64,000 bases of DNA, taken from assembly GCF_001427525.1 (NCBI RefSeq), contig NZ_LMGU01000001.1:2911760-2975759 (forward strand). The letters are read 5' to 3'. Below are positions 1-64,000 of this stretch, piece by piece. The stretch is from Microbacterium sp. Root61. Lineage in GTDB: Bacteria; Actinomycetota; Actinomycetes; Actinomycetales; Microbacteriaceae. Both the position numbers and the translations under genes were made by a program. How positions within the stretch are numbered: position 1 is the first letter of the stretch; each line of letters opens with the position of its first letter. The notes beneath the pieces were generated by a model that was not told where the DNA came from, ran no database searches, and worked only from the letters and a program-made list of their open reading frames with translations.

Positions 1-1
1 C

Positions 2-1483
2 CTGCCGGTGCAGATCGGCCTCTACACCTGCATCGTGCCGATGTTCGTCTACGCCATGCTCGGCGGATCCCGTGCCATGAGCGTGTCGACGACCTCGACG
101 ATCGCGACTCTCACCGCCACCACCCTCGTCTCGGCCGGCGTCGCCGCCGGGTCGGACGACGCGCTCGGCTCGCTCATGATGCTCACCCTGCTGGTCGGGG
201 CGATCCTGCTGCTCGCGCGGCTCTTCCGGCTCGGGTCGCTGGTCGAGAACATCAGCGGGGCGACGGTGCTCGGCCTGAAGATCGGTGTCGGGGCGACGGT
301 AGCCGTGGGTCAGCTCCCGAAGCTCCTCGGCGAAACGTTCAACTTCTCCGGGCACGGGTTCCTCCGCTCCCTCGCGGCCGTCGGCGAGGCCTTCCAGAGC
401 GTGAACTGGCCGACCGTCGTGCTCTCGGCGTCCTCGATCGCGATCCTGCTCGTGCTGAAGCGGTTCGCGCCGAAGGTGCCCGGCGCGCTCATCGTCGTGG
501 TCGGCGGCATCCTGCTCGTCGCCTTCGCCGGACTCGAAGATCTCGGCGTCGACCTGATCGCCCCCGTCCCGGGCGGACTGCCGGTGCTCGGGCTTCCCGA
601 CTTCTCGCAGATCGCCACCCTCGTGCCGGGGGCTCTGGCCATCGCCGTGATGGCGTTCCTGGAATCCGCCGCGGTGGCACGCGGCATCCGCAAGGCGACC
701 GAACCGCAGATCGACAGCGACCAGGAGCTCCTGGCGACCGGTGCCGCCAACGTCGTCGGAGCCTTCTTCACGACGATGCCCGCCGCCGGCGGCTTCTCGC
801 AGAGCGCGGTCAACCAGAGCGCCGGTGCGAAGACGCAGCTGTCGACGTTCGTGACGGTCGCCCTTGCGATCCTCGTGGCGCTGTTCCTCGGGCCGGTCCT
901 GAGCCTCCTGCCGGAGGCGACGCTGGCCTCGATGGTGTTCGTGGCGGTGATCGGGCTGATCAACATCCCCGAGCTCATCCGATGGGCGCACATCAGCCGG
1001 GTGGACTTCTGGATCGCGACCGTCGTCGCCGTCATCGGACTGACGGCGGGCCTGCTGGCCGCCGTCGCGGTCGGGGTCGTCGTGACCCTCGTGCTCGTGC
1101 TGCGCGAGCTCAACATCCCCAAGCTCACGATCGTCGGACGTGCCGGCGACGCCATCGCCATCCATCTGGGGCGCGCGCTCTACACGGCCAACGCGCTTGC
1201 CAACGAACGGGCGATCATCGCGCTGACCACGAGCCAGGAGTCACCCGTCACCGCGGTCGTGCTCGACCTGCAGCGCATGGAGATCCTCTCGATCACCGTG
1301 CTGGACGCCCTCACCGACCTCGATCGCGAATTCACGCAGCTGGGCATCGTGCTGCATCTGGCGGCGCTGCCCGACACCGCCACCGTCGTCGCCGTGAAGG
1401 TGGAGTGGTTCCGCGAGTTGCAGGCCGCAGGACGCGTGCACGACACCACCGAGGCGGGACTCGCGGCCACCGGGCTCCCCTAG
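2..1483 (+). CDS. SulP family anion transporter with STAS domain (5' truncated by window edge)
   Basis: Inner-membrane transporter of the SulP (SLC26) family, which moves sulfate, bicarbonate or other anions. The reading frame is open to the first base and begins inside the family's early motif LPVQIGLYTCIVP, so the true start lies upstream. About ten hydrophobic helices follow. The C-terminal 110 residues form a STAS domain (AVVLDLQRMEILSITVLDAL). AAGGFSQSAVNQSAGA is the conserved cytoplasmic loop usual in the family. It is the first of three SulP genes within 12 kb and runs convergently into the formylglycine-generating enzyme gene. The transported ion cannot be read from the sequence. Confidence 0.93.
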   Translation: MPVQIGLYTCIVPMFVYAMLGGSRAMSVSTTSTIATLTATTLVSAGVAAGSDDALGSLMMLTLLVGAILLLARLFRLGSLVENISGATVLGLKIGVGATVAVGQLPKLLGETFNFSGHGFLRSLAAVGEAFQSVNWPTVVLSASSIAILLVLKRFAPKVPGALIVVVGGILLVAFAGLEDLGVDLIAPVPGGLPVLGLPDFSQIATLVPGALAIAVMAFLESAAVARGIRKATEPQIDSDQELLATGAANVVGAFFTTMPAAGGFSQSAVNQSAGAKTQLSTFVTVALAILVALFLGPVLSLLPEATLASMVFVAVIGLINIPELIRWAHISRVDFWIATVVAVIGLTAGLLAAVAVGVVVTLVLVLRELNIPKLTIVGRAGDAIAIHLGRALYTANALANERAIIALTTSQESPVTAVVLDLQRMEILSITVLDALTDLDREFTQLGIVLHLAALPDTATVVAVKVEWFRELQAAGRVHDTTEAGLAATGLP

Positions 1484-1542
1484 CCGCGGACGGGTGCGGG
1501 AAGGCCCGACCCGGTCCCGCGGCCGCAGGGCTCTGAGTCGGA

Positions 1543-2448
1543 CTAGACGTCCCGCGCGCAGCGGAAGCCGATGTGCGTGGTCGCCGTGTCGTCGGCCTGC
1601 GGGGAGCGGGCCGCGGGACGGAAGCGCAGGCAGTAGTCCGGTGAGCAGAGGTACGAGCCGCCCTTGAGCACACGGCGCGGGATGCGGGATCCGGGCTCCG
1701 CGCTGGCCACCGACAGTAGGTTCGCGCGCTTCTCGGCGTCGACCGGCGTCGCCCCCGGGACGAGGTGCCGGGTCGTGTAGAAGTCGCTGGTCCACTCCCA
1801 GACGTTGCCGATCATGTCGAACAGTCCGTAGCCGTTCGCCGGGTACGAACCCACCGGTGCCGTGCCGGCGCCGTGCGCGCCGCGGTTGTCGTACGGGAAG
1901 CTGCCGAGCCACGAGTTGGCCTGCGCCACACCGTCGGGATAGGCGTCCTCGCCCCACGCGAACCGGGCGCCGTCGACCCCGCCGCGCGCGGCGAACTCGT
2001 GCTCCACCTCGGTGGGCAGGCGCATCCCACGCCAGGCGGCGTAGGCCGAGGCGTCCTCGAACGACACCTGCACGACGGGATGCCGCATCCGCTCGTCGAT
2101 GGAGGATCCGAGGCCCTCGGGCTGACGCCACTGCGCGCCGGGCTCCCAGCGCCACCACTGCCGCCAGTCGTCGAGGTTGACGGGACCGGGCGTCGGAGTG
2201 AAGACCAGGGCGCCCGGGACGAGGTCCTCGGCAGCCACGCCGGGATAGTCCGCAGCGTTCATCGGCCGCTCGGCGACCGTGACGTATCCCGTCGCCTCGA
2301 CGAAGGCGGCGAAGTCCTCGTTGGTGACCGGGTACCGGTCGATCTCGAAATCGCCGACGGTGCGCTCGTGCACCGGGCGCTCGTCGGGGTAGAACTCCTC
2401 GGAGCCCATGCGGAAAGTGCCGCCGATGATCCGGACCATGTCATTCAC
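1543..2448 (-). CDS. Formylglycine-generating enzyme (SUMF1/FGE family)
   Basis: Oxygen-dependent enzyme that converts a cysteine of type I sulfatases to the catalytic formylglycine. The whole 301-residue protein matches the FGE-sulfatase domain, from GGTFRMGS to HIGFRC. The copper-binding active-site pair is present as YLCSPDYC, about Cys268 and Cys273, spaced five residues apart as in characterised FGEs. It is therefore likely a true FGE rather than a non-catalytic family member. The GTG start overlaps the TGA of the upstream 54-residue protein (GTGA), so the two are probably coupled; an ATG nine bases further in is an alternative. No sulfatase is visible in the window; a client may lie just outside the left edge. 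Confidence 0.9.
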   Translation of the reverse strand: MNDMVRIIGGTFRMGSEEFYPDERPVHERTVGDFEIDRYPVTNEDFAAFVEATGYVTVAERPMNAADYPGVAAEDLVPGALVFTPTPGPVNLDDWRQWWRWEPGAQWRQPEGLGSSIDERMRHPVVQVSFEDASAYAAWRGMRLPTEVEHEFAARGGVDGARFAWGEDAYPDGVAQANSWLGSFPYDNRGAHGAGTAPVGSYPANGYGLFDMIGNVWEWTSDFYTTRHLVPGATPVDAEKRANLLSVASAEPGSRIPRRVLKGGSYLCSPDYCLRFRPAARSPQADDTATTHIGFRCARDV

Positions 2449-2609
2449 GGGTTCACGCTATCGCTCGCCCGGCTCGGAGCGTGCCCGCGCCGGTAGACCC
2501 ACACGGCTCCGAGCTTGGAGACCAGGATCGCGACCAGCGCCATGATGGCGAGCGGGCTGAGCACGATCCCGAGGGCGAGCGGGAGGAGTTGAAGGATCAG
2601 GTCACCCAT
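2445..2609 (-). CDS. Small membrane protein (54 aa) resembling the N-terminus of the GAP-family protein
   Basis: A short frame from ATG at 2609 to TGA at 2445 encodes MGDLILQLLPLALGIVLSPL followed by a second hydrophobic stretch and a basic tail (VYRRGHAPSR). It starts 30 bases after the SHOCT gene stop, with a G-rich sequence (GGGGGTGG) upstream, and its stop overlaps the FGE start. Its first 30 residues closely follow the first helix of the GAP-family protein three genes upstream (MGSVIGEILPLALGVAISPI), so it may be a shortened paralogue. One or two membrane segments are expected. Function unknown. Support comes from operon position, coupling and similarity; there is no domain assignment. 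Confidence 0.65.
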   Translation of the reverse strand: MGDLILQLLPLALGIVLSPLAIMALVAILVSKLGAVWVYRRGHAPSRASDSVNP

Positions 2610-2639
2610 GCGCGGCCACCCCCGGGATCGTGCGGACGG

Positions 2640-2987
2640 TCATCCGAGCAGTCGGGCCTTCGCGGTGGCGAACTCGGCGTCGGTCAGCACTCCGGCGTCC
2701 TTCAGCGCGGCGAGCTTCTGCAGCTCACCCACGATGTCGACGGCGGGCACTGCGGCGACGGGAGCCGGAGCGGCCTGGGCCTGCGACTGGTAGACCGCCT
2801 GCTGTGCGGCGGCCTCCATCGCGGCCTGCTGCTGCTGGGCCTCGTACGCGGCGGCCTGCTGCTGCTGTTCGGCCTTGTTCTGCTGCGAGCCGCGCATCGC
2901 GCCGCTGACGGCGGTTGCGGTGCCGGCCACGACGGCGGTGCGGGCGGCGAGCCCGAGCAGTCCGGGACGTCCGAATCGACGGATCAT
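2640..2987 (-). CDS. SHOCT domain protein
   Basis: A 115-residue protein in three parts: a basic N-terminus with a hydrophobic Ala/Gly-rich segment (LLGLAARTAVVAGTATAVSGAM), a long Gln/Ala-rich low-complexity middle likely to be helical or coiled, and a C-terminal SHOCT motif (LQKLAALKDAGVLTDAEFATAKARLL). SHOCT is a short oligomerisation or docking motif found at protein C-termini. Its ATG overlaps the stop of the DUF6325 gene (ATGA). Proteins of this make-up commonly sit beside DUF6325 genes in actinobacteria. The exact role is unknown; an envelope scaffold is a guess. Confidence 0.85.
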   Translation of the reverse strand: MIRRFGRPGLLGLAARTAVVAGTATAVSGAMRGSQQNKAEQQQQAAAYEAQQQQAAMEAAAQQAVYQSQAQAAPAPVAAVPAVDIVGELQKLAALKDAGVLTDAEFATAKARLLG

Positions 2988-3418
2988 GCTTCCTCCTCCT
3001 GCGCGGCCTCGACCAGCGCGTTGACGACGGGCGCGGGGATGCGCTCGCTGCGCAGCATGACGCCGCCCGATGCCGCGAACTTCTCGGCGAGGCGCTTCGC
3101 CCAGACCATCTCGTAGGCGATGATCGCCGCCGAGGCGCCCGGCGGGATCAACTCGGCGAGCTCTTCGATGTCCTCGTCGCCGGCGATGCCGAGCTCGGCA
3201 AGTTCGATGTCACCGAACCCGTACCGGTGGGTGTCATCCTCGATCTCGATCGCGGTGATGGCGCCGTCCTCGGCCTTGGACACGATGATGAAGTCGAGCA
3301 GTCGTACGGTGCCCTCTTCGATCAGGTCGGTGATCGCCGCGATGACCTGCGGGTCGGGGCGATCGCCCTCGAAGCCGATGAGATGAAGCTCGACGGGTCC
3401 GTATTCGAATGCTGCCAC
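2984..3418 (-). CDS. DUF6325 family protein
   Basis: An acidic 144-residue cytoplasmic protein with no signal or membrane segment. The sequence (GPVELHLIGFEG, IIAYEMVWAKRLAEKFAASGG) fits the actinobacterial DUF6325 family, whose function is not known. The GTG start is preceded by GAGAGGAAC at good spacing, and the end overlaps the SHOCT gene. It sits between a GAP-family transporter and a SHOCT protein in a six-gene minus-strand operon led by a SulP transporter, so a regulatory or accessory role in anion transport or envelope stress is plausible but unproven. Confidence 0.8.
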   Translation of the reverse strand: MAAFEYGPVELHLIGFEGDRPDPQVIAAITDLIEEGTVRLLDFIIVSKAEDGAITAIEIEDDTHRYGFGDIELAELGIAGDEDIEELAELIPPGASAAIIAYEMVWAKRLAEKFAASGGVMLRSERIPAPVVNALVEAAQEEEA

Positions 3419-3448
3419 GGTGTTCCTCTCTGAGATGTCGGTAGTGAT

Positions 3449-4120
3449 CTAGAAGCTGCCGATGCCCTTGCCGATCATCGACACGCCGATGACGAGCAGC
3501 AGGACGGCCATGATGATCGCGTTCTCCTTCGCGAGCCATCCGCGCAGCGCGTCCAGCGGAGCACGCAGGCGGTCGGCGGCGATCAGGTAGCCGATCACCG
3601 GCACCAGGACGGTGGATGCCGCGATCAGTGTGAAGATCGCGATGACCAGTACGACCTGGCCGGTGGGCAGAGCGGCGGCACCGATGTCGAGCCCTGCACC
3701 GGCGGCCATCAGGAGGTTCTTCGGGTTGACCGCGGACAGCAGGAAGCCGAGGCCCAGCGCGAGCGGGAAGTTGACCTTGTCGATCGCCTGCATCCACTTC
3801 GGCAGGGCAGCCTCTTCGCCGGCCTTCGGGCGACCGCGCCATTGGCGGATCGCGAGGAGCAGCAGCAGAGCGCCCAGGATGAGCTGGATCACGGCCTGGA
3901 TCGGCTTGGAGGCGTCCGGGTCTGCGGCGGGGATGATGGCGGCGAGCAGCGTGAACACGGTGACGGCGACGACGATCCCGACGACCCAGCCGATCAGGAA
4001 CCCGACGCTCGTGACGCGCGCCTTCGGCGAGAGGAGCATGAGGATGGCGGCGATGATCGGGATGGGACTGATCGCCACTCCGAGGGCGAGGGGGAGTATC
4101 TCCCCGATGACTGAACCCAT
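3449..4120 (-). CDS. GAP-family (Sap/LysE-like) membrane protein
   Basis: A 223-residue polytopic membrane protein with about six hydrophobic helices. The N-terminus MGSVIGEILPLALGVAISPI and the central PLALGLGFLLSAVNPKNLLMA are typical of the GAP family, named from a mycobacterial peptidoglycolipid-addressing protein and related to LysE-type exporters. The start ATG has AGGAGT five bases upstream and lies nine bases after the SulP stop. It is probably an exporter or translocator of the envelope; the cargo is unknown. Confidence 0.85.
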   Translation of the reverse strand: MGSVIGEILPLALGVAISPIPIIAAILMLLSPKARVTSVGFLIGWVVGIVVAVTVFTLLAAIIPAADPDASKPIQAVIQLILGALLLLLAIRQWRGRPKAGEEAALPKWMQAIDKVNFPLALGLGFLLSAVNPKNLLMAAGAGLDIGAAALPTGQVVLVIAIFTLIAASTVLVPVIGYLIAADRLRAPLDALRGWLAKENAIIMAVLLLVIGVSMIGKGIGSF

Positions 4121-4129
4121 GGGGAACTC

Positions 4130-5908
4130 CTAGTTGCTGCTCTTGGTGATGTTGATCGGTCCGGTCAGGGGCGCGGCATCCGTGCTGGCAATGCCGGACT
4201 CGCTGTCCTGGTGGGTGTCGCCGAAGAGGCGCATGCGCATCTTCTCGCGCCATCCGACGGGCGGGGTGAGGGCGGCGACGGCTGCGCGGTTGGTCACGTA
4301 GACGGTCTCGTGCTGCAGGACGCCGAAACGCGTCAGACGCTCGCGCGCGCCGGAGCGCACACGGCTGAATGACAGCTCGACGCCCTCGGAGCCCAGCCAT
4401 TCGCGTAGCGCAGCGAACGACTCGCTGGCTGTGACGTCCACGTCGGTGACGGCCTCCATGTCGATGACGACGTGATGCACGTGCGCGGCGCCGCCGGCGC
4501 TCGTGACGGCGGACTTGACGGCCTGCGAGAAGACGTCGCCGTTCGCGAAGAACAGCGGTGCCGCCATCCGCACGACGATGACGCCGGGAGCGGTGACGGA
4601 GCCGTGCGGGGCCTCTTCCAGCAGGGAGTCGGCCGGGTTGTCGTTGAGGGCGAGGACGTCGATCGCCGGGGCGGCCGCCCGCTTGGCGAGGTTGATCAGC
4701 GCGAGGACGAAGGCGACCAGGATGCCGGGGATCGAGCCCACGAACAGGGTGACGAGGAAGCAGACCGCGCCGATCCAGAACTCGAACCGGTCGAGCTTCC
4801 ACAGCGCGGTGAACTCTTTGATGCCCAGCAGCGGGATGATCGCGACGCCCACGATCGCACCGATGGCCGGCGAGGGGATGTCCGCGAGCAGTGCGGTGCC
4901 GAAGATCAGCAGCACGAGGGTGCCGACGGCCAGCACGAGCGACGGCAGCTGCGTGCGGGAACCGGACTGGTCCATCGCCGCGGTGCGACTGGTGGACGAG
5001 CCGACCGCGAAGCTGCCCTGGGTGCCGGCGGCGATGTTGCTCAGCCCGAACGCGAACAGGTCGCGGTTGGGGCTGGTCGGGTAGTGCCGCTTCTCGCCGT
5101 ACGAGCGGGAGACGAGCAGGCCCTCGGCGGTGGTGACCATCGTCAGGGCCATCGCCGAGGGGATCAGCGCCGCCCACATCGACCACTCGATGACCGGCCA
5201 GGTGAGGGTCGGCGGTCCAGCGGGGACCTCGCCGAGCACGTCGACGCCCTGCTTGTCCAGGCCGGTCACCACGATGAGGACGGTGGAGAGAATGAGGACG
5301 ACGAGCGCCCACGGCGCGACGGCCAGCAGGCGGCGACCGAGGATCAGGATCGCGACCGAGCAGGCGGCGATCAGCAGTGACCACAGGTTCGTCGTCGGCA
5401 GGCCGCTGATGAGCCCGCCGATCTTGTCGACGAACTCGCCGCCGGAGTCGATCTTGATGCCGAGCATCTTGGCGACCTGGCTGACCATGATGTCCAGCGC
5501 CAGTCCGCCGACGAAGCCGACGAGGATCGGCTTGGACAGGAAGTTCGCGAGGAACCCGAGCTTGAAGACGGCGAGGAGGAGGAACATCACTCCGCAGATG
5601 ATCGCCTGTGCCAGCGCGAGCGTCGCGTAGTTCGCGCTGCCGGCAGCGGCCAGGCCGCCGATCGAGGACGCCACCAGCGCGGCGGCTGCGGCATCCGGGG
5701 AGGCGACCAGCTGCCGGGACGACACCACCAGCGCATAGATGACGGTCGGGACGATCAGCGCGTAGAGGCCCGCGGTGGCGGGCAGCCCGGCGATCTGTGC
5801 GTAGCCGATGTTCAGCGGGATTGCGATCGCCAGCAGCGTCACGCCTGCCAGCAGCTCACGGCCCACGTTCTTGCGCGTGAGTCCGGCGAGAGGTTTCTGC
5901 ACTGTCAT
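4130..5908 (-). CDS. SulP family anion transporter with STAS domain
   Basis: A full-length 592-residue SulP transporter. The N-terminal helices include GYAQIAGLPATAGLYALIVP, the family signature. The mid-protein loop FAVGSSTSRTAAMDQSGSRTQ is also characteristic. A STAS domain occupies roughly residues 440-550 (HVVIDMEAVTDVDVTASESF), followed by a polar tail. ATG is preceded by GGAGG. It heads the minus-strand operon with GAP, DUF6325, SHOCT, the small protein and FGE. If a sulfatase is activated by the FGE, this carrier could import the released sulfate, but that is inference. Confidence 0.92.
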   Translation of the reverse strand: MTVQKPLAGLTRKNVGRELLAGVTLLAIAIPLNIGYAQIAGLPATAGLYALIVPTVIYALVVSSRQLVASPDAAAAALVASSIGGLAAAGSANYATLALAQAIICGVMFLLLAVFKLGFLANFLSKPILVGFVGGLALDIMVSQVAKMLGIKIDSGGEFVDKIGGLISGLPTTNLWSLLIAACSVAILILGRRLLAVAPWALVVLILSTVLIVVTGLDKQGVDVLGEVPAGPPTLTWPVIEWSMWAALIPSAMALTMVTTAEGLLVSRSYGEKRHYPTSPNRDLFAFGLSNIAAGTQGSFAVGSSTSRTAAMDQSGSRTQLPSLVLAVGTLVLLIFGTALLADIPSPAIGAIVGVAIIPLLGIKEFTALWKLDRFEFWIGAVCFLVTLFVGSIPGILVAFVLALINLAKRAAAPAIDVLALNDNPADSLLEEAPHGSVTAPGVIVVRMAAPLFFANGDVFSQAVKSAVTSAGGAAHVHHVVIDMEAVTDVDVTASESFAALREWLGSEGVELSFSRVRSGARERLTRFGVLQHETVYVTNRAAVAALTPPVGWREKMRMRLFGDTHQDSESGIASTDAAPLTGPINITKSSN

Positions 5909-5989
5909 CCTCCGGGGTCTGAGGATGAGGCTAGCGCGGCCAGCCCGCTCGGTGACATACGTGGCGGCGTCGCCGCGCCGCGCGTCGCG

Positions 5990-6595
5990 CTACTTCTGCG
6001 GTGGGGAGGGGTCGATCCGGAGGAACTCCGCCGACTCGCCCAGCGTGAGGTCCTCGACCACTCGCACGGTGCGCGCCAGCGCATCCACCGCGTCGATGAC
6101 GATTCCGAAGCGCTCGCGGTCGGAGCACACGGCGGTGACGGTGACGAAATGCGTTCCGGTGTCCCACGTGTAGGTCACGAACGGCGGTGTGCGCTCATCG
6201 GTCGGCAGCGCCATCGCCAGCTTCTCGCCAACCCCGAGGTGCGGATTGCGGAACGATTCGGTGTCGTCGTACTCCATCGGCATCATCGCCCGTGCCGTGC
6301 GCAGCTGCGCTGTGGCCTCCTGCACCTGCGCCATCACGACGAGGAGCTCGGGGTCGTCCTTCCACACCCAGACCAGCACGCGGCCTGCGGCGCGCTTCAT
6401 CAACATCGGCGCCGCCTGGCTCATCGCCCAGGCCATCACGCCGCTCCCGGGGCGCTCGGTCGCGCCCGCGGCACGGTTCGCCTGGGTCAGCAGCATCTTG
6501 ATCGCGGCCTTGCGGTGTCGTCGACCGCGAAAGCCCAGCGATTCGGTCACGGGAACCCAGCGGTCGGGTGCGGCATCGGCCTGCAGGCGTGGCAT
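5990..6595 (-). CDS. Hypothetical protein (201 aa)
   Basis: I do not recognise a family. The product is soluble, 201 residues, with a basic N-terminal third (RGRRHRKAAIKMLL), a hydrophobic-basic middle (AAGRVLVWVWKDDPE) and a C-terminal half rich in beta-strand-like segments ending SPPQK. There is no signal peptide. The ATG at 6595 is preceded by TACCCT with a 6-nt gap and no Shine-Dalgarno, fitting a leaderless start. The protein looks coding throughout, with strong third-position GC. It stands alone between the SulP operon and the glycosyltransferases. Confidence 0.75.
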   Translation of the reverse strand: MPRLQADAAPDRWVPVTESLGFRGRRHRKAAIKMLLTQANRAAGATERPGSGVMAWAMSQAAPMLMKRAAGRVLVWVWKDDPELLVVMAQVQEATAQLRTARAMMPMEYDDTESFRNPHLGVGEKLAMALPTDERTPPFVTYTWDTGTHFVTVTAVCSDRERFGIVIDAVDALARTVRVVEDLTLGESAEFLRIDPSPPQK

Positions 6596-6720
6596 GCCCC
6601 CAGGGTACGGGGCCTACCTGCGGCGACGCAGGGAGGCCCGAAACACGCCTCGGGTAGAGTTGGGGGGCGATTGCACCACCCGTGCCGAGCCCCGCCGCAG
6701 AGAAAAGGCCACACCACCCC

Positions 6721-7950
6721 GTGACTCCCCCCGCGACGCCCGATGCCCCGAACACGGGCGACGTCACGCCCGCCTCGGAGCGGCCCCCGCTCACGGTGCT
6801 CATCGGCGCCGACACCTTCTCCCCGCACGTGAACGGCGCCGCCCGCTTCGCGGAGCGCCTGGCCGCGGGACTCGTGTCGCGCGGACACATCGTGCATGTG
6901 ATGGCCCCGAGTGCGACGCACAAGCAGCACGGCGTCTTCACCGAGGTCATCGAGGACCAGCCGATGACGATGCACCGCATCCCGGCGTGGCGGTACCTCC
7001 CGCACGACTGGCTGACGTTCGTGCTGCCGTGGATGTCGAAGCACTACGCGCGCCGCGTACTGGACGAGGTCAAGCCTGACGTCGTGCACATCCAGTCCCA
7101 CATCGTGCTCGGCCGGGGCCTTGCGCGCGAGGCGCGCAAGCGCGGCATCCCGATCATCGCCACCAACCACGTGATGGCCGAGAACGTCCTCGACTTCACG
7201 ACGCTCCCGCCCGTGTTCGACAAGGCCGTCATCTCCCTGGCATGGGCCGACGCGAAGCGCACGTTCGATCTGACGCGCGCCGTGACCACCCCCACGCGCA
7301 AGGCCGCCGACTTCCTCGAGCAGACGATCGACATCCACGGCGTCATCCCGATCAGCTGCGGCATCGACCGGTCCAACTACACGCCGGATCTCACCCCGCG
7401 CGACGCGAACCGCGTGCTGTTCGTCGGGCGTCTCACGACCGAGAAGCACATCGACGTCGTCTTGAAGGCCCTCGCCCGGCTCGACCCGGCACTGGATGTC
7501 ACGTTCGACATCGTCGGCGGCGGTGACCAGCGCAAGAACCTCGAGCAGCTGTGCACCCAGCTCGGCCTGGGCGATCGCGTCACCTTCCACGGTCACGCGT
7601 CCGAGCAGGACCTGCGCGCGCTGTACTCGCATGCCAGCGTCTTCGCGATCGCCTCGATCGCGGAGCTGCAGTCGATCGCGACGATGGAGGCGATGGCCTC
7701 CGGCCTGCCGATCGTCGCGGCCAACGCCGTCGCCCTGCCGCACCTCGTGCACGACGGCGAGAACGGGTACCTGTTCGAGCCGGGCAACGCCGAAGAGCTC
7801 GCCGCGCGCCTCACGGATGTGCTGACCGCGACTCCCGAGACGCGCCTGCGGATGCAGCAGACCTCCCTCGAGATGGTCAGCGTGCACGACATCAACCGGA
7901 CGCTCGACACCTTCGAGGCGCTCTACCGCGACGAACCGCTGCCGGAGTAG
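6721..7950 (+). CDS. GT4-family glycosyltransferase, PimB/MgtA-like
   Basis: Retaining GT-B glycosyltransferase. The N-domain begins VLIGADTFSPHVNGAARFAERLA, the signature of the phosphatidylinositol mannosyltransferase/MgtA group that acts on lipid acceptors with GDP- or UDP-sugars. The C-domain has VLFVGRLTTEKHID and the nucleotide-sugar site around SIAELQSIATMEAMASGLPI, where the usual EX7E pattern is recognisable. It is likely to mannosylate or glucosylate a membrane lipid at the cytoplasmic face. GTG at 6721 is chosen because the residues before it are disordered; GTG at 6682 in the same frame is possible. A TAGAGT hexamer at 6655 may be the promoter. A second glycosyltransferase follows after 4 bases. 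Confidence 0.88.
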   Translation: MTPPATPDAPNTGDVTPASERPPLTVLIGADTFSPHVNGAARFAERLAAGLVSRGHIVHVMAPSATHKQHGVFTEVIEDQPMTMHRIPAWRYLPHDWLTFVLPWMSKHYARRVLDEVKPDVVHIQSHIVLGRGLAREARKRGIPIIATNHVMAENVLDFTTLPPVFDKAVISLAWADAKRTFDLTRAVTTPTRKAADFLEQTIDIHGVIPISCGIDRSNYTPDLTPRDANRVLFVGRLTTEKHIDVVLKALARLDPALDVTFDIVGGGDQRKNLEQLCTQLGLGDRVTFHGHASEQDLRALYSHASVFAIASIAELQSIATMEAMASGLPIVAANAVALPHLVHDGENGYLFEPGNAEELAARLTDVLTATPETRLRMQQTSLEMVSVHDINRTLDTFEALYRDEPLPE

Positions 7951-7954
7951 CCGC

Positions 7955-9154
7955 GTGCACGTCGTGATGTTCGGCGATCAGCACGTCGAGAGTCTCGGCG
8001 GAGCGCAGGTCTCGATGCGGCTGCAGCGGCGGTTCCTGGAGAAGGCCGGACACACCGTCACCATCGTCGCGCCCGCGATGCACGGGCCGAGGGCGGCCGC
8101 GGCACCGCGCTCGGACGCCTACCTGGACATCCCGTCGATCCCGATCACGCTCGACCGCGAGTACGCGATGTCGTGGCCGGGTCGTCGCGCCGACGAGTTC
8201 ATCGATGCCGCGATGGCCGAGCGGGCTCCGGTGGATCTCGTGCACGTGCAGGCCGACTTCTGGGGCGCCTACCTCGGGCACCGCTTCGCCCGGCGCCACG
8301 GGCTGCCGGTCGTGCACACGATGCACAACCGCGTCGACGTGGGCATCGAGGCGACGGCGCCGCTCCCCGGACTCGTGTTGCATGTGCTCAACGCCTGGCA
8401 ACGCCACGCAATCGCGGAGCAATCGCCCGGACGGGACGGCTGGGCGTACCTGCGGCGGTTCGCCACCAGGTCGCAGGCCGTGACCGCGCCGTCGAGCCAC
8501 TTCGCCCATCGCCTCGAGGCGCACGGCGCCGTGCCCGCCGCCGGTGCGGTGGACGTCGTGTGGAACGGCATCGACGACGAGGTGCTCGACGCCGCGCTGG
8601 CCGCGCCCGCCGAGCGGATGCCGGGGCTACCGCGATTCGTCTGGCTCGGCCGGATGAGTCCCGAGAAGCGGCTGTTGCCGTTCCTGGAGGCGGTCGCGGT
8701 GTCGGGGATCGCCGCGGACATCGAGGTGATCGGCGGTGGTGGACAGCTGGCGGCGGCGCGTCGGCTCGTCGCGCGACGGGGACCAACGGCATCCGTCCAC
8801 TTCGCGGGGCGGCTCTCGTACGCCGAGACGCTGCGGCGCATCCGGATGGCCGACGCCGTCGTGCAGACCTCGATCGGCTTCGAGACCCAGGGCATGACCG
8901 TGTTCGAGGCGGCCTCGCTGGGCACGCCGTCGATCATCAGCGACCCTGACATTGCCGCCGAGCTGAGCTCGGGCTTCTGGCAGGTGGCGGATGCTTCGAC
9001 CGCGGCGCTCGCCGCGACTCTGCGCACCGCGGCCACCGACATCACTGCCGGCACTGCGGTGTCGCCCGATCCCGAGATCGCGGAGAAGTTCCGCCAGTCC
9101 TCGCGGACGGCGGCGATGGTCGAGGTCTACCGGCGCGCACTAGGCGGCCGGTAG
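7955..9154 (+). CDS. GT4-like glycosyltransferase
   Basis: A 399-residue GT-B glycosyltransferase. The N-domain starts MHVVMFGDQHVESLGGAQVSM and includes DLVHVQADFWGAYLGHRFA. The C-domain holds VWLGRMSPEKRLLPFL and FETQGMTVFEAASLGTPSII, corresponding to the donor-binding EX7E region. The GTG start lies 4 bases after the preceding glycosyltransferase stop, so the two are co-transcribed and probably act in sequence on the same glycolipid. Donor and acceptor are not predictable. The promoter must be upstream of the first gene. Confidence 0.88.
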   Translation: MHVVMFGDQHVESLGGAQVSMRLQRRFLEKAGHTVTIVAPAMHGPRAAAAPRSDAYLDIPSIPITLDREYAMSWPGRRADEFIDAAMAERAPVDLVHVQADFWGAYLGHRFARRHGLPVVHTMHNRVDVGIEATAPLPGLVLHVLNAWQRHAIAEQSPGRDGWAYLRRFATRSQAVTAPSSHFAHRLEAHGAVPAAGAVDVVWNGIDDEVLDAALAAPAERMPGLPRFVWLGRMSPEKRLLPFLEAVAVSGIAADIEVIGGGGQLAAARRLVARRGPTASVHFAGRLSYAETLRRIRMADAVVQTSIGFETQGMTVFEAASLGTPSIISDPDIAAELSSGFWQVADASTAALAATLRTAATDITAGTAVSPDPEIAEKFRQSSRTAAMVEVYRRALGGR

Positions 9155-9170
9155 CCGGAACGACCCCCGG

Positions 9171-9311
9171 TCAGGGGAGGCGCGTCCAGTCGGTCGGCGT
9201 GCGGTGGTAGCCGTCCTTCTTGAGGGCGGCGATCGTCGCTGCGACCGCGTAGACGGAAAGCGCTGAAATGACAATCACCATGAACATGGCAGTAACGCTA
9301 CGCTTGCGCAT
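9171..9311 (-). CDS. Small single-pass membrane protein (46 aa)
   Basis: A short frame on the minus strand encodes MRKRSVTAMFMVIVISALSV, then AVAATIAALKKDGYHRTPTD and ends WTRLP. It has a basic N-terminus, one hydrophobic helix and a polar tail with a DGY-x-R-x-PT pattern that I recall from small actinobacterial proteins. A perfect palindrome (9315-9330) lies 3 bases before the ATG and covers part of its ribosome-binding region (GGCAGGAC). It is divergent from the GlxA regulator. Function unknown. The tail pattern and the codon use make it likely real. Confidence 0.65.
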   Translation of the reverse strand: MRKRSVTAMFMVIVISALSVYAVAATIAALKKDGYHRTPTDWTRLP

Positions 9312-9314
9312 GTC

Positions 9315-9330
9315 CTGCCACGAGTGGCAG
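9315..9330. promoter_or_regulatory. Palindrome CTGCCAC-GA-GTGGCAG between divergent genes
   Basis: Perfect 7-bp inverted repeat with a 2-base centre in the gap between the 46-residue membrane protein (minus) and the GlxA-family regulator (plus). Further CTGCCAG and GGCCAC half-site-like sequences follow at about 9333-9355. It may be an operator for the regulator, or an RNA hairpin that masks the small gene's ribosome-binding site. Confidence 0.5.
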
Positions 9331-9386
9331 AATGGCCACGCATCGACAGAAAACTGCCAGTCCCGGCATCCGTCGTCAGGAGAGTC

Positions 9387-10391
9387 ATGAAGACCGTAGC
9401 CGTCATCGTGCAGGAAGGGTTCGCGCCCTTCGAGTTCGGCCTCGCGTGCGAGGCGTTCGGGCTGGACCGGTCCGAGGTGGGCATCACCCCCTTCGACTTC
9501 CGCATCGTCACGCCCGATCCGGGCGCAGTCAGCAGCAACCTCGGCTTCACGATCAACGTCACCGACGACCTGGCGTTCGCCGACGAGGCCGATCTGGTGG
9601 TGGTCACCCCGATCCCGCGCTCGACGTGGGGCGACATCGATCCCCGTGTCACCGACGTGATCCGGCGGGCGGTCGCCCGCGATGCATGGGTGCTCACGGT
9701 GTGCAGCGGGTCGTTCGTGGTCGCCGCCTCCGGCGTGCTCGACGGACGCCGCGCCACCACGCACTGGATGTACGCCGACACGATGGCCGCGATGTACCCG
9801 AAGATCGACGTCGACCCCGACGTGCTGTACGTGCAGGACGGCCGGATCATCACGAGCGCCGGCACCGCCGCGGGGCTTGATGCGTGCCTGCACCTGCTGC
9901 GTCAGGTGCTCGGCGCCGAGCTCACCAACCGCATCGCCCGCCGCATGGTCGTCCCGCCGCAGCGCGACGGCGGGCAGGCGCAGTTCATCGACAAGCCCCT
10001 GCCCCAGGTCGCGTCGCTCTCGCTCGCGCCGGTCACGGACTGGATGGTGCAGAACCTGCGCGACGACCTCACCGTCGACCAGCTCGCGGCGAAGGCGCAC
10101 ATGTCGCCGCGCACGTTCGCCCGTCGCTTCAAGGCCGACTTCGGCGCGACTCCGGCCGCCTGGCTCGCGCGGCAGCGACTCATCCACGCCCAGCGACTGC
10201 TGGAGAAGACCGACCTCGGCCTGGACCGCATCGCCTGGGAGAGCGGGTTCGGCTCGGCTGCGGTGCTGCGGCAGAACTTCGCCCGCGCGTTGAGCACGAC
10301 CCCGACCGCGTACCGCACCACCTTCAGCTGCACGCGGGACATGATGCGCGCGGAGGCGCCGGTGGGCGCGCCCGTCGAGCTCGTCGCCTGA
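9387..10391 (+). CDS. GlxA family regulator (DJ-1/PfpI domain plus AraC helix-turn-helix)
   Basis: Transcription factor of 334 residues. Residues 1-180 form a DJ-1/PfpI-like ligand domain (MKTVAVIVQEGFAPFEFGLA) with the nucleophile-elbow sequence LTVCSGSFVVAASG. Residues 215-315 form an AraC-type double HTH (DQLAAKAHMSPRTFARRFKA and GLDRIAWESGFGSAAVLRQN). ATG at 9387 has GGAGAG just upstream; an in-frame GTG at 9324 would translate through the palindrome and is less likely. No obvious metabolic target is adjacent, only the divergent 46-residue membrane protein. The ligand is unknown. Confidence 0.9.
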   Translation: MKTVAVIVQEGFAPFEFGLACEAFGLDRSEVGITPFDFRIVTPDPGAVSSNLGFTINVTDDLAFADEADLVVVTPIPRSTWGDIDPRVTDVIRRAVARDAWVLTVCSGSFVVAASGVLDGRRATTHWMYADTMAAMYPKIDVDPDVLYVQDGRIITSAGTAAGLDACLHLLRQVLGAELTNRIARRMVVPPQRDGGQAQFIDKPLPQVASLSLAPVTDWMVQNLRDDLTVDQLAAKAHMSPRTFARRFKADFGATPAAWLARQRLIHAQRLLEKTDLGLDRIAWESGFGSAAVLRQNFARALSTTPTAYRTTFSCTRDMMRAEAPVGAPVELVA

Positions 10392-10431
10392 ACGCAAGAC
10401 GCTGTCGGGTTGGCCCGGTCCTCGCTACGGT

Positions 10432-12114
10432 GTGACGGTGCGGATCGATCCGAGGACGTGGTTCTCCCGCAAGACGTTCGGCAAGGACGCTGTGGCCGGG
10501 CTCGTGCTGGGGATCGAAGCGGTGCCCGATGGGCTGGCCGCTGGGCTCCTCGCGGGCGTGAACCCGCTCGCCGGCCTGTACGCGTTCCTGTTCGGGATGA
10601 TGGGCGCCGCCTGCGCCACCAGCAGTGTCTTCATGGCCGTTCAGGCCACCGGCGCAATGGCCCTCGTCGTCTCGGACGCCGACCTCGGGTCGGCGCCGGA
10701 CCCGGACCGCGCGCTGTACACGCTGGCGATGCTCACCGGCATCATCATGGTGATCGCCGGGCTTCTCCGGGGCGGACGTCTCGTGAGCTTCGTGCCGACT
10801 GCCGTGATGACCGGGTTCATCACCGCGATCGGGATGAACATCGTGCTCGGCCAGCTCTCCAATTTCACCGGCTACCCCTCGGAGGGCGCCAATCGACTGC
10901 TCAAGACGGTGGATCTCGTCGTCCACATCGGGCAGTGGAGCATCGCATCGCTGGTCGCCGGTTCGATCACGATCCTGTTGATCATCGTGCTCCGCTCGAC
11001 TCCTGTCGGCAGCCTCGGGCTGGTCATCGCCGTGGTGGTGGGGTCGGTGTGCGCCGTGCTGCTGAACCTGTGGGTCCCGGATCCGGTGGTGCTGCTGCGC
11101 GACATCGTGGACGTGCCTCGGGGCCTGCCGGCGCCCGTGCTCCCGAACCTGGCCGATGTCCCGTATCTGATCGTGCCGGCGGTGTCGCTGGCATTCATCG
11201 GGCTCATCCAGGGCGCCGCGGTATCGGCCGGGATCCCGACCAAAGACGGTCGCCCCGCGAACCTGAACCGCGACTTCATCGGCCAGGGGGTCGGGAACAT
11301 CGTCTCCGGGCTGTTCCGCGGGATGCCCGTGGGCGGTTCGATGTCGGGCTCCTCGCTCGTGGTGCAGGCGGGGGCGAAGTCGCGCATGGCCCTCTTCGTC
11401 GCCGGGGTGGTGATGGCCCTGGTCATCTTCCTGGCCGCCGACATCGTCGCCTTCGTCGCCATGCCGGCGCTGGCCGGGTTGCTCATCGTGATCGGGTTCG
11501 GAGCGATCAAGCCGAGTCGGGTGTACTCGGTGGTGAAGTCCGGTCCGCTGCCCACCGCGATCATGGCAGTGACGTTCGGGCTCACGCTCCTCGTCCCGCT
11601 GCAGTACGCCGTGCTGGCCGGAGTGGGACTGGGCATCATCCTGTTCGTCGCGCAGCAGTCCAACCACGTCCGGGTGCGCGCCATCCATGTCGAGGACGAC
11701 GGGCGCCTGCGCGAGTCGGACCCTCCGCCGGTGGTGCCGGCAGGCGACGTGCTCGTGCTGCAGCCCTATGGCAGCCTGTTCTTCGGCAGCGCGCCGATCT
11801 TCGAGAAGCAGCTGCCTGAGGTGAGCCGGCAATCCAGTGGCGCGGTGGTGATCGTGCGGCTGCGCGGCACTGACGAGATCGGACTGTCCCTGGTCGACGT
11901 CCTGCGCCGGTTCGCGCACAAGCTCCGCGATGCGGAGTCGAGCCTGAAGCTGGTGGTCACCGAGCAGCGGGTCATCGACCAGCTGGATGCCGGCGGACTG
12001 CTCGACGACATCGGGGAGCGCAACCTCTACCGCAGCACCGAATGGGTCGGAGCGACGGTGCGGCGGGCCTACGCCGACGCCCGCGACGAGATCGCCCGCG
12101 GCAACGGCGCGTAG
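10432..12114 (+). CDS. SulP family anion transporter with STAS domain
   Basis: The third SulP transporter, 560 residues. It has the N-terminal LEADGLAAGLLAGVNPLAGLY-like signature (seen as PDGLAAGLLAGVNPLAGLYA), about ten helices, the loop MPVGGSMSGSSLVVQAGAKSR and a C-terminal STAS-like domain (GAVVIVRLRGTDEIGLSLVD). It differs clearly from the other two in the loop and STAS sequences, so it is not a recent duplicate. GTG occurs at 10432 and 10438. TACGGT directly before 10432 would place a leaderless transcript start at 10438, making the second GTG the likelier start. The substrate is unassigned. Confidence 0.9.
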   Translation: MTVRIDPRTWFSRKTFGKDAVAGLVLGIEAVPDGLAAGLLAGVNPLAGLYAFLFGMMGAACATSSVFMAVQATGAMALVVSDADLGSAPDPDRALYTLAMLTGIIMVIAGLLRGGRLVSFVPTAVMTGFITAIGMNIVLGQLSNFTGYPSEGANRLLKTVDLVVHIGQWSIASLVAGSITILLIIVLRSTPVGSLGLVIAVVVGSVCAVLLNLWVPDPVVLLRDIVDVPRGLPAPVLPNLADVPYLIVPAVSLAFIGLIQGAAVSAGIPTKDGRPANLNRDFIGQGVGNIVSGLFRGMPVGGSMSGSSLVVQAGAKSRMALFVAGVVMALVIFLAADIVAFVAMPALAGLLIVIGFGAIKPSRVYSVVKSGPLPTAIMAVTFGLTLLVPLQYAVLAGVGLGIILFVAQQSNHVRVRAIHVEDDGRLRESDPPPVVPAGDVLVLQPYGSLFFGSAPIFEKQLPEVSRQSSGAVVIVRLRGTDEIGLSLVDVLRRFAHKLRDAESSLKLVVTEQRVIDQLDAGGLLDDIGERNLYRSTEWVGATVRRAYADARDEIARGNGA

Positions 12115-12135
12115 GCGCCTCACAGCGGCCCCGCA

Positions 12136-12164
12136 TTGCCGCGGCATCCGTCCTCTGGTAAACT
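12136..12164 (+). promoter_or_regulatory. clpB promoter (TTGCCG-N17-TAAACT)
   Basis: The -35-like TTGCCG at 12136 and -10-like TAAACT at 12159 are separated by 17 bases, the standard sigma-A spacing. The -10 runs into the HAIR operator, as expected for a promoter blocked by HspR in unstressed cells. Confidence 0.7.
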
Positions 12165-12183
12165 TGAGTCAACACGGCTCAAG
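12163..12183 (+). promoter_or_regulatory. HAIR operator (HspR-associated inverted repeat)
   Basis: CTTGAGT-N7-GCTCAAG matches the HAIR consensus CTTGAGT-N7-ACTCAAG with one difference. HAIR elements are bound by HspR, the MerR-type repressor of clpB and dnaK operons in actinobacteria. A further TTGAGCC follows at once. The position, overlapping the -10 and 30 bases before the clpB start, supports heat-shock control. hspR itself is not in the window. Confidence 0.88.
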
Positions 12184-12212
12184 TTTGAGCCATCCCAGAT
12201 TTCAGGAGACAT

Positions 12213-14420
12213 ATGAACGCCACGCAAGCACCCGGACAGGAGGAGCAGAAGAGCGCCCTCGAGCAGTTCGGGATCAACCTCACAGACCGCGCCCGTCAGG
12301 GCAAGCTCGACCCCGTCATCGGGCGGGATGCCGAGATCCGTCGTGTCAGCCAGGTGCTGACCCGACGCACCAAGAACAACCCCGTCCTCATCGGCGAGCC
12401 CGGCGTCGGCAAGACCGCCGTCGCCGAGGGCCTCGCCCAGCGCATCGTCGCCGGAGACGTCGCGGAGAGCCTCAAGGACAAGGAGCTCATCTCGCTCGAC
12501 ATCTCGGCGCTGGTCGCCGGTGCGATGTACCGCGGCCAGTTCGAGGAACGGCTGAAGAGCGTCCTCAAGGAGATCACCGAGTCCGACGGCCGGATCATCA
12601 CGTTCATCGACGAGCTGCACGTGCTCATGGGCGCGGGCGGCGGCGAGGGATCGGTCGCGGCATCCAACATGCTCAAGCCGATGCTCGCCCGCGGTGAGCT
12701 GCGCCTGATCGGCGCCACCACGCTCAACGAGTACCGCGAGTTCATCGAGAAGGATGCCGCGCTCGAGCGCCGTTTCCAGCAGGTCTACGTCGGCGAGCCC
12801 TCGGTCGAGGACACCGTCGCGATCCTGCGCGGACTCAAGGAGCGCTACGAGGCGCACCACAAGGTCGCCATCGCCGACGCGGCGCTGGTGGCCGCGGCAT
12901 CCCTGTCGAACCGGTACATCCCGAGCCGCCAGCTGCCCGACAAGGCCATCGACCTGGTCGACGAGGCCGCGTCGCGCCTGCGTATGGAGATCGACTCGGC
13001 GCCGCTCGCCATCGACGAGCTGCGCCGCCACGTAGACAGGCTGAAGCTGGAGGAGCTCGCGCTCAAGAAGGAGAAGGACGACGCGTCCAAGGAGCGGCTC
13101 GCGGCGCTGCGCGAGACCCTGAAGGGCGAGCAGGCTCGCCTGGATGACCTGCAGGCTCGCTGGGAGCGGGAGCGCGCATCGCTCAACCGCGTCGGTGACC
13201 TCAAGACCAAGCTCGACGCCGCGCGCATGGACGCCGAGCGCGCACAGCGCGAGGGCAACCTCGAGCGTGCGTCGCGGCTGCTCTACGCCGACATCCCGGC
13301 GCTGGAGCGCCAGCTGATCGAGGCAGAGCGGGCCGAGAGCTCCGAAGACCGCATGGTCGGCGATCACGTCACCGAGGAGGACATCGCGTCGGTCATCGCG
13401 GCGTGGACCGGCATCCCCGTGGGGCGTCTGCTCCAGGGCGAGACCGAGAAGCTGCTGCACCTCGAGGCCGAGCTGGGCAAGCGCCTGATCGGGCAGAAGG
13501 ACGCCGTCAAGGCGGTGTCCGACGCTGTCCGTCGCTCGCGCGCGGGCATCAGCGACCCGGCCCGTCCGACCGGTTCGTTCCTGTTCCTCGGACCCACCGG
13601 TGTCGGCAAGACCGAGCTGGCCAAGGCGCTCGCGGAGTTCCTCTTCGACGACGAGCACGCCATGGTGCGCATCGACATGTCGGAGTACGGCGAGAAGCAC
13701 TCCGTCTCGCGACTGGTCGGTGCCCCTCCGGGGTACATCGGCTACGAGCAGGGCGGTCAGCTGACCGAGGCCGTGCGGCGTCGTCCGTACAGCGTCGTGC
13801 TGCTGGACGAGGTGGAGAAGGCGCACCCCGAGGTCTTCGACGTGCTCCTGCAGGTCATGGATGACGGCCGTCTCACCGACGGCCAGGGTCGCACCGTCGA
13901 CTTCAAGAACGTCATCCTGATCCTCACCTCGAACCTCGGCTCGCCGATCCTGATCGACCCGACGCTGTCGCTCGAGCAGAAGCGCGAAGCCGTGCAGGGA
14001 CTGGTGCGCCAGGCCTTCAAGCCCGAGTTCATCAACCGCCTCGACGACATCGTGATCTTCCAGGCCCTCAGCCAGGACGACCTCGCGCAGATCGTCGAAC
14101 TCTCGGTCGACGCTCTGCAGCGGCGCCTGCGCGACCGCCGGCTCACGCTGGCCGTCACGCCGGATGCCCGTGCCTGGCTCGCCGAGCGCGGGTACGACCC
14201 GGCCTTCGGTGCGCGGCCGCTGCGCCGCCTCATCCAGTCCGAGATCCAGGACCGCCTCGCGATGGCGATCCTGGCGGGCGGGGTGCGCGACGGCGATGTC
14301 GTCCGGGTGGATGTGGCCTCCGACGGCGCCTCGCTGGTGCTCACCAGCGACGGCCCGGCTGCGGCACCCGCCGTGGACGACGAGGACGAGGTCATCGAGG
14401 CCGTCCTCGAGGACGACTGA
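12213..14420 (+). CDS. clpB: ClpB-type AAA+ disaggregase lacking the N-terminal domain
   Basis: Hexameric ATP-driven disaggregase that works with DnaK. The protein is 735 residues, about 130 shorter than usual ClpB. It starts directly at the first AAA+ domain: Walker A GEPGVGKT is at residues 61-68. A charged coiled-coil middle domain follows ([13 protein letters not shown] onward, about 275-390). The second AAA+ module has Walker A GPTGVGKT near 460 and Walker [14 protein letters not shown]. The C-terminus is acidic. No Clp-N repeat region is present upstream in frame, and ATG has AGGAGA at good spacing, so the short form is genuine and not a misread start. It is controlled by the HAIR promoter. 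Confidence 0.93.
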
Positions 14421-14437
14421 CGCACACCAAAATCGGG

Positions 14438-14487
14438 CTCGCCCGTCACGATCTGCAGTTTGCAAGGCGCAGATTGTGACGGGCGAG
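14438..14487. repeat. Palindromic repeat, CTCGCCCGTC family, copy 1
   Basis: Two 19-base arms, CTCGCCCGTCACGATCTGC (14438-14456) and its complement at 14469-14487, pair with a single G-T wobble around a 12-base loop. It follows the clpB stop and could serve as a terminator, although no U-tract follows. A related but diverged palindrome lies at 53677-53721, so this looks like a dispersed intergenic element. Confidence 0.7.
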
Positions 14488-14534
14488 TCTCGTTTGATCG
14501 CCGGGGCTGAAGCTCCTGCCACTACGGTCGGAGC

Positions 14535-15368
14535 ATGGCGGCGATGAAGCTCACGGCCCTGTGGCGCTCGACGCACCCGGGGCCGAGCCTGGTCGTGACC
14601 GCGATAGCCGTCGCCCTCGGCGTCGCCTCGGCCCTACCGGCCTGGCGGGTCGCGGTGCTGGCGGTAGCGATCCTGCTCGGTCAGCTGTCGGTCGGACTCT
14701 CCAACGACGCGGTGGATGCCCCCCGCGACACCGCGGCCGGGCGCACCGACAAGCCGCTGGCCTCGGGGGAGGCATCCGTCCGCTCCGCCTGGATCGCCGC
14801 ATTCGCGACCCTCGCCGGCGCCCTGGTGCTCTCGGCCGTGCTGAGCGGATGGATGCTGCTGGCCCACGCCGTCGCCCTCGCTTCGGCGTGGGCGTACAAC
14901 CTGGGGCTAAAGTCGACGGTGTTCTCGGTCGTGCCGTTCATGGTGAGCTTCGGGCTGCTGCCGTCCCTGGTGACCCTGGCCGCGGCGGACCCGCGTCCGG
15001 CTGCTCCGTGGGCCTGGATCGCGGGTGCCTCTCTCGGGGTCGCGGTGCACCTGACCAACGTGCTGCCCGACTTCGACGACGACGCCAAGACCGGCGTGCG
15101 GGGGCTGCCGCACCGGCTCGGTCGACGCACCTCGGCGGTGCTGGCCGCGGTCGCCCTGACCGGAGGAGCCGTCGCGGTGCTCGTCGGCCAGGGCGATCCG
15201 GGGGTATTCGGGTGGTGCGTGTTCGCGGCGGTCGTGGTGACCGCCGTGATCGGACTCGTGCTCGCCCTCGCGCGGCCGCCGGGGCGCATCGTCTTCCGTC
15301 TCGTGATGGGGGCGGCGCTGCTGGTGTGCGTGCAGTTGGCGGCGGCGGGACAGTCGCTGGTGGGCTGA
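14535..15368 (+). CDS. UbiA family prenyltransferase
   Basis: Integral membrane prenyltransferase of 277 residues with about eight helices. The first Asp-rich motif is NDAVDAPRDTAAGRTDKP and the second is DFDDDAKTGVRGLPHRLG; these bind the Mg-diphosphate of the prenyl donor. Such proteins attach isoprenoid chains to aromatic or polar acceptors. TACGGT lies 6 bases before the ATG, so it is likely leaderless. UbiA genes often accompany type III PKS genes in Microbacteriaceae, and one starts 3 kb away on the other strand. The prenyl acceptor could be its polyketide product, but the two are not in one operon here. Confidence 0.88.
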   Translation: MAAMKLTALWRSTHPGPSLVVTAIAVALGVASALPAWRVAVLAVAILLGQLSVGLSNDAVDAPRDTAAGRTDKPLASGEASVRSAWIAAFATLAGALVLSAVLSGWMLLAHAVALASAWAYNLGLKSTVFSVVPFMVSFGLLPSLVTLAAADPRPAAPWAWIAGASLGVAVHLTNVLPDFDDDAKTGVRGLPHRLGRRTSAVLAAVALTGGAVAVLVGQGDPGVFGWCVFAAVVVTAVIGLVLALARPPGRIVFRLVMGAALLVCVQLAAAGQSLVG

Positions 15369-15446
15369 CCCGCCGCCCTCGCGGTGGGTGGAGGCCGCAT
15401 CCGAGGCCTCTGGTCTCCTGTCGGGGCGCGGTGCTACCGTCGAGGC

Positions 15447-15875
15447 ATGACCCCTCAGGAGCTGGAGAACCTCGCGCATCTGCGGCGTGCTCGTGACCTG
15501 ATCGACCGGGACTACGCGAAGCCGCTCGACGTGCCGACGATGGCGGCGAAGGCGCTCATGTCGCCCGCGCACTTCGCCCGGCAGTTCCGCGCGGCGTACG
15601 GCGAGACGCCGTACAACCACCTGATGACGCGGCGGATCGAGCGGGCGATGACCCTGCTGCGCGAGGGCGCGAGCGTGACGGATGCCTGCATGGCCGTCGG
15701 CTGTACGTCGCTCGGCTCGTTCAGTTCGAGGTTCACGGAGATCGTCGGCGAATCGCCGACCGCGTACCGGCGCCGCGAGCACTCCGCGCTGAAGGCCATG
15801 CCCGCGTGTGTCGTGAAGACGCAGACGCGGCCCCGCCGCAAGGCATCGAGCAGGATCGAAGAAGCGGCCGCGTAG
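15447..15875 (+). CDS. AraC family regulator (HTH domain only)
   Basis: A 142-residue DNA-binding protein made almost entirely of the AraC double helix-turn-helix (VPTMAAKALMSPAHFARQFR and VTDACMAVGCTSLGSFSSRF), with a basic C-terminal tail and no separate ligand domain. The ATG at 15447 is preceded by TACCGT with a 6-base gap, so it is leaderless; the longer upstream frame is rejected. It lies 22 bases before a VOC-family gene, a frequent pairing in which the regulator controls the neighbouring glyoxalase-like enzyme. Confidence 0.88.
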   Translation: MTPQELENLAHLRRARDLIDRDYAKPLDVPTMAAKALMSPAHFARQFRAAYGETPYNHLMTRRIERAMTLLREGASVTDACMAVGCTSLGSFSSRFTEIVGESPTAYRRREHSALKAMPACVVKTQTRPRRKASSRIEEAAA

Positions 15876-15897
15876 AGGCCTGCATAGAGTCGGCGGC

Positions 15898-16305
15898 ATG
15901 ACCATCGAACTGCAGTACTGCAACATCACCGTCAACGACGTCGACGAGGCGATCGCGTTCTACAACGTGCTCGGGCTCGACGTGCGCAACGACGTCGCGT
16001 CCGGCGACTACCGCTGGGTGAGCCTGGGCAGCGATGCCCAGCCCGAGCTGGGCATCGTCGTCTCGGTGCCGCACGCCGGCCGCTCGCAGGCCGACGGCGA
16101 CGCCCTTCAGGAGCTGCTCACCAAGGGGCTCCTGCCGATGCTCGTGTTCCGCACCGGCGACGTGGACGCCACGTTCGAGGCCCTGCGGGCCTCCGGCGCC
16201 GAGGTGCTCCAGGAGCCGATGGACCAGGGCTGGGGGCCGCGCGACTGCGCGTTCCGCGACCCCTCGGGCAACATGGTCCGCATCTCGCAGACACCGGCCG
16301 CCTGA
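15898..16305 (+). CDS. VOC superfamily (glyoxalase/bleomycin-resistance-like) protein
   Basis: A 135-residue protein with the paired beta-alpha-beta-beta-beta modules of the vicinal oxygen chelate fold, from ELQYCNITVNDVDEAIAFYN to FRDPSGNMVRISQ. Metal ligands expected in active members are only partly conserved (Gln6 at the start, and no Glu in the FRDPSGNMV strand), so it may bind a ligand rather than catalyse. TAGAGT lies 7 bases before ATG. It is probably co-regulated with the AraC-type gene just upstream. Confidence 0.85.
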   Translation: MTIELQYCNITVNDVDEAIAFYNVLGLDVRNDVASGDYRWVSLGSDAQPELGIVVSVPHAGRSQADGDALQELLTKGLLPMLVFRTGDVDATFEALRASGAEVLQEPMDQGWGPRDCAFRDPSGNMVRISQTPAA

Positions 16306-16309
16306 CGCG

Positions 16310-17437
16310 TCACCCGTCGGCGTCGAGGCCCATCGCGTAGGCGGACGCGAACGCCGCACCGGCCAGCGGGCCGAGCATGATCCGCACGGCGGTGCTGCGC
16401 ATCGCACCGGTCACGGGTCCGCGCGGGCGGCCGAGTGCCGTGTTGACCGCGGCGAGCCGGGCGGCCGTGGTCGCCGACCGCACGCGGCGCTGCTCCCAGC
16501 GCCGCAGCGCGGCCTCGGGGGCGGCGCCGGTGCGGATCCACTCCGCCAGCAGCGGAGCGAGGGTCGCGGCGTCCAACAGCCCGAGGTTCATGCCCTGCCC
16601 GCCGATGGGGCTGACCTCGTGCGCGGCATCGCCGACCACGAGGATCCGTCCGCGGCGGAGGCGGGGCGCGACCACGCGGCGGACTCCGAAGGCGGATGCC
16701 TCGACGATCGCCGCGGCCGCCTCCGGCTCGCCGCGCCGGGCCACGGCCTCGGCCAGACGTGCGGCGCGAGCGACATCGCTGTCGTCGGCCGGTGGGAAGT
16801 CCCACGCGACCACCCGCCGCCGCTCGCCGGGCAGCGGGAACGACTCGAGCACGCCTTCGCGGTCGAGGTTGACGACCGCCACGTCGGCGTCAGGGCGCTC
16901 ACCCACAGCGACATCGGCCATCAGATACCGATCCGGGTATACATGGGTCGGAACGCGGCGGTAGACGAGCGGGCGGCCGGTCCAGCCGGTCGCCACGACG
17001 ACGATCGGCGCGACCCTATCCTCGCCGTCGGCCATGCGCACGGTCGCGTGCCGTGGGTCGTCGTGCACCGCGACCGCCTCGGCTCCCCGCTCCGGTGCCG
17101 GGGCGTGTGCGGCGAGCACGGCCTCGGTCGCGGCCTGCGGCAGGGTGGCGACGAACGGGAAGCGCGCCGACAGGCGGTCGAACCGCACGACCCCGAGCGT
17201 GCGTCCGTCCGCGCGCGCCTCGCCGCGGCCGACGCGCAGGGCCGGGGCGAGCAGCGCGTCGGTGAGTCCGGACGCCTCCAGCGCGGCGAGGACCGGAGCG
17301 TGGATGCCGATGGCCCGAGTGCCGGCGCCCGGTTCGGGACGGCGCTCGAGCATGTCCACCGCGACGCCGCGACGCGTCAGCTCCGCGGCCAGCAGCAGGC
17401 CGACCGGACCGGCGCCCACCACGATCACATCAGGCAT
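16310..17437 (-). CDS. FAD-dependent monooxygenase (type III PKS cluster)
   Basis: Flavoprotein of 375 residues in the aromatic hydroxylase/geranylgeranyl-reductase-like superfamily. The Rossmann motif GAGPVGLLLAAELTRRG binds FAD near the N-terminus, and the second FAD motif is VVGDAAHEVSPIGGQGMNLG. It probably oxidises the polyketide made by the upstream synthase, for example by ring hydroxylation to a quinone. ATG at 17437 lies inside the end of the methyltransferase gene (8-base overlap), so translation is coupled. The longer upstream frame shadows the methyltransferase. It is the last gene of the three-gene operon. Confidence 0.88.
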   Translation of the reverse strand: MPDVIVVGAGPVGLLLAAELTRRGVAVDMLERRPEPGAGTRAIGIHAPVLAALEASGLTDALLAPALRVGRGEARADGRTLGVVRFDRLSARFPFVATLPQAATEAVLAAHAPAPERGAEAVAVHDDPRHATVRMADGEDRVAPIVVVATGWTGRPLVYRRVPTHVYPDRYLMADVAVGERPDADVAVVNLDREGVLESFPLPGERRRVVAWDFPPADDSDVARAARLAEAVARRGEPEAAAAIVEASAFGVRRVVAPRLRRGRILVVGDAAHEVSPIGGQGMNLGLLDAATLAPLLAEWIRTGAAPEAALRRWEQRRVRSATTAARLAAVNTALGRPRGPVTGAMRSTAVRIMLGPLAGAAFASAYAMGLDADG

Positions 17438-18125
17438 CGGGGGCACCCTCTGCGGCGGCGACGAGGCGGAACGGCGCCGGGGAGGTGATGCGCCAGCCGG
17501 GCAATGCCGCCGCGAGCTCGGCCGGGCGGTAGCTGCGGCGGATCGAGCGGAGCCCGTCGGTGCGCAGGAAGGTGCCGGGCGCGAACGGCGTGATGCCGAC
17601 CGCGTAGAGCCCGTACGCCATCCGCCCGCGCGCGATGTCGGCGTGCAGGGCGATCCCATTGGTCAGCGCCCGCGAGTCCGCGGCGAAACCGGCCAGCTCG
17701 TCCGCGGTCAGGTGGTGCAGCACGTGGTTGGACAGCACGGCGTCGAAGCGCTCACCCGCGGAGACGAGGTCGCGCGAGTCGGCGATGCGGAACTCCACGC
17801 CGGCTCGCGCCCGCTCGCGCGCCACGGCGTGCGCCCGTTCGTCCGGATCCACGCCCAGCCACGACACCTCGAGCCCGTCGCGGCGGGCCGCGTCGGCGAG
17901 ACGCGCGACGACGTCACCGCCGCCGCAGCCGAGGTCCAGCACCCGCGCGGGGCGGCCGAGCGCCGCGAGACGGGGTGCGAGCATCGTGCGGTAGACCGTG
18001 CCCCACCCCGACACCAGCCGGTTCACCACCCCGAAGCGGCGCAGCGTCGCGTGCAGCCGCGCCGGGTCGCAGGCGGGATCGTCCATCAGCTCGAGCACCT
18101 GCTCGTCGCGGATCGACAGGCTCAT
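17430..18125 (-). CDS. Class I SAM-dependent methyltransferase (type III PKS cluster)
   Basis: A 231-residue methyltransferase. The SAM-binding motif I is VLDLGCGGGDVVARLADAA, followed by the acidic motif II (WLGVDPDERA) and DAVLSNHVLHHL. It is likely to methylate an oxygen or carbon of the polyketide. ATG at 18125 overlaps the stop of the PKS gene (ATGA). The gene order PKS, methyltransferase, FAD monooxygenase is a recurring actinobacterial arrangement and supports a shared product. Confidence 0.9.
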   Translation of the reverse strand: MSLSIRDEQVLELMDDPACDPARLHATLRRFGVVNRLVSGWGTVYRTMLAPRLAALGRPARVLDLGCGGGDVVARLADAARRDGLEVSWLGVDPDERAHAVARERARAGVEFRIADSRDLVSAGERFDAVLSNHVLHHLTADELAGFAADSRALTNGIALHADIARGRMAYGLYAVGITPFAPGTFLRTDGLRSIRRSYRPAELAAALPGWRITSPAPFRLVAAAEGAPDA

Positions 18126-19246
18126 GCCCGATCCGGCATACGCTTCGTGAACAGTGCCGACTCGACCGTCAGACCCGGACCGAACGCGAGTCCCGCGATA
18201 CGGTCGCCGTCCGCCAGGGTCGGGTCGCGCAGCATCGCCTGCAGGATGAACAGGATCGTGGCGCTCGACATGTTGCCGTGCTCGCGCAGCACCTGCCGCG
18301 AGGCTTCCAGTGCGACATCGGGGAGGTCGAGGCCGGCCTCGACCCGGTCCAGCACGCTGCGTCCGCCCGGATGCACAGCCCACGCGGCGATGGTGGCGGC
18401 ATCCGTTCCGTCCGTCGCGAGGAAGTCCGCGACCGCGCCGCGGATCTCGCGGCCGATGATGCGCGGCACCTCCGCGGTCAGGGTCATGGTGAAGCCGTGG
18501 TCGCCGATCACCCACACCATGTCGGACTCGCCCTCGCTGGTGATGGCGGTGCCGAAGCGCTCCAGGGCCAACGAGTCGCCGCGCCGGAGATCCGGACGAG
18601 CCGACACCACCGCGGCGGCCGCGCCGTCGCCGAACACCGAGGAGGCGACGATCTGCTCCGGGTCGGGCGAGGCGCGCACGTGCAGCGTGCACAGCTCGCC
18701 GCATACGACCAGCACGATCGAGTCGGGCTGTGCGGCACAGATGCGATCGGCTGCGCGCAGGGCGGGGAACGCCGCCGCGCAGCCGAGGAAGCCGAGGTGG
18801 TAGCGCTCGGTTGTAAGTGGCAGGCCCAGGTCGCGCACGAGGCGGAAGTCCGGACCGGGGGCGAAGAAGCCGGTGCACGACGCGGTCACGACGTGCGTGA
18901 CATCGGATGCCGCCACCCCGGCGTCGCGGAGCGCCGCCCGTGCGGCGGCGGCGAACAGTGCCGGAGCCGTCTCCGTGTAGAACGCGTTGCGGGTGCCCGT
19001 CGAGGCTGGGACGAGGCATCCGTCCGCATCGACGAAGACTCCGTCGGCGCCGCCCGATCCGCCGTCGGCGAGCTCGGCGATCACCGTGTGGCGGGTGTCG
19101 ATCGCCGAAGCGTCGAACGCCGCGTGCACCAGCCGCTGCGCGAGTCGGTCATACCCGGGCTGGCGCGCGAAGAAGTCGCGCACCTCGTGCTGCGCCAGCG
19201 TCGTTTCGGGCACCGCAGTGCCGATCGACAGGATGTGCGCGGACAT
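18122..19246 (-). CDS. Type III polyketide synthase (chalcone/stilbene synthase family)
   Basis: Homodimeric condensing enzyme that extends an acyl-CoA starter with malonyl-CoA. The protein is 374 residues, the usual length. The catalytic triad is complete: Cys156 in HLGFLGCAAAF, His292 in WAVHPGGRS, Asn325 in EHGNMSSAT. The start is ATG at 19246, preceded by TAGTGT with a 7-base gap, hence leaderless; a GTG three codons earlier is less likely. It heads the operon with the methyltransferase and monooxygenase. Similar bacterial enzymes make alkylresorcinols, alkylpyrones or tetrahydroxynaphthalene; the product cannot be told from sequence alone. Confidence 0.93.
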   Translation of the reverse strand: MSAHILSIGTAVPETTLAQHEVRDFFARQPGYDRLAQRLVHAAFDASAIDTRHTVIAELADGGSGGADGVFVDADGCLVPASTGTRNAFYTETAPALFAAAARAALRDAGVAASDVTHVVTASCTGFFAPGPDFRLVRDLGLPLTTERYHLGFLGCAAAFPALRAADRICAAQPDSIVLVVCGELCTLHVRASPDPEQIVASSVFGDGAAAAVVSARPDLRRGDSLALERFGTAITSEGESDMVWVIGDHGFTMTLTAEVPRIIGREIRGAVADFLATDGTDAATIAAWAVHPGGRSVLDRVEAGLDLPDVALEASRQVLREHGNMSSATILFILQAMLRDPTLADGDRIAGLAFGPGLTVESALFTKRMPDRA

Positions 19247-19303
19247 TGCGTTCACACTAGTCTCCCCACCCGGGCGAGCGGCAGGATCGACGGTCGCGTC
19301 GCG

Positions 19304-20734
19304 CTACGGCGCGCCGGATGCGGCGGCATCCGGCAGTTCGCGCATCTTCCAGAACGGGCCCGTGACGACGAACAGTCCCGACAGCAGTTGGCCGATCGCG
19401 GCGATCCACATGGTCGCCAGAACGCCGTACCAGGTGCCCAGCACGCCGGCCAGCAGGGCGCCGATCGGCATGACACCCCACACGCAGAAGCGGATCGAGG
19501 CGTTCATGCGGCCGAGCAGCCGTGGCGGGGTGATGCGCTGCCGGAACGTGACCTGGGTGATGTTGTAGAGCAGCACCGTGAAGCTCGCGAGGAACCCCTG
19601 GACGACCAGGAGGGGGAACGCGAAGGCGGGCATCATGGCCGCGACCGGGAGGAAGATCGGCGTGATGCTGAACCCGATCGCCGCGACCGGGATGGCGCGC
19701 GCCTCGCCGATGCGCGCCACGATGCGCGGCGTCGCGGCGGCCCCGACCAGCCCGCCGACCGCGCCGAGCGAGAAGATGACGCCCATCGAGGCGGGGCTCA
19801 GTCCCAGCTCCCGCAGCAGGAAGATCGGCAGCAGGGTGAACGAGATGGTGTTGAAGAAGTTCGAGACGCCGGTCGTGCCGACGATGCGGCGCAGCAGCGG
19901 ATTGCCGAACACCCAGCGCAGGCCTTCGCCGATCTCGTGCATGATCGGGCGGCGGTCGGCGCGATCGTGCGGCGGCTCGTGGTCGCGCGTGAGCAGCAGC
20001 GCGATGAAGGACGCGATGTAGGTGAAGACCGTGGCGATGATGGCGAGGGGCGCGGCGAATGCGCTGATCACCCAGCCGCCGACGGCGGGACCGGTCAATC
20101 CCGCGAGCTGCTGGGTCGACTCGAGTTTGCCGTTCGCTTCGCCGATCTGACCGGGTCGCACCAGAGAGGGGATGATGCTCTGGTAGGACACGTCGAAGAA
20201 GACGGTCGCGATGCCGACCACGAGGGCGACGACGTAGAGGTGCCACATCTGCAGCATGCCGAACATCCACAGCACGGGCAGTGTCGCCAGGGCGAGGGCG
20301 CGCACGGCATCCGCCCAGATCATGACGTGTCGCTTGCGCATCCGATCGATCCAGGCGCCGGCCGGGAGCCCGACCACGAGGAAGGCCGCGACACCGGCCG
20401 CCGTGAGTACGCCGACTTCGAACTCGGTCGCGTTCAGCACGAGCACGGCCAACACCGGGATCGCGAGTTCGGTGAACTGCGCCCCGAACTGGCTGAGGGC
20501 CTGACCGCTCCACAGCGTCAGGAAGTTGCGGTCGCGCCACAGCGAACCGCGCGGGGAGTCGGCCGGGGGAGTCGCGGCGCTCAGCGCCTGATCGGCTTCG
20601 ACGGCGTCGTCGACCGAGCCTCGCGAGCCGGCGAAGGCGGACTCGGCGCGGGCCTCGGCCAAGGCTTCGTCCCGCGTGCCGGATGCCGTCGCAGCGCCGC
20701 TGGGCGCGGCATCCGGGTCGAGTGATTGAGACAT
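19304..20734 (-). CDS. MFS transporter (probable drug/metabolite exporter)
   Basis: A 476-residue major facilitator with twelve predicted helices and an unusually long polar N-terminus of about 65 residues (TASGTRDEALAEARAESAF). The loop motif A region is seen as GLPAGAWIDRMRKRHVMIWAD after helix 2, typical of the MFS_3/enterobactin-exporter-like group. It is divergent from an ArsR-like regulator, with two inverted repeats in the 57-base gap. The pair looks like a ligand-inducible exporter. It could export the polyketide of the neighbouring operon or an external toxin. Confidence 0.9.
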   Translation of the reverse strand: MSQSLDPDAAPSGAATASGTRDEALAEARAESAFAGSRGSVDDAVEADQALSAATPPADSPRGSLWRDRNFLTLWSGQALSQFGAQFTELAIPVLAVLVLNATEFEVGVLTAAGVAAFLVVGLPAGAWIDRMRKRHVMIWADAVRALALATLPVLWMFGMLQMWHLYVVALVVGIATVFFDVSYQSIIPSLVRPGQIGEANGKLESTQQLAGLTGPAVGGWVISAFAAPLAIIATVFTYIASFIALLLTRDHEPPHDRADRRPIMHEIGEGLRWVFGNPLLRRIVGTTGVSNFFNTISFTLLPIFLLRELGLSPASMGVIFSLGAVGGLVGAAATPRIVARIGEARAIPVAAIGFSITPIFLPVAAMMPAFAFPLLVVQGFLASFTVLLYNITQVTFRQRITPPRLLGRMNASIRFCVWGVMPIGALLAGVLGTWYGVLATMWIAAIGQLLSGLFVVTGPFWKMRELPDAAASGAP

Positions 20735-20738
20735 GTCG

Positions 20739-20772
20739 ATCAGTCTCTGTTACTGATTGAATAATGTCAATC
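20739..20772. promoter_or_regulatory. Two overlapping inverted repeats between MFS gene and its regulator
   Basis: ATCAGT-N7-ACTGAT (20739-20757) and GATTGA-N6-TCAATC (20755-20772) share three bases. TTGAAT at 20758 with TAGGGT at 20780, 16 bases apart, forms a promoter for the regulator that overlaps the second repeat. The first lies 4 bases from the MFS start codon. This is the expected layout for a repressor acting on both genes. Confidence 0.65.
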
Positions 20773-20791
20773 GGTGGCCTAGGGTGAGGGC

Positions 20792-21340
20792 ATGACGGGG
20801 GAGACGAGCGGCGAAGAACGGATGGTCATCCGGGCGGATGATGCGGATGCCGAGATGCAGGCCCGCGCGCGGGCGCTGAGCTCACCGCTGCGGATGCGCG
20901 TGCTGCGGCTGTGCGCGTTCGAGTCGCGCACCAACAAGGAACTCGCCGGCCTGCTCTCGACCAACCCGGGCACGATGCTGCACCACGTGCGCACCCTCGT
21001 GCAGACCGGCTACCTCGCCGCCGAGCCGGAGCGCGCCGGAGCGCAGGGTGCCAGGGAGGTGCCGTACCGGGCGACCGGGCTCTCCTGGCGCACCTCGATC
21101 CCGGAGGGGGCGCCGGTGCTGGTCGAGACCTTCCTGCAGCAGATCGAGGGCGTGCCGTCGGAGCAGCTCAACATCACATGGCTCGGGCTCAAGCTCAGCC
21201 CCGAGCACAAGGCCGAGCTCGAGGACCGCCTGTACGCCCTCGTGAGCGAGTTCAAGGAGCGTGGTCCGGACGCCGGCGGCGACACGTACTCGCTGTTCAC
21301 CGCACTGCACCCCGACGAGAACCCGCCCGCGCCTCGTTGA
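20792..21340 (+). CDS. ArsR-like winged-helix transcriptional regulator
   Basis: A 182-residue regulator. Residues 25-90 are a winged helix (ALSSPLRMRVLRLCAF, TNKELAGLLSTNPGTMLHHV); the C-terminal half is helical (SEQLNITWLGLKLSPEHKAE) and may sense the ligand or dimerise. There are no clustered cysteines, so metal sensing is unlikely. ATG follows TAGGGT by 6 bases (leaderless). It is divergent from the MFS exporter and probably represses it and itself through the two overlapping inverted repeats. Confidence 0.87.
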   Translation: MTGETSGEERMVIRADDADAEMQARARALSSPLRMRVLRLCAFESRTNKELAGLLSTNPGTMLHHVRTLVQTGYLAAEPERAGAQGAREVPYRATGLSWRTSIPEGAPVLVETFLQQIEGVPSEQLNITWLGLKLSPEHKAELEDRLYALVSEFKERGPDAGGDTYSLFTALHPDENPPAPR

Positions 21341-21444
21341 GTTGCAGGGGAAACCGTCGCCAGAGATTCCGTGGACGGAAGACTACGGATTCTTCCGGCG
21401 GAACGACCGGGTGACCGTGCCGCCCGGCGTTCTAGCCTGACCCC

Positions 21445-21912
21445 ATGACTATTGCGACGGCCGACCTCTACGACGAACGAGGGGACGAGCTGGACTCGCT
21501 CTCCCTGCAGCTGCAGGACATCGGGGGGAACACCGCGTTCGACGGACCCGTGCGCACCGTGCGCTGCCACCGCGACAACGCGCTCGTCAAGGCGATCCTG
21601 GCGACGCCGGGCGACGGGGCCGTGCTCGTCGTGGACGGTGGCGGCTCGCTCGAGTCCGCCCTGGTCGGCGACCTGATCGCGGCATCCGCCGTCCGCAACG
21701 GCTGGGCGGGCATCATCGTGCACGGCGTGATCCGCGACCGGGTCGCGATCGGCGCGCTGCCGTTGGGCGTCAAAGCGCTCGGCTGGAACCCGCGCAAGAG
21801 CGCCAAGGACGGGATAGGTGAAGTGGATGTGGCCGTGGAGATCGCCGGGGTGCACTTCCGCCCCGGCGTGCATGTCTGGGCCGACGCGGACGGCGTGCTC
21901 GTCGAGCGCTGA
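21445..21912 (+). CDS. RraA family protein
   Basis: A 155-residue protein covering the full RraA fold. The loop VVDGGGSLESALVGDLIAAS and the strand GIIVHGVIRDRVAI carry the Gly, Arg and Asp that hold Mg and oxaloacetate-type substrates in HMG/oxaloacetate aldolases of this family. In E. coli RraA inhibits RNase E; in actinobacteria the role may be regulatory or aldolase. ATG at 21445 follows TAGCCT by 6 bases, so it is leaderless. A perfect inverted repeat begins at the stop codon. Confidence 0.87.
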   Translation: MTIATADLYDERGDELDSLSLQLQDIGGNTAFDGPVRTVRCHRDNALVKAILATPGDGAVLVVDGGGSLESALVGDLIAASAVRNGWAGIIVHGVIRDRVAIGALPLGVKALGWNPRKSAKDGIGEVDVAVEIAGVHFRPGVHVWADADGVLVER

Positions 21913-21933
21913 TCTGGACATCGGATCCAGATC
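21911..21933 (+). terminator. Inverted repeat after the RraA-like gene
   Basis: GATCTGGA-N7-TCCAGATC is a perfect 8-bp inverted repeat overlapping the stop codon. No U-tract follows. It may be a weak terminator, an mRNA 3' end stem, or an operator for the VOC gene 49 bases downstream. Confidence 0.45.
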
Positions 21934-21981
21934 GGCGCAAGGTGGGAGCCGAGGTGGAGCCACCGCCGGCGAGGAGATCCC

Positions 21982-22359
21982 ATGTTCACGACCGACGCGG
22001 CATTCAGCGGGTTCGCCGTCGATGACATCGACGCGGCGCGCACGTTCTACGGTGACGTGCTCGGTCTCACCGTCACGCCCAATCCGATGGGGTTCCTCAA
22101 CCTCCGTCTCGAGTCGGGCGCCGACATCCTGATCTACGGCAAGCCGAACCACGAGCCCGCGTCGTTCACGATCCTGAACTTCCCGGTCGCCGACGTCGAG
22201 GCGGCGGTCGACGACCTCAACGCGCGCGGCGTCGTGACCAAGATCTACGCCGACGACGAGTTCCCCTCTGATCCCAAGGGCATCGTCCGCGGTCAGGGGC
22301 CCGACATCGCGTGGTTCCGCGACCCCGCCGGCAACGTCTTGTCGGTGCTCGCCCGTTGA
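21982..22359 (+). CDS. VOC superfamily protein
   Basis: A 125-residue glyoxalase-fold protein, from AAFSGFAVDDIDAARTFYGD to WFRDPAGNVLSVL. ATG has GAGGAG upstream. The second module ends in the family's FRDPAGN strand; the canonical metal-binding His/Glu set is incomplete, so enzymatic activity is uncertain. It may be transcribed with the RraA-like gene and ends at a strong terminator shared with the convergent ABC genes. Confidence 0.85.
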   Translation: MFTTDAAFSGFAVDDIDAARTFYGDVLGLTVTPNPMGFLNLRLESGADILIYGKPNHEPASFTILNFPVADVEAAVDDLNARGVVTKIYADDEFPSDPKGIVRGQGPDIAWFRDPAGNVLSVLAR

Positions 22360-22364
22360 CACGC

Positions 22365-22400
22365 AGAAGGGGAGGGATGCCGCGGCATCCCTCCCCTTCT
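22365..22400. terminator. Perfect 36-base palindrome, bidirectional terminator
   Basis: Two 18-base arms with no intervening base: AGAAGGGGAGGGATGCCG and its exact complement. It sits between the convergent VOC gene and ABC permease gene, 6 and 14 bases from their stops, and the ends are A/T-rich on both sides. The centre contains GGATGCCGCGGCATCC, the heptamer that recurs throughout the window. Confidence 0.85.
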
Positions 22401-22413
22401 TCTCGCCCAGATT

Positions 22414-23547
22414 TCAGCCGCGCAGCGCCTCGCCGAGCTTGACGCGGGCGCCCATGCGCAGGAGGGCGTTCTGGTAGATCTTCGCGCCCACCAGGATCGC
22501 CGCGATGCACGTGGCGATGAGGATCAGCAGCGAGACGATCGGCTCCCACCACTGCGCCTCGCCGAGGAACAGGCGCATCGGCATCCCCACCGGGGCCGAG
22601 AACGGTACGTACGACATGATCGTCAGCACGACGGGGTTGTCGTTGAAGAAGATCACCAGGAAGTACGGCGCCATGATGAGCATCGTGATCGGGAAAGTCG
22701 TCGAGCCGATGTCCTCTTGACGCGAGACCATGGCCCCGGCCGCCGCGAACAGCGCGGCCAGCAGCACGAAGCCGAACAGGAAGAACACGGCGAACCACAG
22801 GATCGGCGCGCCGAGCAGCCCGAGCAGCTGGCTCTGCCCGATCACCGTGAGCCCGACGATCGCGATCGCCGCGAGCCCGAGGATCTGCCCCATTGCGAGG
22901 ATCGTGTTGCCGATCACCTTTCCAGCCAGGAGCGTCCGCGCCCGGATCGCCGAGATCAGGATCTCCACGACGCGCGTCTGCTTCTCCTCGACGACGCTCT
23001 GCGCGATCGTCGAGCCGAACAGGCTGGCGGCCATCAGGAACACGATGCCGAAGGCGATCGCGACGAAGTATCGGATCCCCGCGTCCGTCGAGGACGGGTT
23101 CAGCAGCTCGACCGGCGGGACCTGCGCGAAGTTGAGCAGCAGGCTCGACGGTGCCGATGAGTCCGCGATGATCGCGAAGCCGAACGGCGTGGCCGACGGG
23201 TCCGCCACGATCGCGGCATCCACGGTGCCTTCCGTGACGAGCTTCTCGGCGGCGGCGCGGTCGGCGACCTCGGTGACCTCGAGGCCCTCGGTCGAGGGCA
23301 CGAGCGAGACGGCGTCCGCCGTGATCGCGACCGGAGTGCCGGTCTGGTTCTGCGCGCTGAGGCCGCCGAAGATCAGCCCGGCCAAGGCGACGAGGAACAG
23401 GATCGCGGTGGAGATGACGAACGCCTTGCTGCGCAGCTTCGAGGCGATCTCGCGCTCGGCGACGAGCCAGATGGCGGATGCCTCGCTCGGCGCGGCGGGA
23501 GCCTTGCGGCTCGGGACACTGGAGCGGGTGCGGGTTGCGGTGCTCAC
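22414..23547 (-). CDS. ABC-2 type permease (NatB-like)
   Basis: A 377-residue membrane subunit. One helix near residue 40 (AFVISTAILFLVALAGLIFG) is followed by an extracytoplasmic domain to about 195 (PVAITADAVSLVPSTEG) and then five helices with EEKQTRVVEILISAIR, the conserved cytoplasmic motif of ABC-2 exporters. It resembles NatB of sodium/drug exporters. GTG at 23547 overlaps the stop of the ATPase gene (GTGA). Function: export of ions or small amphiphiles; the substrate is not known. Confidence 0.88.
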   Translation of the reverse strand: MSTATRTRSSVPSRKAPAAPSEASAIWLVAEREIASKLRSKAFVISTAILFLVALAGLIFGGLSAQNQTGTPVAITADAVSLVPSTEGLEVTEVADRAAAEKLVTEGTVDAAIVADPSATPFGFAIIADSSAPSSLLLNFAQVPPVELLNPSSTDAGIRYFVAIAFGIVFLMAASLFGSTIAQSVVEEKQTRVVEILISAIRARTLLAGKVIGNTILAMGQILGLAAIAIVGLTVIGQSQLLGLLGAPILWFAVFFLFGFVLLAALFAAAGAMVSRQEDIGSTTFPITMLIMAPYFLVIFFNDNPVVLTIMSYVPFSAPVGMPMRLFLGEAQWWEPIVSLLILIATCIAAILVGAKIYQNALLRMGARVKLGEALRG

Positions 23548-24428
23548 TGGATGACCTCTCGGAAGATCTGGGCGAGGGACGGATGCTGCGGCGAGAAGCT
23601 GCCGACATCGCCGCGCGCGACGGCTTCGCGCAGGACGCGCTGCGCGGTCGATTCGGAGTCGACGTCGAATACGGCGTAGCCGCCGTCGAAGTCGATGATC
23701 TCGACGCCCGCCTCGGCACGCAGCCACCCGGCGTCGCCGGTGGAGACCAGCTCGTAGCGGCGCGTGGAGTGCTGCGCGCGGAGGGTCTCGCGCTCTCCGG
23801 CGGCGCGGATCGTGCCGCCGGCGATGATCACGAGGTCGTCGCACAGGCGCTCGACCAGGTCGAGCTGGTGCGAGGAGAACAGCACGGCGGTGCCTGCCGC
23901 GGCGCGCTCCTGCAGTACTCCGGCGACGACGTCGACCGCGATCGGGTCCAGCCCGGAGAACGGCTCGTCGAGGATCAGCACCTCGGGCTCGTGCACGAGC
24001 GCGGCGGCGATCTGGGCGCGCTGCTGGTTGCCCAGCGACAGGGTCTCGACGTTGTCGTTCAGGCGCTCGCCGAGTCCGAGCCGCTCGAGCAGCGTCGTGG
24101 CGGCGGTCGTGGCATCCGGCTTCGAATACCCGTGCAGACGCGCCAGGTACACGATCTGTTCGAGGACCTTCATCTTGGGGTAGAGCCCGCGTTCCTCGGG
24201 CATGTACCCGAACCGGCGGCGGTCGTCGGTGGTGAGCGTGGCGCCGTCGAGCGAGACGGTGCCGGCATCGGCGGCGAGCACCCCCAGCACGATCCGCATG
24301 GTGGTGGTCTTGCCCGCGCCGTTGCCGCCCACGAAGCCGGTCAGTCGGCCGGGGCGCACGTCGAAGGAGACGCCGTGCAGCACGCGGTGCGTGCCGTAGC
24401 TCTTCTCGAGTCCTGTCAGTTGCAGCAT
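23544..24428 (-). CDS. ABC transporter ATPase (NatA-like)
   Basis: Nucleotide-binding subunit of 294 residues. Walker A is GGNGAGKTTTMRI, the signature is LSLGNQQRAQIAAALVH, Walker B is VLILDEPFSGLDP; the signature has the LSLGNQQ form common in NatA/drug exporters. The C-terminal 90 residues form an extra domain. ATG at 24428 follows TACGGT by 7 bases without a Shine-Dalgarno, so the longer upstream frame is rejected. Translationally coupled to the permease. Confidence 0.92.
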   Translation of the reverse strand: MLQLTGLEKSYGTHRVLHGVSFDVRPGRLTGFVGGNGAGKTTTMRIVLGVLAADAGTVSLDGATLTTDDRRRFGYMPEERGLYPKMKVLEQIVYLARLHGYSKPDATTAATTLLERLGLGERLNDNVETLSLGNQQRAQIAAALVHEPEVLILDEPFSGLDPIAVDVVAGVLQERAAAGTAVLFSSHQLDLVERLCDDLVIIAGGTIRAAGERETLRAQHSTRRYELVSTGDAGWLRAEAGVEIIDFDGGYAVFDVDSESTAQRVLREAVARGDVGSFSPQHPSLAQIFREVIQ

Positions 24429-24607
24429 GTCTCCCACCGTACGGAGGAGGACGCGCGAGCGGATCCCCCTCGCGACGGAGATCCCGCGACCGGGGGTGGG
24501 TTTCACAAGTAATAAAACGCATTCGCGGGAATAGGTCGGGGATGCGGATGCGTTCACGTGAATGGACCGCGGGGCTTCGCCTCGATTCGTATGAAGAAAG
24601 AGAACAC

Positions 24608-25186
24608 ATGAGCACGCGCACGATCGGCTACATCGTCGGCAGCATCTCCAGCACGTCCATCAACCGTCGCCTTGCCAAGGCGCTCGAGCGTCTCGCGCCC
24701 GCCGGCACGACGCTGGTCGAGATCCCGATCAAGGACCTGCCCTTCTACTCGCCCGACGTCGACGGCAACTACCCCCAGGTCGCCCTCGACTTCAAGCAGG
24801 CCATCGCCGATGTGGACGGTGTCATCATCGTGACGCCCGAGTACAGCCGCTCGATCCCCGGCGTGCTCAAGAACGCCCTGGACTGGGCCGCCCGCCCGTA
24901 CGGTCAGGCGTCGTTCAACGGCAAGCCGACGGCCATCATCGGCACGTCCGGCGGACCGATCTCGACGGCCGCCGCGCAGCAGCACCTCCGTGCGATCCTC
25001 GGTCACTACAACGCACCGACGCTCGGCCAGCCCGAGGGCTACATCCAGTCCACTCCCGGCCTGTTCGCCGAGGACGGCGAGGTCACCAACGAGAACACCG
25101 CCGCGTTCCTGGTGTCCTACCTCGACGCCTTCGAGGACCTCATCGGTCGCTACGTCCAGGACGAGTCCGCTCAGGCTGCCGCGTAG
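24608..25186 (+). CDS. NADPH-dependent FMN reductase
   Basis: Flavodoxin-fold reductase of 192 residues. The phosphate-binding loop is GSISSTSINRRLAKAL, and VIIVTPEYSRSIPGVLKNALDW is the family's FMN-binding signature; GTSGGPISTAAAQQ completes the site. It reduces FMN or quinones using NADPH in the cytoplasm. ATG at 24608 has AGAAAGAG upstream. The 180-base leader region is less GC-rich than the surroundings (AAGTAATAAAACGCATTC) and probably holds the promoter. A clear terminator follows. Confidence 0.92.
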   Translation: MSTRTIGYIVGSISSTSINRRLAKALERLAPAGTTLVEIPIKDLPFYSPDVDGNYPQVALDFKQAIADVDGVIIVTPEYSRSIPGVLKNALDWAARPYGQASFNGKPTAIIGTSGGPISTAAAQQHLRAILGHYNAPTLGQPEGYIQSTPGLFAEDGEVTNENTAAFLVSYLDAFEDLIGRYVQDESAQAAA

Positions 25187-25202
25187 CGCGACGCTCGAGC
25201 TC

Positions 25203-25249
25203 ACCGCCCCTTCCCGCCGCTTCGGCAGCGCGGAGGGGCGGTTCTCTTT
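25203..25249 (+). terminator. Rho-independent terminator
   Basis: ACCGCCCCT and AGGGGCGGT (25203-25211, 25234-25242) flank a GC-rich loop region and are followed by TCTCTTT. It ends the FMN reductase transcript before the convergent response-regulator gene. Confidence 0.85.
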
Positions 25250-25259
25250 GTAGCCGGGC

Positions 25260-25922
25260 TCAGGCGAAGCCGCGCTGATGCGCGAGCACGGCGGCGTGCA
25301 CCCGGTCGCGGGCGTTCAGCTTCTGCAGCACGTTCGACACGTGCGTCTTGACCGTCGCCTCGCCGATGTACAACTCGGCGGCGATCTCGGCGTTGCTGCG
25401 CGCCAGGGCGACCAGGCGCAGCACCTCGGCCTCGCGGTCGGTCAGGGCGTCGCCCTCGGGCCACGCGTCGGCGCACGGCGCGGGCGCGACGTCGGGCGGC
25501 GCCGAGGCGAACCGCTCGATCACCCGGCGCGTCACCTCCGGCGCCAGCAGCCCGTCGCCGGCCGCGACCACGCGCACCGCGGCCACGAGTTCGGCGGCGC
25601 CGGCGTTCTTCAGCAGGAACCCGCTCGCGCCCGCCTCGAGCGCGGCGAACAGGTACTCGTCGCGGTCGAAGGTCGTCACCACGATCACCCCGCAGTCCAC
25701 CGACGGATCGGCAACGATGCGGCGCGTGGCCTCGAGCCCGTCCATGTCAGGCATCTGGACGTCCATGCACACCACGTCCGGATGCAGAGCGGATGCCGCG
25801 TCCACCGCCTCGACGCCGGTGGACGCCTCGCCCACCACGGTGATGTCGCCCGAGGCCTCCAGGATCGTGCGGAATCCGGCGCGCATCACGGCGTGATCGT
25901 CGACCAGGAGGACCCGGATCAC
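25260..25922 (-). CDS. NarL/LuxR-type response regulator
   Basis: A 220-residue two-component regulator. The receiver domain has the acidic pair DDH at 8-9, the phosphorylated Asp54 (VVCMDVQMPDMDG), Thr near 83 (VVTTFDRDEY) and Lys about 106 (FLLKNAG). The C-terminal LuxR HTH is LTDREAEVLRLVALARSNAE. The last four bases of the upstream kinase gene overlap its ATG. Target genes are unknown; nothing beside it is an obvious regulon member. Confidence 0.94.
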   Translation of the reverse strand: MIRVLLVDDHAVMRAGFRTILEASGDITVVGEASTGVEAVDAASALHPDVVCMDVQMPDMDGLEATRRIVADPSVDCGVIVVTTFDRDEYLFAALEAGASGFLLKNAGAAELVAAVRVVAAGDGLLAPEVTRRVIERFASAPPDVAPAPCADAWPEGDALTDREAEVLRLVALARSNAEIAAELYIGEATVKTHVSNVLQKLNARDRVHAAVLAHQRGFA

Positions 25923-27205
25923 GAGGCTCCCGCCGGACTGGACGCGCTCAGCGTCGCCGCGCCGACCGGCACCGTCGCACGCACGCGGAATCCGCCGCGC
26001 TCGCGGGGACCGATCTCCACCGTGCCACCGGAGGCCGCGGCGCGTTCGCGCATGCCGAGCTGGCCGAGGCCGGCGCGGGGTTCGCGCACGGTGCGTCCCG
26101 TGTTGACGACCTCGAGCTCGATGAACGTGTCGGTGTACCGCAGTCGCAGATCGGCTACGGCTCCGCTGCCGCCGTGCCGGCGCGCATTGGTCAGCGCCTC
26201 CTGCGCGATCCGGTACAGGTTGACCTGGGTGACCGGGGGCACGGGGCTCGGCTCGCCCACCAGGGTGAAGGTCGTGGGCAGGCCCGCGGCATCCGAGGCG
26301 GCCGCCAGGCTCGGCAGCGAGTCCAAGCCGATCGTGGAGGCGTCCGCGTCATCCGGTGCGCCGGGCGTGCGCAGCGTGTCGAGCAGGTGGTGCAGTTCGT
26401 CGAGGGCTTCGCGGGCGGATGCCTCGATCCCGGCCAGCAGCTGGCGCGAGACGGCCGGGTCGGTGTCGAGCACTGCCCCCGCGGCGCCGGCCTGGACACC
26501 CATCACCGACACGTGGTGCGCGACGACGTCGTGCAGCTCTCGGGCGATGGTGACGCGGTCCAGCGCGACGGCCTGTGCGGCGGTGACCTCCCGCTCGCGC
26601 TCGAGCTCGGCGGTGCGCTGCTCGAGCGCTTCGTGCTGTCCGGCCGAGATCCAGGCCCGTTCGCCGAAGTAGTAGGCGCCGCCGAAGTACAGGACGTTGA
26701 CCAGCACGCTCAGCAGGGCGCCCGCGATGTACGGGCTGAACGCGCCGGCGATGACGTCGGCATCCTCGGCCTGGGCGAGCGCCTCCCGGTACATCGTGAT
26801 CAGCAGCCACGTGAACATGCCGACGATGATCGCGCCGCGGACGATCGCGGCGCGGCGGCGGTCGGTCGACCAGGCGCCGACGGTGTAGATCGCGATGAAC
26901 ATGGCGATGTTGCCGACGAAGATCTCCGGGATCCGCAGGCTCACCGCCGCGAAGTACGCGGTGCACACGATGACGGCCACGATCGACGGCCAGCGGCGCC
27001 GGACCGCGAGCGGAACCGCCAGCACGACCGCGTACACGAGCGCGAGCTGCATCGACCCCTGCTCGTCGCCGTAGACGCCCGAGATCGAGCTGAGGGTGGC
27101 GCTCAGGATCGCGCCGACCAGCAGGACGGCGGCGAGCACGATGTCGGCGCGCAGCTGCCGCGGGGTCGGCGCCGGGCGCGGCGAGGGTGTCTCGAAGGTG
27201 GCCAC
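25919..27205 (-). CDS. Sensor histidine kinase (HisKA_3 type)
   Basis: Membrane kinase of 428 residues. Five or six hydrophobic helices span residues 20-180 with only short loops, so the signal may be sensed in or near the membrane. The dimerisation/phosphoacceptor motif is IARELHDVVAHHVSVMGVQ, and the ATPase domain has AQEALTNARRHGGSG (N box) and GLGQLGMRERAAASGG (G boxes). The GTG start follows TAGCGT by 6 bases (leaderless). It is coupled to the LuxR-type regulator by ATGA overlap. The stimulus is not apparent. Confidence 0.93.
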   Translation of the reverse strand: MATFETPSPRPAPTPRQLRADIVLAAVLLVGAILSATLSSISGVYGDEQGSMQLALVYAVVLAVPLAVRRRWPSIVAVIVCTAYFAAVSLRIPEIFVGNIAMFIAIYTVGAWSTDRRRAAIVRGAIIVGMFTWLLITMYREALAQAEDADVIAGAFSPYIAGALLSVLVNVLYFGGAYYFGERAWISAGQHEALEQRTAELEREREVTAAQAVALDRVTIARELHDVVAHHVSVMGVQAGAAGAVLDTDPAVSRQLLAGIEASAREALDELHHLLDTLRTPGAPDDADASTIGLDSLPSLAAASDAAGLPTTFTLVGEPSPVPPVTQVNLYRIAQEALTNARRHGGSGAVADLRLRYTDTFIELEVVNTGRTVREPRAGLGQLGMRERAAASGGTVEIGPRERGGFRVRATVPVGAATLSASSPAGAS

Positions 27206-27260
27206 GCCTCCACGCTACGGGGGAGAGCGGGGTGCGGGATCCCTCGCCCGACGGAGTGGT

Positions 27261-27298
27261 TACTTGCTATTGACAAGCATGCTTGTTATTTGCAAGTA
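27261..27298. promoter_or_regulatory. Nested double palindrome upstream of VOC/HxlR pair
   Basis: The inner perfect palindrome ACAAGCATGCTTGT (27273-27286) is flanked at equal distance by TACTTGC (27261-27267) and GCAAGTA (27292-27298), which are themselves complementary. TTGACA at 27270 lies inside. This is a likely operator for the HxlR regulator encoded at 27800, with room for two dimers. The local sequence is much richer in A/T than its surroundings. Confidence 0.75.
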
Positions 27299-27355
27299 TT
27301 TTCTCGTCCGCGAGCATCGTGCCCACCCGAGCGGAGCATCCGAAGGAGCAGTGCC

Positions 27356-27793
27356 ATGACGAGCATCTTCGTCAACATCCCCACGAGCGACCTGGAACGC
27401 GCCAAGGAGTTCTATCTCTCGCTCGGAGCCGACATCAACCCGGCCTTCACCGACGAGAACGCCGCGTGCATCGTGTGGGACGAGAATGTCTACTTCATGG
27501 TGCTCACCACGGAGTACTTCGCGACCTTCACCGACAAGCAGATCATCGACCCCCGGACTCACGCGCAGACGAGCATCGGACTCAGTCGCGACTCGCGCGA
27601 GGACGTCGACTCGATCGTTGCCGCGGGACTGGCCCACGGCGGCAGCGAGCCCCGACCGGCGCAGGACTACGGCTTCATGTACAGCCGTGATCTGGAAGAC
27701 CCGGACGGCAACATCCTCGGATTCCTCTACATGGACCCGGTGGCGGCCGAACAGGGGCCCGGAGCCTACGCGGCGGAGCAGGCGCAGGCCTAG
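27356..27793 (+). CDS. VOC superfamily protein (lactoylglutathione-lyase-like)
   Basis: A 145-residue glyoxalase-fold protein beginning MTSIFVNIPTSDLERAKEFY and ending in RDLEDPDGNILGFLYMD. It belongs to the PhnB/extradiol-dioxygenase-like group. AGGAG lies just before the ATG. The HxlR regulator gene starts 6 bases after its stop, and a double palindrome lies in the leader, so the pair forms a self-regulated unit. Its likely job is detoxifying or binding an electrophile; no substrate is evident. Confidence 0.88.
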   Translation: MTSIFVNIPTSDLERAKEFYLSLGADINPAFTDENAACIVWDENVYFMVLTTEYFATFTDKQIIDPRTHAQTSIGLSRDSREDVDSIVAAGLAHGGSEPRPAQDYGFMYSRDLEDPDGNILGFLYMDPVAAEQGPGAYAAEQAQA

Positions 27794-27799
27794 GCCGTC

Positions 27800-28513
27800 G
27801 TGGCATCGCGCAGCTACGGGCAGTACTGCGGGGTCACCACGGCCGTCGAGCTGGTCGGCGAGCGGTGGGCGATGCTCATCGTTCGCGACCTGCTCGTCGG
27901 GCCGCGGCGGTATACCGACCTCAAGCAGGGACTCCCGAAGATCCCCACCAACATCCTCTCCGCGCGGCTCAAGGAGCTGCAGGCGGGGGGTGTCGTGCGC
28001 CGTGCGCCGCTGTACCGAACGGGCCTCGTGTACGAGCTGACCGAGTACGGTCGCCGCCTCGAGCCCATCGTGCTCGCGCTCGGTCGGTGGGGGTTCGCGC
28101 AGATGGGCGATCCCGGCCCGGACGATGTCGTCACCGCAGACTCGCTGACGATGGCGCTGCGGACGGCATTCCGCCCGGAGGTGGCCGCGACGCTGGCGCC
28201 GTCCGACTACGAGGTGCACGTCGGAGACGTCGCGCTGCGGGTCCAGGTCGAGGGCGCCGCGCTCCGGATCGCGCAGCTCGGGCCGCCCGCTCCTCCCATC
28301 GGGGGCCGGCTTCCGGACGGGGAAGCGGAGCTCGTCTTCGCTGCGGGTCCCGGCATCCGTCGTGTCATCTCCGGGGAGTTGACGCCCGGCGAAGCGATCG
28401 ACCAAGACATCCTGGCCGTGCTGCGCGGGGACGCGACGCTGCTCGAGCCGTTCGCGGCGACGTTCTTCATCGATATCGCGGGGGATCCGGCAGGGGCTGC
28501 TCCCGCGGCGTGA
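27800..28513 (+). CDS. HxlR family regulator with C-terminal SCP2-like domain
   Basis: A 237-residue regulator. The N-terminal winged helix contains VELVGERWAMLIVRDLLVGPRRYTDL cut across its recognition helix, the HxlR hallmark, and ends near residue 100. Residues 120-230 (YEVHVGDVALRVQVEGAALR) look like an SCP2-type lipid-binding domain, which could make it a sensor of hydrophobic molecules. It follows the VOC gene by 6 bases and probably represses the pair through the nested palindrome upstream. Confidence 0.88.
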   Translation: MASRSYGQYCGVTTAVELVGERWAMLIVRDLLVGPRRYTDLKQGLPKIPTNILSARLKELQAGGVVRRAPLYRTGLVYELTEYGRRLEPIVLALGRWGFAQMGDPGPDDVVTADSLTMALRTAFRPEVAATLAPSDYEVHVGDVALRVQVEGAALRIAQLGPPAPPIGGRLPDGEAELVFAAGPGIRRVISGELTPGEAIDQDILAVLRGDATLLEPFAATFFIDIAGDPAGAAPAA

Positions 28514-28539
28514 GGAGGCGCCGTGATAGCGTGCGGCGC

Positions 28540-29106
28540 GTGAGCGAGACGACTTCTGCGGTCGAGGGCCCGCGGCGCCGCGACATCGCGAGTGGCGTGG
28601 TGATGGTCGGCATGGCGATCGCCGTGTGGTGGCCGGCGTTCACCCTCGGAGCATGGGGTCAGCTGTTCTTCGAGCAGATCCTGACCGTCTGGGCGGCCTC
28701 CACGGCCGCGTTCGTCTACGTCCTCACCGAACGACGCCCGGCGGGTGCCCGAATTTGGCGCGCCTTCGTCCTGCTCCTGCCCTCGGCATGGATCCTGCTG
28801 ATGTTCGCACTCAACGACGAGAGCGCGGACCTGTTCGAATTCCTGCTCACGCTCGCGGGCATCGTCGCCGTGCTGATCGGCATCCCGTTCACCTTGTGGG
28901 TGCTCGTGCGGATCGTCTGGCCCGACTTCAGCGCGTCGACGAGCCGCCGGACGAAGGGCCTCATCGTCCTCGTGGTGCTGGGAGTGGCGCTTGTGTCGTT
29001 CGTGCTCGGTCTCAATCAGTCGCGGTTCCTCACGTGCGGCGACTTCGAGATCAGCGGCAACTCGCAGCCGCCCGGGTGTACGCCCGAGCCGGTCGACTCG
29101 CCCTGA
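28540..29106 (+). CDS. Hypothetical membrane protein (four helices)
   Basis: A 188-residue membrane protein of unknown function. Hydrophobic segments are near residues 18-38, 45-62, 75-92 and 105-130, with another before the C-terminus (LIVLVVLGVALVSFVLGL). The C-terminal tail has two cysteines (TCGDFEISGN and GCTPEP), possibly a disulfide outside the membrane. GTG at 28540 follows TAGCGT by 7 bases, so a leaderless start. There is no operon partner. Confidence 0.78.
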   Translation: MSETTSAVEGPRRRDIASGVVMVGMAIAVWWPAFTLGAWGQLFFEQILTVWAASTAAFVYVLTERRPAGARIWRAFVLLLPSAWILLMFALNDESADLFEFLLTLAGIVAVLIGIPFTLWVLVRIVWPDFSASTSRRTKGLIVLVVLGVALVSFVLGLNQSRFLTCGDFEISGNSQPPGCTPEPVDSP

Positions 29107-29139
29107 CCCGCGGCCGCCAGCGGGTCGGAGTCGCCGCTG

Positions 29140-29871
29140 CTAGTGCGAATGCGCGTGTGCCGAGCCAGCCGGCGCGTCGGTGCGCAGCCATTGCGCGACG
29201 GGACGTCCGTCGCGCCGCCACCACGAGCCCTGGCGGTCCTGCGGCCATCCGGCGGGTGAGTCCTCCCACACCTCCTGGCGACCGTAAGGGGTCAGGTCGA
29301 GCAGGTGGAAGACGGGCGCGAACGACTCGGTGCCGCGATCGGTCGTGTCGTACGTCAGGTAGACGTCGTCGCCGTTGCGCAGATACGAGCGCATGATGCC
29401 GCCTTCGGCCAGGGCCGGGACATCCTGGACGAACTCCGTCGAGTACCACGGCATCGTCCAGCCCATGAAGTCGCGGTAGGCGGCGACCTCATCCCAGGGC
29501 CCCTCGCAGAACACGGCGAACGTGATGTCCCGCCCGGCGAGGTAGGCAGGGGATGTCGCGGCGAGGTCTGCGATCGTGAGCGTGCATCCCTCGCACTGCT
29601 GGGCCGTCGGCATCCCGCGATGCCACATGAAGGCGTAGGCCACCAGCAGTGGGCGCCCCTCGAACACATCGGCCAGAGCTGTCGGACCGTCGGCGCCGAC
29701 GAGCGTGACCGGCGGCACCGGGGTCACGGGGAGTCTTCGACGTTCGGCGGAGATCGCGTCGCCCGCACGCGTATGCGCCTTCTCGCGGGCCAGCAGCTCG
29801 TCCCTTCGTCGCCGCCATTCGTCCGCCTCGACGATCTCGGGGAGGGGGAATCGAGATTCTGCATCCGACAT
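29140..29871 (-). CDS. DUF899 family thioredoxin-fold protein
   Basis: A 243-residue cytoplasmic protein of the DUF899 (AhpC/TSA-related) family. LLVAYAFMWHRG is followed by QQCEGCTLTIADL, whose CxxC resembles a redox pair, and RDITFAVFCEGPWDEVAAYR is the next core strand-helix. The end is His-rich (SAHAHSH). Family members are linked to dehalogenation or resistance but the reaction is not established. Its ATG is 4 bases from a perfect palindrome shared with the divergent HxlR regulator, so transcription is probably controlled by that protein. Confidence 0.85.
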   Translation of the reverse strand: MSDAESRFPLPEIVEADEWRRRRDELLAREKAHTRAGDAISAERRRLPVTPVPPVTLVGADGPTALADVFEGRPLLVAYAFMWHRGMPTAQQCEGCTLTIADLAATSPAYLAGRDITFAVFCEGPWDEVAAYRDFMGWTMPWYSTEFVQDVPALAEGGIMRSYLRNGDDVYLTYDTTDRGTESFAPVFHLLDLTPYGRQEVWEDSPAGWPQDRQGSWWRRDGRPVAQWLRTDAPAGSAHAHSH

Positions 29872-29874
29872 GAT

Positions 29875-29891
29875 GCTATGTATAACATAGC
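29875..29891. promoter_or_regulatory. Operator palindrome GCTATGT-ATA-ACATAGC
   Basis: A perfect 7-bp inverted repeat with a 3-base centre, in the 60-base gap between the divergent DUF899 and HxlR genes. Placed directly against the DUF899 start codon, it would block that promoter when bound. The sequence differs from the operator at 27261, so the two HxlR regulators probably have separate specificities. Confidence 0.75.
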
Positions 29892-29931
29892 TTGCACTAG
29901 CTCGTCCATATCATCGGGCAGAATGGGGAAC

Positions 29932-30597
29932 ATGCCGGCCAGACGCACGTACGCAGAGCAGGGGGACGCCTGCGCGACGGCGCACGCCATCGAGCTGCTC
30001 GGCGACCGGTGGACCTATCCGATCGTGCGCGAGCTCATGCTCGCCCCCAAGCGCTTCGGCGAACTCGAGTCGGGGCTGCGCGGCATCACCCCGGCCGTCC
30101 TCACGGCGCGCCTGCGGACGCTCGAGACGACCGGACTCGTCCGGCGCGCGACCATCCCGCCGCCGTCGAACGTCGCGGTGTACGAGTTGACCGACTGGGC
30201 GCGCGAGCTCGAACCGACGCTCGCCGCGCTCGGCCGCTGGGCGCACGGATCCCCGACACGCACGATCGACGGTGCCGGGCTCACGCCCGACGGCGCGGTG
30301 CAGTCGATGACGAGCATGGCCCCCCGGGTCCCGGTCGAGCCCGCGATCGAAATGCAGCTGCATCTCTTCGACGCGCGCCTCGAGCGGCCCGTCGGGTACG
30401 ACTACGCCCTGTCGTGGGATCCAGCGGGGCTGCGGATCATCCGAGGGCGGAACCCGCTCGCGACCACGACGCTGCGCGCGGACTCCTCGGAGTGGGCCAT
30501 GATCCTGCACGCGGCGCAGCCGCTCGCCGGCTCCGGCGTCGAGGTCGAGGGCGACGTCGCGCTCATCGAGCGGATCGTCGCGCTGATCCAGGGGTGA
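29932..30597 (+). CDS. HxlR family regulator with C-terminal SCP2-like domain
   Basis: A 221-residue regulator. Residues 8-105 are the HxlR winged helix (CATAHAIELLGDRWTYPIVR, KRFGELESGLRGITPAVLTA). The rest (EMQLHLFDARLERPVGYDYA) resembles the SCP2-like C-terminal domain of the regulator at 27800. Start: ATG at 29932 with GGGGAA before it; an ATG three codons earlier is possible. Divergent from DUF899, which it probably controls through the palindrome at 29875. Confidence 0.87.
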   Translation: MPARRTYAEQGDACATAHAIELLGDRWTYPIVRELMLAPKRFGELESGLRGITPAVLTARLRTLETTGLVRRATIPPPSNVAVYELTDWARELEPTLAALGRWAHGSPTRTIDGAGLTPDGAVQSMTSMAPRVPVEPAIEMQLHLFDARLERPVGYDYALSWDPAGLRIIRGRNPLATTTLRADSSEWAMILHAAQPLAGSGVEVEGDVALIERIVALIQG

Positions 30598-30606
30598 GGT
30601 CGGCCG

Positions 30607-31452
30607 TCAGCCGAAGATCATCGGACGGTCGTCGTCGTCCTCGGGGCCGGTGAGGTCGAGGTCGACCACGACCGGGACGTGGTCGCTGGGGGCCTTGCCC
30701 TTGCGCTCTTCGCGGTGGATCGCGGCGCCCGTGACGGCCGCGGCGAACGAGTGCGAGCCGAGGATGAAGTCGATGCGGAGGCCCTCGTTGCGGGGGAAGC
30801 GCAGTTGCTTGTAGTCCCAGTACGTGAACCCGGTCGGGATCCGCGGGCGCACGACATCCTGCAGCCCGGCGGCCTCCAGGGCCGCGAACGCCTCGCGCTC
30901 GGGCGGGGAGACGTGGGTCGCGAAGCCCTGCACGATCGTCGGATCGCCGTTGTCGGCATCCGTCGGCGCGATGTTGAAGTCGCCGACCAGGGCGAGTGCC
31001 TCGTCGGGGTTGCGCCCGAGCTCATCCTGCACGTACTGCTGCAGCGCGCTCAGCCACTCGAGCTTGTAGTAGTAGTGCGGGTCGCCGAGCGCGCGGCCGT
31101 TGGGCACGTACAGGCTCCACACACGCACGCCGCCGACGGTCGCGCCGATCGCGCGGGCCTCGAGCGGGGCATCCGGACCCTCGTGGTCCTTCGCGAACCC
31201 GGGCATCCCGGGGAAGGCGGTCTGCACATCCGTGAGTGGCTCACGGCTCGCGATCGCGACGCCGTTCCACTGCGAGAAGCCGTGCGCCTCGACGTGGAAC
31301 CCGGCATCCTCGAACGCCTCGAACGGGAACTGCTCGGCCTTGCACTTGATCTCCTGCATGGCGAGCACGTCGATGTGCTCGCGCACCGCGAAGTCGACGA
31401 TCCGGTCGACGCGGGCGCGGACGGAGTTCACGTTCCAGGTGGCGAGGCGCAT
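30607..31452 (-). CDS. xth: Exodeoxyribonuclease III
   Basis: AP endonuclease/3'-5' exonuclease of base excision repair. The 281-residue protein has all family motifs: MRLATWNVNSVRARVD, MQEIKCK (metal-binding Glu), LYVPNGR, GDFNIAPTDAD, and the final SDHVPVVVDL with the catalytic His. The ATG at 31452 is preceded by TAGGCT with a 7-base gap, so it is leaderless; the long upstream extension is rejected. The acidic tail (GPEDDDDRP) is short. It is divergent from pyrE. Confidence 0.94.
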   Translation of the reverse strand: MRLATWNVNSVRARVDRIVDFAVREHIDVLAMQEIKCKAEQFPFEAFEDAGFHVEAHGFSQWNGVAIASREPLTDVQTAFPGMPGFAKDHEGPDAPLEARAIGATVGGVRVWSLYVPNGRALGDPHYYYKLEWLSALQQYVQDELGRNPDEALALVGDFNIAPTDADNGDPTIVQGFATHVSPPEREAFAALEAAGLQDVVRPRIPTGFTYWDYKQLRFPRNEGLRIDFILGSHSFAAAVTGAAIHREERKGKAPSDHVPVVVDLDLTGPEDDDDRPMIFG

Positions 31453-31532
31453 GGAATCCAGCCTAGGCCGGGCGGCGGACGCCGAACGCGTGCGCGCACG
31501 GCCGAGGACGCGGCATCCGTAGAATCGAAGCC

Positions 31533-32111
31533 ATGACCGCCGCCTCCACACCCGAACTCGAAGCCGACCGTCAGGCGCTCATCGCGCTGATCAAGGAGGA
31601 GGCCGTCTTCCACGGCGACTTCACGCTCTCCAGCGGCAAGAAGGCGACGTACTACGTCGACATGCGCAAGCTGACGCTCGACCACCGTGCGGCGCCCGCG
31701 ATCGGCCGGATCATCCTGGACCTCATCCGCGACGTGCCCGGCATCTCGTCGGTCGGCGGGCTCACGCTCGGCGCCGACCCGATCGCGAACTCGGTCATGC
31801 ACGAGTCCGCACGCACCGATGCCCCGCTCGACGCCTTCGTCGTGCGCAAGGAGCCCAAGGACCACGGCCGCGGTCGGCAGATCGAGGGTGCGGATGTCGC
31901 GGGCAAGCGTGTCATCGTCGTCGAGGACACCTCGACCACCGGCCAGTCCGCGCTCAAGGCCGTCGAGGTGCTGCGCCGCGACGGCGCCGATGTCGTGGCC
32001 GTCGCCGTGATCGTGGACCGCAAGACCGGTGCTCAGGCGGCAGTCGAGGCCGCCGGCCTGCAGTGGCTCGCCGCGATCGACCTGGACGACCTGGGCCTCG
32101 ACGCGCAGTAG
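31533..32111 (+). CDS. pyrE: Orotate phosphoribosyltransferase
   Basis: Fifth step of UMP synthesis: orotate plus PRPP gives OMP. The protein is 192 residues with FTLSSGKKATYYVDMR for orotate and the PRPP-binding loop VIVVEDTSTTGQSALKAVE. ATG at 31533 follows TAGAAT by 7 bases (leaderless). As in many actinobacteria the gene stands apart from the main pyr operon and faces away from exonuclease III. Confidence 0.95.
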   Translation: MTAASTPELEADRQALIALIKEEAVFHGDFTLSSGKKATYYVDMRKLTLDHRAAPAIGRIILDLIRDVPGISSVGGLTLGADPIANSVMHESARTDAPLDAFVVRKEPKDHGRGRQIEGADVAGKRVIVVEDTSTTGQSALKAVEVLRRDGADVVAVAVIVDRKTGAQAAVEAAGLQWLAAIDLDDLGLDAQ

Positions 32112-32125
32112 AGCAGCGCGTCCGC

Positions 32126-32230
32126 TCAGCGGTCCTTGTTGCGGAAGTACTGCACGACGAACGCGATCAGCGTGCCGAGCAGGATGACCCCGGTCACGGC
32201 GAAGAGCAGGTTCTGTTCGACCTCGGTCAT
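32126..32230 (-). CDS. Small single-pass membrane protein (34 aa)
   Basis: MTEVEQNLLFAVTGVILLGT begins this short frame, which continues through one hydrophobic helix and ends in a basic QYFRNKDR. Its ATG overlaps the stop of the upstream YdeI-like gene (ATGA), which argues that it is translated. Acidic start, one helix and basic end give a clear membrane topology. Function unknown. Confidence 0.68.
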   Translation of the reverse strand: MTEVEQNLLFAVTGVILLGTLIAFVVQYFRNKDR

Positions 32231-32799
32231 GGGCGCTTCCCCTCCGCGGCATCCGCCACGATCTTCGCGATGCGGGCGGCCCGGGTCTCGGGCCGCTTGG
32301 CGGTGGCGATCAGTGTCAGTCCGAGCTTCTTGACGGATGCCGGGAACGCATCCCAGTTCGCGCGCGCCGCGGGCGCGGCATCCAGCGCGGCGGTGAACTC
32401 CGGCGGCTCGATCCCGGCCTCGGGCCCGTCCAGCACCGTCCAGGAGCCGTTGGCCTTGGCCACCTCGATCACCCGCAGTCCGGCCGGCATCAGCAGCCCC
32501 TCGGCCTCGAGCCGCGCAAGACGCGCCTTGTTCGTCGCGGCCCAGCCGCTGTTCGGTCGGCGCGGCGCGAACCACAGTCCGCCGAACTCGTCGTCGAAGG
32601 TGCGCACCGGGCCGTCGATCCACCCGAAGCACAGCGCCTGCAGGATGGCGTCCTCATAGTCGACGTGACGGTCGGTGAAGCCCGGCCGGCCGCGCAGCAG
32701 CCAGGCGCCGGAGCTGGTCGCGTGATGGGCGTCGAGCCATGCGCGCCAGGTCGCGGCATCCGGAGCGAAGACCCGCTCGCCGTCGTCCAGTGCGCCCAT
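32227..32799 (-). CDS. YdeI/OmpD-associated (YdeI-like) family protein
   Basis: A 190-residue cytoplasmic protein with the family's N-terminal pattern (WRAWLDAHHATSSGAWLL, EDAILQALCFGWIDGPVR) and the C-terminal helical part ending in AKRPETRAARIAKIVADAA. Members are widespread in soil bacteria; reported links are to envelope stress and peptide sensitivity, but no biochemical activity is established. ATG follows TAGTCT by 8 bases. It is coupled to the 34-residue membrane protein. Confidence 0.87.
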   Translation of the reverse strand: MGALDDGERVFAPDAATWRAWLDAHHATSSGAWLLRGRPGFTDRHVDYEDAILQALCFGWIDGPVRTFDDEFGGLWFAPRRPNSGWAATNKARLARLEAEGLLMPAGLRVIEVAKANGSWTVLDGPEAGIEPPEFTAALDAAPAARANWDAFPASVKKLGLTLIATAKRPETRAARIAKIVADAAEGKRP

Positions 32800-32810
32800 G
32801 ACGAGTCAGA

Positions 32811-32841
32811 CTACCCCGGCGAGAAGGACTCGCCGGGGTAG
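32811..32841 (-). terminator. Stem-loop terminator after the oxygenase gene
   Basis: CTACCCCGGCGA and its exact complement (32811-32822, 32830-32841) enclose a 7-base loop, 12 bases beyond the carotenoid oxygenase stop. There is no U-run. The far arm overlaps the TAGTCT promoter hexamer of the next gene, so termination and the next promoter are packed together. Confidence 0.72.
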
Positions 32842-32852
32842 TGCAACCGGGA

Positions 32853-34304
32853 TCAGCGCAGCTGGTCGGCGCGCACCCACGTGGCGTGGAAGCCCGACGG
32901 CACGCGCTGCGGCAGCTTGACGCGCGCAACCGGTGCGGCCTCGATGTCGTCGGCCGCGATGATGAGGATCTCGGACGTGCCCTCGATCTCGTCGGTCACG
33001 AAGGTCACCAGGTAGCCGTCGGTCTCGCCCTTCGAATTGTCGCGCGCAGCGAAGGGCGCTTCGGAGCCGTAGCGTCCCGCACCGAACTCGTGGGTCAGCT
33101 TCTGCCCGGTCGACGAGTCGAACTTGACGATGCCGTCGAACGCCAGCGTCGGCACGTTGGCGAGGCGCATGTTGTACGAATAGCGGTGGTTCTGCCCGAC
33201 GATGCGGCTGTCGATGCTGGGGAACTCCATGTTCTGGTCATCCAGCACACGCTCGGTGGTCTGGCCCGTGGCCAGATCGAACTCGTAGCGGTAGATCTGC
33301 GCGTCCAGTCGCATGTACGCGAGCATGCTGGCCAGCGGGTGATCGAACCTCGACTGGTGCTGCGGGTTCTTGACGCGGCACACGTCCATGATGACCTTGG
33401 TGCCCTCTTCCCACGAGTTGATCACGTGGTAGATGTAGCAGGGCTTGGCCTCGAACCACATCACATCGGCGTTCTGCCCGTAGCGGGGCAGCACCGCGAA
33501 GCGCGACACGAGCTCGCGGTCGTAGAAGATGCGGTACTTGCCGGCACGGCGGGCATCCTGGTCCTGCACGAGCGGGAGGTCCATCAGCACCGTGTAGTTG
33601 GTCGTGATGGCCATGTCGTGCGGCAGGCGGGGGCCGGGCAGGTCGATCTGGGCGAGGTGCGTCTGGGTGCCGTCGGGACCGATGATGCCGTACCGCATGA
33701 AGTCCATGTCGGGGCCGTAGTCGAACCACAGCAGCTCGCCGGTGCGCTCGTCGGCCTTCGGGTGCGCCATCATGTCGCCGGCGAACGTGCCGAGGAAGTC
33801 CTGCGCGCCGAGGGTCTCCAGCGACAGCGGATCGACGGCGTACGGGTCGCCGCACAGGTACCACGTGGCCAGCACCTGCCCGCGGTGGAAGATGACGTCG
33901 GTGTTGGCCGAGTCCTTGATGCCCAGGCCGTGGCCGTTGCCGAACGGATTGCCGGCCGGGTTCTCCATGAGCCCTGTCCACAGCGACTTGCCTGCGGCGG
34001 ACTCCGCCTCGAATGCCTTGGTGCGCACGTAGCGGTTGCGGTAGCGCACGCGCCCGTTCTCGAAGTGGACCGCATGGATCATGCCGTCGCCGTCGAACAT
34101 GTGGTACCGCCCGGGGGCGTCGAACTGGCGGTTGGGTCCGTTGCGGAGGTAGACGCCGTTGAGGTCCTTGGGGACCTCGCCGACGACCTCGAGGTCATCG
34201 AGCGTGAGCTCGGTGGCGACGGGCGCGTAGATCCCGAGCAGGTAGGGGTTGTCGATGTCGGATGCCGGCATCGCGACGGCGATCGGCGTGTCGGGGTTGG
34301 TCAT
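32853..34304 (-). CDS. Carotenoid/stilbene cleavage oxygenase
   Basis: Non-heme iron dioxygenase of the carotenoid oxygenase family, 483 residues. Family members split a conjugated carbon double bond of a carotenoid, apocarotenoid or stilbene into two aldehydes or ketones. The four iron-binding histidines are all present: His181 (MMAHPKADE), His229 (RLPHDMAI), His293 (YIYHVINSW) and His473 (SGFHATWV). YLRNGPNRQFD is the typical N-terminal blade motif. There is no signal peptide. Its ATG overlaps the stop of the PaaN-type dehydrogenase (ATGA), so the two are made together, suggesting that the dehydrogenase oxidises the aldehyde released. The substrate class is not decided by sequence. Confidence 0.9.
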   Translation of the reverse strand: MTNPDTPIAVAMPASDIDNPYLLGIYAPVATELTLDDLEVVGEVPKDLNGVYLRNGPNRQFDAPGRYHMFDGDGMIHAVHFENGRVRYRNRYVRTKAFEAESAAGKSLWTGLMENPAGNPFGNGHGLGIKDSANTDVIFHRGQVLATWYLCGDPYAVDPLSLETLGAQDFLGTFAGDMMAHPKADERTGELLWFDYGPDMDFMRYGIIGPDGTQTHLAQIDLPGPRLPHDMAITTNYTVLMDLPLVQDQDARRAGKYRIFYDRELVSRFAVLPRYGQNADVMWFEAKPCYIYHVINSWEEGTKVIMDVCRVKNPQHQSRFDHPLASMLAYMRLDAQIYRYEFDLATGQTTERVLDDQNMEFPSIDSRIVGQNHRYSYNMRLANVPTLAFDGIVKFDSSTGQKLTHEFGAGRYGSEAPFAARDNSKGETDGYLVTFVTDEIEGTSEILIIAADDIEAAPVARVKLPQRVPSGFHATWVRADQLR

Positions 34305-35992
34305 TTCAGGACCGGTCCTTTGCTGTTTCGGGCTGGGCGGCGGGACTGCGTGATCCGATACCGTCCGGCGATGAATGACTCGTCGGTGAGGGTGGCGTTG
34401 CCGGCCGGGTTCAGGCCGGAGACGTGGAAGTCGCTGAACGCCGCCGAGAAGTTGATCGGCATCGCGCCGGTGACGTTGATCGTGAGGGCGGCGCCGGCCT
34501 CGGCGTAGGCGTCGATCGCGTCGTCGATGAGGTCTTCGTCGGTGGAGTACAGGAACGCCGAGATGGCGCCGTGGGTGCGGGCGTCGCTCGTGGCCTGCTG
34601 CAGTCCGGCGCGCGCGTCGGGGGTGCGGATGAGGAAGACCACGGGGCCGAAGCACTCGCCGCCGCGGCGCTCCTGGTCGTCCTGGTCGATGAAGGCGACC
34701 AGCGGCGTCAGGGTGCGGGCAGCGGGGAAGTCGGCGTGCGGGTACGGGACGGCCGGGCGCACGACCGCGTCGCCGAGGCTGCCGGCGAGGGCGGCGACGT
34801 CGGTCACCGTGCGGTCGGACTGGATGGCCCCCATCACCGCGCCGGCGCGACGCGGTGCGTCGGCGATGTCGCTGATCGCGGCCGTGAGGCGCTGGGCGAA
34901 CTCGTCGGGGGAGAGGATGCCGTCCGCGGTGCGGATGCCCGTCTCGGGCACGTAGATGTTCTGCGGTGCGGTGCACATCTGGGCGGAGAAGAGCCCGACC
35001 GCGCCGGCGATGGCGCGGATGCTGCGCCCTTCGTCCTCGAACGAGTCGATCACGACGGCATTGACGCCGGAGGTCTCGGTGTAGACGCGGGCCTGGGTGG
35101 CGTTCGCCTCGATCCACGACCCGAAGCCGGCGGATCCGGTGAAATCGACGATGCGGGTGCGGGGGGCGGTGACCAGCTCCTGCGTGTTGGGCGTCTCCAT
35201 GGAGTCGGTCGCCAGCAGGACGGCATCCGCATCGACGCCGTACGCGACGAGGACCTCGCGCATCGTGCGCACCGCGAGGGCCATCTGCAGCACCGAGCTG
35301 GGGTGGGGCTTGAGGACGACGGGGTTGCCTGTGGCGAGGTTGGCCAGGACGGCGGGGTACACGTTCCAGGCCGGGAAGCTGGCACAGGCGACGACCGCGG
35401 CCGTGCCCAGCGGCACCAGTCGGTAGCTCTTCTCCAGAGCGACGGTCGCATCGCCGAACACGCCGGTCCACTCCGCCGTCCGCGGCGCGCGGCTCAGGGC
35501 CTCGTGCGCCATCGCGACGGCTTCGAGTCCGCGGTCCAGCGCGTTCGTTCCGCTGCCGGACAGGCTCATGCCGCGCCCCTGGCCGGTGGTGTGCATGGCG
35601 GCGACGCCGAGCAGGTTGTTCTGGGCGAACAGGCGCTCGATGATCGCGACGCACAGGGCGATGCGCGTCTCGGGGTCCAGCCGCGCGAGCGAGGGTGACG
35701 CCTGCTGTGCAGCATCCAGCAGCTCTTCGACGCGGGCGCGCGGGTACGAGATCCGCAGCGGTTCCCGCGTGTACGGCGAGACCTCGTCGGTCTGCAGGGT
35801 CGGGATGCCGGGGTGCCCGACGAGCTCGAGGGTGCTGCCCTGGAGGGTGGTGAACTCGGCCACGGCCTCGTCCCAGGTGGGACCCTCGGGGACGGCTCCG
35901 GTGAAGGCGCTCCACGATTCGCGGGTGCGCAAGGCTGCCAGGGCCTGTCCGAGGAGGTCGCCGCTCGGGGACGCGTCGTCGCGCTGTGTCAT
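34301..35992 (-). CDS. PaaN-type aldehyde dehydrogenase
   Basis: A 563-residue aldehyde dehydrogenase of the PaaN group. The N-terminal 130 residues (ESWSAFTGAVPEGPTWDEAV, AMHTTGQGRGMSLSGSGTNA) are special to PaaN. The NAD-binding core follows (AWNVYPAVLANLATGNPVVL), and Cys340 in FSAQMCTAPQN is the likely nucleophile. PaaN is named for phenylacetate pathways, but no paaABCDE genes are here. ATG at 35992 follows TACAGT by 7 bases. That hexamer lies inside the GGTACTGTAAACC element, so regulator binding would block this leaderless promoter. Co-translated with the carotenoid oxygenase. Confidence 0.87.
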   Translation of the reverse strand: MTQRDDASPSGDLLGQALAALRTRESWSAFTGAVPEGPTWDEAVAEFTTLQGSTLELVGHPGIPTLQTDEVSPYTREPLRISYPRARVEELLDAAQQASPSLARLDPETRIALCVAIIERLFAQNNLLGVAAMHTTGQGRGMSLSGSGTNALDRGLEAVAMAHEALSRAPRTAEWTGVFGDATVALEKSYRLVPLGTAAVVACASFPAWNVYPAVLANLATGNPVVLKPHPSSVLQMALAVRTMREVLVAYGVDADAVLLATDSMETPNTQELVTAPRTRIVDFTGSAGFGSWIEANATQARVYTETSGVNAVVIDSFEDEGRSIRAIAGAVGLFSAQMCTAPQNIYVPETGIRTADGILSPDEFAQRLTAAISDIADAPRRAGAVMGAIQSDRTVTDVAALAGSLGDAVVRPAVPYPHADFPAARTLTPLVAFIDQDDQERRGGECFGPVVFLIRTPDARAGLQQATSDARTHGAISAFLYSTDEDLIDDAIDAYAEAGAALTINVTGAMPINFSAAFSDFHVSGLNPAGNATLTDESFIAGRYRITQSRRPARNSKGPVLK

Positions 35993-35996
35993 GATC

Positions 35997-36009
35997 GGTA
36001 CTGTAAACC
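35997..36009. promoter_or_regulatory. GGTACTGTAAACC operator copy at the PaaN promoter
   Basis: Matches the two arms of the palindrome at 36564-36588 (GGTACGGTAAAC and GGTACCGTAAAA). It covers the -10 hexamer of the dehydrogenase/oxygenase operon. A shared regulator is likely; TetR-type proteins use operators of this size, but none is encoded here. Confidence 0.65.
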
Positions 36010-36045
36010 GAGTCAGGTCGAAAGGCAAGTGCCGACGACGGGGCG

Positions 36046-36498
36046 TCAGCTCAGCAGCTGGGTGCAGCGGAACAGCGCGATCGTCCGTCCGGCCTCGTCG
36101 GCGACGGTGGCATCCCAGATCTGCGTCCGTCGCCCACCGTGCACCAACTCGGCGACTGCGGTGACGGTCCCCTCGCGGGCGGTGCCCAGATAGGACGTCT
36201 TCAGCTCGAGGGTCGCGAAGCCGGTCGCCGATGCGGGCAGCAGTAGGCGGCAGCCCAGGCCGCAGGCCGTGTCGGCGAGGGCCACGACGCTGCCGGCGTG
36301 CAGGCGCCCGTTCGGTGCGAGCTGGGCGGAGGTGACCGGCATCGTGGCGGTGAGGCGCGGCGGCTCCCACGCGGTCACCTCGATGCCCAGCACTCCGGGA
36401 AGCCGGCCGGCCAGCAGCGCGGTGAGCTCGGCGGGAGTCGGCGGATTCTCGCGGGTGCCCGGGGTCGCGCGCGGCGAGCGGTCGTCGTTCAGGGGCAT
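36046..36498 (-). CDS. PaaI-like hotdog-fold acyl-CoA thioesterase
   Basis: A 150-residue hotdog protein. AQLAPNGRLHAGSVVALADT carries the family motif (Asn, Gly and His near the CoA sulphur, then Asp), and TLELKTSYLGTAREGTVTA is the central strand pair. It hydrolyses aromatic or medium-chain acyl-CoA, rescuing CoA from dead-end intermediates. ATG at 36498 has GGAGG at good spacing; an in-frame TTG four codons earlier is possible. It is divergent from the acyl-CoA ligase with a palindrome in the gap. Confidence 0.88.
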   Translation of the reverse strand: MPLNDDRSPRATPGTRENPPTPAELTALLAGRLPGVLGIEVTAWEPPRLTATMPVTSAQLAPNGRLHAGSVVALADTACGLGCRLLLPASATGFATLELKTSYLGTAREGTVTAVAELVHGGRRTQIWDATVADEAGRTIALFRCTQLLS

Positions 36499-36563
36499 GC
36501 CAACCTCCAAGGGAAGGCGATGTCCTGGCCGAGAAGGCGGTCAGCACTGACCTTCGCTGCTAT

Positions 36564-36588
36564 GTTTACCGTACCTTTTTACGGTACC
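36564..36588. promoter_or_regulatory. TACCGTA-N6-TACGGTA palindrome between thioesterase and CoA ligase genes
   Basis: A perfect 7-bp inverted repeat (36567-36586) whose extended arms read GGTACGGTAAAC and GGTACCGTAAAA on the minus strand. It lies in the divergent promoter region 20 bases before the ligase start. A single-arm copy is at 35997. Confidence 0.72.
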
Positions 36589-36604
36589 GCAGAAGGGCTC
36601 TCCC

Positions 36605-38077
36605 ATGTACGTGCACGATGTCCTGGCCCGCGCCGCCGCCGACCACTCCGACGCTCTCGCCGTCGAAGGACCCGATGGGTCGCTGAGCTTCGCCGAGCTC
36701 TGGGCCCGCGCTGAGGGGCTCGCCGCCCACTTGCAGTCGACCGGGCTGCGCCCCGGGGACGTCGTGCTGGAGGCGCTGCCGAACAGCGCCGCACTGCTGG
36801 TCAGCGACTTCGCGCTGTCTCTGGCCGGGCTCGTGCGCGTGCCGCTGAATCCGCGGCTGGGTCTGCGCGAGTGGCGTGCGATCGCCGCCGACAGCGGAGC
36901 ACGCGCGTTGATCGGCACGGCGATCGATCCCACTGGCGTCGACGTGCCCCTGATCGAGATGGCGGCGGCGCCCGCCGCGCCGCCCGTCGGCTTCCGCCCG
37001 ACGCCGAGCGAGATCGCCGGCCTGGCGTACTCGTCCGGGACGACAGGGCTGCCCAAGGGCGCCGTGCGCACCCACCGGATGCGGCTGGCCTCCGCCGCCG
37101 CGATGCGCGACAGCGTGATCGGCGCCGGCATCACGGACGACGCGGATGCCGCGGCATCCGTCTATCTGCACGCCGGTCCCGCGATCCACACCTCCGGGCT
37201 GTTCGTGCTGCCGATGCTCGCGCTCGGCGTGCCGCAGCTCATGCTGGACCACGCGCGACCCGCCCAGATCATCGACACCATCCGCACCCGGCGGGTCAGC
37301 CATCTCGCGGTCGTACCGACGGTGCTGAGCGCGCTCGCCGCCGTCGACGGCGTGAGCCGCGCGGACTTCGCGAGCGTGCGGATGCTCGCCTACGCCGGCT
37401 CGCCGATCCCGCCGGCCCAGCTCGCGCTCGCCTACGAGCGGCTGACGCCGGCGCTGGTGCAGTATTACGGCCTGGTCGAGGCGATGCCGCCGCTCTCGGT
37501 GCTGTCGGCGGCCGATCACGCGGCGGGCCTGGCGGCGCACCCCGAGCTGCTGCGCTCGGCGGGTCGGATCGTCCCGTCCGTCCAGATGCGCAGCGAGGAC
37601 GGCGAGATCCTCGTGCGCGGGGATGCCGTGACCCCCGGCTACCGCAATGCGGAGACCCGCACCGATCTCGGCAAGAGCGTCCGCGACGGATGGCTGCACA
37701 CCGGCGACGTCGGCCGCATCGACGGAGACCGTCTGTGGCTCACCGACCGCCGCTCCGACATGATCATCAGCGGCGGGTACAACATCTATCCGTCCGAGCT
37801 CGATGTGGTCGCCGCCGCGGTGCCGGGCGTGGACGGATGCGCCGCCGTCGGTCTTCCCGACCCCGTGTGGGGGCAGCGGCTCGAGCTGGCCTACTCCGGG
37901 GATGCGGCGGTCGACGACATCGCCGCCGCATTCGGTGATCTGCCGCGCCACAAGCAGCCCAAGGCGATCACCCGCCTTGACGCCCTGCCGCTCGGCGCGA
38001 CGGGCAAGATCGACCGTCGTGCGGTCGCCGTGCTGCTCGCGGAGCGCGCCGAAGCCCGGCCAGTCGAGTCCGCATAG
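36605..38077 (+). CDS. Acyl-CoA synthetase (AMP-binding, class I adenylate-forming)
   Basis: Activates a carboxylic acid to its CoA thioester through an acyl-AMP. The protein is 490 residues: ATP-loop LAYSSGTTGLPKGAV near residue 140, acid-binding region YGLVEAMPPLS, GWLHTGDVGRIDGDRLWL, the hinge RRSDMIISGGYNIYPSELD and the catalytic lysine in GATGKIDR near the end. GAAGGG precedes the ATG. It is divergent from the hotdog thioesterase, and the tandem HxlR regulator begins 9 bases downstream. The acid may be the product of the oxygenase and dehydrogenase. Confidence 0.92.
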   Translation: MYVHDVLARAAADHSDALAVEGPDGSLSFAELWARAEGLAAHLQSTGLRPGDVVLEALPNSAALLVSDFALSLAGLVRVPLNPRLGLREWRAIAADSGARALIGTAIDPTGVDVPLIEMAAAPAAPPVGFRPTPSEIAGLAYSSGTTGLPKGAVRTHRMRLASAAAMRDSVIGAGITDDADAAASVYLHAGPAIHTSGLFVLPMLALGVPQLMLDHARPAQIIDTIRTRRVSHLAVVPTVLSALAAVDGVSRADFASVRMLAYAGSPIPPAQLALAYERLTPALVQYYGLVEAMPPLSVLSAADHAAGLAAHPELLRSAGRIVPSVQMRSEDGEILVRGDAVTPGYRNAETRTDLGKSVRDGWLHTGDVGRIDGDRLWLTDRRSDMIISGGYNIYPSELDVVAAAVPGVDGCAAVGLPDPVWGQRLELAYSGDAAVDDIAAAFGDLPRHKQPKAITRLDALPLGATGKIDRRAVAVLLAERAEARPVESA

Positions 38078-38086
38078 GATGCCTCC

Positions 38087-39007
38087 GTGACCACTCCACC
38101 GCTCGCCCAGGCGATGCTCACCCTCGGTGACCAGTGGAATCTGCTGATCATCCAGCAGGCGATGCTCGGCAAGGCGCGCCGCTTCTCGCAGTGGCGGGAT
38201 CTTCTCGGTCTGTCCGACAGCGTGCTCTCGGATCGACTGAAGGAACTGCTGGCTGCCGGGATCCTGCGCCAGCAGGAGTACAGCGATGCCACGCGTCGCC
38301 GCGAGGAGTACTTCCTCACCGACCGTGGCCTCGCGCTGTGGGGCCTGCTGGTCACGCTGTGGTCGTGGGAGCAGCAGTGGGCCCAGGCCCACGAGGCGAC
38401 CTGGATGCTGCGGCACGAGGTCTGCGGAGCGAGCATGGTGCCGGAGTTCGGCTGCGGCGCGTGCGGTACCCATCCGGTGACCGCGCACGACACCGAGAGC
38501 ACCGACCGTTCGGCAGGCGAGATCGTCGCCGGTCCGCGCGGTCGGCACCACCGCCGCGCGGTGCGCGCGCCGGACGCACAGATCCCGTGGACTTATCACG
38601 AGGAGACCTTCGCGATCATCGGCGACCGATGGAGCACGCTCCTGCTCGGCTCGTGCTTCCTGCGGGTGCGCAGCTTCGCGGCATTCCGGGAGACGCTCGG
38701 GATCGCACGCTCGGTGCTGTCCGAGCGCCTGCGGCTGTTCGTCGAGCTCGGCGTGCTGCAGGTGCAGGTCGGCCAGGACCGTCGCGAGCGCGACTACCGC
38801 CTCACCGAGAAGGGGCGCGCGTTCTTCCCGGTGTTCGCGATGATGGTCGACTGGGCCGAGACGTGGCTCGGCGAGGACACCGAGGCGCGCGACCTGCTGA
38901 TCGTGCATCGCGGATGCGGCCGCCAGCTGCAGCCGGCCCTGTTCTGCCCGTCGTGCGGCGACCGGATCGAGCGCACCGACATCCGCTTCGAGCCGACCGC
39001 GGCCTGA
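38087..39007 (+). CDS. Tandem HxlR regulator with two H-C-C-C zinc-finger-like motifs
   Basis: A 306-residue regulator built as an internal duplication. Repeat 1 (residues 1-130) has a HxlR winged helix (LTLGDQWNLLIIQQAMLGKA, VLSDRLKELLAAGIL) and then H-x2-C-x9-C-x2-C (HEVC...CGAC). Repeat 2 (about 175-300) has FAIIGDRWSTLLLGSCFL, VLSERLRLFVELGVL and again H-x2-C-x9-C-x2-C (HRGC...CPSC). The motifs look like structural zinc sites. One chain could mimic the usual HxlR dimer. GTG follows TAGGAT by 6 bases, inside the ligase gene end, so it can also be made alone. It probably controls the catabolic genes around it. Confidence 0.87.
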   Translation: MTTPPLAQAMLTLGDQWNLLIIQQAMLGKARRFSQWRDLLGLSDSVLSDRLKELLAAGILRQQEYSDATRRREEYFLTDRGLALWGLLVTLWSWEQQWAQAHEATWMLRHEVCGASMVPEFGCGACGTHPVTAHDTESTDRSAGEIVAGPRGRHHRRAVRAPDAQIPWTYHEETFAIIGDRWSTLLLGSCFLRVRSFAAFRETLGIARSVLSERLRLFVELGVLQVQVGQDRRERDYRLTEKGRAFFPVFAMMVDWAETWLGEDTEARDLLIVHRGCGRQLQPALFCPSCGDRIERTDIRFEPTAA

Positions 39008-39013
39008 TCGGGG

Positions 39014-40063
39014 TCAGCCGATCGGCGTGCTCCGGATCTCGGCGGCGGCCTCGAGCCCGGCCGACAGGAACGGGAGCACGGCATCGCCGGCGCTGTCGAA
39101 GCCGGGACCGCTGCCCGAGCCCGCGCGCCGACGATGGTCGATGCCGGCCGCGATCACCGCGATCTTGAACCGGGCTAGCGCCAAGTGGAACGCCCAGTCC
39201 TCCAGAGGTGCGCCGCCCTCGGCCTCGTACTCGGCGGCCAGCGCCCCGGCCGAAGGCAGGGTCGCGGCGGTCCAGGCGGTCGGACTGCCCAGGATGAGAT
39301 CGAGCGCGGGATGCCGGTACGCGCACATCATCGCGACATCGGCGACGGGGTCGCCGATGGTCGACAGCTCCCAGTCGACGACCGCGAGCACGCGCGGGGT
39401 CGGGCCGAGCTGCAGCAGCGTGTTGTCGACGCGGTAGTCGCCGTGCACGATCCCGGTCGAGCGCTGTCGGCCGGGCATCGCCTGCTGCAACCGGGCGATC
39501 AGCGCGGCGGCGGCATCCGTCGTCTCGGCGTCGGGAGTGGCCACCAGCTCCCACTGGCCGCTCCAGCGTCGCAGCTGGCGCTGGGCGTAGCCGTCGGGGC
39601 GGCCGAAGTCGGCGAGACCGGCGGCGACATGGTCGACCCGGTGGAGCGCCGCCAGGGTGCGCACCAGCTCGGTCATCGCCGCGGTGCGGGTCGGTTCATC
39701 CAGAGCGAGGAGGTCGTCCTCGGTCTGGATGGACGCACCGCTGACGAAGGCCGCGACCGCGAAGGGGCCGCCCACCACCGTCTCGTCGGTGCAGAAGACG
39801 ACGGCCTCGGCCACCGGCACGGGCGTGCCCTGCAGCGCACGGGTGACCCGGAACTCGCGGCCGACATCGTGCGCGGAGGGGGTCCGTCCGCTCCGCGGCG
39901 GCATCCGCAGGACCCAGGCGCGCGCGCCGTCGTCGAGGCGGAAGGTGAGGTTGGACCGGCCGCCGGTGATCAGCGTCGCCGCCAGCGGTCCCGCCGTCTC
40001 GGTGCCGTTCGCCTCGAGGACCTCCCGGATGCGGCCGAGTTCGGTAGGGGTGAGTTCCGTCAT
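39014..40063 (-). CDS. APH-like phosphotransferase family protein (acyl-CoA dehydrogenase associated)
   Basis: A 349-residue kinase-fold protein of the aminoglycoside phosphotransferase family. The nucleotide-binding lobe has LITGGRSNLTFRL and the catalytic motifs are VHGDYRVDNTLL and AVVDWELSTIGDPVAD. Proteins of this branch sit beside or fused to acyl-CoA dehydrogenases (as in ACAD10/11), where they phosphorylate 4-hydroxyacyl-CoA before dehydration. That makes a 4-hydroxy acid intermediate possible in this pathway. Its ATG overlaps the stop of the acyl-CoA dehydrogenase gene (ATGA). Confidence 0.88.
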   Translation of the reverse strand: MTELTPTELGRIREVLEANGTETAGPLAATLITGGRSNLTFRLDDGARAWVLRMPPRSGRTPSAHDVGREFRVTRALQGTPVPVAEAVVFCTDETVVGGPFAVAAFVSGASIQTEDDLLALDEPTRTAAMTELVRTLAALHRVDHVAAGLADFGRPDGYAQRQLRRWSGQWELVATPDAETTDAAAALIARLQQAMPGRQRSTGIVHGDYRVDNTLLQLGPTPRVLAVVDWELSTIGDPVADVAMMCAYRHPALDLILGSPTAWTAATLPSAGALAAEYEAEGGAPLEDWAFHLALARFKIAVIAAGIDHRRRAGSGSGPGFDSAGDAVLPFLSAGLEAAAEIRSTPIG

Positions 40064-41280
40064 CGTGCCGCTTCCGCGTCCCGACGGGCCTTCCCCAGTG
40101 CCCGACGTGCGATCGACCAGCGGTGCACCTCGGAGGCGCCGTCGTAGATGCGGAACGGCCGCAACTCGCGGGCGACCCGGGCGATGGGCAGCTCCGCAGA
40201 GACCCCCAGGCCACCGCACATCTGCATCGCGCGGTCGGCGACGCGGCCGAGCGCTTCGGCCGCGAAGGTCTTCGCGATCGACGTCGAGGTCGCCCCGCGT
40301 CCGCCCGCGTCGAGCTCGGCGCACGCCTCGCGCAGCAGTGCGCGCGTGGCGGCCAGATCGATCTCGCTGTCGGCGATCGCCTGCTGCGTCATGCCGAGGT
40401 CGCCGAGACGCGACCCGAACATCTCGCGTTCGTTCACGTAGGTCAGGGCGGTGTCGTGCGCGCGGCGGGCGGCGCCGAGCCACCGCATCACGTGTGTCAT
40501 CCGCGCCGGTCCGAGACGCACCTGCGCGTACGCGAAGCCTTCGTCCGCGCCGCCGAGGACGTCCTCGTCCGGGACGAACACATCCTCGAACGTGACCTCG
40601 CAGTGACCGCCGAGCGAGGCGCGGTCGATCGTGGCGATGTGGCGCACGACGGTGATGCCGGGGGTGTCCGCGGCGGCGAGCAGCATGGTCGCGCCGGACA
40701 GATCCCCGGGTTCGCCTGCGGTGCGGGCCATGATGATGAAGAACCCCGCGCCATCCGCGCCGGTGATGAACTGCTTGCGCCCGTTGACGAGCCAGCCGCC
40801 GTCCACCCGCGTGGCGCGCGTGCGCAACGCCGAGGGGTCCGAGCCGGCACCGGGGGAGGGCTCGGTCATCGCGAACGCCGAGCGCAGCTCGCCGCGCACC
40901 AGCGGTCCGAGGAAGCGCTCCGCCTGAGGCGGCGTCGCCAGCTTCTCCAGCAGGTGCATGTTGCCCTCGTCCGGGGCCTGGATGTTCAGCGCCACCGGCC
41001 CGAACAGCGAGTACCCCGCGGCCTCGAACACGGGGGCGCGGTCGAGCATGTTGAGCCCGAGGCCGCCGAGTGCGACCGGGGCGTGCGGCGCGAACACGCC
41101 GGCATCCTTCGCAGCGCCCTGCAGTCGCACGCGCAGCTCATCTCCGCCCGCAGCAGCGATGTCGCCGTCGTGCAGGTCGTCGAGCGGCAGCACCGTCGTG
41201 CGGACGAACGCCGTTGTGGCCGCCGTGATCTCGGCGACGGAGCGGGCAGGGGTCGAAGATGCGAGATCGGATGCCGACAT
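40060..41280 (-). CDS. Acyl-CoA dehydrogenase (ACAD10/11-like)
   Basis: FAD enzyme of 406 residues that introduces the alpha-beta double bond in acyl-CoA or, in this subgroup, removes a 4-phosphate. The FAD/substrate motifs are FAMTEPSPGAGSDPSAL and KQFITGADGAGFFIIMARTA; QMCGGLGVSAELPIARVARE and IYDGASEVHRWSIARRAL form the C-terminal site. The pairing with the downstream phosphotransferase is the same as in mammalian ACAD11, where both domains are one chain. Start overlaps the SDR stop by one base (TGATG). Confidence 0.92.
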   Translation of the reverse strand: MSASDLASSTPARSVAEITAATTAFVRTTVLPLDDLHDGDIAAAGGDELRVRLQGAAKDAGVFAPHAPVALGGLGLNMLDRAPVFEAAGYSLFGPVALNIQAPDEGNMHLLEKLATPPQAERFLGPLVRGELRSAFAMTEPSPGAGSDPSALRTRATRVDGGWLVNGRKQFITGADGAGFFIIMARTAGEPGDLSGATMLLAAADTPGITVVRHIATIDRASLGGHCEVTFEDVFVPDEDVLGGADEGFAYAQVRLGPARMTHVMRWLGAARRAHDTALTYVNEREMFGSRLGDLGMTQQAIADSEIDLAATRALLREACAELDAGGRGATSTSIAKTFAAEALGRVADRAMQMCGGLGVSAELPIARVARELRPFRIYDGASEVHRWSIARRALGKARRDAEAAR

Positions 41281-42053
41281 CACACGCCTCCTCTCAGCAG
41301 GATGCCGCCATCGACGACGAGGGTCTGCCCCGTCGTCCAGGACGCCTCGTCGGACAGCAGGTAGACGACGGCGGACGCGACATCCTCCGGGACGCCCAGT
41401 CGGCGCATCGGGTACCCGGCCGCGAGGGCTTCCTCGCCCGACTCGTACAGCTTCTCCGCGAACTGCGTCTTGACCACCGCGGGGGCGACGGCGTTGACGC
41501 GGATCCCCGGCGCCAGTTCCACCGCGAGCTGCTCGGTCATGTGACGCAGCATCGCCTTGCTCGCCCCGTAGAAGCCGATGCCCTGCGCCGGGCGCAGGCC
41601 GGCGACCGACGAGACGTTCACGATCGCGCCGCCGTGCTCGCGCATCCAGCCGCGGTACACCTCCTGCGCCCACCCGAGTGTCGCGAGGCAGTTGACCTCG
41701 ACGATCTTGCGCGCAGCAGCGAGGTCGAGGTCGATCATGGGTCCGTACACGGTGTTGATGCCGGTGTTGTTGACGAGCATGTCGATGCCGCCGAAGCGTT
41801 CGATCGCGGTCGCGACCACGGCGGCGCGGTGCTCGGCGTCATCCGCCCGCCCGGCGATGCCGATCGCGTACTCTTCGCCGCCCAGGGCATCGACCGCGCG
41901 GGCCAGACCCTCTTCGTGGCGGGCGGTGATCACGACTCGGGCGCCCTCGGAGACCAGCCGCTCGGCGACGGCGAAGCCGATGCCGCGGCTGGCTCCGGTG
42001 AGCACGGCGGTGCGCTTCGCGAACCTCGCCGTCGGAGGAGTGGGAGCTGTCAT
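41280..42053 (-). CDS. Short-chain dehydrogenase/reductase
   Basis: A 257-residue SDR. The cofactor loop is TGASRGIGFAVAERL, NNTG marks the core, and the catalytic Ser-Tyr-Lys is in VSSVAGLRPAQGIGFYGASK. It probably oxidises a hydroxyacyl-CoA or alcohol with NAD(P). It leads the operon SDR, acyl-CoA dehydrogenase, phosphotransferase. ATG at 42053 was chosen because the family start (RFAKRTAVLTGASRG) lies ten residues later; the longer upstream frame would run through the promoter region and is rejected. AGAGAGG lies upstream. Confidence 0.9.
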   Translation of the reverse strand: MTAPTPPTARFAKRTAVLTGASRGIGFAVAERLVSEGARVVITARHEEGLARAVDALGGEEYAIGIAGRADDAEHRAAVVATAIERFGGIDMLVNNTGINTVYGPMIDLDLAAARKIVEVNCLATLGWAQEVYRGWMREHGGAIVNVSSVAGLRPAQGIGFYGASKAMLRHMTEQLAVELAPGIRVNAVAPAVVKTQFAEKLYESGEEALAAGYPMRRLGVPEDVASAVVYLLSDEASWTTGQTLVVDGGILLRGGV

Positions 42054-42116
42054 GGATCGATCCTCTCTGCGCCGCGTCGTCGCGGGCAACCTGCAGAGCG
42101 ACGCGCGAACCCGACT

Positions 42117-42139
42117 GACTCTGCTAGTTGTAGCATAAT
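42117..42139. promoter_or_regulatory. Inverted repeat TGCTA-GTTG-TAGCA in the SDR/oxidoreductase divergent promoter
   Basis: TGCTAGTTGTAGCA (42122-42135) lies between divergent genes, followed by TAAT typical of a -10 on the plus strand. Preceded by GACTC, it reads ACTCTGCTA-N4-TAGCA. The minus strand before 47520 carries ACTCTGCTA-AGTG-CAG, a related site, suggesting one regulator for both. Confidence 0.6.
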
Positions 42140-42182
42140 GGTTCTGCGCATCGAGGGCGAAGCGCATGAGAGGACGATCGAC

Positions 42183-43145
42183 ATGACTTCATTGACTGAT
42201 CTGCGGGTGCCCGTCATCGCGGCGCCGATGTTCCTGATCTCGGGACCGGAGCTGGTCATCGCGGCCTGCCGCGCCGGCATCGTCGGATCGTTCCCGACGC
42301 CGAACTGCCGCACGGTGGAAGACCTCGACCGCTGGATGACGCAGATCGTCGAAGAGCTGGATGCGGCCAAGGCCGCCGGGGAGGACGTCGCCCCGTGGGC
42401 GGTCAACCTCGTCACCCACAGCACCAACGGACGCCTCGCCGACGACCTGGCTATGGTCGCGAAGCACCGTCCGCCCATCGTGATCACGGCACTGGGGTCG
42501 CCGAAGCCGGCGATCGAGACCGTCCACGCCTACGGCGGCATCGTCATCGCCGACGTCGTCAGCATCGGACTGGCGCGCAAGGCCGTCGCCGCCGGTGCCG
42601 ACGGACTGGCGTGCGTCTCGGCGGGTGCCGGTGGCCATACCGGGCACCTGTCGCCGTTCGCGTTCGTCGCGGGTGTGCGCGAGTTCTTCGACGGCATCGT
42701 CGTGGTCGCGGGCGGCATCGGATCCGGCGCCTCGATCGCGGGTGCCGTGACGACCGGTGCCGACCTCGTCTACGTCGGTACGCGCTTCCTCGCGACGACC
42801 GAGAGCATGGCGGCGACCGAGTACAAGGACATGGTCGTGCAGTACGGGGTGGACGACCTCGTCGTCACGCCCGCCGTCACCGGGACGGATGCCTCGTGGC
42901 TGAAGCCGAGCCTGATCGCCAACGGCTACGATCCGGCCGTCCTGGCAGCTCCGGCCGAGCGCAACTACGACGGCGCCACCGATGTGCAGGGGCGCTGGAA
43001 GGACATCTGGGCCGCCGGCCAGAGCATCGAGGTCATCCGTGCCGTCGAGCCGGTCGCTGACGTCGTCGACCGGCTCGCCGAGGAGTTCACCGCCGCCCTC
43101 GACCGGACCGCCGCCCGGTACGGGGTGCTCGCGCCGCGCGCGTAG
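42183..43145 (+). CDS. NAD(P)H-dependent flavin oxidoreductase / nitronate monooxygenase family
   Basis: A 320-residue FMN TIM-barrel protein of the 2-nitropropane dioxygenase-like family. VPVIAAPMFLISGPELVIAA begins the barrel, VSAGAGGHTGHLSPFAFV and VVAGGIGSGASIAGAVTTGA are the FMN-phosphate loops. The His after AGAGG fits the catalytic position of nitronate monooxygenases, but members in CoA pathways act as enoyl reductases or unknown flavoenzymes. ATG at 42183 has GAGAGGA upstream; an ATG at 42138 would lie in the promoter. Divergent from the SDR operon and ended by a strong terminator. Confidence 0.87.
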   Translation: MTSLTDLRVPVIAAPMFLISGPELVIAACRAGIVGSFPTPNCRTVEDLDRWMTQIVEELDAAKAAGEDVAPWAVNLVTHSTNGRLADDLAMVAKHRPPIVITALGSPKPAIETVHAYGGIVIADVVSIGLARKAVAAGADGLACVSAGAGGHTGHLSPFAFVAGVREFFDGIVVVAGGIGSGASIAGAVTTGADLVYVGTRFLATTESMAATEYKDMVVQYGVDDLVVTPAVTGTDASWLKPSLIANGYDPAVLAAPAERNYDGATDVQGRWKDIWAAGQSIEVIRAVEPVADVVDRLAEEFTAALDRTAARYGVLAPRA

Positions 43146-43171
43146 CCCGAACCCCGCCCGCAGCCCGAAAC

Positions 43172-43205
43172 GGCCCGGTCCGACTCATCGTCGGACCGGG
43201 CCTTT
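43172..43205. terminator. Bidirectional rho-independent terminator
   Basis: GGCCCGGTCCGAC (43172-43184) pairs exactly with 43190-43202 around a 5-base loop. TTT follows on the plus strand and the minus strand reads into GTTTCGGG. It separates the convergent flavin oxidoreductase and thiolase genes. Confidence 0.9.
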
Positions 43206-43222
43206 CCCGCGGCGTGCGCGGC

Positions 43223-44452
43223 TCAGGCCGAGGCGGCCTCGCCCACGACGAAGGTGACGGTCGTGGCGGTCGAGCCGCCGAAGTTCAGGGTCGCCATCGT
43301 CTTGGCGCCCTCGATCTGGTACTCGCCGGCACGGTCCGAGACCTGCAGGGCAGCATCCAGCAGCATCCGCACGCCGCTCGCGCCGACCGGGTGTCCGCCG
43401 CCGATGAGGCCGCCGCTGGGGTTGATCGGGAGAGCGCCGCCCAGGCGGATGGTGCCCTCCTCGACGGCCTGCCAGGACTGCCCCGGCGCCGTGAGTCCGA
43501 TGTGGTCGATCGCGAGGTACTCGCTCGCCGAGAAGCAGTCGTGCGTCTCGAGGCCGTGGAGGTCCTCGAGGCCGACGTGTGCGCGCGCGAACGCGTCGTC
43601 CAGCGCCTGCTTCACGTGCGGCATGACGTACGGGTTCTCGGCATCGCGGGCCAGCTTCGCGTCGATCCCGATGCCGACCGTGCGATGACCCCAGCCGCGG
43701 ATGACGCCGATGGGGCGGGCGTCCGGGTGGGCGCGCAGGTACCGGTCGGTGACCAGCACGACGCCGGCACCGCCGTCGGTCATCTGGCTGCAGTCGTAGC
43801 GCCGGAGGCGTCCCTCGACGAGAGGGTTGACCGCGTCATCCGATCCTGTGGCGATGAGATCGGGCACGTCCCACCCGCGCGTCTGCGCGAGCGGGTTGCG
43901 CTTGGCGTGGTCGAGATTGAGCTGCGAGATCATGTGCAGGTGACGGTCGTCCAGGCCGTAGCGGCGGTCGTACTCGTCCGCCACGCGGGCGAACATGTAC
44001 GGCCACATGAACTTCGCGTCCTGGCCCTCGTGTCCGGTCCACGCGGCCGCACCGAGGTGGCCGGCTCCGACGTCGCCGGGCACGGTCTTCTCCAGCTCGA
44101 CGCCCACCACGAGCGCGGAGTCGTAGTCACCGGCGCGGAGGTCGGCGATCGCGCTCAGCAGGGCGATCCCGCCCGAGGCGCACGCGGCTTCGTGCCGCGA
44201 CGAGGGGGTGCCCCACAGCTCGTCGTGCACCGTCGCCGGCATCGCGCCGAGGTGCCCCTGGTGCGCGAACAGCTCGCCGAAGGCGTTGCCGACGTGCACC
44301 ACGTCGATGCCGTTGCCCGCGGTGCCGGCGTCGCGGAGCGTGCCGTCGACCACCTCCCGGGTCAGGTCGGCGAAGTCGAGGCCCTCGCGCGTGTAGTTGC
44401 GGGCGAAGTCGGACTGGTAGCCGCCCAGGATCCAGATGTTCTCGCGGGTCAT
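43223..44452 (-). CDS. SCP-x/SCP2-type thiolase
   Basis: A 409-residue thiolase of the sterol-carrier-protein-x type, acting on branched or cyclic 3-oxoacyl-CoA. The nucleophile is the Cys in RHEAACASGGIAL; the second half has THDCFSASEYLAIDHIGL, whose Cys sits in the HDCF motif of this subfamily, and the His in GGGHPVGASGVRML. It ends with FGGSTATTVTFVV. The gene lies 14 bases after the second thiolase in the operon ligase, thiolase, thiolase. SCP-x thiolases often serve steroid or terpenoid side-chain degradation. Confidence 0.9.
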   Translation of the reverse strand: MTRENIWILGGYQSDFARNYTREGLDFADLTREVVDGTLRDAGTAGNGIDVVHVGNAFGELFAHQGHLGAMPATVHDELWGTPSSRHEAACASGGIALLSAIADLRAGDYDSALVVGVELEKTVPGDVGAGHLGAAAWTGHEGQDAKFMWPYMFARVADEYDRRYGLDDRHLHMISQLNLDHAKRNPLAQTRGWDVPDLIATGSDDAVNPLVEGRLRRYDCSQMTDGGAGVVLVTDRYLRAHPDARPIGVIRGWGHRTVGIGIDAKLARDAENPYVMPHVKQALDDAFARAHVGLEDLHGLETHDCFSASEYLAIDHIGLTAPGQSWQAVEEGTIRLGGALPINPSGGLIGGGHPVGASGVRMLLDAALQVSDRAGEYQIEGAKTMATLNFGGSTATTVTFVVGEAASA

Positions 44453-44466
44453 GTGCGTTCCTCGCC

Positions 44467-45648
44467 TCAGAAGCTCTCGATGACGACGGCCATCGACACG
44501 CCCAGGGCGGCCGGGATGACCAGGAGTCCGTAACCGCCGCCGGAGCGCCGCAGCAGGTCCATCGCGTTGGCCAGCAGGATGCCGCCGGTGGCGCCGAGCG
44601 GGTGCCCGACCGAGACGCCGCCGCCGTGGACGTTCACCTTGTCGGCGGAGATGCCGAGCTCGCGCATGAGTAGCAGCGGGGTCACGGAGAACGACTCGTT
44701 GAACTCCGCCACGCGGACGTCCTGGATGCCGATGCCGGCCTTCGCCAGCGCGCGGCGGGCCGCCTCGGCGGCACCGTCCAGGCGCGGCGAGCGGGCGGCG
44801 GTGTGCGCCCACGACACCACGCGACCCAGCGGTTCGCGTCCCATGGAGCGGCCCGCCTCGGCCGAGCCGATCACGATGGCGGATGCCGCGTCGCTCAGCT
44901 GCGGCGCCGTCGCGACGGTGTGCAGCCCGGCGCTCGGGCGGCTGAACCCCGGGAAGCGGGCCTCCACGCGCGCCCACAGGGGGTCGTCGCCGAAGAGCGG
45001 GGCGAGGGCGGCCAGGCCCTCCGCGGTCGTGTCGGGACGGGCGCCCTCGTCGGTGCGCAGGATCACCTCGCCGTCGACGCGCACCGGCACGATCGACTCC
45101 CACTCCGGCGCCGCGGCCGCGCGCAGATGCGATTGCACGGCGTAGGCATCGAGCTCTTCGCGGCTGAAGCCGTGCTCGGCGGCGGTGAGGTCGGCCGAGA
45201 CGCCGATCGTGACGAAGCCGGTCAGCTCGCCGAGCTCGGCATCCGTCGCCAGCGTCGGCTTGTCGCTGAACATCGGCACCCGCGAGAGCGACTCGGCGCC
45301 GCCCGCGACGACGAGGTCGGCCTGGCCCGAGCGCACCTGCGCGGACGCCGACGCGATCGCATCCAGTCCCGAACAGCACATCCGCGACACGATGCCCGCG
45401 GGCACAGTGTCGGGCCACTCGGCCGCCATGATCGCCACGCGGGCGAGGTCCGTAGCCTGCTCGGCAGCGGGGGTGTTGACCCCGATGACCACGTCGTCGA
45501 CGCGCTCCGCGGGAAGCCCCCGCGTGCCGAGCTCACGAAGGAGCTGTGCCAGCAGTTCGTACGACGGCACTCCGGCGAGTGTTCCCCCGCCGCGTTTGAC
45601 CCGTCCCCGCGGCGTGCGGACGGTGTCGTAGATGAATGCCTCACTCAC
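44467..45648 (-). CDS. Acetyl-CoA C-acyltransferase-like thiolase lacking the second active-site cysteine
   Basis: A 393-residue thiolase. The acylated cysteine is present in SRMCCSGLDAI (Cys92), as is the His of GHPLGATG. The usual Asn-Glu motif reads NESFSV. The last strand, where classical thiolases have C-x-G-G-G, instead reads GLLVIPAALGVSMAV with no cysteine after the His. This cysteine is the general acid/base, so normal Claisen chemistry would be impaired. It may act with the neighbouring SCP-x thiolase as a heteromer or have altered activity. SD-like spacing and codon use are normal, so it does not look like a pseudogene. Confidence 0.88.
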   Translation of the reverse strand: MSEAFIYDTVRTPRGRVKRGGGTLAGVPSYELLAQLLRELGTRGLPAERVDDVVIGVNTPAAEQATDLARVAIMAAEWPDTVPAGIVSRMCCSGLDAIASASAQVRSGQADLVVAGGAESLSRVPMFSDKPTLATDAELGELTGFVTIGVSADLTAAEHGFSREELDAYAVQSHLRAAAAPEWESIVPVRVDGEVILRTDEGARPDTTAEGLAALAPLFGDDPLWARVEARFPGFSRPSAGLHTVATAPQLSDAASAIVIGSAEAGRSMGREPLGRVVSWAHTAARSPRLDGAAEAARRALAKAGIGIQDVRVAEFNESFSVTPLLLMRELGISADKVNVHGGGVSVGHPLGATGGILLANAMDLLRRSGGGYGLLVIPAALGVSMAVVIESF

Positions 45649-45713
45649 TGATTCACAGCTCCTTGTTCATGCGTCGTGCGTCGTGCGGGTCGTGCGGTGT
45701 CGGATGCCGCGGC

Positions 45714-47438
45714 TCAGGCGACGGGCGCGGTCAGCGACTCGCGCAGGTCGCGCTTGAGCACCTTGCCCACGGGGTTGCGCGGCAGCACGTCGCGCACCTC
45801 GAGGCGCTCCGGCAGCTTGAACGAGGCGAGCTGGTGGCCGCGGAGCAGCTCCACGATCGACTCCAGCGTGGGCGCGGTGTCCGGACGCGGCACCACGATC
45901 ACCGCGATCCGCTCGCCGAGCGCGTCGTCGGGGTAGCCGACGACGGCGACGTCCATCACGTCCGGGTGATCGGAGATGTGCGCCTCGAGCTCGGCCGGAG
46001 CCACGTTCATCCCGCCGCGGATGATGATGTCCTTCGCGCGGTCGACGTAGCGCAGGAACTGCCCCGTCTGGCCGGCGATCTCGAACATGTCGCCGGTCTT
46101 GAGGTAGCCCTCCTCGTCGAACGGGGTGTTGAGGTTGGCCATGTCCGCGTAGCCGGGGAACACGTGCGGTCCCGCGATGTGCAGCTCGCCCGCCCGGCCG
46201 TGCTCGGTGATGACCTCGCCGGTCTCGAGGTCGACCAGCTTGACCTTGATCCAGTCGCCCACGCGCGAGGACCAGTGCGCGCCCTCGGCGCCGTAGCGCG
46301 GGAAGAACAGGGCGCGCTCGTCCGGGTCGGGGAAGTCCTCGGAGCTGGAGAGCAGTGCGACGCCCTCGTTCGAGCCGAAGAAGTTGATCACGCTGAGGCC
46401 GAACCGCTCCTGCCAGCCGCGCACCATCGCGGGCTGCAGCGGCGCGGACCCGGAGCCGATCCGGGTGAGGCTGCTCAGGTCGATCCGGCTGAGCAGCTCT
46501 TCGTTGTTCAGCAGCATCCACAGCATCGCCGGGGGAGCGAGCGTGTACGTGACGCGCTCCACGGCGATCTGGCGGAAGAAGGTCGGTGCGTCGAACGGGT
46601 GGTGCTGCACGAGGGCCGCACCCGAGCGCAGCCACGGGAGCATCATGCCGCAGATGCCGGCCATGTTGATCATCGGGAACGGGTTCAGCAGCACGTCCTC
46701 GGCGATGACGCGCGGGGCATCCAGCGTCGCCCAGCTGAATGCGAGCCAGTCGTAGTGGGCGCGCATGACGCCCTTCGGCAGGCCTTCGGTGCCCGAGGTC
46801 CAGCAGATGGTGACGCAGTCGTTCGGGTCGTTCGGGTGCGCGGCGCGGTAGGCCTCGACGGCGGCCGCATCCGCTGCGGTGGCCGCAGCCGGCGTCAGGT
46901 CGATGACGTCCTCGCCGAGCGGCTGGTCGCCCGTGTCGAAGCAGAAGACGGTGCGCACGGTGGTGCCGCGCGTGAGGCGCGCGATGTCTTCGGCGGGTGC
47001 GCGATCGGCGAAGCGGCGCGCGGCCACGACGACGTCGAAGGCCGCCCCGCGGCTCATCTGGCCGATCTCGTTCTCGCGGTACTGCATCGCCAGCGGCGAG
47101 ACCGCGGCGCCGATCGTCCAGGCCGCAAGGTACAGCTCGGCGAGTTCGATCGAGTTCAGCAGCTGGGCGCCGATGAGGTCGCCGCGTCCGACGCCGTGCT
47201 CAAGCAGACGTGCGGCCAGCGCCGTCACCTCGCTGCCCAACTCGCCCCAGGTGAGGCGGCGGGGCTCGTTGCCGTCGAGATCGACGCGGTTGGCGGGGTC
47301 GACGATCGCGAGCTTGTCGGCGCGCTCGGCGACCTGCCCGCGGAAGATCCCGTCGATGGTCTCGGCGGTCCACCATCCCTTGTCGGTGTACTCGCTGACC
47401 CGCGCATCCGGGTGCAGACGGTCTCGACGTTCAATCAC
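45714..47438 (-). CDS. Acyl-CoA synthetase (AMP-binding)
   Basis: Class I adenylate-forming CoA ligase, 574 residues. The phosphate loop is ICWTSGTEGLPKGVM, followed by NFFGSNEGVALL, GYLKTGDMFEIAG, DIIIRGGMNVAPAELE and the catalytic lysine in NPVGKVLKRDL. GTG at 47438 follows AAGGAGG and a 5-base spacer; the longer frame would read an Arg run from a tandem repeat and is rejected. It heads the operon with the two thiolases. The acid substrate is unknown; together with the ligase at 36605 it gives the island two separate activation steps. Confidence 0.92.
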   Translation of the reverse strand: MIERRDRLHPDARVSEYTDKGWWTAETIDGIFRGQVAERADKLAIVDPANRVDLDGNEPRRLTWGELGSEVTALAARLLEHGVGRGDLIGAQLLNSIELAELYLAAWTIGAAVSPLAMQYRENEIGQMSRGAAFDVVVAARRFADRAPAEDIARLTRGTTVRTVFCFDTGDQPLGEDVIDLTPAAATAADAAAVEAYRAAHPNDPNDCVTICWTSGTEGLPKGVMRAHYDWLAFSWATLDAPRVIAEDVLLNPFPMINMAGICGMMLPWLRSGAALVQHHPFDAPTFFRQIAVERVTYTLAPPAMLWMLLNNEELLSRIDLSSLTRIGSGSAPLQPAMVRGWQERFGLSVINFFGSNEGVALLSSSEDFPDPDERALFFPRYGAEGAHWSSRVGDWIKVKLVDLETGEVITEHGRAGELHIAGPHVFPGYADMANLNTPFDEEGYLKTGDMFEIAGQTGQFLRYVDRAKDIIIRGGMNVAPAELEAHISDHPDVMDVAVVGYPDDALGERIAVIVVPRPDTAPTLESIVELLRGHQLASFKLPERLEVRDVLPRNPVGKVLKRDLRESLTAPVA

Positions 47439-47467
47439 GGTGGCCTCCTTGCCGTTTGAGATCCCGC

Positions 47468-47491
47468 GACGTCGACGTCGACGTCGACGTC
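47468..47491. repeat. Four perfect tandem copies of palindromic GACGTC
   Basis: Each 6-base unit is its own complement, so the tract can fold or bind a symmetric protein. It lies in the divergent leader between the CoA ligase and the tandem HxlR regulator, 30 bases from the ligase start, and could affect ligase mRNA translation or be slippage-prone. Confidence 0.8.
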
Positions 47492-47516
47492 GGAGTGTGG
47501 GGGATGTGGGAGCGAC

Positions 47517-47537
47517 CATACTGCACTTAGCAGAGTG
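47517..47537. promoter_or_regulatory. CTGC-ACTTA-GCAG inverted repeat, second copy of the ACTCTGCTA element
   Basis: CTGCACTTAGCAG (47521-47533) lies between the ligase operon and the HxlR-like regulator. Its minus strand reads ACTCTGCTAAGTGCAG, sharing ACTCTGCTA with 42118-42126. Likely operator of the regulator at 47571. Confidence 0.6.
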
Positions 47538-47570
47538 ACTTCAAGCAGAGATGCTCGATAAGCTCGGAAA

Positions 47571-48548
47571 ATGAACGTCGAGGCCACCGAGCAGGCGGAT
47601 TCCGCGCAAGCGGACCCGCGCGATCGGGCGACGATCCTGCACGGTGACGGCCCCAACGCGCTGGCCCGGGCGATCGGGTTGCTCGGCGACGAATGGACGC
47701 TGCTCCTGGTGCGCGCCGCGCTCGACGGGGCGACCCGGTACTCGCAGTTCCAGGCGGTGCTGCCGATCTCGCACGCCGTGCTCTCGCAACGGCTCGAGAC
47801 GCTCGTCTCCGAGGGATTGATGGACCGCCGGCAGTACCAGGAGCATCCGCCCCGCTCCGAGTACCGGCTCGCCCCGCGCGGCTGGTCGCTCTGGCCCGTG
47901 CTGATCGCGATCTGGAGCTGGGAGCGCCGGATGGCTTCCACGGATCCCATCCGCACCCCGCCCATGCGCCACCGCGTCTGCGGCCAGGAGATGACACCGT
48001 CGTACCGCTGCCGTCACTGCGGCCAGCCCGTGGATGCGCGGCACCTGCACGTGGTGTGGGGGCCGAGCGGCGGCTGGCAGCGGACCGTGCCCGGAGCCAC
48101 GACCCGCCGACGTTCTGCCACGAGCGGTGCGAAGGTGTTCTATCCCAGCACGATGGCGGTGCTCGGCAACCGCTGGTCGGCGGCGATCGTCGGCGCGGCC
48201 TTCCGCGGCATCCGCCGGTTCAGTGACTACCAGGACGTCCTCGGCTGCCCGCCGAGCGTTCTCGCCGAGCGGCTGACCTCGCTGTGCGAGCACGATGTCC
48301 TGGAGCCGGTGGCCAGCAGCGATCGTGCCGACTGGTCGGAGTACCGTCTGACGCGCAAGGGGCGAGCACTGTTCCCCGTGATCGACATGGTCGTGGATTG
48401 GGCGCAGCGCTGGTACGTGTCCGACGAGGGGCCGGTACTCGAACGCATGCACCTTGTCTGCGGAGCGCCGTTCCGCGGTGAGCTCGTCTGCGATCAGTGC
48501 GGAGTGGGCCTGCACGGCCCCGACATCGAAGTCGGCGAACCGGACTGA
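47571..48548 (+). CDS. Tandem HxlR regulator with two H-C-C-C zinc-finger-like motifs (paralogue of 38087)
   Basis: A 325-residue regulator with the same plan as the one at 38087. Repeat 1: IGLLGDEWTLLLVRAALDGA, VLSQRLETLVSEGLM, then H-x2-C-x9-C-x2-C (HRVC...CRHC). Repeat 2: MAVLGNRWSAAIVGAAFRGI, VLAERLTSLCEHDVL, then H-x2-C-x9-C-x2-C (HLVC...CDQC). The N-terminal 30 residues are polar and extra. ATG follows TAAGCT by 6 bases (leaderless). It is divergent from the ligase/thiolase operon, which it probably controls through the inverted repeat at 47521. Confidence 0.87.
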   Translation: MNVEATEQADSAQADPRDRATILHGDGPNALARAIGLLGDEWTLLLVRAALDGATRYSQFQAVLPISHAVLSQRLETLVSEGLMDRRQYQEHPPRSEYRLAPRGWSLWPVLIAIWSWERRMASTDPIRTPPMRHRVCGQEMTPSYRCRHCGQPVDARHLHVVWGPSGGWQRTVPGATTRRRSATSGAKVFYPSTMAVLGNRWSAAIVGAAFRGIRRFSDYQDVLGCPPSVLAERLTSLCEHDVLEPVASSDRADWSEYRLTRKGRALFPVIDMVVDWAQRWYVSDEGPVLERMHLVCGAPFRGELVCDQCGVGLHGPDIEVGEPD

Positions 48549-48549
48549 C

Positions 48550-49359
48550 TCAGAGCACTTCGGGCAGGTCGCTCTCGACCGGCTCCGGACGGATCAGGTC
48601 GGCGACCGAGTCGAGCACCTCGTCGGGGCGGAAAGGGTACCGCTCGATCTCGGCGAGGTCGCTGATGCCGGTCATCACGAGCACCGTGTGCAGCCCCGCC
48701 TCGATGCCGGCCACGATGTCGGTGTCCATGCGGTCGCCGATCATGCCGGTCGTCTCGGAGTGCGCGCCGATCCGGTTCAGGGCCGAGCGGAACATCATCG
48801 GGTTCGGCTTGCCGACCACATAGGGCTCCATGCCGGTGGCCTTGGTGATGAGCGCCGAGATGGCACCGGTCGCCGGCAGCACGCCATCCGTCGAGGGCCC
48901 GGTCGCGTCGGGATTGGTGGCGATGAAGCGGGAACCGGCGCCGATGAAGCGGATGGCCTTGGTGATCGCCTCGAACGAGTAGTTGCGGGTCTCGCCGACC
49001 ACGACGTAGTCGGGCTCGGTCTCGGTCATGATGAACCCGGCCTCGTGCAGGGCAGTGGTCAGCCCGGCCTCGCCGATGACGAAGGCGGACCCACCGGGAG
49101 CCTGGCCCCGCAGGAAGTCGGCGGTCGCCAGTGCCGAGGTCCAGATGGCCGCCTCGGGCACGATGAGGCCCGACTGGCGCAGCCGTGCGCTGAGATCCCG
49201 CGGCGTGAAGATGGAGTTGTTCGTCAGCACGAGGAACGGCGTGCCGTCCTCCCGCCACTGCTCCAGCAGCTCGGCCGCCCCCGGTACGGGGGTGTTCTCG
49301 TGCACCAGAACGCCGTCCATATCGGTGAGCCAACATTCGATCTCTGCACGGGTACGCAT
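48550..49359 (-). CDS. HAD-IIA family phosphatase (NagD-like)
   Basis: Cytoplasmic HAD hydrolase of 269 residues. Motif I is CWLTDMDGVLVHENTPVPGA with the nucleophile Asp, motif II is VLTNNSIFT and motif IV is MIGDRMDTDIVAG, the lysine motif being in VGKPNPMMF. The substrate is probably a sugar or nucleotide phosphate; the NagD subfamily acts on UMP and others. ATG follows TAGGCT by 6 bases (leaderless). It converges 1 base from the tandem HxlR regulator stop and has no functional link to it. Confidence 0.9.
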   Translation of the reverse strand: MRTRAEIECWLTDMDGVLVHENTPVPGAAELLEQWREDGTPFLVLTNNSIFTPRDLSARLRQSGLIVPEAAIWTSALATADFLRGQAPGGSAFVIGEAGLTTALHEAGFIMTETEPDYVVVGETRNYSFEAITKAIRFIGAGSRFIATNPDATGPSTDGVLPATGAISALITKATGMEPYVVGKPNPMMFRSALNRIGAHSETTGMIGDRMDTDIVAGIEAGLHTVLVMTGISDLAEIERYPFRPDEVLDSVADLIRPEPVESDLPEVL

Positions 49360-49434
49360 GCGGCAAGCCTAGGCCCCGCACCCTGCCCGGCGTGGGGGCC
49401 GCGGGGCCCGGGGGGCGGGGGTAGGCTCGCGAGC

Positions 49435-50406
49435 GTGACCCCTGATCCAGCGCCGGTATGGGACCCGACGAATCCGCCGGATCTCACCGGCCGCAAGTAC
49501 CTCGTCACGGGCGCCACGCGGGGTCTGGGCTACTTCGCGGTGGAGCAGCTCACGGGTGCCGGCGCTCACGTCATCATGACCGGCCGCAACCCGAATCGGC
49601 TGGCTGGCGCTCGCGCCGCGGTGCTGCGACGGGTGCCGGATGCCTCGCTCGAAACGCTGCTGCTCGATACCAGCAACCTCGGCTCGGTGCGTGCGGCCGC
49701 GGCGACCGTGAAAGCACGCGGACGCCTGAACGGACTGCTGCTGAACGCCGGCATCGTGCATCCGCCGCGTACGCGCGAGACCACCATGGACGGCAATGAG
49801 ATCGTGTTCGCGACCAACGTGCTGGGCCACTACGCGCTGGCCGGCGCCCTCCTGCCCGCGCTGGCCGCGGCGGCTGGGCGCATGGTGTGGGTCGGGAGCA
49901 TGTCCACCGCGCTGACCCCGTACGACCCGGTCGACCCGCAGCTGGTCGAGGGTTACACGCCCTGGCGGGCGTACGTGCAGTCGAAGGTTGCCACCGCCGC
50001 ACTGGGACTGGAGGCCGATCGGCGGCTGCGCGCGCATTTCGTCCCGGTGCAGAGCGTTGTCGCGCATCCGGGGTACTCCGCCAGCGGGCGCACGCGCGGC
50101 ATCGTGGGGGTGAACGAGCCGAGCCGCATGACGCGGTTCGCCGACAACCTGCAGGCCGCGTTCGCACAGTCCAAGGAGCGCGGCGCCTGGACGCTGGTGC
50201 GTGCGTTGACGGACCGCCAGGTCGAGAGCGGCCAGTTCTGGGGCCCGCGGTACGTCTCGCACGGAGCACCCGTACTCGCGAAGCCTTCGAAGATCACGCG
50301 CAACACCGAGATCGCGGAGCGGCTGTGGACCGTGTGCGAGAACGCCGCGCGGATGCGCTGGCCGTTCGAGGCGGTGTCCGCCGTCCCGAAGTCGTCCCGA
50401 GCCTGA
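49435..50406 (+). CDS. SDR family oxidoreductase (retinol-dehydrogenase-like)
   Basis: A 323-residue SDR with TGATRGLGYFAVEQL for NADP, LLLNAGIVHPP in the core, and the catalytic pattern WVGSMSTALT and YVQSKVATAAL, where Tyr-x3-Lys is seen. It belongs to the protochlorophyllide-reductase/retinol-dehydrogenase-like branch. GTG at 49435 follows TAGGCT by 7 bases; the long frame before it overlaps the HAD gene and is a shadow. It stands alone; a link to the carotenoid oxygenase 15 kb away would be speculation. Confidence 0.88.
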   Translation: MTPDPAPVWDPTNPPDLTGRKYLVTGATRGLGYFAVEQLTGAGAHVIMTGRNPNRLAGARAAVLRRVPDASLETLLLDTSNLGSVRAAAATVKARGRLNGLLLNAGIVHPPRTRETTMDGNEIVFATNVLGHYALAGALLPALAAAAGRMVWVGSMSTALTPYDPVDPQLVEGYTPWRAYVQSKVATAALGLEADRRLRAHFVPVQSVVAHPGYSASGRTRGIVGVNEPSRMTRFADNLQAAFAQSKERGAWTLVRALTDRQVESGQFWGPRYVSHGAPVLAKPSKITRNTEIAERLWTVCENAARMRWPFEAVSAVPKSSRA

Positions 50407-50438
50407 GCGGGGCGTCGTCGCGGGCCTGCGCGGGCGGC

Positions 50439-51215
50439 CTACGTCGATGCCGCCAGGGTGAGGATCTCCGGCCCGTCGTCGGTGATGGCGATCGTGTGCT
50501 CACTGTGCGCGGTCCGGCATCCGGTCGCGCTGCGGAGCGTCCATCCGTCGGGGTCGGTGCGCAGCGAGGCCGTATCCGCCATCACCCACGGTTCGAGCGC
50601 GAGCAGCAGCCCCGGGCGCAGGATGTAGCCGCGACCCGGACGGCCGGTGTTCGCGACGTGCGGATCCTGGTGCATCGTCGAGCCGATGCCGTGGCCGCCG
50701 AACTCCACGTTGATGGGATAGCCGGCCTCTCGCAACACCGTGCCGATGGCACGGGAGATGTCGCCGACCCGCGCACCGGGCCTGGCGGCCGCGATGCCCG
50801 CGCTGAGGGCATGCTCGGTCGCGCTGATCAGTGCGATGCTCTCCGGCGGCTGCGACTCGCCCACGATGAAGCTGATCGCCGAGTCTGCGGCGATGCCGTC
50901 CAGGGCCACCGCGAGGTCGAGCGTCAGCAGATCGCCGTCGGCGAGCGCGTAGTCGTGGGGCAGCCCGTGCAGCACGGCGTCATTGACGGCGGTGCAGATG
51001 TAGTGGCCGAAGGGGCCGCGTCCGAACGACGGCGCGTAGTCGACGTAGCAGGACACCGCGCCTGCCTCGGCGATCATGCTCTGTGCCCACTGGTCGATGT
51101 CCAGGAGGTTGGTGCCCACGGTGCTGCGCGTCTTCAGCGTCTGGAGGATGTGCGCGACCAGTGCGCCCGACCGCCTGGCGCGGTCCAGCTGTGTGGCGTT
51201 CAGGATCTCGATCAT
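50439..51215 (-). CDS. map: Type I methionine aminopeptidase
   Basis: Removes the N-terminal Met from nascent proteins. The 258-residue protein lacks the N-terminal SH3-binding extension. The di-metal ligands can be followed: Asp in LTLDLAVALDGIAADS and the next strand, His in FGGHGIGSTMHQDPH, Glu in LLALEPWVM, and the final Glu near AHSEHTIAI. It is divergent from an XRE regulator and may be a second, conditionally expressed copy besides the housekeeping map usually found near secY. Confidence 0.92.
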   Translation of the reverse strand: MIEILNATQLDRARRSGALVAHILQTLKTRSTVGTNLLDIDQWAQSMIAEAGAVSCYVDYAPSFGRGPFGHYICTAVNDAVLHGLPHDYALADGDLLTLDLAVALDGIAADSAISFIVGESQPPESIALISATEHALSAGIAAARPGARVGDISRAIGTVLREAGYPINVEFGGHGIGSTMHQDPHVANTGRPGRGYILRPGLLLALEPWVMADTASLRTDPDGWTLRSATGCRTAHSEHTIAITDDGPEILTLAAST

Positions 51216-51245
51216 GCGATGCTCGTCTCAGGCATCCAATAACTA

Positions 51246-51267
51246 TACCGGCCATATCATCCCGGTA
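51246..51267. promoter_or_regulatory. Inverted repeat TACCGG-N10-CCGGTA between map and XRE regulator
   Basis: A perfect 6-bp inverted repeat in the 66-base divergent gap. TACAAT (51269-51274), 7 bases before the regulator ATG, is its -10, so the repeat sits at the -35 region. A likely XRE operator controlling both genes. Confidence 0.55.
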
Positions 51268-51281
51268 CTACAATCGGACGC

Positions 51282-51578
51282 ATGGTCCGATTGCCGCTGA
51301 CGCCGACAGAGGTCGAGCGCGGGCAGCGTCTCGGATCGCTGCTGCGCCGCGCCCGAGGTGAGCGCTCCATGCTCGAGACCGCCCTCGATGCGGGCATCTC
51401 GCCGGAGACGCTCCGCAAGATCGAGACCGGACGCATCGCCACCCCGGCGTTCCCGACCATCGCCGCGATCGCGGAGGTTCTCGGGCTCTCCCTCGACGCG
51501 GTGTGGGGTGAGATCAACGCGGCAGAGCGTCGTGGCGAGCCGGTCGACTCCGGCGCACGAGCGGGACTCGCGTCCTAG
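51282..51578 (+). CDS. XRE family helix-turn-helix regulator
   Basis: A 98-residue DNA-binding protein: RLGSLLRRARGERSMLETAL, then ISPETLRKIETGRIATPAFP, which is the recognition helix and following loop. There is no separate ligand domain. ATG at 51282 follows TACAAT by 7 bases, a leaderless start. Divergent from the methionine aminopeptidase gene with an inverted repeat between them; it probably regulates that gene and itself. Confidence 0.88.
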   Translation: MVRLPLTPTEVERGQRLGSLLRRARGERSMLETALDAGISPETLRKIETGRIATPAFPTIAAIAEVLGLSLDAVWGEINAAERRGEPVDSGARAGLAS

Positions 51579-51607
51579 GTCCCAGTACAAGCCGACGCGT
51601 CAGCCCC

Positions 51608-52243
51608 TCAGGCCGTGAGCCACACGGCATCGATCGCCTCGTCGGGGAGCGCGAGCGGAGCGCCGTCGATCAGGAGGGCTGCGGCTTCCCGCACCTCGAT
51701 CGTGGCGCCGGGGCGCACGCCGGCGTCCTCCAGGACGCGCAGCAGCTCGGGATCGCGGTCGCTCACGCGCAGCACCCGACCGGTGTACCCGGCGCCGGCC
51801 TGGGCGAGCAGGACGAACGGCTCCCGCTGCACCGACCCCGAGGCATCCGGGATCGCATCGCCGTGCGGGTCGTACCGCGGGTGTCCGAGGCGCGCGTCGA
51901 TGCCCTCCAGCAGCCGGTCGCTGAGCGCGTGCTCGAGCACTTCTGCCTCGTCGTGCACCTCGTCCCACGTGTAGCCGAACTCGCTGACGAGCCACGTCTC
52001 GATGAGCCGGTGGCGGCGGATCACGGCGGCCGCGCGGCGCTCGCCGTCGGGGCTCAGTGAGATCGGACCGTACGGGCGGTGGGTCACCAGACCCTGGGCC
52101 GCGAGCTTCTGCACCATCTCGGTCACACTCGACGGAGCGAGCCCCAGCACGACCGCGAGTTGCGAGGGCGTGATCTTCTCGGTCTGCCACTCGGTGTGGT
52201 GGTAGATCGTCTTGAGGTAGTCATCGACAGCGGGGGAGGGCAC
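51608..52243 (-). CDS. DtxR/MntR family metal-dependent regulator
   Basis: A 211-residue metalloregulator with winged helix (PSQLAVVLGLAPSSVTEMVQ), the dimerisation/metal domain (RHRLIETWLVSEFGYTWDEV, AEVLEHALSDRLLEGIDARL) that carries the His/Glu ligands, and a C-terminal SH3-like FeoA domain (GAGYTGRVLRVSDRDPELLR). It is downstream of mntH on the same strand and has its own leaderless promoter (TAGCCT, 6 bases before GTG). With Mn as co-repressor it most likely binds the two palindromes at mntH. Iron (DtxR/IdeR-like) is the alternative. Confidence 0.9.
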   Translation of the reverse strand: MPSPAVDDYLKTIYHHTEWQTEKITPSQLAVVLGLAPSSVTEMVQKLAAQGLVTHRPYGPISLSPDGERRAAAVIRRHRLIETWLVSEFGYTWDEVHDEAEVLEHALSDRLLEGIDARLGHPRYDPHGDAIPDASGSVQREPFVLLAQAGAGYTGRVLRVSDRDPELLRVLEDAGVRPGATIEVREAAALLIDGAPLALPDEAIDAVWLTA

Positions 52244-52281
52244 GCAGACAGGCTACCCGCGACTGCCCGCGCGCTGCATGT

Positions 52282-53604
52282 CTAGGCCCCGCTGAGCAGC
52301 AGCCACAGCAGTACGCCGTTCAGGGTGATCAGGAACACGGATGCCGCGACTCCGGCCGCGGTCGTTCCCCAGCGGTTGCGGAATGTGCCGAGCACCTCGT
52401 TCTTGGCGGTCAGCCAGACCAGCGGGATCAGCGCGAACGGGATGCCGAACGACAGCACCACCTGGCTCAGCACCAGGGCGAGGGTCGGGTCGAACCCGAT
52501 GCCGAGGATGATCAGGGCGGGGATCAGGGTGACCAGTCGCCGCGCGATCAGCGGGATGCGCACGTGCAGCAGTCCGTGCATGATCTCCGCCCCGGCGTAT
52601 GCGCCGACGGAGGTCGACGCCAGTCCGCTGGCCAGCAGCCCGACGGCGAAGAGGGTTGCGACGGCCGGCCCGATGCCGTTCCACAGCGCGTGGTAGGCGC
52701 CCTCGAGGGTGTCGGTGCCGGGCACGCCGGCGAGGTTGGCCGCGGCCAGGAGCAGGATGCAGAGGTTGACGGTGCCGGCGATGAGCATCGCGATACTGAC
52801 GTCCCAGCGTGTGGCGCGCAGGAGCCTGCCGGTCGGGATGCCGCGGACACCGTCGGGGACGAAGCGGTCGCGTGCCAGCGCGGAGTGCGCGTAGATCGCG
52901 TGCGGCATGATCGTCGCGCCGAGGATGGATGCCGCCAGCAGCACCGAATCGGTGCCCTCGAAGCGGGGGACGAGCCCGCCGATCACGCCCGCCGGGTCGG
53001 GCGGTCCGATGAAGACGCCGAACGTGAAGCCCACCGCGATGATGGCGATGAGACCGATCACGACGAACTCGAACGTCTTCGCGCCGCGCCGGGATTGCAC
53101 GATGAGCAGGGCGAGCGAGATCACCCCCGTGATCAGTCCGCCCCACAGCAGCGGGACGTTGAACAGCAGGTTCAGCGCGACCGCCCCGCCGATGACTTCG
53201 GCGATGTCGGTCGCCATCGCGACGAGCTCGGCCTGCAGCCAGTACGCGCGACGCCCCCAGCGGTTGCGCATGCGCGCACCGAGCACCTCCGGCAGGCTCT
53301 GCCCCGTGACGATGCCGAGCTTGGCGGAGAGGTACTGGATCAGCCAGGCCATGATGTTGCCGAGCACGACGACCCACACGAGCAGGTAGCCGAACCGGGC
53401 GCCGGCAGTCATGTTGCTGGCGACGTTGCCCGGATCGAGGTAGGCGACGCCGGCGACCAGCGCCGGCCCGAGCAGCCACGCGACGCGCGGGGTGGAGGCG
53501 CGGCGTCGCCCCGGCCGGCGACCCGTCGTGCTCGCGGCATCCGTCGCGTGGAGGCGCTGTGGCGCCCCCGTGGTCTGTACGTCGATCCCCGCTGATTTCG
53601 GCAT
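52282..53604 (-). CDS. mntH: Nramp family divalent metal (Mn) transporter
   Basis: Proton-coupled manganese importer of 440 residues with eleven helices. AYLDPGNVASNMTAGARFGY carries the metal-binding Asp and Asn of helix 1 (DPGN), and ATIMPHAIYAHSAL the Met-Pro-His of helix 6. The charged N-terminal 50 residues are an extension. ATG at 53604 follows TAGATT by 7 bases, so it is leaderless, and the first palindromic box spans that start codon. A longer frame upstream is rejected. The DtxR-type gene follows 38 bases later. Confidence 0.94.
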   Translation of the reverse strand: MPKSAGIDVQTTGAPQRLHATDAASTTGRRPGRRRASTPRVAWLLGPALVAGVAYLDPGNVASNMTAGARFGYLLVWVVVLGNIMAWLIQYLSAKLGIVTGQSLPEVLGARMRNRWGRRAYWLQAELVAMATDIAEVIGGAVALNLLFNVPLLWGGLITGVISLALLIVQSRRGAKTFEFVVIGLIAIIAVGFTFGVFIGPPDPAGVIGGLVPRFEGTDSVLLAASILGATIMPHAIYAHSALARDRFVPDGVRGIPTGRLLRATRWDVSIAMLIAGTVNLCILLLAAANLAGVPGTDTLEGAYHALWNGIGPAVATLFAVGLLASGLASTSVGAYAGAEIMHGLLHVRIPLIARRLVTLIPALIILGIGFDPTLALVLSQVVLSFGIPFALIPLVWLTAKNEVLGTFRNRWGTTAAGVAASVFLITLNGVLLWLLLSGA

Positions 53605-53611
53605 ACCGAAA
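53596..53611. promoter_or_regulatory. mntH operator box 1: TTTCGG-CATA-CCGAAA
   Basis: A perfect 6-bp inverted repeat that contains the mntH start codon and abuts the -10. Binding would block both initiation and early elongation. It matches box 2 in all arm bases. Confidence 0.8.
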
Positions 53612-53624
53612 AATCTAGCGGAGA

Positions 53625-53640
53625 TTTCGGTGAACCGAAA
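53625..53640. promoter_or_regulatory. mntH operator box 2: TTTCGG-TGAA-CCGAAA
   Basis: The same arms as box 1, 29 bases upstream and thus on almost the same face of the helix. It lies between the -10 and -35 region of mntH. Likely target of the DtxR/MntR-type regulator encoded downstream. Confidence 0.8.
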
Positions 53641-53676
53641 GATTGATGCCTCACTCTCGCGTCGTGGCTCCGTCCC

Positions 53677-53721
53677 CCTGTCGCGATCTGTTGGCAGATG
53701 GAGTCGATTGCGACGGGCGAG
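53677..53721. repeat. Palindromic repeat, CTCGCCCGTC family, diverged copy
   Basis: On the minus strand it begins CTCGCCCGTCGCAATC and ends GATCGCGACAGG. The arms pair with two G-T wobbles. Compared with 14438-14487 (CTCGCCCGTCACGATCTGC) the outer arm sequence is shared and the centre differs. It lies in the 196-base gap between mntH and the methyltransferase gene. Confidence 0.6.
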
Positions 53722-53800
53722 CGGGACTCGCGACACGGGCCGGTGGCAGACAGACCGAGCGACGGGCAGGGGCCGCGCCGAGCCCGGATAGCCTTGCGGG

Positions 53801-54511
53801 GTGACCGACATGCCTCCTGCGGACGGAACTGCGCCGGACTCGGCCGCGCTCGACACGGCCGCGCCCGACTCGGCTGCGACCGACTCGGCTGCGACCGACG
53901 AGCCGCAGTTGCCGTACGGCGTCGGGCCTTGGCCCGGCGAATGGCCGACGGACCCGCACTACGACGCCGTACTGCTCGCCGAAGGCGACAGACGCAACGT
54001 CATCGACCGCTACCGCTACTGGAGCATGGACGCGATCGTCTCCGACCTCGACCAGCATCGGCACGGCTTCCACGTCGCGATCGAGAATTGGCAGCACGAC
54101 ATGAACATCGGGTCGATCGTGCGCAGCGCCAACGCGTTCCTCGCCGATACCGTGCACATCATCGGGCGTCGCCGATGGAATCGCCGCGGGGCGATGGTGA
54201 CCGATCGCTACCAACACGTCGTGCACCACGAGGATGTCGCGACCTTCGCCGCGTGGGCGCAAGCCGAAGACCTGCCGATCGTCGCCGTCGACAACGTGCC
54301 CGGTTCGGTCGCGGTCGATCGCGCCGACCTGCCGCAGCGGTGCGTGCTGCTGTTCGGGCAGGAAGGCCCGGGGCTCTCACCCGAGGCGCTGGTCGCGGCA
54401 TCCGGGGTCGTGGAGATCACCCAGTACGGCTCGACGCGGTCGATCAACGCCAGCGCCGCCGCCGCTGTCGTGATGTACGAGTGGTGTCGCCGCTGGGCGG
54501 ATCAGTCCTGA
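53801..54511 (+). CDS. TrmH/SpoU family RNA 2'-O-methyltransferase
   Basis: SPOUT-knot methyltransferase of 236 residues. An Asp/Ala-rich low-complexity N-terminus (about 30 residues, repeating A-A-x-D-S-A) precedes IENWQHDMNIGSIVRSANAF, CVLLFGQEGPGLSPEAL and VVEITQYGSTRSINASAAAA, which form the three family motifs and the SAM knot. It methylates a ribose of tRNA or rRNA; the target cannot be assigned. GTG follows TAGCCT by 6 bases. Its 3' end overlaps the lipoprotein gene by 10 bases, tail to tail. Confidence 0.9.
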   Translation: MTDMPPADGTAPDSAALDTAAPDSAATDSAATDEPQLPYGVGPWPGEWPTDPHYDAVLLAEGDRRNVIDRYRYWSMDAIVSDLDQHRHGFHVAIENWQHDMNIGSIVRSANAFLADTVHIIGRRRWNRRGAMVTDRYQHVVHHEDVATFAAWAQAEDLPIVAVDNVPGSVAVDRADLPQRCVLLFGQEGPGLSPEALVAASGVVEITQYGSTRSINASAAAAVVMYEWCRRWADQS

Positions 54512-55035
54512 CCCGCGGTGTGCGCGCGGATCTCGTAGACGTACACGGCGGCCGCGTCGGCGCTGAGGGTGAGTGTGCCCTCGCTGCCGCCGTCGAACGT
54601 GATCGTGAGGTGGTCGCCGCCGTCCGGGGCGGCGGGCGAGGAGCACGCGAGCGGCTTCAGCTCGTTCAGCTCGTTCGGTGCGGGCGTGAGGGTGAGCGCA
54701 GATCCGTCTGCGGATTGGCAGATGATCGTCACGTCCCAGACGCCTTCGGGCTGGGTCAGGTCGATCACGGCGTCCATGTCGGGGGAGACCTCGCCGCTCA
54801 CTCGCGCGACCGCACTGGCACCGCCGGCACGATCGGGGGGCAGCACGGCGGCGGCCCAGTCGTCGATGGCGGCGCCGGCCGGCAGCGCACCGGGGTCGGC
54901 CTCTTTCGACGGCGGCGCGCTCAGCGTCGGCTGACCGTACGGAGTGGTCGGTGTGCTTCCGCCCGAACAGCCGGCGAGCAGCGCGACCGCCACGGCGAGG
55001 GATGCCGCGACCGCACCGATTCGTCGACGTGTCAT
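54502..55035 (-). CDS. Hypothetical lipoprotein
   Basis: A 177-residue secreted lipoprotein. The signal peptide MTRRRIGAVAASLAVAVALL ends in the lipobox LAGC (Cys23). A Ser/Pro/Thr-rich linker follows, then a beta-rich domain (GVWDVTIICQSADGSALTLT, LTITFDGGSEGTLTLSADAA) with two cysteines that may form a disulfide. I do not recognise a family. ATG follows TACCGT by 6 bases (leaderless). It sits on the outer face of the membrane. Confidence 0.82.
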   Translation of the reverse strand: MTRRRIGAVAASLAVAVALLAGCSGGSTPTTPYGQPTLSAPPSKEADPGALPAGAAIDDWAAAVLPPDRAGGASAVARVSGEVSPDMDAVIDLTQPEGVWDVTIICQSADGSALTLTPAPNELNELKPLACSSPAAPDGGDHLTITFDGGSEGTLTLSADAAAVYVYEIRAHTAGQD

Positions 55036-55109
55036 CTCTCCACGGTACGTCGCCACGCGCGATTCCGCAGTCACGATTGCGTCACCGCGAGATGGGAGAT
55101 CGCTGAGGC

Positions 55110-56450
55110 TCAGACCGCGCCGACGCGCATCCAGGCATCGCCGCGCACGCGCCAGCCGAGCGTCGCCAGCCGCGCGAGCAGGTAGACGCCGAAGAAGCTG
55201 AACGCGAGCCACGCCAGCCCAGCGGCATCCCCTGCGCCGACCACGGCCACGATCACGAGCGCCGGCACGAACACCACGAGGTTGAGCCCGCCCGCGATCG
55301 CGAGGTACTTCGCGTCGCCCGCCCCGATCAGCACGCCGTCCAGCACGAACACGACGCCGGCCAGTGGCTGGGCCACCGCGAGCACGATCAGCGCGGGCTG
55401 GATCAGCGCGGCGAGCTCGGGATCCCCGGTGAACAGCAGTCCGATCACGCCGGAGAACGCTCCGACGATCGCGCCCACGATCACGCCGAACCACGCTCCC
55501 CACGCGAGCGTACGGCGCAGCACGCGCTTCACCGTGCCTCGGTCGTGAGCGCCGAGAGCCTTGCCGATGAGCGCCTGCGCGGCGATGGCCAGCGCGTCCA
55601 GGGCGAACGCCGCCGTGGAGAAGATGATGAACACGACCTGCCACCCGGCCAGCTCAGCGGTGCCGAGCCCGGTCGCCACCGCCACCGTCGCGAGCAGCGC
55701 CGCGCGCAGGCTCAGGGTCCGCAGGAACATCCAGCCACCGGAGCGCGCGGTGCCGCCGACCCCCTCTCGCTGCGGGAGGACGGATGCCTCGTGCCGGCGC
55801 GCGAGGCGTCCGATGACGACGACGTACGCGGCCACCATGCTCCACTGCGCGACGACAGTCCCGGCCGCGGAACCGGCGATGCCCCAGCCGAGACCGTAGA
55901 TCAGGAGCCAGTTCAGTCCGGCGTTCAACGCGAACCCGAGCCCCGCGATCCACAGCGGTGTGACGGTGTCCTGCATACCGCGCAGCAGCCCGGTCGCGGC
56001 GAACACCACGAGCATCGCCGGCAGTCCCCACATCGAGATGCCGAGGTAGATCTCGGCCTGTGCTGCGACCTCCGGGCCGGCGCCGAACAGCCCGACGAGC
56101 CAGGGGGTCGTGACGTACCCCACGAGCGCGAGGATGGCGCCGAGCCCGAGCGCGAGCCACATCCCGTCGATGCCCGCCGAGACCGCGCGCCCCGGTTCGC
56201 CGCCGCCGAACCGCCGAGCGACGGCGGGGGTCGTGGAGTACGCGAGGAACACCATCAGCCCGACGATCGTCTGCAGCACCGCCGAGGCGATGCCGAGTCC
56301 GGCCAGCGGCACGACGCCGAGGTGCCCGACGAGGGCCGAATCCACGATGAGGAACAGCGGCTCGGCGATCAGCGCGCCGAGCGCCGGGACGGCGAGGCGC
56401 AGGATGTCGCGATTGACCGTGTCGCGCGGTGCGGTGCCGTCGGATGCCAC
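55110..56450 (-). CDS. MATE family efflux transporter (DinF-like)
   Basis: Cation/drug antiporter with twelve helices, 446 residues. Paired halves each begin with a long loop and the pattern LAVPALGALIAEPLFLIVDS and AQALIGKALGAHDRGTVKRV. The DinF-like subfamily has been tied to DNA damage and multidrug export. GTG follows TAGGCT by 6 bases. It is divergent from the M13 peptidase gene with 96 bases between. Confidence 0.91.
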   Translation of the reverse strand: MASDGTAPRDTVNRDILRLAVPALGALIAEPLFLIVDSALVGHLGVVPLAGLGIASAVLQTIVGLMVFLAYSTTPAVARRFGGGEPGRAVSAGIDGMWLALGLGAILALVGYVTTPWLVGLFGAGPEVAAQAEIYLGISMWGLPAMLVVFAATGLLRGMQDTVTPLWIAGLGFALNAGLNWLLIYGLGWGIAGSAAGTVVAQWSMVAAYVVVIGRLARRHEASVLPQREGVGGTARSGGWMFLRTLSLRAALLATVAVATGLGTAELAGWQVVFIIFSTAAFALDALAIAAQALIGKALGAHDRGTVKRVLRRTLAWGAWFGVIVGAIVGAFSGVIGLLFTGDPELAALIQPALIVLAVAQPLAGVVFVLDGVLIGAGDAKYLAIAGGLNLVVFVPALVIVAVVGAGDAAGLAWLAFSFFGVYLLARLATLGWRVRGDAWMRVGAV

Positions 56451-56546
56451 CCATCGAGCCTAGGGCGGCGAACGTTCCCCGGGTGTTGTCACCGAGTCTC
56501 CCCAGGGTGTGACCGGGTGGGGGCGGGGGGACATATCCTGGACCGC

Positions 56547-58529
56547 ATGACCGATTCCCCCCGATCCGGTCTCGCGCTGGACGAGCTGAGCGTCGAGATC
56601 CGCCCGCAGGACGACCTGTTCCGCCATGTCAACGGACTGTGGCTCGAACGCACGGAGATCCCGGAAGACAAGGCGCGCTGGGGTTCCTTCCATCTCATCG
56701 CCGAGCAGGCTGAGAAGGACGTCCGCACGATCATCGAGGAGTCCCCGGATGCCGAGCCCGGCACCGAGACCCGCAAGATCGGCGACCTGTACGCGAGCTT
56801 CATGGACACCGCGACGATCGACGAGCGCGGGGCATCCCCGCTGGCCGCGAATCTCGCCGCCGTCGATGCGATCGACAGCATCCCCGCGCTGCTGCGCACG
56901 GTCGGCACGCTCGAGCGCGACGGCATCGGCGGACTCATCGACCTCTACGTCGAGCCCGACCCGGGCGACCCGACGCGGTACGTCCCGTTCCTGATCCAGA
57001 GCGGCATCTCGCTGCCGGATGAGAGCTACTACCGACTCGACAACTTCGCCGACACACGTACCGCGTACCGTGCGCACGTCGAGCGGATCCTCGGGCTGGC
57101 CGGCATCGAGAATGTGACGGATGCCGCGGAGCGGATCCTCGCACTCGAGACCGAGCTGGCCACCCACCACTGGGACAACGTGCGCAGCCGCGACGCGATG
57201 GCCACCTACAACCTGAAGAGCTGGGACGAGACTGTCGCGCTCGCCGGCGTGGATCTCGCGCCCTGGCTCGAGGGCATCGCGCCGCACCACCCGGACGTGT
57301 TCGGCGAGGTCGTCGTCTACCAGCCGAGCTTCCTCGAGGGTCTCGGAGCGCTGCTCACCCCGGAGCGCCTCGAAGACTGGAAGGCGTGGCTGCGGCTGAA
57401 GGTCGTCCACTCCGCCGCGGCGTTCCTCCCGGATGCCTTCGTCGAGGAGAACTTCGGCTTCTACGGCACGCAGCTCACCGGCGTCCCGGTCAACCGCGAG
57501 CGGTGGAAGCGCGGCGTCGGACTGGTCGAGGCGGCGTTGGGCGAGGCCGTCGGTCGCGTCTACGTCGAGCGCCACTTCCCGGAGGCGGCCAAGGTCGCCA
57601 TGGACGAGCTGGTCGCGAACCTCATCGAGGCGTACCGCCAGAGCATCCGCTCCCTGGAGTGGATGACGCCCGAGACCCGCGAGCGCGCGCTCGCCAAGCT
57701 CGACGCGTTCACCCCGAAGATCGGGTACCCGGTCAAGTGGAAGGACTACTCCACGCTCGAGGTCGACGCATCCGATCTGGTCGGCAACGTCCGCCGCGCA
57801 CACGTGCACGAGCACGATCGTCAGCTGGGCAAGGTCGGCCAGCCGATCGATCGCGACGAGTGGTTCATGACGCCGCAGACGGTCAACGCGTACTACAACC
57901 CGCTGATGAACGAGATCGTCTTCCCCGCCGCGATCCTGCAGTACCCGTTCTTCGATGCGGATCGGGATGCCGCGGCCAACTACGGCGGCATCGGTGCGGT
58001 CATCGGCCACGAGATCGGTCACGGCTTCGACGATCAGGGCAGCCGTTACGACGGCGACGGATCGCTGCGCGACTGGTGGACCGACGACGACCGCGCTGCG
58101 TTCGAGGAGCGCACCAAGTCGCTCATCGAGCAGTACAACGCGTTGGTTCCGCGTGGTCTGCCCGAGGAGAACAAGGTCAACGGCGCGCTCACGATCGGCG
58201 AGAACATCGGCGACCTCGGTGGTCTCAGCATCGCGCTCAAGGCGTACGCGCTGTCGCTCGGCACCACGCCCGAGGGCGACCCGGTCGAGGCCCCGGTCAT
58301 CGACGGTCTCACCGGCGTGCAGCGCCTGCTGCTCTCGTGGGGTCAGATCTGGCAGCAGAAGGGACGGGATGCCGAGACGATCCGTCTGCTGACGATCGAT
58401 CCGCACTCGCCCAACGAGTTCCGCTGCAATCAGATCGTCCGCAACATCGACGCGTTCTACGAGGCATTCGAGGTCACCGAGACCGACGAGCTCTGGCTCG
58501 ACGAGGATCAGCGCGTCACGATCTGGTGA
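56547..58529 (+). CDS. M13 (neprilysin/PepO) family zinc metallopeptidase
   Basis: A 660-residue zinc endopeptidase of the PepO type. The zinc site is VIGHEIGHGFDDQG, with His488, Glu489 and His492, and the third ligand Glu552 lies in GENIGDLGGL. NAYYNPLMNEIVFPAAILQYP is the substrate-binding strand. Asp-rich C-terminal NEFRCNQIVRNIDAFYEAF completes the family. There is no signal peptide, so it is cytoplasmic, as in bacterial PepO that degrades peptides. ATG follows TATCCT by 7 bases. A stem-loop begins at its stop codon. Confidence 0.93.
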   Translation: MTDSPRSGLALDELSVEIRPQDDLFRHVNGLWLERTEIPEDKARWGSFHLIAEQAEKDVRTIIEESPDAEPGTETRKIGDLYASFMDTATIDERGASPLAANLAAVDAIDSIPALLRTVGTLERDGIGGLIDLYVEPDPGDPTRYVPFLIQSGISLPDESYYRLDNFADTRTAYRAHVERILGLAGIENVTDAAERILALETELATHHWDNVRSRDAMATYNLKSWDETVALAGVDLAPWLEGIAPHHPDVFGEVVVYQPSFLEGLGALLTPERLEDWKAWLRLKVVHSAAAFLPDAFVEENFGFYGTQLTGVPVNRERWKRGVGLVEAALGEAVGRVYVERHFPEAAKVAMDELVANLIEAYRQSIRSLEWMTPETRERALAKLDAFTPKIGYPVKWKDYSTLEVDASDLVGNVRRAHVHEHDRQLGKVGQPIDRDEWFMTPQTVNAYYNPLMNEIVFPAAILQYPFFDADRDAAANYGGIGAVIGHEIGHGFDDQGSRYDGDGSLRDWWTDDDRAAFEERTKSLIEQYNALVPRGLPEENKVNGALTIGENIGDLGGLSIALKAYALSLGTTPEGDPVEAPVIDGLTGVQRLLLSWGQIWQQKGRDAETIRLLTIDPHSPNEFRCNQIVRNIDAFYEAFEVTETDELWLDEDQRVTIW

Positions 58530-58567
58530 TCACGGCGGCGGGCAATGGGGCCAGCCGCGGTGATCAC
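58526..58567 (+). terminator. Stem-loop at the end of the M13 peptidase gene
   Basis: GTGATCACGGCGGC (58526-58539) pairs with 58554-58567 with one mismatch; GTGATCAC is itself a palindrome at each end. It overlaps the stop codon. No U-tract follows, so termination is probable but not certain. The rest of the gap to 58703 has an A/T-rich patch near 58590-58625, probably the next promoter. Confidence 0.55.
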
Positions 58568-58703
58568 GCACGGCTCCTTGCGGTCTGCGCCGCATTGAGC
58601 TTCACTGAAAACTGAACACAAAGCCCCATCCGATGTACCCGCATGCGCCTCTGGGGGCGCCTGCACATCCTGTTCTCTCACTCCACCGGAAGGAACCCCG
58701 CTC

Positions 58704-59624
58704 GTGGGCATGCCCCCTGAGCCCAAACGGGACACTGAGTCGCTACGGGGGTCGCGACGCAGCAATAGAAGACTGCCGAGGCGGGCGGCGGTCGGTCGCC
58801 GATCGTTCGCATCGACGCTGAAAGCGCTCGATGAGCTCGCCGCGTCCGGCGCGCGCATCTCGGTCCGCATCAACGACCTGGATCGCGGCACGGCCGTGCT
58901 GTCGGGCGACGACTTCGTGACGCTGCCCATCGCCGGTCTGGGCATCGTGCCGCTGCTCATCGAGCTGGCCGCGGCGTTCGAGGACGGCACACTGGAGCCG
59001 CTGGAGATCATCGAGCGCGGCTCGGTCAAGCCGGTCTCGGTGGCGGGCGTATGGCAGCACCTGAAGGCGCCGGCCCTGCCGCTGTGCGATCTCGCAGTGC
59101 TGACCGCGGCGTCGGGCGATGCCTTGGCCGCGAACGCGCTGCTGGCACGCGTCGGGCTGCCGGCGGTGCGTGCGCGCATCGAGCAGCTCGGGCTCGCACG
59201 GTCGGCGCTGCTGGATCGGGTGCGCGACGTGCGCGGTCCCGACGACGCACCGCACTTCGCACTGGGCTCCGCGCGCGAACTCGCCGAGGTGTTCGCCGCG
59301 CTGGTGAACTCGCAGGTCGTGTCGGCCGGGGTGAGCGCTCAGGTCGCGGAGTGGTTGAGCCTCAACCACGATCTGTCATTGGTCGCCTCCGCGACGGGGC
59401 TGGACCCGTTCGCGCACGAGAACGACGAGCACGGGCTGCTCTTCATCAACAAGACGGGTCGGGATGCCGGCATCCGCGTCGAGGCGGGCGTGCTCGCCGG
59501 TCCACGGGCAGGTGTCTCGTACGCCCTGATCGTCTGCTTCGACGACCTGTCGATCACGCATCGGCTGCGCGCGCACGAGGCTTTCCGCATTCTCGGTACG
59601 GACTTGATGGAGTACGTCTTCTAG
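58704..59624 (+). CDS. Beta-lactamase-fold (serine hydrolase-like) protein lacking catalytic residues
   Basis: A 306-residue protein with the class A beta-lactamase/DD-peptidase fold. VTLPIAGLGIVPLLIEL aligns with the active-site helix, but the Ser-x-x-Lys is replaced by Gly78-Leu-Gly-Ile81. The SDN loop reads GDALAAN (Ser and Asn lost). Only the KTG triad (Lys250-Thr251-Gly252, NKTGRDAGIRVE) remains. The N-terminus is Arg-rich (GSRRSNRRLPRRAAVGRRSF) with no signal peptide, so it acts in the cytoplasm. It is probably a non-enzymatic ligand binder or regulator. GTG at 58704 has AAGGA upstream; ATG at 58710 is an alternative. An amino-acid ABC operon follows after 264 bases. Confidence 0.83.
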   Translation: MGMPPEPKRDTESLRGSRRSNRRLPRRAAVGRRSFASTLKALDELAASGARISVRINDLDRGTAVLSGDDFVTLPIAGLGIVPLLIELAAAFEDGTLEPLEIIERGSVKPVSVAGVWQHLKAPALPLCDLAVLTAASGDALAANALLARVGLPAVRARIEQLGLARSALLDRVRDVRGPDDAPHFALGSARELAEVFAALVNSQVVSAGVSAQVAEWLSLNHDLSLVASATGLDPFAHENDEHGLLFINKTGRDAGIRVEAGVLAGPRAGVSYALIVCFDDLSITHRLRAHEAFRILGTDLMEYVF

Positions 59625-59804
59625 GCGGAGCGCGTCTTCGGGCGGGGCGTTCGCTCGATCGCTGCGCACCACGTGCATGCCACGGACCCCGTCACCTGCT
59701 GAGTCTCGCCCGCAGCGGACCGCGTCAGCAGCGCCTCGAGGCGCCTCTGCCCTCGGGGCCCGCGCTCTCGAGCATTGTCGAGGGCGAGCGCGATCCGCGA
59801 ATCG

Positions 59805-59837
59805 TTGAACTTCACAAATATCAATCTTTATGATATT
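59805..59837 (+). promoter_or_regulatory. Promoter TTGAAC-N18-TATGAT with palindrome AATATCA-N7-TGATATT
   Basis: The only strong A/T-rich patch in the 264-base gap 59625-59888. The -10 TATGAT (59829-59834) lies inside the inverted repeat at 59817-59837, so a repressor bound there would shut off the ABC/CapA/CoA-transferase operon. GntR-type regulators often use such sites; none is encoded in the window. The rest of the gap holds only a short GC-rich inverted repeat near 59733. Confidence 0.72.
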
Positions 59838-59888
59838 CCTTGAGTGTCCTACACCGGACCCTGACCCTCACAACGATGTGGAGAAGCC

Positions 59889-60788
59889 ATGCGTGCAAAG
59901 ATCGCTCTCGTCTCGATGGTGGCCGCTGCGCTCGCCCTCACCGGATGCGCCGCATCCGCCGGCGAAGCCGAGCCCACCGAGAGCGCCCCCGTCGGCGCAG
60001 ATGCACCGTTCTATGACCTCCTGCCCGACGAGATCAAAGAGGCGGGGGTCATCACCATGGCCGGCGACACCCACCCGCCCTACCGCACGATCGAAGCGGA
60101 CGGCTCCTTCACGGGTATCGACCCCGACCTGCAGGCGGCGTTGTCCGCCCAGCTGGGAGTGCCTTTCGAGATCGTCACCTCGTCCGGCCTCGATGCGATG
60201 CTCACGGGTATGCTCTCCGGTCGCTACGACGGATTCAACGGCCCGGTCCGCGCGACGGCCGAGCGCGAGGCCCAATTCGATGCCATCGTCTGGATGACCA
60301 CGCGCACGAGCTACGTGTACACGGTCGACCGCGAAGACGACTTCCCCGACAGCGAGGCCGTCTGCGGCAAGCGCGTCGCCGGTGTCGTGGGCTCGGTCAC
60401 CGAGACGCAGCTCCAGCGCCTGAACGAGTGGTGCGTCGCCGAGGGCCTGGATCCCGCCGAGTTCATCGGGCTGGAAGACACCAACTCCACGATCCTCGCG
60501 CTCAACTCCGGCCGCGCGGACCTCGTCGGCACGACGCAGGCCTCGGCCATCGACCTCATCGCTTCCAAGCCCGGTGAATACGGCTACGTGATGCAGACGG
60601 ATGAGCAGGGCGCCGGCGTCGACAAGCTCGCCATGTTCCTCCCCAAGGGCAATGGGCTGGCCGAGCCGATGCTGGCCGCCTTCGAGGCGATCTTCGCCGA
60701 CGGGCAGTACACGAAGATCATGGCCGAGTACGGCATCTCGGAGGCCGAGGTCGACAAGCCCGTGCTCAACCCGAACACCGCCCCCTGA
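59889..60788 (+). CDS. Polar amino-acid ABC transporter substrate-binding lipoprotein
   Basis: A 299-residue extracellular binding protein anchored by lipid. The signal peptide MRAKIALVSMVAAALALTGC ends in lipobox LTGC (Cys20). The mature part is the family 3 fold: DTHPPYRTIEADGSFTGIDP, then the two lobes with VAGVVGSVTETQLQRLN and ALNSGRADLVGTTQASAI. Such proteins bind polar amino acids or opines. GTGGAGAAG precedes ATG. It is the first gene of an operon of five. The specific ligand is unknown. Confidence 0.92.
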   Translation: MRAKIALVSMVAAALALTGCAASAGEAEPTESAPVGADAPFYDLLPDEIKEAGVITMAGDTHPPYRTIEADGSFTGIDPDLQAALSAQLGVPFEIVTSSGLDAMLTGMLSGRYDGFNGPVRATAEREAQFDAIVWMTTRTSYVYTVDREDDFPDSEAVCGKRVAGVVGSVTETQLQRLNEWCVAEGLDPAEFIGLEDTNSTILALNSGRADLVGTTQASAIDLIASKPGEYGYVMQTDEQGAGVDKLAMFLPKGNGLAEPMLAAFEAIFADGQYTKIMAEYGISEAEVDKPVLNPNTAP

Positions 60789-60819
60789 TCGACGACCGCT
60801 GACAAAAGAGGAGCACGCC

Positions 60820-61731
60820 GTGACCACCCCGATCATCACATCGCCGAAAGCGGGCCTTGTGGATGTCGCCGACGCCCGCCCCCGTTTCCGACCGTGGCGG
60901 TGGGTGGTCGGTGTGCTCCTTGCGCTGGTCGTCGTCCAGCTCGCGATCTTCTTCATCACGAATCCGCGCTTCGAGTGGGATGTCGTGGCGGAGTACCTGT
61001 TTCACCCGAGCGTGCTGCTCGGCTTGATGATGTCGCTGGTGTTGACCGCGGTCGGCATGATCCTGGGGTCGCTCCTCGGAACGGCGCTGGCCGCCGGCCA
61101 ACTGTCGGACTTCGCCCCCGTGCGTTGGGCATGCATCGCGTTCGTCGGGGTCTTCCGCGGCGTCCCGCCCCTCGTACAGCTGATCTTCTGGTACAACCTC
61201 GCCTACGTGCTCCCCAAGATCGCTGTCGGGGTCCCGTTCGGACCGGAGCTGTTCGCCTGGAACACGAACGACGTCATCACCCCACTGACCGCGGCGATCA
61301 TCGGGCTGTCCCTGCACGAGTCGGCCTACATGGCCGAGATCATCCGCGCCGGGATCACCTCGGTCGACCAGGGCCAACGCGATGCCGGCAAGGCCATGGG
61401 CTTCTCGCCCTGGCACACCTTCAGCCGGGTCATCCTGCCCCAGGCCATGCGGGTCATCATCCCACCGACCGGCTCCCAGGTGATCGGGCTGCTCAAGGGC
61501 ACGTCACTGGTCAGCGTGATCGCCATGGGTGATCTGCTGCATTCGGTGCAGGTGATCTACAACCGCACCTACGAGGTGGTGCCGATGCTGATCGTCGCCG
61601 TGATCTGGTACCTCGTCGTCGTCACCCTTCTGACGCTCGTGCAGCGTCGGGTCGAAAGTCACTTCAGCCGGGGTCTCTCACGCGACACCCGCACCCGCAG
61701 AACCGTGCAGCGACTGGAGGTCGCGGAATGA
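60820..61731 (+). CDS. Polar amino-acid ABC transporter permease
   Basis: A 303-residue inner-membrane permease of the His/Glu/Gln/Arg/opine family. One helix near residue 30 is followed by the core, with GVFRGVPPLVQLIFWYNLAY and the EAA loop EIIRAGITSVDQGQRDAGKA that docks the ATPase. GTG at 60820 has AAAGAGGAG upstream. Its stop overlaps the ATPase start (ATGA). It may form a homodimer, as only one permease gene is present. Confidence 0.93.
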   Translation: MTTPIITSPKAGLVDVADARPRFRPWRWVVGVLLALVVVQLAIFFITNPRFEWDVVAEYLFHPSVLLGLMMSLVLTAVGMILGSLLGTALAAGQLSDFAPVRWACIAFVGVFRGVPPLVQLIFWYNLAYVLPKIAVGVPFGPELFAWNTNDVITPLTAAIIGLSLHESAYMAEIIRAGITSVDQGQRDAGKAMGFSPWHTFSRVILPQAMRVIIPPTGSQVIGLLKGTSLVSVIAMGDLLHSVQVIYNRTYEVVPMLIVAVIWYLVVVTLLTLVQRRVESHFSRGLSRDTRTRRTVQRLEVAE

Positions 61732-62528
61732 GTATCTATAAGACCGCCATCCCCGTACTGGACGTCGTCGGGCTGAAGAAGTACTTCGGCGATCAGGCGG
61801 CCCTCGACGGTATCGACTTCCGCGTCGAGGACTCCGAAGTCGTCGCGATCCTCGGACCCTCGGGGTCGGGCAAGTCCACCCTCGTGCGATGCATCGATCA
61901 GCTCGAGTCGATCGACGGCGGCGCCATGTATCTCGATGGCGAACTGCTCGGCTACGAGCGGCATGATGGCCACATTCGCCCCCTCCGTGACGTCGACATC
62001 CAACGGCAGCGTCGACGGATGGGCATGGTGTTCCAGCAGTTCAACCTGTTCCCGCACTGGACCGTGTTGCGCAACGTCACCGAGGCGCCGATCGCCGTCC
62101 ACGGGATGACGCCGACCGAGGCGAAGAAGCGCGCCCTCGAACTGCTCGATCGGGTGGGTCTTGCCGACAAGGCGCAGGCGCATCCCCGTCAGCTCTCCGG
62201 TGGGCAGCAGCAGCGCGTCGCGATCGCGCGCGCCGTCGCCGCGAATCCGCGCGTGCTGCTGTTCGACGAGCCGACCAGCTCGCTCGATCCCGAGCTGGTG
62301 GACGAGGTGCTGCACGTGATGAAGGACCTCGCCACGACGGGCATGACCATGGTCGTCGTCACGCACGAGCTCGACTTCGCGCGCGGCGTCGCGGATCGGT
62401 GCGTCTTCATGGCGGAAGGAAAGGTCATTGAGGATCGTCCCGCGGCGGAGTTCTTCGATTCGCCGCGGTCGACCCGGCTGCAGGCATTCCTGACCCGTTC
62501 GTCGAGGTCGGGGACTCCGGCGCCGTGA
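61728..62528 (+). CDS. Polar amino-acid ABC transporter ATPase
   Basis: A 266-residue GlnQ-like ATPase. Walker A GPSGSGKSTLVRCI, Q-loop MGMVFQQFNLFPHWTVLRNV, signature LSGGQQQRVAIARAVA, Walker B VLLFDEPTSSLDPE and switch His VTHELDFARGVADR are all intact. It powers import through the preceding permease. Its end overlaps the CapA-like gene start (GTGA). Confidence 0.95.
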   Translation: MSIYKTAIPVLDVVGLKKYFGDQAALDGIDFRVEDSEVVAILGPSGSGKSTLVRCIDQLESIDGGAMYLDGELLGYERHDGHIRPLRDVDIQRQRRRMGMVFQQFNLFPHWTVLRNVTEAPIAVHGMTPTEAKKRALELLDRVGLADKAQAHPRQLSGGQQQRVAIARAVAANPRVLLFDEPTSSLDPELVDEVLHVMKDLATTGMTMVVVTHELDFARGVADRCVFMAEGKVIEDRPAAEFFDSPRSTRLQAFLTRSSRSGTPAP

Positions 62529-63658
62529 TCACTCTGCTCGCGACCGGCGACCTCGTTCTCGAGACGCCGGATGCCACTGCTTTGCTTTCTGCCGCCGCAT
62601 CGGCCCTCGCCGGGGGCGATGTCTTGATCGGCCACCTCGAGGTTCCCCATGTCGAGACGGCTCGCATACTGACGACCGATGTGCCGGCACTTCCCGCTCC
62701 TCCGAGCGCTCTCGATGCGGTCGCCGCCGCAGGATTCGATGTGCTGACACTGGCCGGAAACCACATCTACGACTTCGGTCCGGAGGGTATCGAGGAGACC
62801 CAGCGTCACTGCGCCGATCGCGGGATGCTCACGGCCGGCGCGGGCGTCGATCTCGACGCCGCACTGGCTCCGGCCGTCGTTGCGCGAGGAGAACGTCCGG
62901 TCGCGGTGCTGAGCATCAACTGCGTCGGTCCGCGTGAGTCGTGGGCGACGTCATTGAAGCCCGGTGCCGCCTACATCGACGTCATCACGCACTATGAGCC
63001 TCGGGGAGCGAACCCGGGGGGTCCGCCCCGGATCTTCACCTTCGCCGAGCCCCGCTCGATGGCGCGGGCGCTCGATGCTGTGCGGGAGACCGCCGCCACG
63101 GGGGCGGTCGTGGTCGTGTCATTGCACAAGGGTCTCGTGCACGTGCCGGTCGAGATCGCCGACTACGAAGGCGAGATCGCGCATGCCGTCATCGATGCCG
63201 GAGCGCACGTCGTGATCGGGCATCACGCCCACATCATGAAGGGCGTCGAGGTCTACCGTGACCGTCCGATCTTCCACGGGCTGGGCAACTTCGCCACCGT
63301 CACCCGCGCACTCTCCGCGAAACCCGGCGACGCGGTCGAACGCGCCGCGTGGGCACGAGAGCGGGTGCGGCTGTTCGGGTTCGTCCCCGACCCGCAGATG
63401 CCGGACTACCCGTTCCATCCCGAGAGCCGGCATACCGCGATCGCCCGCGTGGACATCTCGGAGGAAGGGACGGTGACGGCGTCCCTGCTCCCGTGCGAGA
63501 TCGACCAGACGGCCCGCCCTGTGCCCACCGGCGCGACCGATCGCGGCGAGGCCGTGGCCCAGTACATCCGTCGGATCACCGCTGAAGCGGGATTCGACAC
63601 CGAATTCGAATGGCAAGGCGACCGCCTGGCGGTCGCGAGGAAAGGAGCGGCGTCGTGA
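62525..63658 (+). CDS. CapA-family (poly-gamma-glutamate capsule-type) metallophosphatase-like protein
   Basis: A 377-residue protein of the CapA/PgsA family, which has a calcineurin-like fold. The metal motifs are TGDLVLETPDA, LTLAGNHIYDFG, VVSLHKGLVHVP and VVIGHHAHIMKGVEVY. In Bacillus CapA helps to synthesise or anchor poly-gamma-glutamate, but this protein lacks a signal peptide or membrane anchor, so it is cytoplasmic. Its place between an amino-acid importer and a CoA-transferase suggests a hydrolase in a degradation route. GTG start overlaps the ATPase stop. Confidence 0.86.
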   Translation: MITLLATGDLVLETPDATALLSAAASALAGGDVLIGHLEVPHVETARILTTDVPALPAPPSALDAVAAAGFDVLTLAGNHIYDFGPEGIEETQRHCADRGMLTAGAGVDLDAALAPAVVARGERPVAVLSINCVGPRESWATSLKPGAAYIDVITHYEPRGANPGGPPRIFTFAEPRSMARALDAVRETAATGAVVVVSLHKGLVHVPVEIADYEGEIAHAVIDAGAHVVIGHHAHIMKGVEVYRDRPIFHGLGNFATVTRALSAKPGDAVERAAWARERVRLFGFVPDPQMPDYPFHPESRHTAIARVDISEEGTVTASLLPCEIDQTARPVPTGATDRGEAVAQYIRRITAEAGFDTEFEWQGDRLAVARKGAAS

Positions 63659-64000
63659 GCGAAGCAAGGGGACCCCTGGAGGGTAAGACGGTGCTCGACC
63701 TGACCACGGCGTTGGCGGGTCCGTATGCCACGTTGCTGCTGGCCGGTCTCGGGGCGCGGGTGATCAAGATCGAGAACCCGGCGCTGGGCGGAGACTCCTC
63801 GCGCAACAACTCGCCGTACGTCACCGCAGACGGGCTCAGCATGCAGCGCACGTCGTCGCGGGACATGTCGGTCTCGATGATGGTGCGCGGCCGCAACAAG
63901 GAGAGCATCACACTCAACCTGAAGCACGCCCGCAGTCGCGAGCTCTTCCTCGACCTCGCACGCGAGGCGGACATCATCGTGGAGAACTACAGCGCCGGGG
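63655..64000 (+). CDS. CaiB/BaiF class III CoA-transferase (3' truncated by window edge)
   Basis: The first 115 residues of a formyl-CoA-transferase-like enzyme: LEGKTVLDLTTALAGPYATL, LGARVIKIENPALGGDSSR and NKESITLNLKHARSRELF, with a later EADIIVENYSAG. The catalytic Asp lies further on, outside the window. It moves CoA between carboxylic acids. GTG at 63655 overlaps the CapA-like gene stop (GTGA), so it belongs to the operon. It suggests that the imported compound, or a product of it, is activated to a CoA ester. Confidence 0.9.
   Translation, partial: MSEARGPLEGKTVLDLTTALAGPYATLLLAGLGARVIKIENPALGGDSSRNNSPYVTADGLSMQRTSSRDMSVSMMVRGRNKESITLNLKHARSRELFLDLAREADIIVENYSAG

Follow-up and report, generated by a model that had tools for sequence, protein, structure and literature searches.

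The regulators HxlR, YodB and HypR of B. subtilis and QsrR of S. aureus belong, by sequence matches, to the same winged-helix family as REG1, the protein studied here. As described in PMC7835342, HxlR/DUF24 proteins dimerise via helices 1 and 5 and have a conserved cysteine, Cys11; their N-terminal cysteine senses oxidants or formaldehyde. Sensors of this group are chains of about 100-130 residues that possess the N-terminal cysteine and have no ribbon, whereas REG1 contains two units per chain and both REG1 and its neighbour REG2 are devoid of such a cysteine. The same paper also describes a single chain HxlR-cpYFP-HxlR; that construct is engineered, whereas the tandem HxlR proteins considered below are natural fusions.

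PA1607/BosR (PDB 2f2e) and PA1374 (PDB 4gcv) resemble REG1 in that an HxlR core is followed by a three-strand appendage. Unlike REG1, they have one unit per chain, keep the N-terminal cysteine, and the ribbons in 2f2e and 4gcv are without ligands. PA1607 has been tied to biofilm growth (PMC9611778). The solved structure 2f2e aligned over 142/142 residues, the appendage included. SarS of Staphylococcus (PDB 1p4x) belongs to a different family, MarR/SarA; its single chain likewise contains two winged helices but is not known to have ribbons. It produced a weak whole-length Foldseek row (283 columns, TM-score 0.21, E 0.0098, rmsd 15.9) and was not among the 15 sequence matches at E 0.01.

Two HxlR units in one chain

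REG1 is encoded, from a GTG start, in a stretch of 64,000 nucleotides of Microbacterium sp. Root61 (hereafter, the window), amid a cluster of genes for a putative oxygenase, thiolases and acyl-CoA ligases (Table 1). The Pfam HxlR profile PF01638 matches REG1 in two stretches (103.6 bits in total against a curated cut-off of 20.8), and the exact pattern H-x2-C-x9-C-x2-C occurs at residues 110-126 and 274-290. Since residues 1-150 align with residues 151-306 at 29.5% identity over 122 residues (E 1.3e-19), the repeat is a real internal duplication. An earlier note, made from the sequence, had described each half as an HxlR winged helix followed by this motif; the profile search, the motif scan and the half-half alignment all agree with that description. 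The predicted structure, which is confident in both halves (pLDDT 92.3, pTM 0.91), bears out the domain order wHTH-ribbon-wHTH-ribbon. Each motif sits on a ribbon-like three-strand set, and the H-x2-C and C-x2-C pairs fall at the ends of predicted strands, the layout of a zinc ribbon being one with ligand pairs at turns.

A second regulator of the same plan, REG2, is located 8.6 kb downstream of REG1 and is 37% identical to it over 296 residues; its predicted structure has a pTM of 0.89. We infer that such pTM values would be hard to attain for either model if the two halves rotated freely relative to each other. The REG1 start lies 10 bases past the stop codon of the upstream AMP-binding ligase gene, and this spacing suggests that the two genes are probably co-transcribed as one operon. 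The RPE65-type oxygenase of the cluster has its nearest relatives among enzymes that cleave carotenoids and lignostilbene. Upstream of the cluster (window positions 27800-28513 and about 29940-30597) are two single HxlR genes that lack the finger, so that the window has four HxlR genes in about 21 kb, and an iron-dependent repressor gene (DtxR type, with a FeoA domain) is located just past the cluster (51608-52243).

Table 1. Features of the REG1/REG2 cluster in window coordinates.
Feature	Coordinates	Strand	Basis
RPE65-type carotenoid/stilbene cleavage oxygenase	32853..34271	-	
Aldehyde dehydrogenase, PaaN-like (below that model's cut-off)	34301..35992	-	
Hotdog thioesterase (4HBT)	36046..36498	-	
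Putative element at promoter P1, ahead of the AMP-binding gene and REG1: perfect inverted repeat TACCGTA-N6-TACGGTA	36567..36586	.	
AMP-binding acyl-CoA ligase, directly upstream of REG1	36605..38077	+	
REG1, tandem HxlR regulator, 306 aa	38087..39007	+	ORF, profile, predicted structure, half-half alignment
REG1 first HxlR winged helix, residues 1-100	38087..38386	+	profile, predicted structure
REG1 first ribbon motif, H110-C113-C123-C126	38414..38464	+	motif scan, alignment; predicted strands 106-110, 120-123, 136-140
REG1 second HxlR winged helix, residues about 171-265	38597..38881	+	profile, predicted structure
REG1 second ribbon motif, H274-C277-C287-C290	38906..38956	+	motif scan, alignment; predicted strands 270-274, 283-286, 299-303
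APH-type phosphotransferase	39014..40063	-	
Acyl-CoA dehydrogenase (start provisional)	40060..41373	-	
SDR oxidoreductase	41280..42053	-	
Conserved box TGACTCTGCTAGTTGTAGCA, between divergent SDR and FabK-like/NMO genes (promoter P2)	42116..42135	+	
FMN enoyl reductase / nitronate monooxygenase-like (NMO, FabK-like)	42183..43145	+	
Thiolase-like protein (Thiol_like; NCBIfam NF004936, above cut-off)	43223..44452	-	
Acetyl-CoA C-acyltransferase (thiolase)	44467..45648	-	
AMP-binding acyl-CoA ligase (true start probably downstream of first ATG)	45714..47519	-	
Conserved box TCACTCTGCTAAGTGCAGTA, between AMP-binding gene and REG2 (promoter P3)	47519..47538	-	
REG2, tandem HxlR regulator of 325 aa with both ribbon motifs	47571..48548	+	motif scan, predicted structure, alignment to REG1

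Ribbons, sensor cysteine and spread of the tandem lineage

The matches listed in a protein search with REG1 included 48 tandem homologues besides REG1 itself (P0003-P0050; P0002 is the window's own protein and is not counted). Both strict motifs are present in 40 of them, one in 7 and none in 1, so the motif pair of REG1 is not a chance occurrence; loss of the motif in homologues was an outcome that the earlier note had named as speaking against its proposal. Searching with a profile of the unit yielded 119 further tandem homologues among the best 120 of 6,414 matches. These more distant proteins have both strict motifs in 81 cases and one in 38, the single-motif cases often arising from an N-motif histidine that lies one residue nearer the cysteine. 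When ligands were scored by alignment column in 217 tandem proteins, a set that includes close kin and in which some proteins may have been entered twice (as P and L entries), and with a histidine displaced by up to two columns counted as present, all four were found in 211/217 N ribbons and 196/217 C ribbons; the remaining ribbons (6/217 and 21/217) have three. In four of the 27 ligand replacements (P0176, P0177, P0174 and L018), Cys and His stand in for one another. A metal site would allow swaps of this kind, and the most likely content of each His-Cys3 ribbon is one structural zinc. At two Caulobacter loci (L041 and L044), each ribbon of the tandem HxlR protein is short of one ligand.

The earlier note had regarded the finger as normally absent from HxlR proteins, and this part of it fell: all 71 fetched single-HxlR loci keep the finger (22/22 from Actinomycetota and 49/49 from a genome-contig scan), these loci having come from queries that included the finger; the share among all HxlR proteins is lower. 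An appendage, though ligand-less, is present also in 2f2e. The finger was consequently rejected as a novelty of REG1. It is missing in both single HxlR proteins of the window and in P0054-P0056.

The N-terminal sensor cysteine of HxlR/DUF24 proteins behaves differently in single and tandem proteins. Counted by alignment column, since the anchor is missing in 20/217 N halves, it is present in 73/77 singles compared with 20/217 N halves and 7/217 C halves. The first cysteine of REG1 is residue 113 and that of REG2 is residue 137. Thus, both halves of the tandem lineage have mostly lost the sensor cysteine, and REG1, an HxlR protein by profile, falls on its sequence outside the cysteine-defined thiol/aldehyde-sensing HxlR/DUF24 group. 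The 20 N halves that keep the cysteine are those of P0049, of ten second copies of alphaproteobacterial loci and of nine other proteins (P0060, P0061, P0064, P0071, P0072, P0083, P0123, P0133 and P0145). The second copies are tandem HxlR genes located 5-10 kb from the first one (L042, L043, L053, L057, L058, L059, L063, L068, L070 and L071); in all ten, the N-half cysteine is kept and one cysteine of the C ribbon is lost.

The tandem plan is widespread and not unique to REG1: it is found in REG2 and in at least 167 listed proteins, with Caulobacteraceae, Steroidobacteraceae, Gammaproteobacteria and Streptomyces among the names in the matches listed. Full tandem matches were present in at least 8 of 396 Actinomycetota genomes (its own included) and at least 13 of 398 Pseudomonadota genomes (the centre genome included), both counts being lower bounds obtained with at most five candidates scored per genome. 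No match at E 1e-20 was found among 37 relatives, including 22 from the same genus, and the REG1 gene is therefore accessory in this genus. In the matches listed, tandem proteins of about 280-340 aa carry generic names only ("DNA-binding HxlR family transcriptional regulator", "(winged) helix-turn-helix regulator"). No description of the two-domain plan, the ribbons, the cysteine loss or the gene context of tandem HxlR proteins was found in the open-licence literature searched. The statement in the earlier note that no well-described family has this plan thus stands as far as that literature goes; as to the plan itself, REG1 turns out to have a great deal of company.

A tree was built from the N and C halves of 36 tandem proteins (out of 62 diverse ones taken from 217) together with 26 singles (out of 35 diverse ones taken from 77); the search was a quick one, and 43 of 95 inner branches are open. 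In this tree, N halves group with N halves and C halves with C halves across phyla. The N and C labels require two changes each, against a mean of 29 for shuffled labels, and none of 500 shuffles gave a value as low. Only P0060 departs from this grouping. The separate N and C groups fit one old duplication, perhaps with a second for P0060. A recent duplication giving rise to REG1 and REG2 was rejected, since the two fall in different sub-branches of the tree.

Gene neighbourhood and DNA elements

The 13 neighbours of the tandem genes in the window served as the only probes for the surroundings of tandem genes in other genomes. As can be seen from the counts below, tandem genes lie near RPE65-type oxygenase and thiolase genes in two phyla, a gene set presumably for the breakdown of fats or terpenes. 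At loci of at least 15 kb (23 of 31 alphaproteobacterial tandem loci and 38 of 49 single-HxlR loci), an RPE65 gene is near the tandem gene in 19/23 cases, a thiolase-like gene in 17/23 and a FabK-like gene in 14/23, while each of the three occurs at 0/38 single-HxlR loci; RPE65 is missing at 4/23 tandem loci. Aldehyde dehydrogenase, thioesterase, kinase and acyl-CoA dehydrogenase genes were found at 0/23 of these tandem loci, and the recurrence of the window cluster there is thus partial. Thiolase, thiolase-like and/or RPE65 genes are nearby at all seven actinobacterial tandem loci (thiolase at three, two of which also have thiolase-like; RPE65 at four, three of them with thiolase-like) and at none of 10 single-HxlR controls of the phylum. 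An even draw from Pseudomonadota gave 13 tandem regions from 12 genomes, with RPE65 in 10, thiolase-like in 8 and FabK-like in 7 of them; all three are missing from two regions (L162 and L164). Seven arbitrary control regions from seven of the same genomes contained none of the three. This draw overlaps the alphaproteobacterial set by at least one genome, since L154 and L057 apparently come from the same one. No description of the RPE65-oxygenase/thiolase gene set was found.

Two further arrangements are recorded here as observations. At L221 (genome G1068), an RPE65 gene 66% identical to that of the window is divergent from a REG1-like tandem gene, which is followed by an AMP-binding gene (53% identical); of the loci seen, this one comes nearest to the REG1 side of the cluster. 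At L219 (G1048), REG1-like and REG2-like genes are adjacent and convergent, together with RPE65, a thiolase-like gene and a box, described below, with three mismatches.

Candidate operators were sought in the DNA itself. Short words common to promoters P2 and P3 were within chance, and only a longer, 20-base box stood. It derives from a stretch that precedes the thiolase-like/RPE65/REG2-like operons of G074, G109, G360 and G396, four genomes from a single family; these genomes have one further near match, in G360. The window has two matches at three mismatches or fewer (positions 8-9 of the pattern having been widened after the window sites were seen), compared with none in 100 shuffles. At the same threshold, the organism's own 4.02 Mb genome has three sites, and the reversed pattern has one. 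The third site (L175, C1:2206092-2206111, two mismatches) is far from the cluster and not at a cluster gene; roughly 150 bases separate it from the probable start of a flavin-reductase-like gene (PF01613), a possible third member of the regulon.

Across 394 genomes of the class, 17 box sites with two or fewer mismatches were found in 17 genomes besides its own. Fifteen of them are at a thiolase-like gene, an RPE65 gene or both, and the genomes concerned span five families (f17, f19, f21, f102 and f118). In all 15 of these genomes, a full tandem regulator is found no more than 4 kb from the box, the match in G1083 containing an internal stop. In the two genomes with the box away from the operon, no tandem regulator was found. 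Four of the 15 genomes are the discovery set and 11 are new; 11 of the 15 belong to one genus, g22. All 14 genomes of g22 in this draw without the box were also searched: seven keep the thiolase-like gene at 71-73% identity, followed by RPE65 (L210-L216), and at these seven operons no tandem gene is present within the 12 kb fetched and the box is absent upstream, the best match having 7-9 mismatches. The association of the box with an adjacent regulator gives one-sided Fisher values, which ignore relatedness, of 5.9e-6 (15 vs 7), 3.1e-5 (11 new vs 7) and 2.9e-4 (7 new vs 7 within g22). A reversed control pattern produced 25 matches over the same genomes, versus 19 for the box pattern, so only the position of the real sites, and not their count, is informative. 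A REG1-like tandem gene does occur in one of the 14 box-less g22 genomes, G1122, on a different contig.

In the 18 aligned box sites, a core ACTCT-N2-TA-N2-TGTAGTA is nearly fixed. The symmetry is partial, with ACT-N11-AGT outside and little inside. Regulators compared at five box loci are REG2-like (44-49% identity to REG2). These sequence data support the box as a candidate operator of REG2-type regulators; the evidence concerns REG2-like regulators and not REG1.

Alternatively, the box might belong to the core promoter or the leader of the thiolase operon, or be bound by some unrelated regulator, with the tandem HxlR protein acting elsewhere or only on its own gene. The box does sit shortly upstream of start codons, and its 3' bases AGTA-C/G-CGT are partly kept at the same place in the regulator-less operons. 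We nevertheless consider this explanation unlikely: in seven of seven genomes the same operon, when no tandem regulator adjoins it, has no box; the window has the box at two promoters, one of which is that of REG2; and at L222 the box lies between divergent regulator and thiolase-like genes.

Two other elements were not carried further as evidence. The inverted repeat at P1 is the one striking element within 35990-36600, the stretch that the earlier note had put forward for a DNA-binding check; the box, which does have support from comparison of genomes, is at two different promoters of the cluster. It has no second copy in the genome at one mismatch or fewer and was not seen upstream of REG1-type genes at L121-L123 or L221. 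Its pattern gives at least one match at three mismatches or fewer in 14 of 100 window shuffles, while the real match has no mismatches. A promoter and terminator scan of 36400-36700 found nothing. As a REG1 operator, the repeat is left as an unproven lead. A palindrome, CCTTGACAAGG, upstream of Phenylobacterium-type tandem genes and near their start (L042-L071; exact at 8 of 31 loci and with one mismatch at 5 more) was dropped, because the -35 hexamer TTGACA falls inside it and because these loci are closely related to one another.

Proposed mode of action

Taken as a whole, the reading that we favour, and that we hold to be somewhat more probable than not, is that of a single-chain HxlR pseudo-dimer, a local metabolite-responsive regulator of an oxygenase-thiolase cluster, with REG2 acting on the box. 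Two HxlR-ribbon units would have been fused long ago, founding a widespread, unnamed lineage of one-component transcriptional regulators. One chain may then provide both wing-helix readers, where ordinary HxlR proteins form a homodimer to do so, and each unit would be closed by a His-Cys3 ribbon, most likely with one structural zinc. Since the sensor cysteine is mostly gone, the signal is probably a metabolite of the pathway, for example a CoA thioester or a substrate or product of the neighbouring oxygenase, and not thiol stress or formaldehyde. The genes controlled would be those of the local cluster, encoding the RPE65-type oxygenase, thiolases, ligases and enoyl reductase. For REG2, the most likely target is the 20-base box at P2 and P3, and for REG1 a related or a different site, perhaps at P1. 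The results behind this scheme are the domain plan, its conservation, the lost cysteine, the neighbouring genes and the pairing of box with regulator; zinc, the geometry of the pseudo-dimer, the signal, the sign of regulation and the operator of REG1 are proposals.

A bolder version of this scheme, which we advance tentatively, is a natural pseudo-heterodimer in which an old fusion left the two halves free to diverge. One chain would read a 20-base operator of imperfect symmetry (ACT-N11-AGT on the outside, a core that is asymmetric); with cysteine sensing lost from both halves, it would sense an intermediate of an RPE65-oxygenase/thiolase catabolic pathway, and pathway and regulator would have travelled together between Actinomycetota and Pseudomonadota.

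The pseudo-dimer reading presumes two functional readers. REG1 could instead work as an ordinary HxlR protein with a single DNA-binding winged helix, the other one having degenerated into a domain for dimerisation or ligand binding, as the divergence of the halves to 29.5% identity and the more frequent loss of one ligand from C ribbons (21/217) than from N ribbons (6/217) might indicate. We think this improbable, given that R214 and L215 of the recognition helix are kept in 94-100% of both halves, so that both probably still bind DNA, and that the structure prediction is confident in both. That the ribbons themselves are the sensor, REG1 being zinc- or thiol-responsive and metal release under stress changing its DNA binding, would accord with ligands nearly invariant in both halves and with ribbon cysteines being the main conserved ones left once the usual cysteine was mostly lost, yet is quite improbable in our opinion, since PA1607 and PA1374 keep the appendage without ligands and the appendage can therefore be purely structural.

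For the family, a large set of generically annotated regulators can be assigned a domain plan and a gene neighbourhood, and one branch of it also a candidate DNA site. An HxlR lineage can, after fusion, shed its textbook sensor cysteine almost wholesale. The oxygenase-thiolase gene set is common to actinobacteria, Caulobacteraceae and sphingomonads, and its substrate could be found through the regulator.
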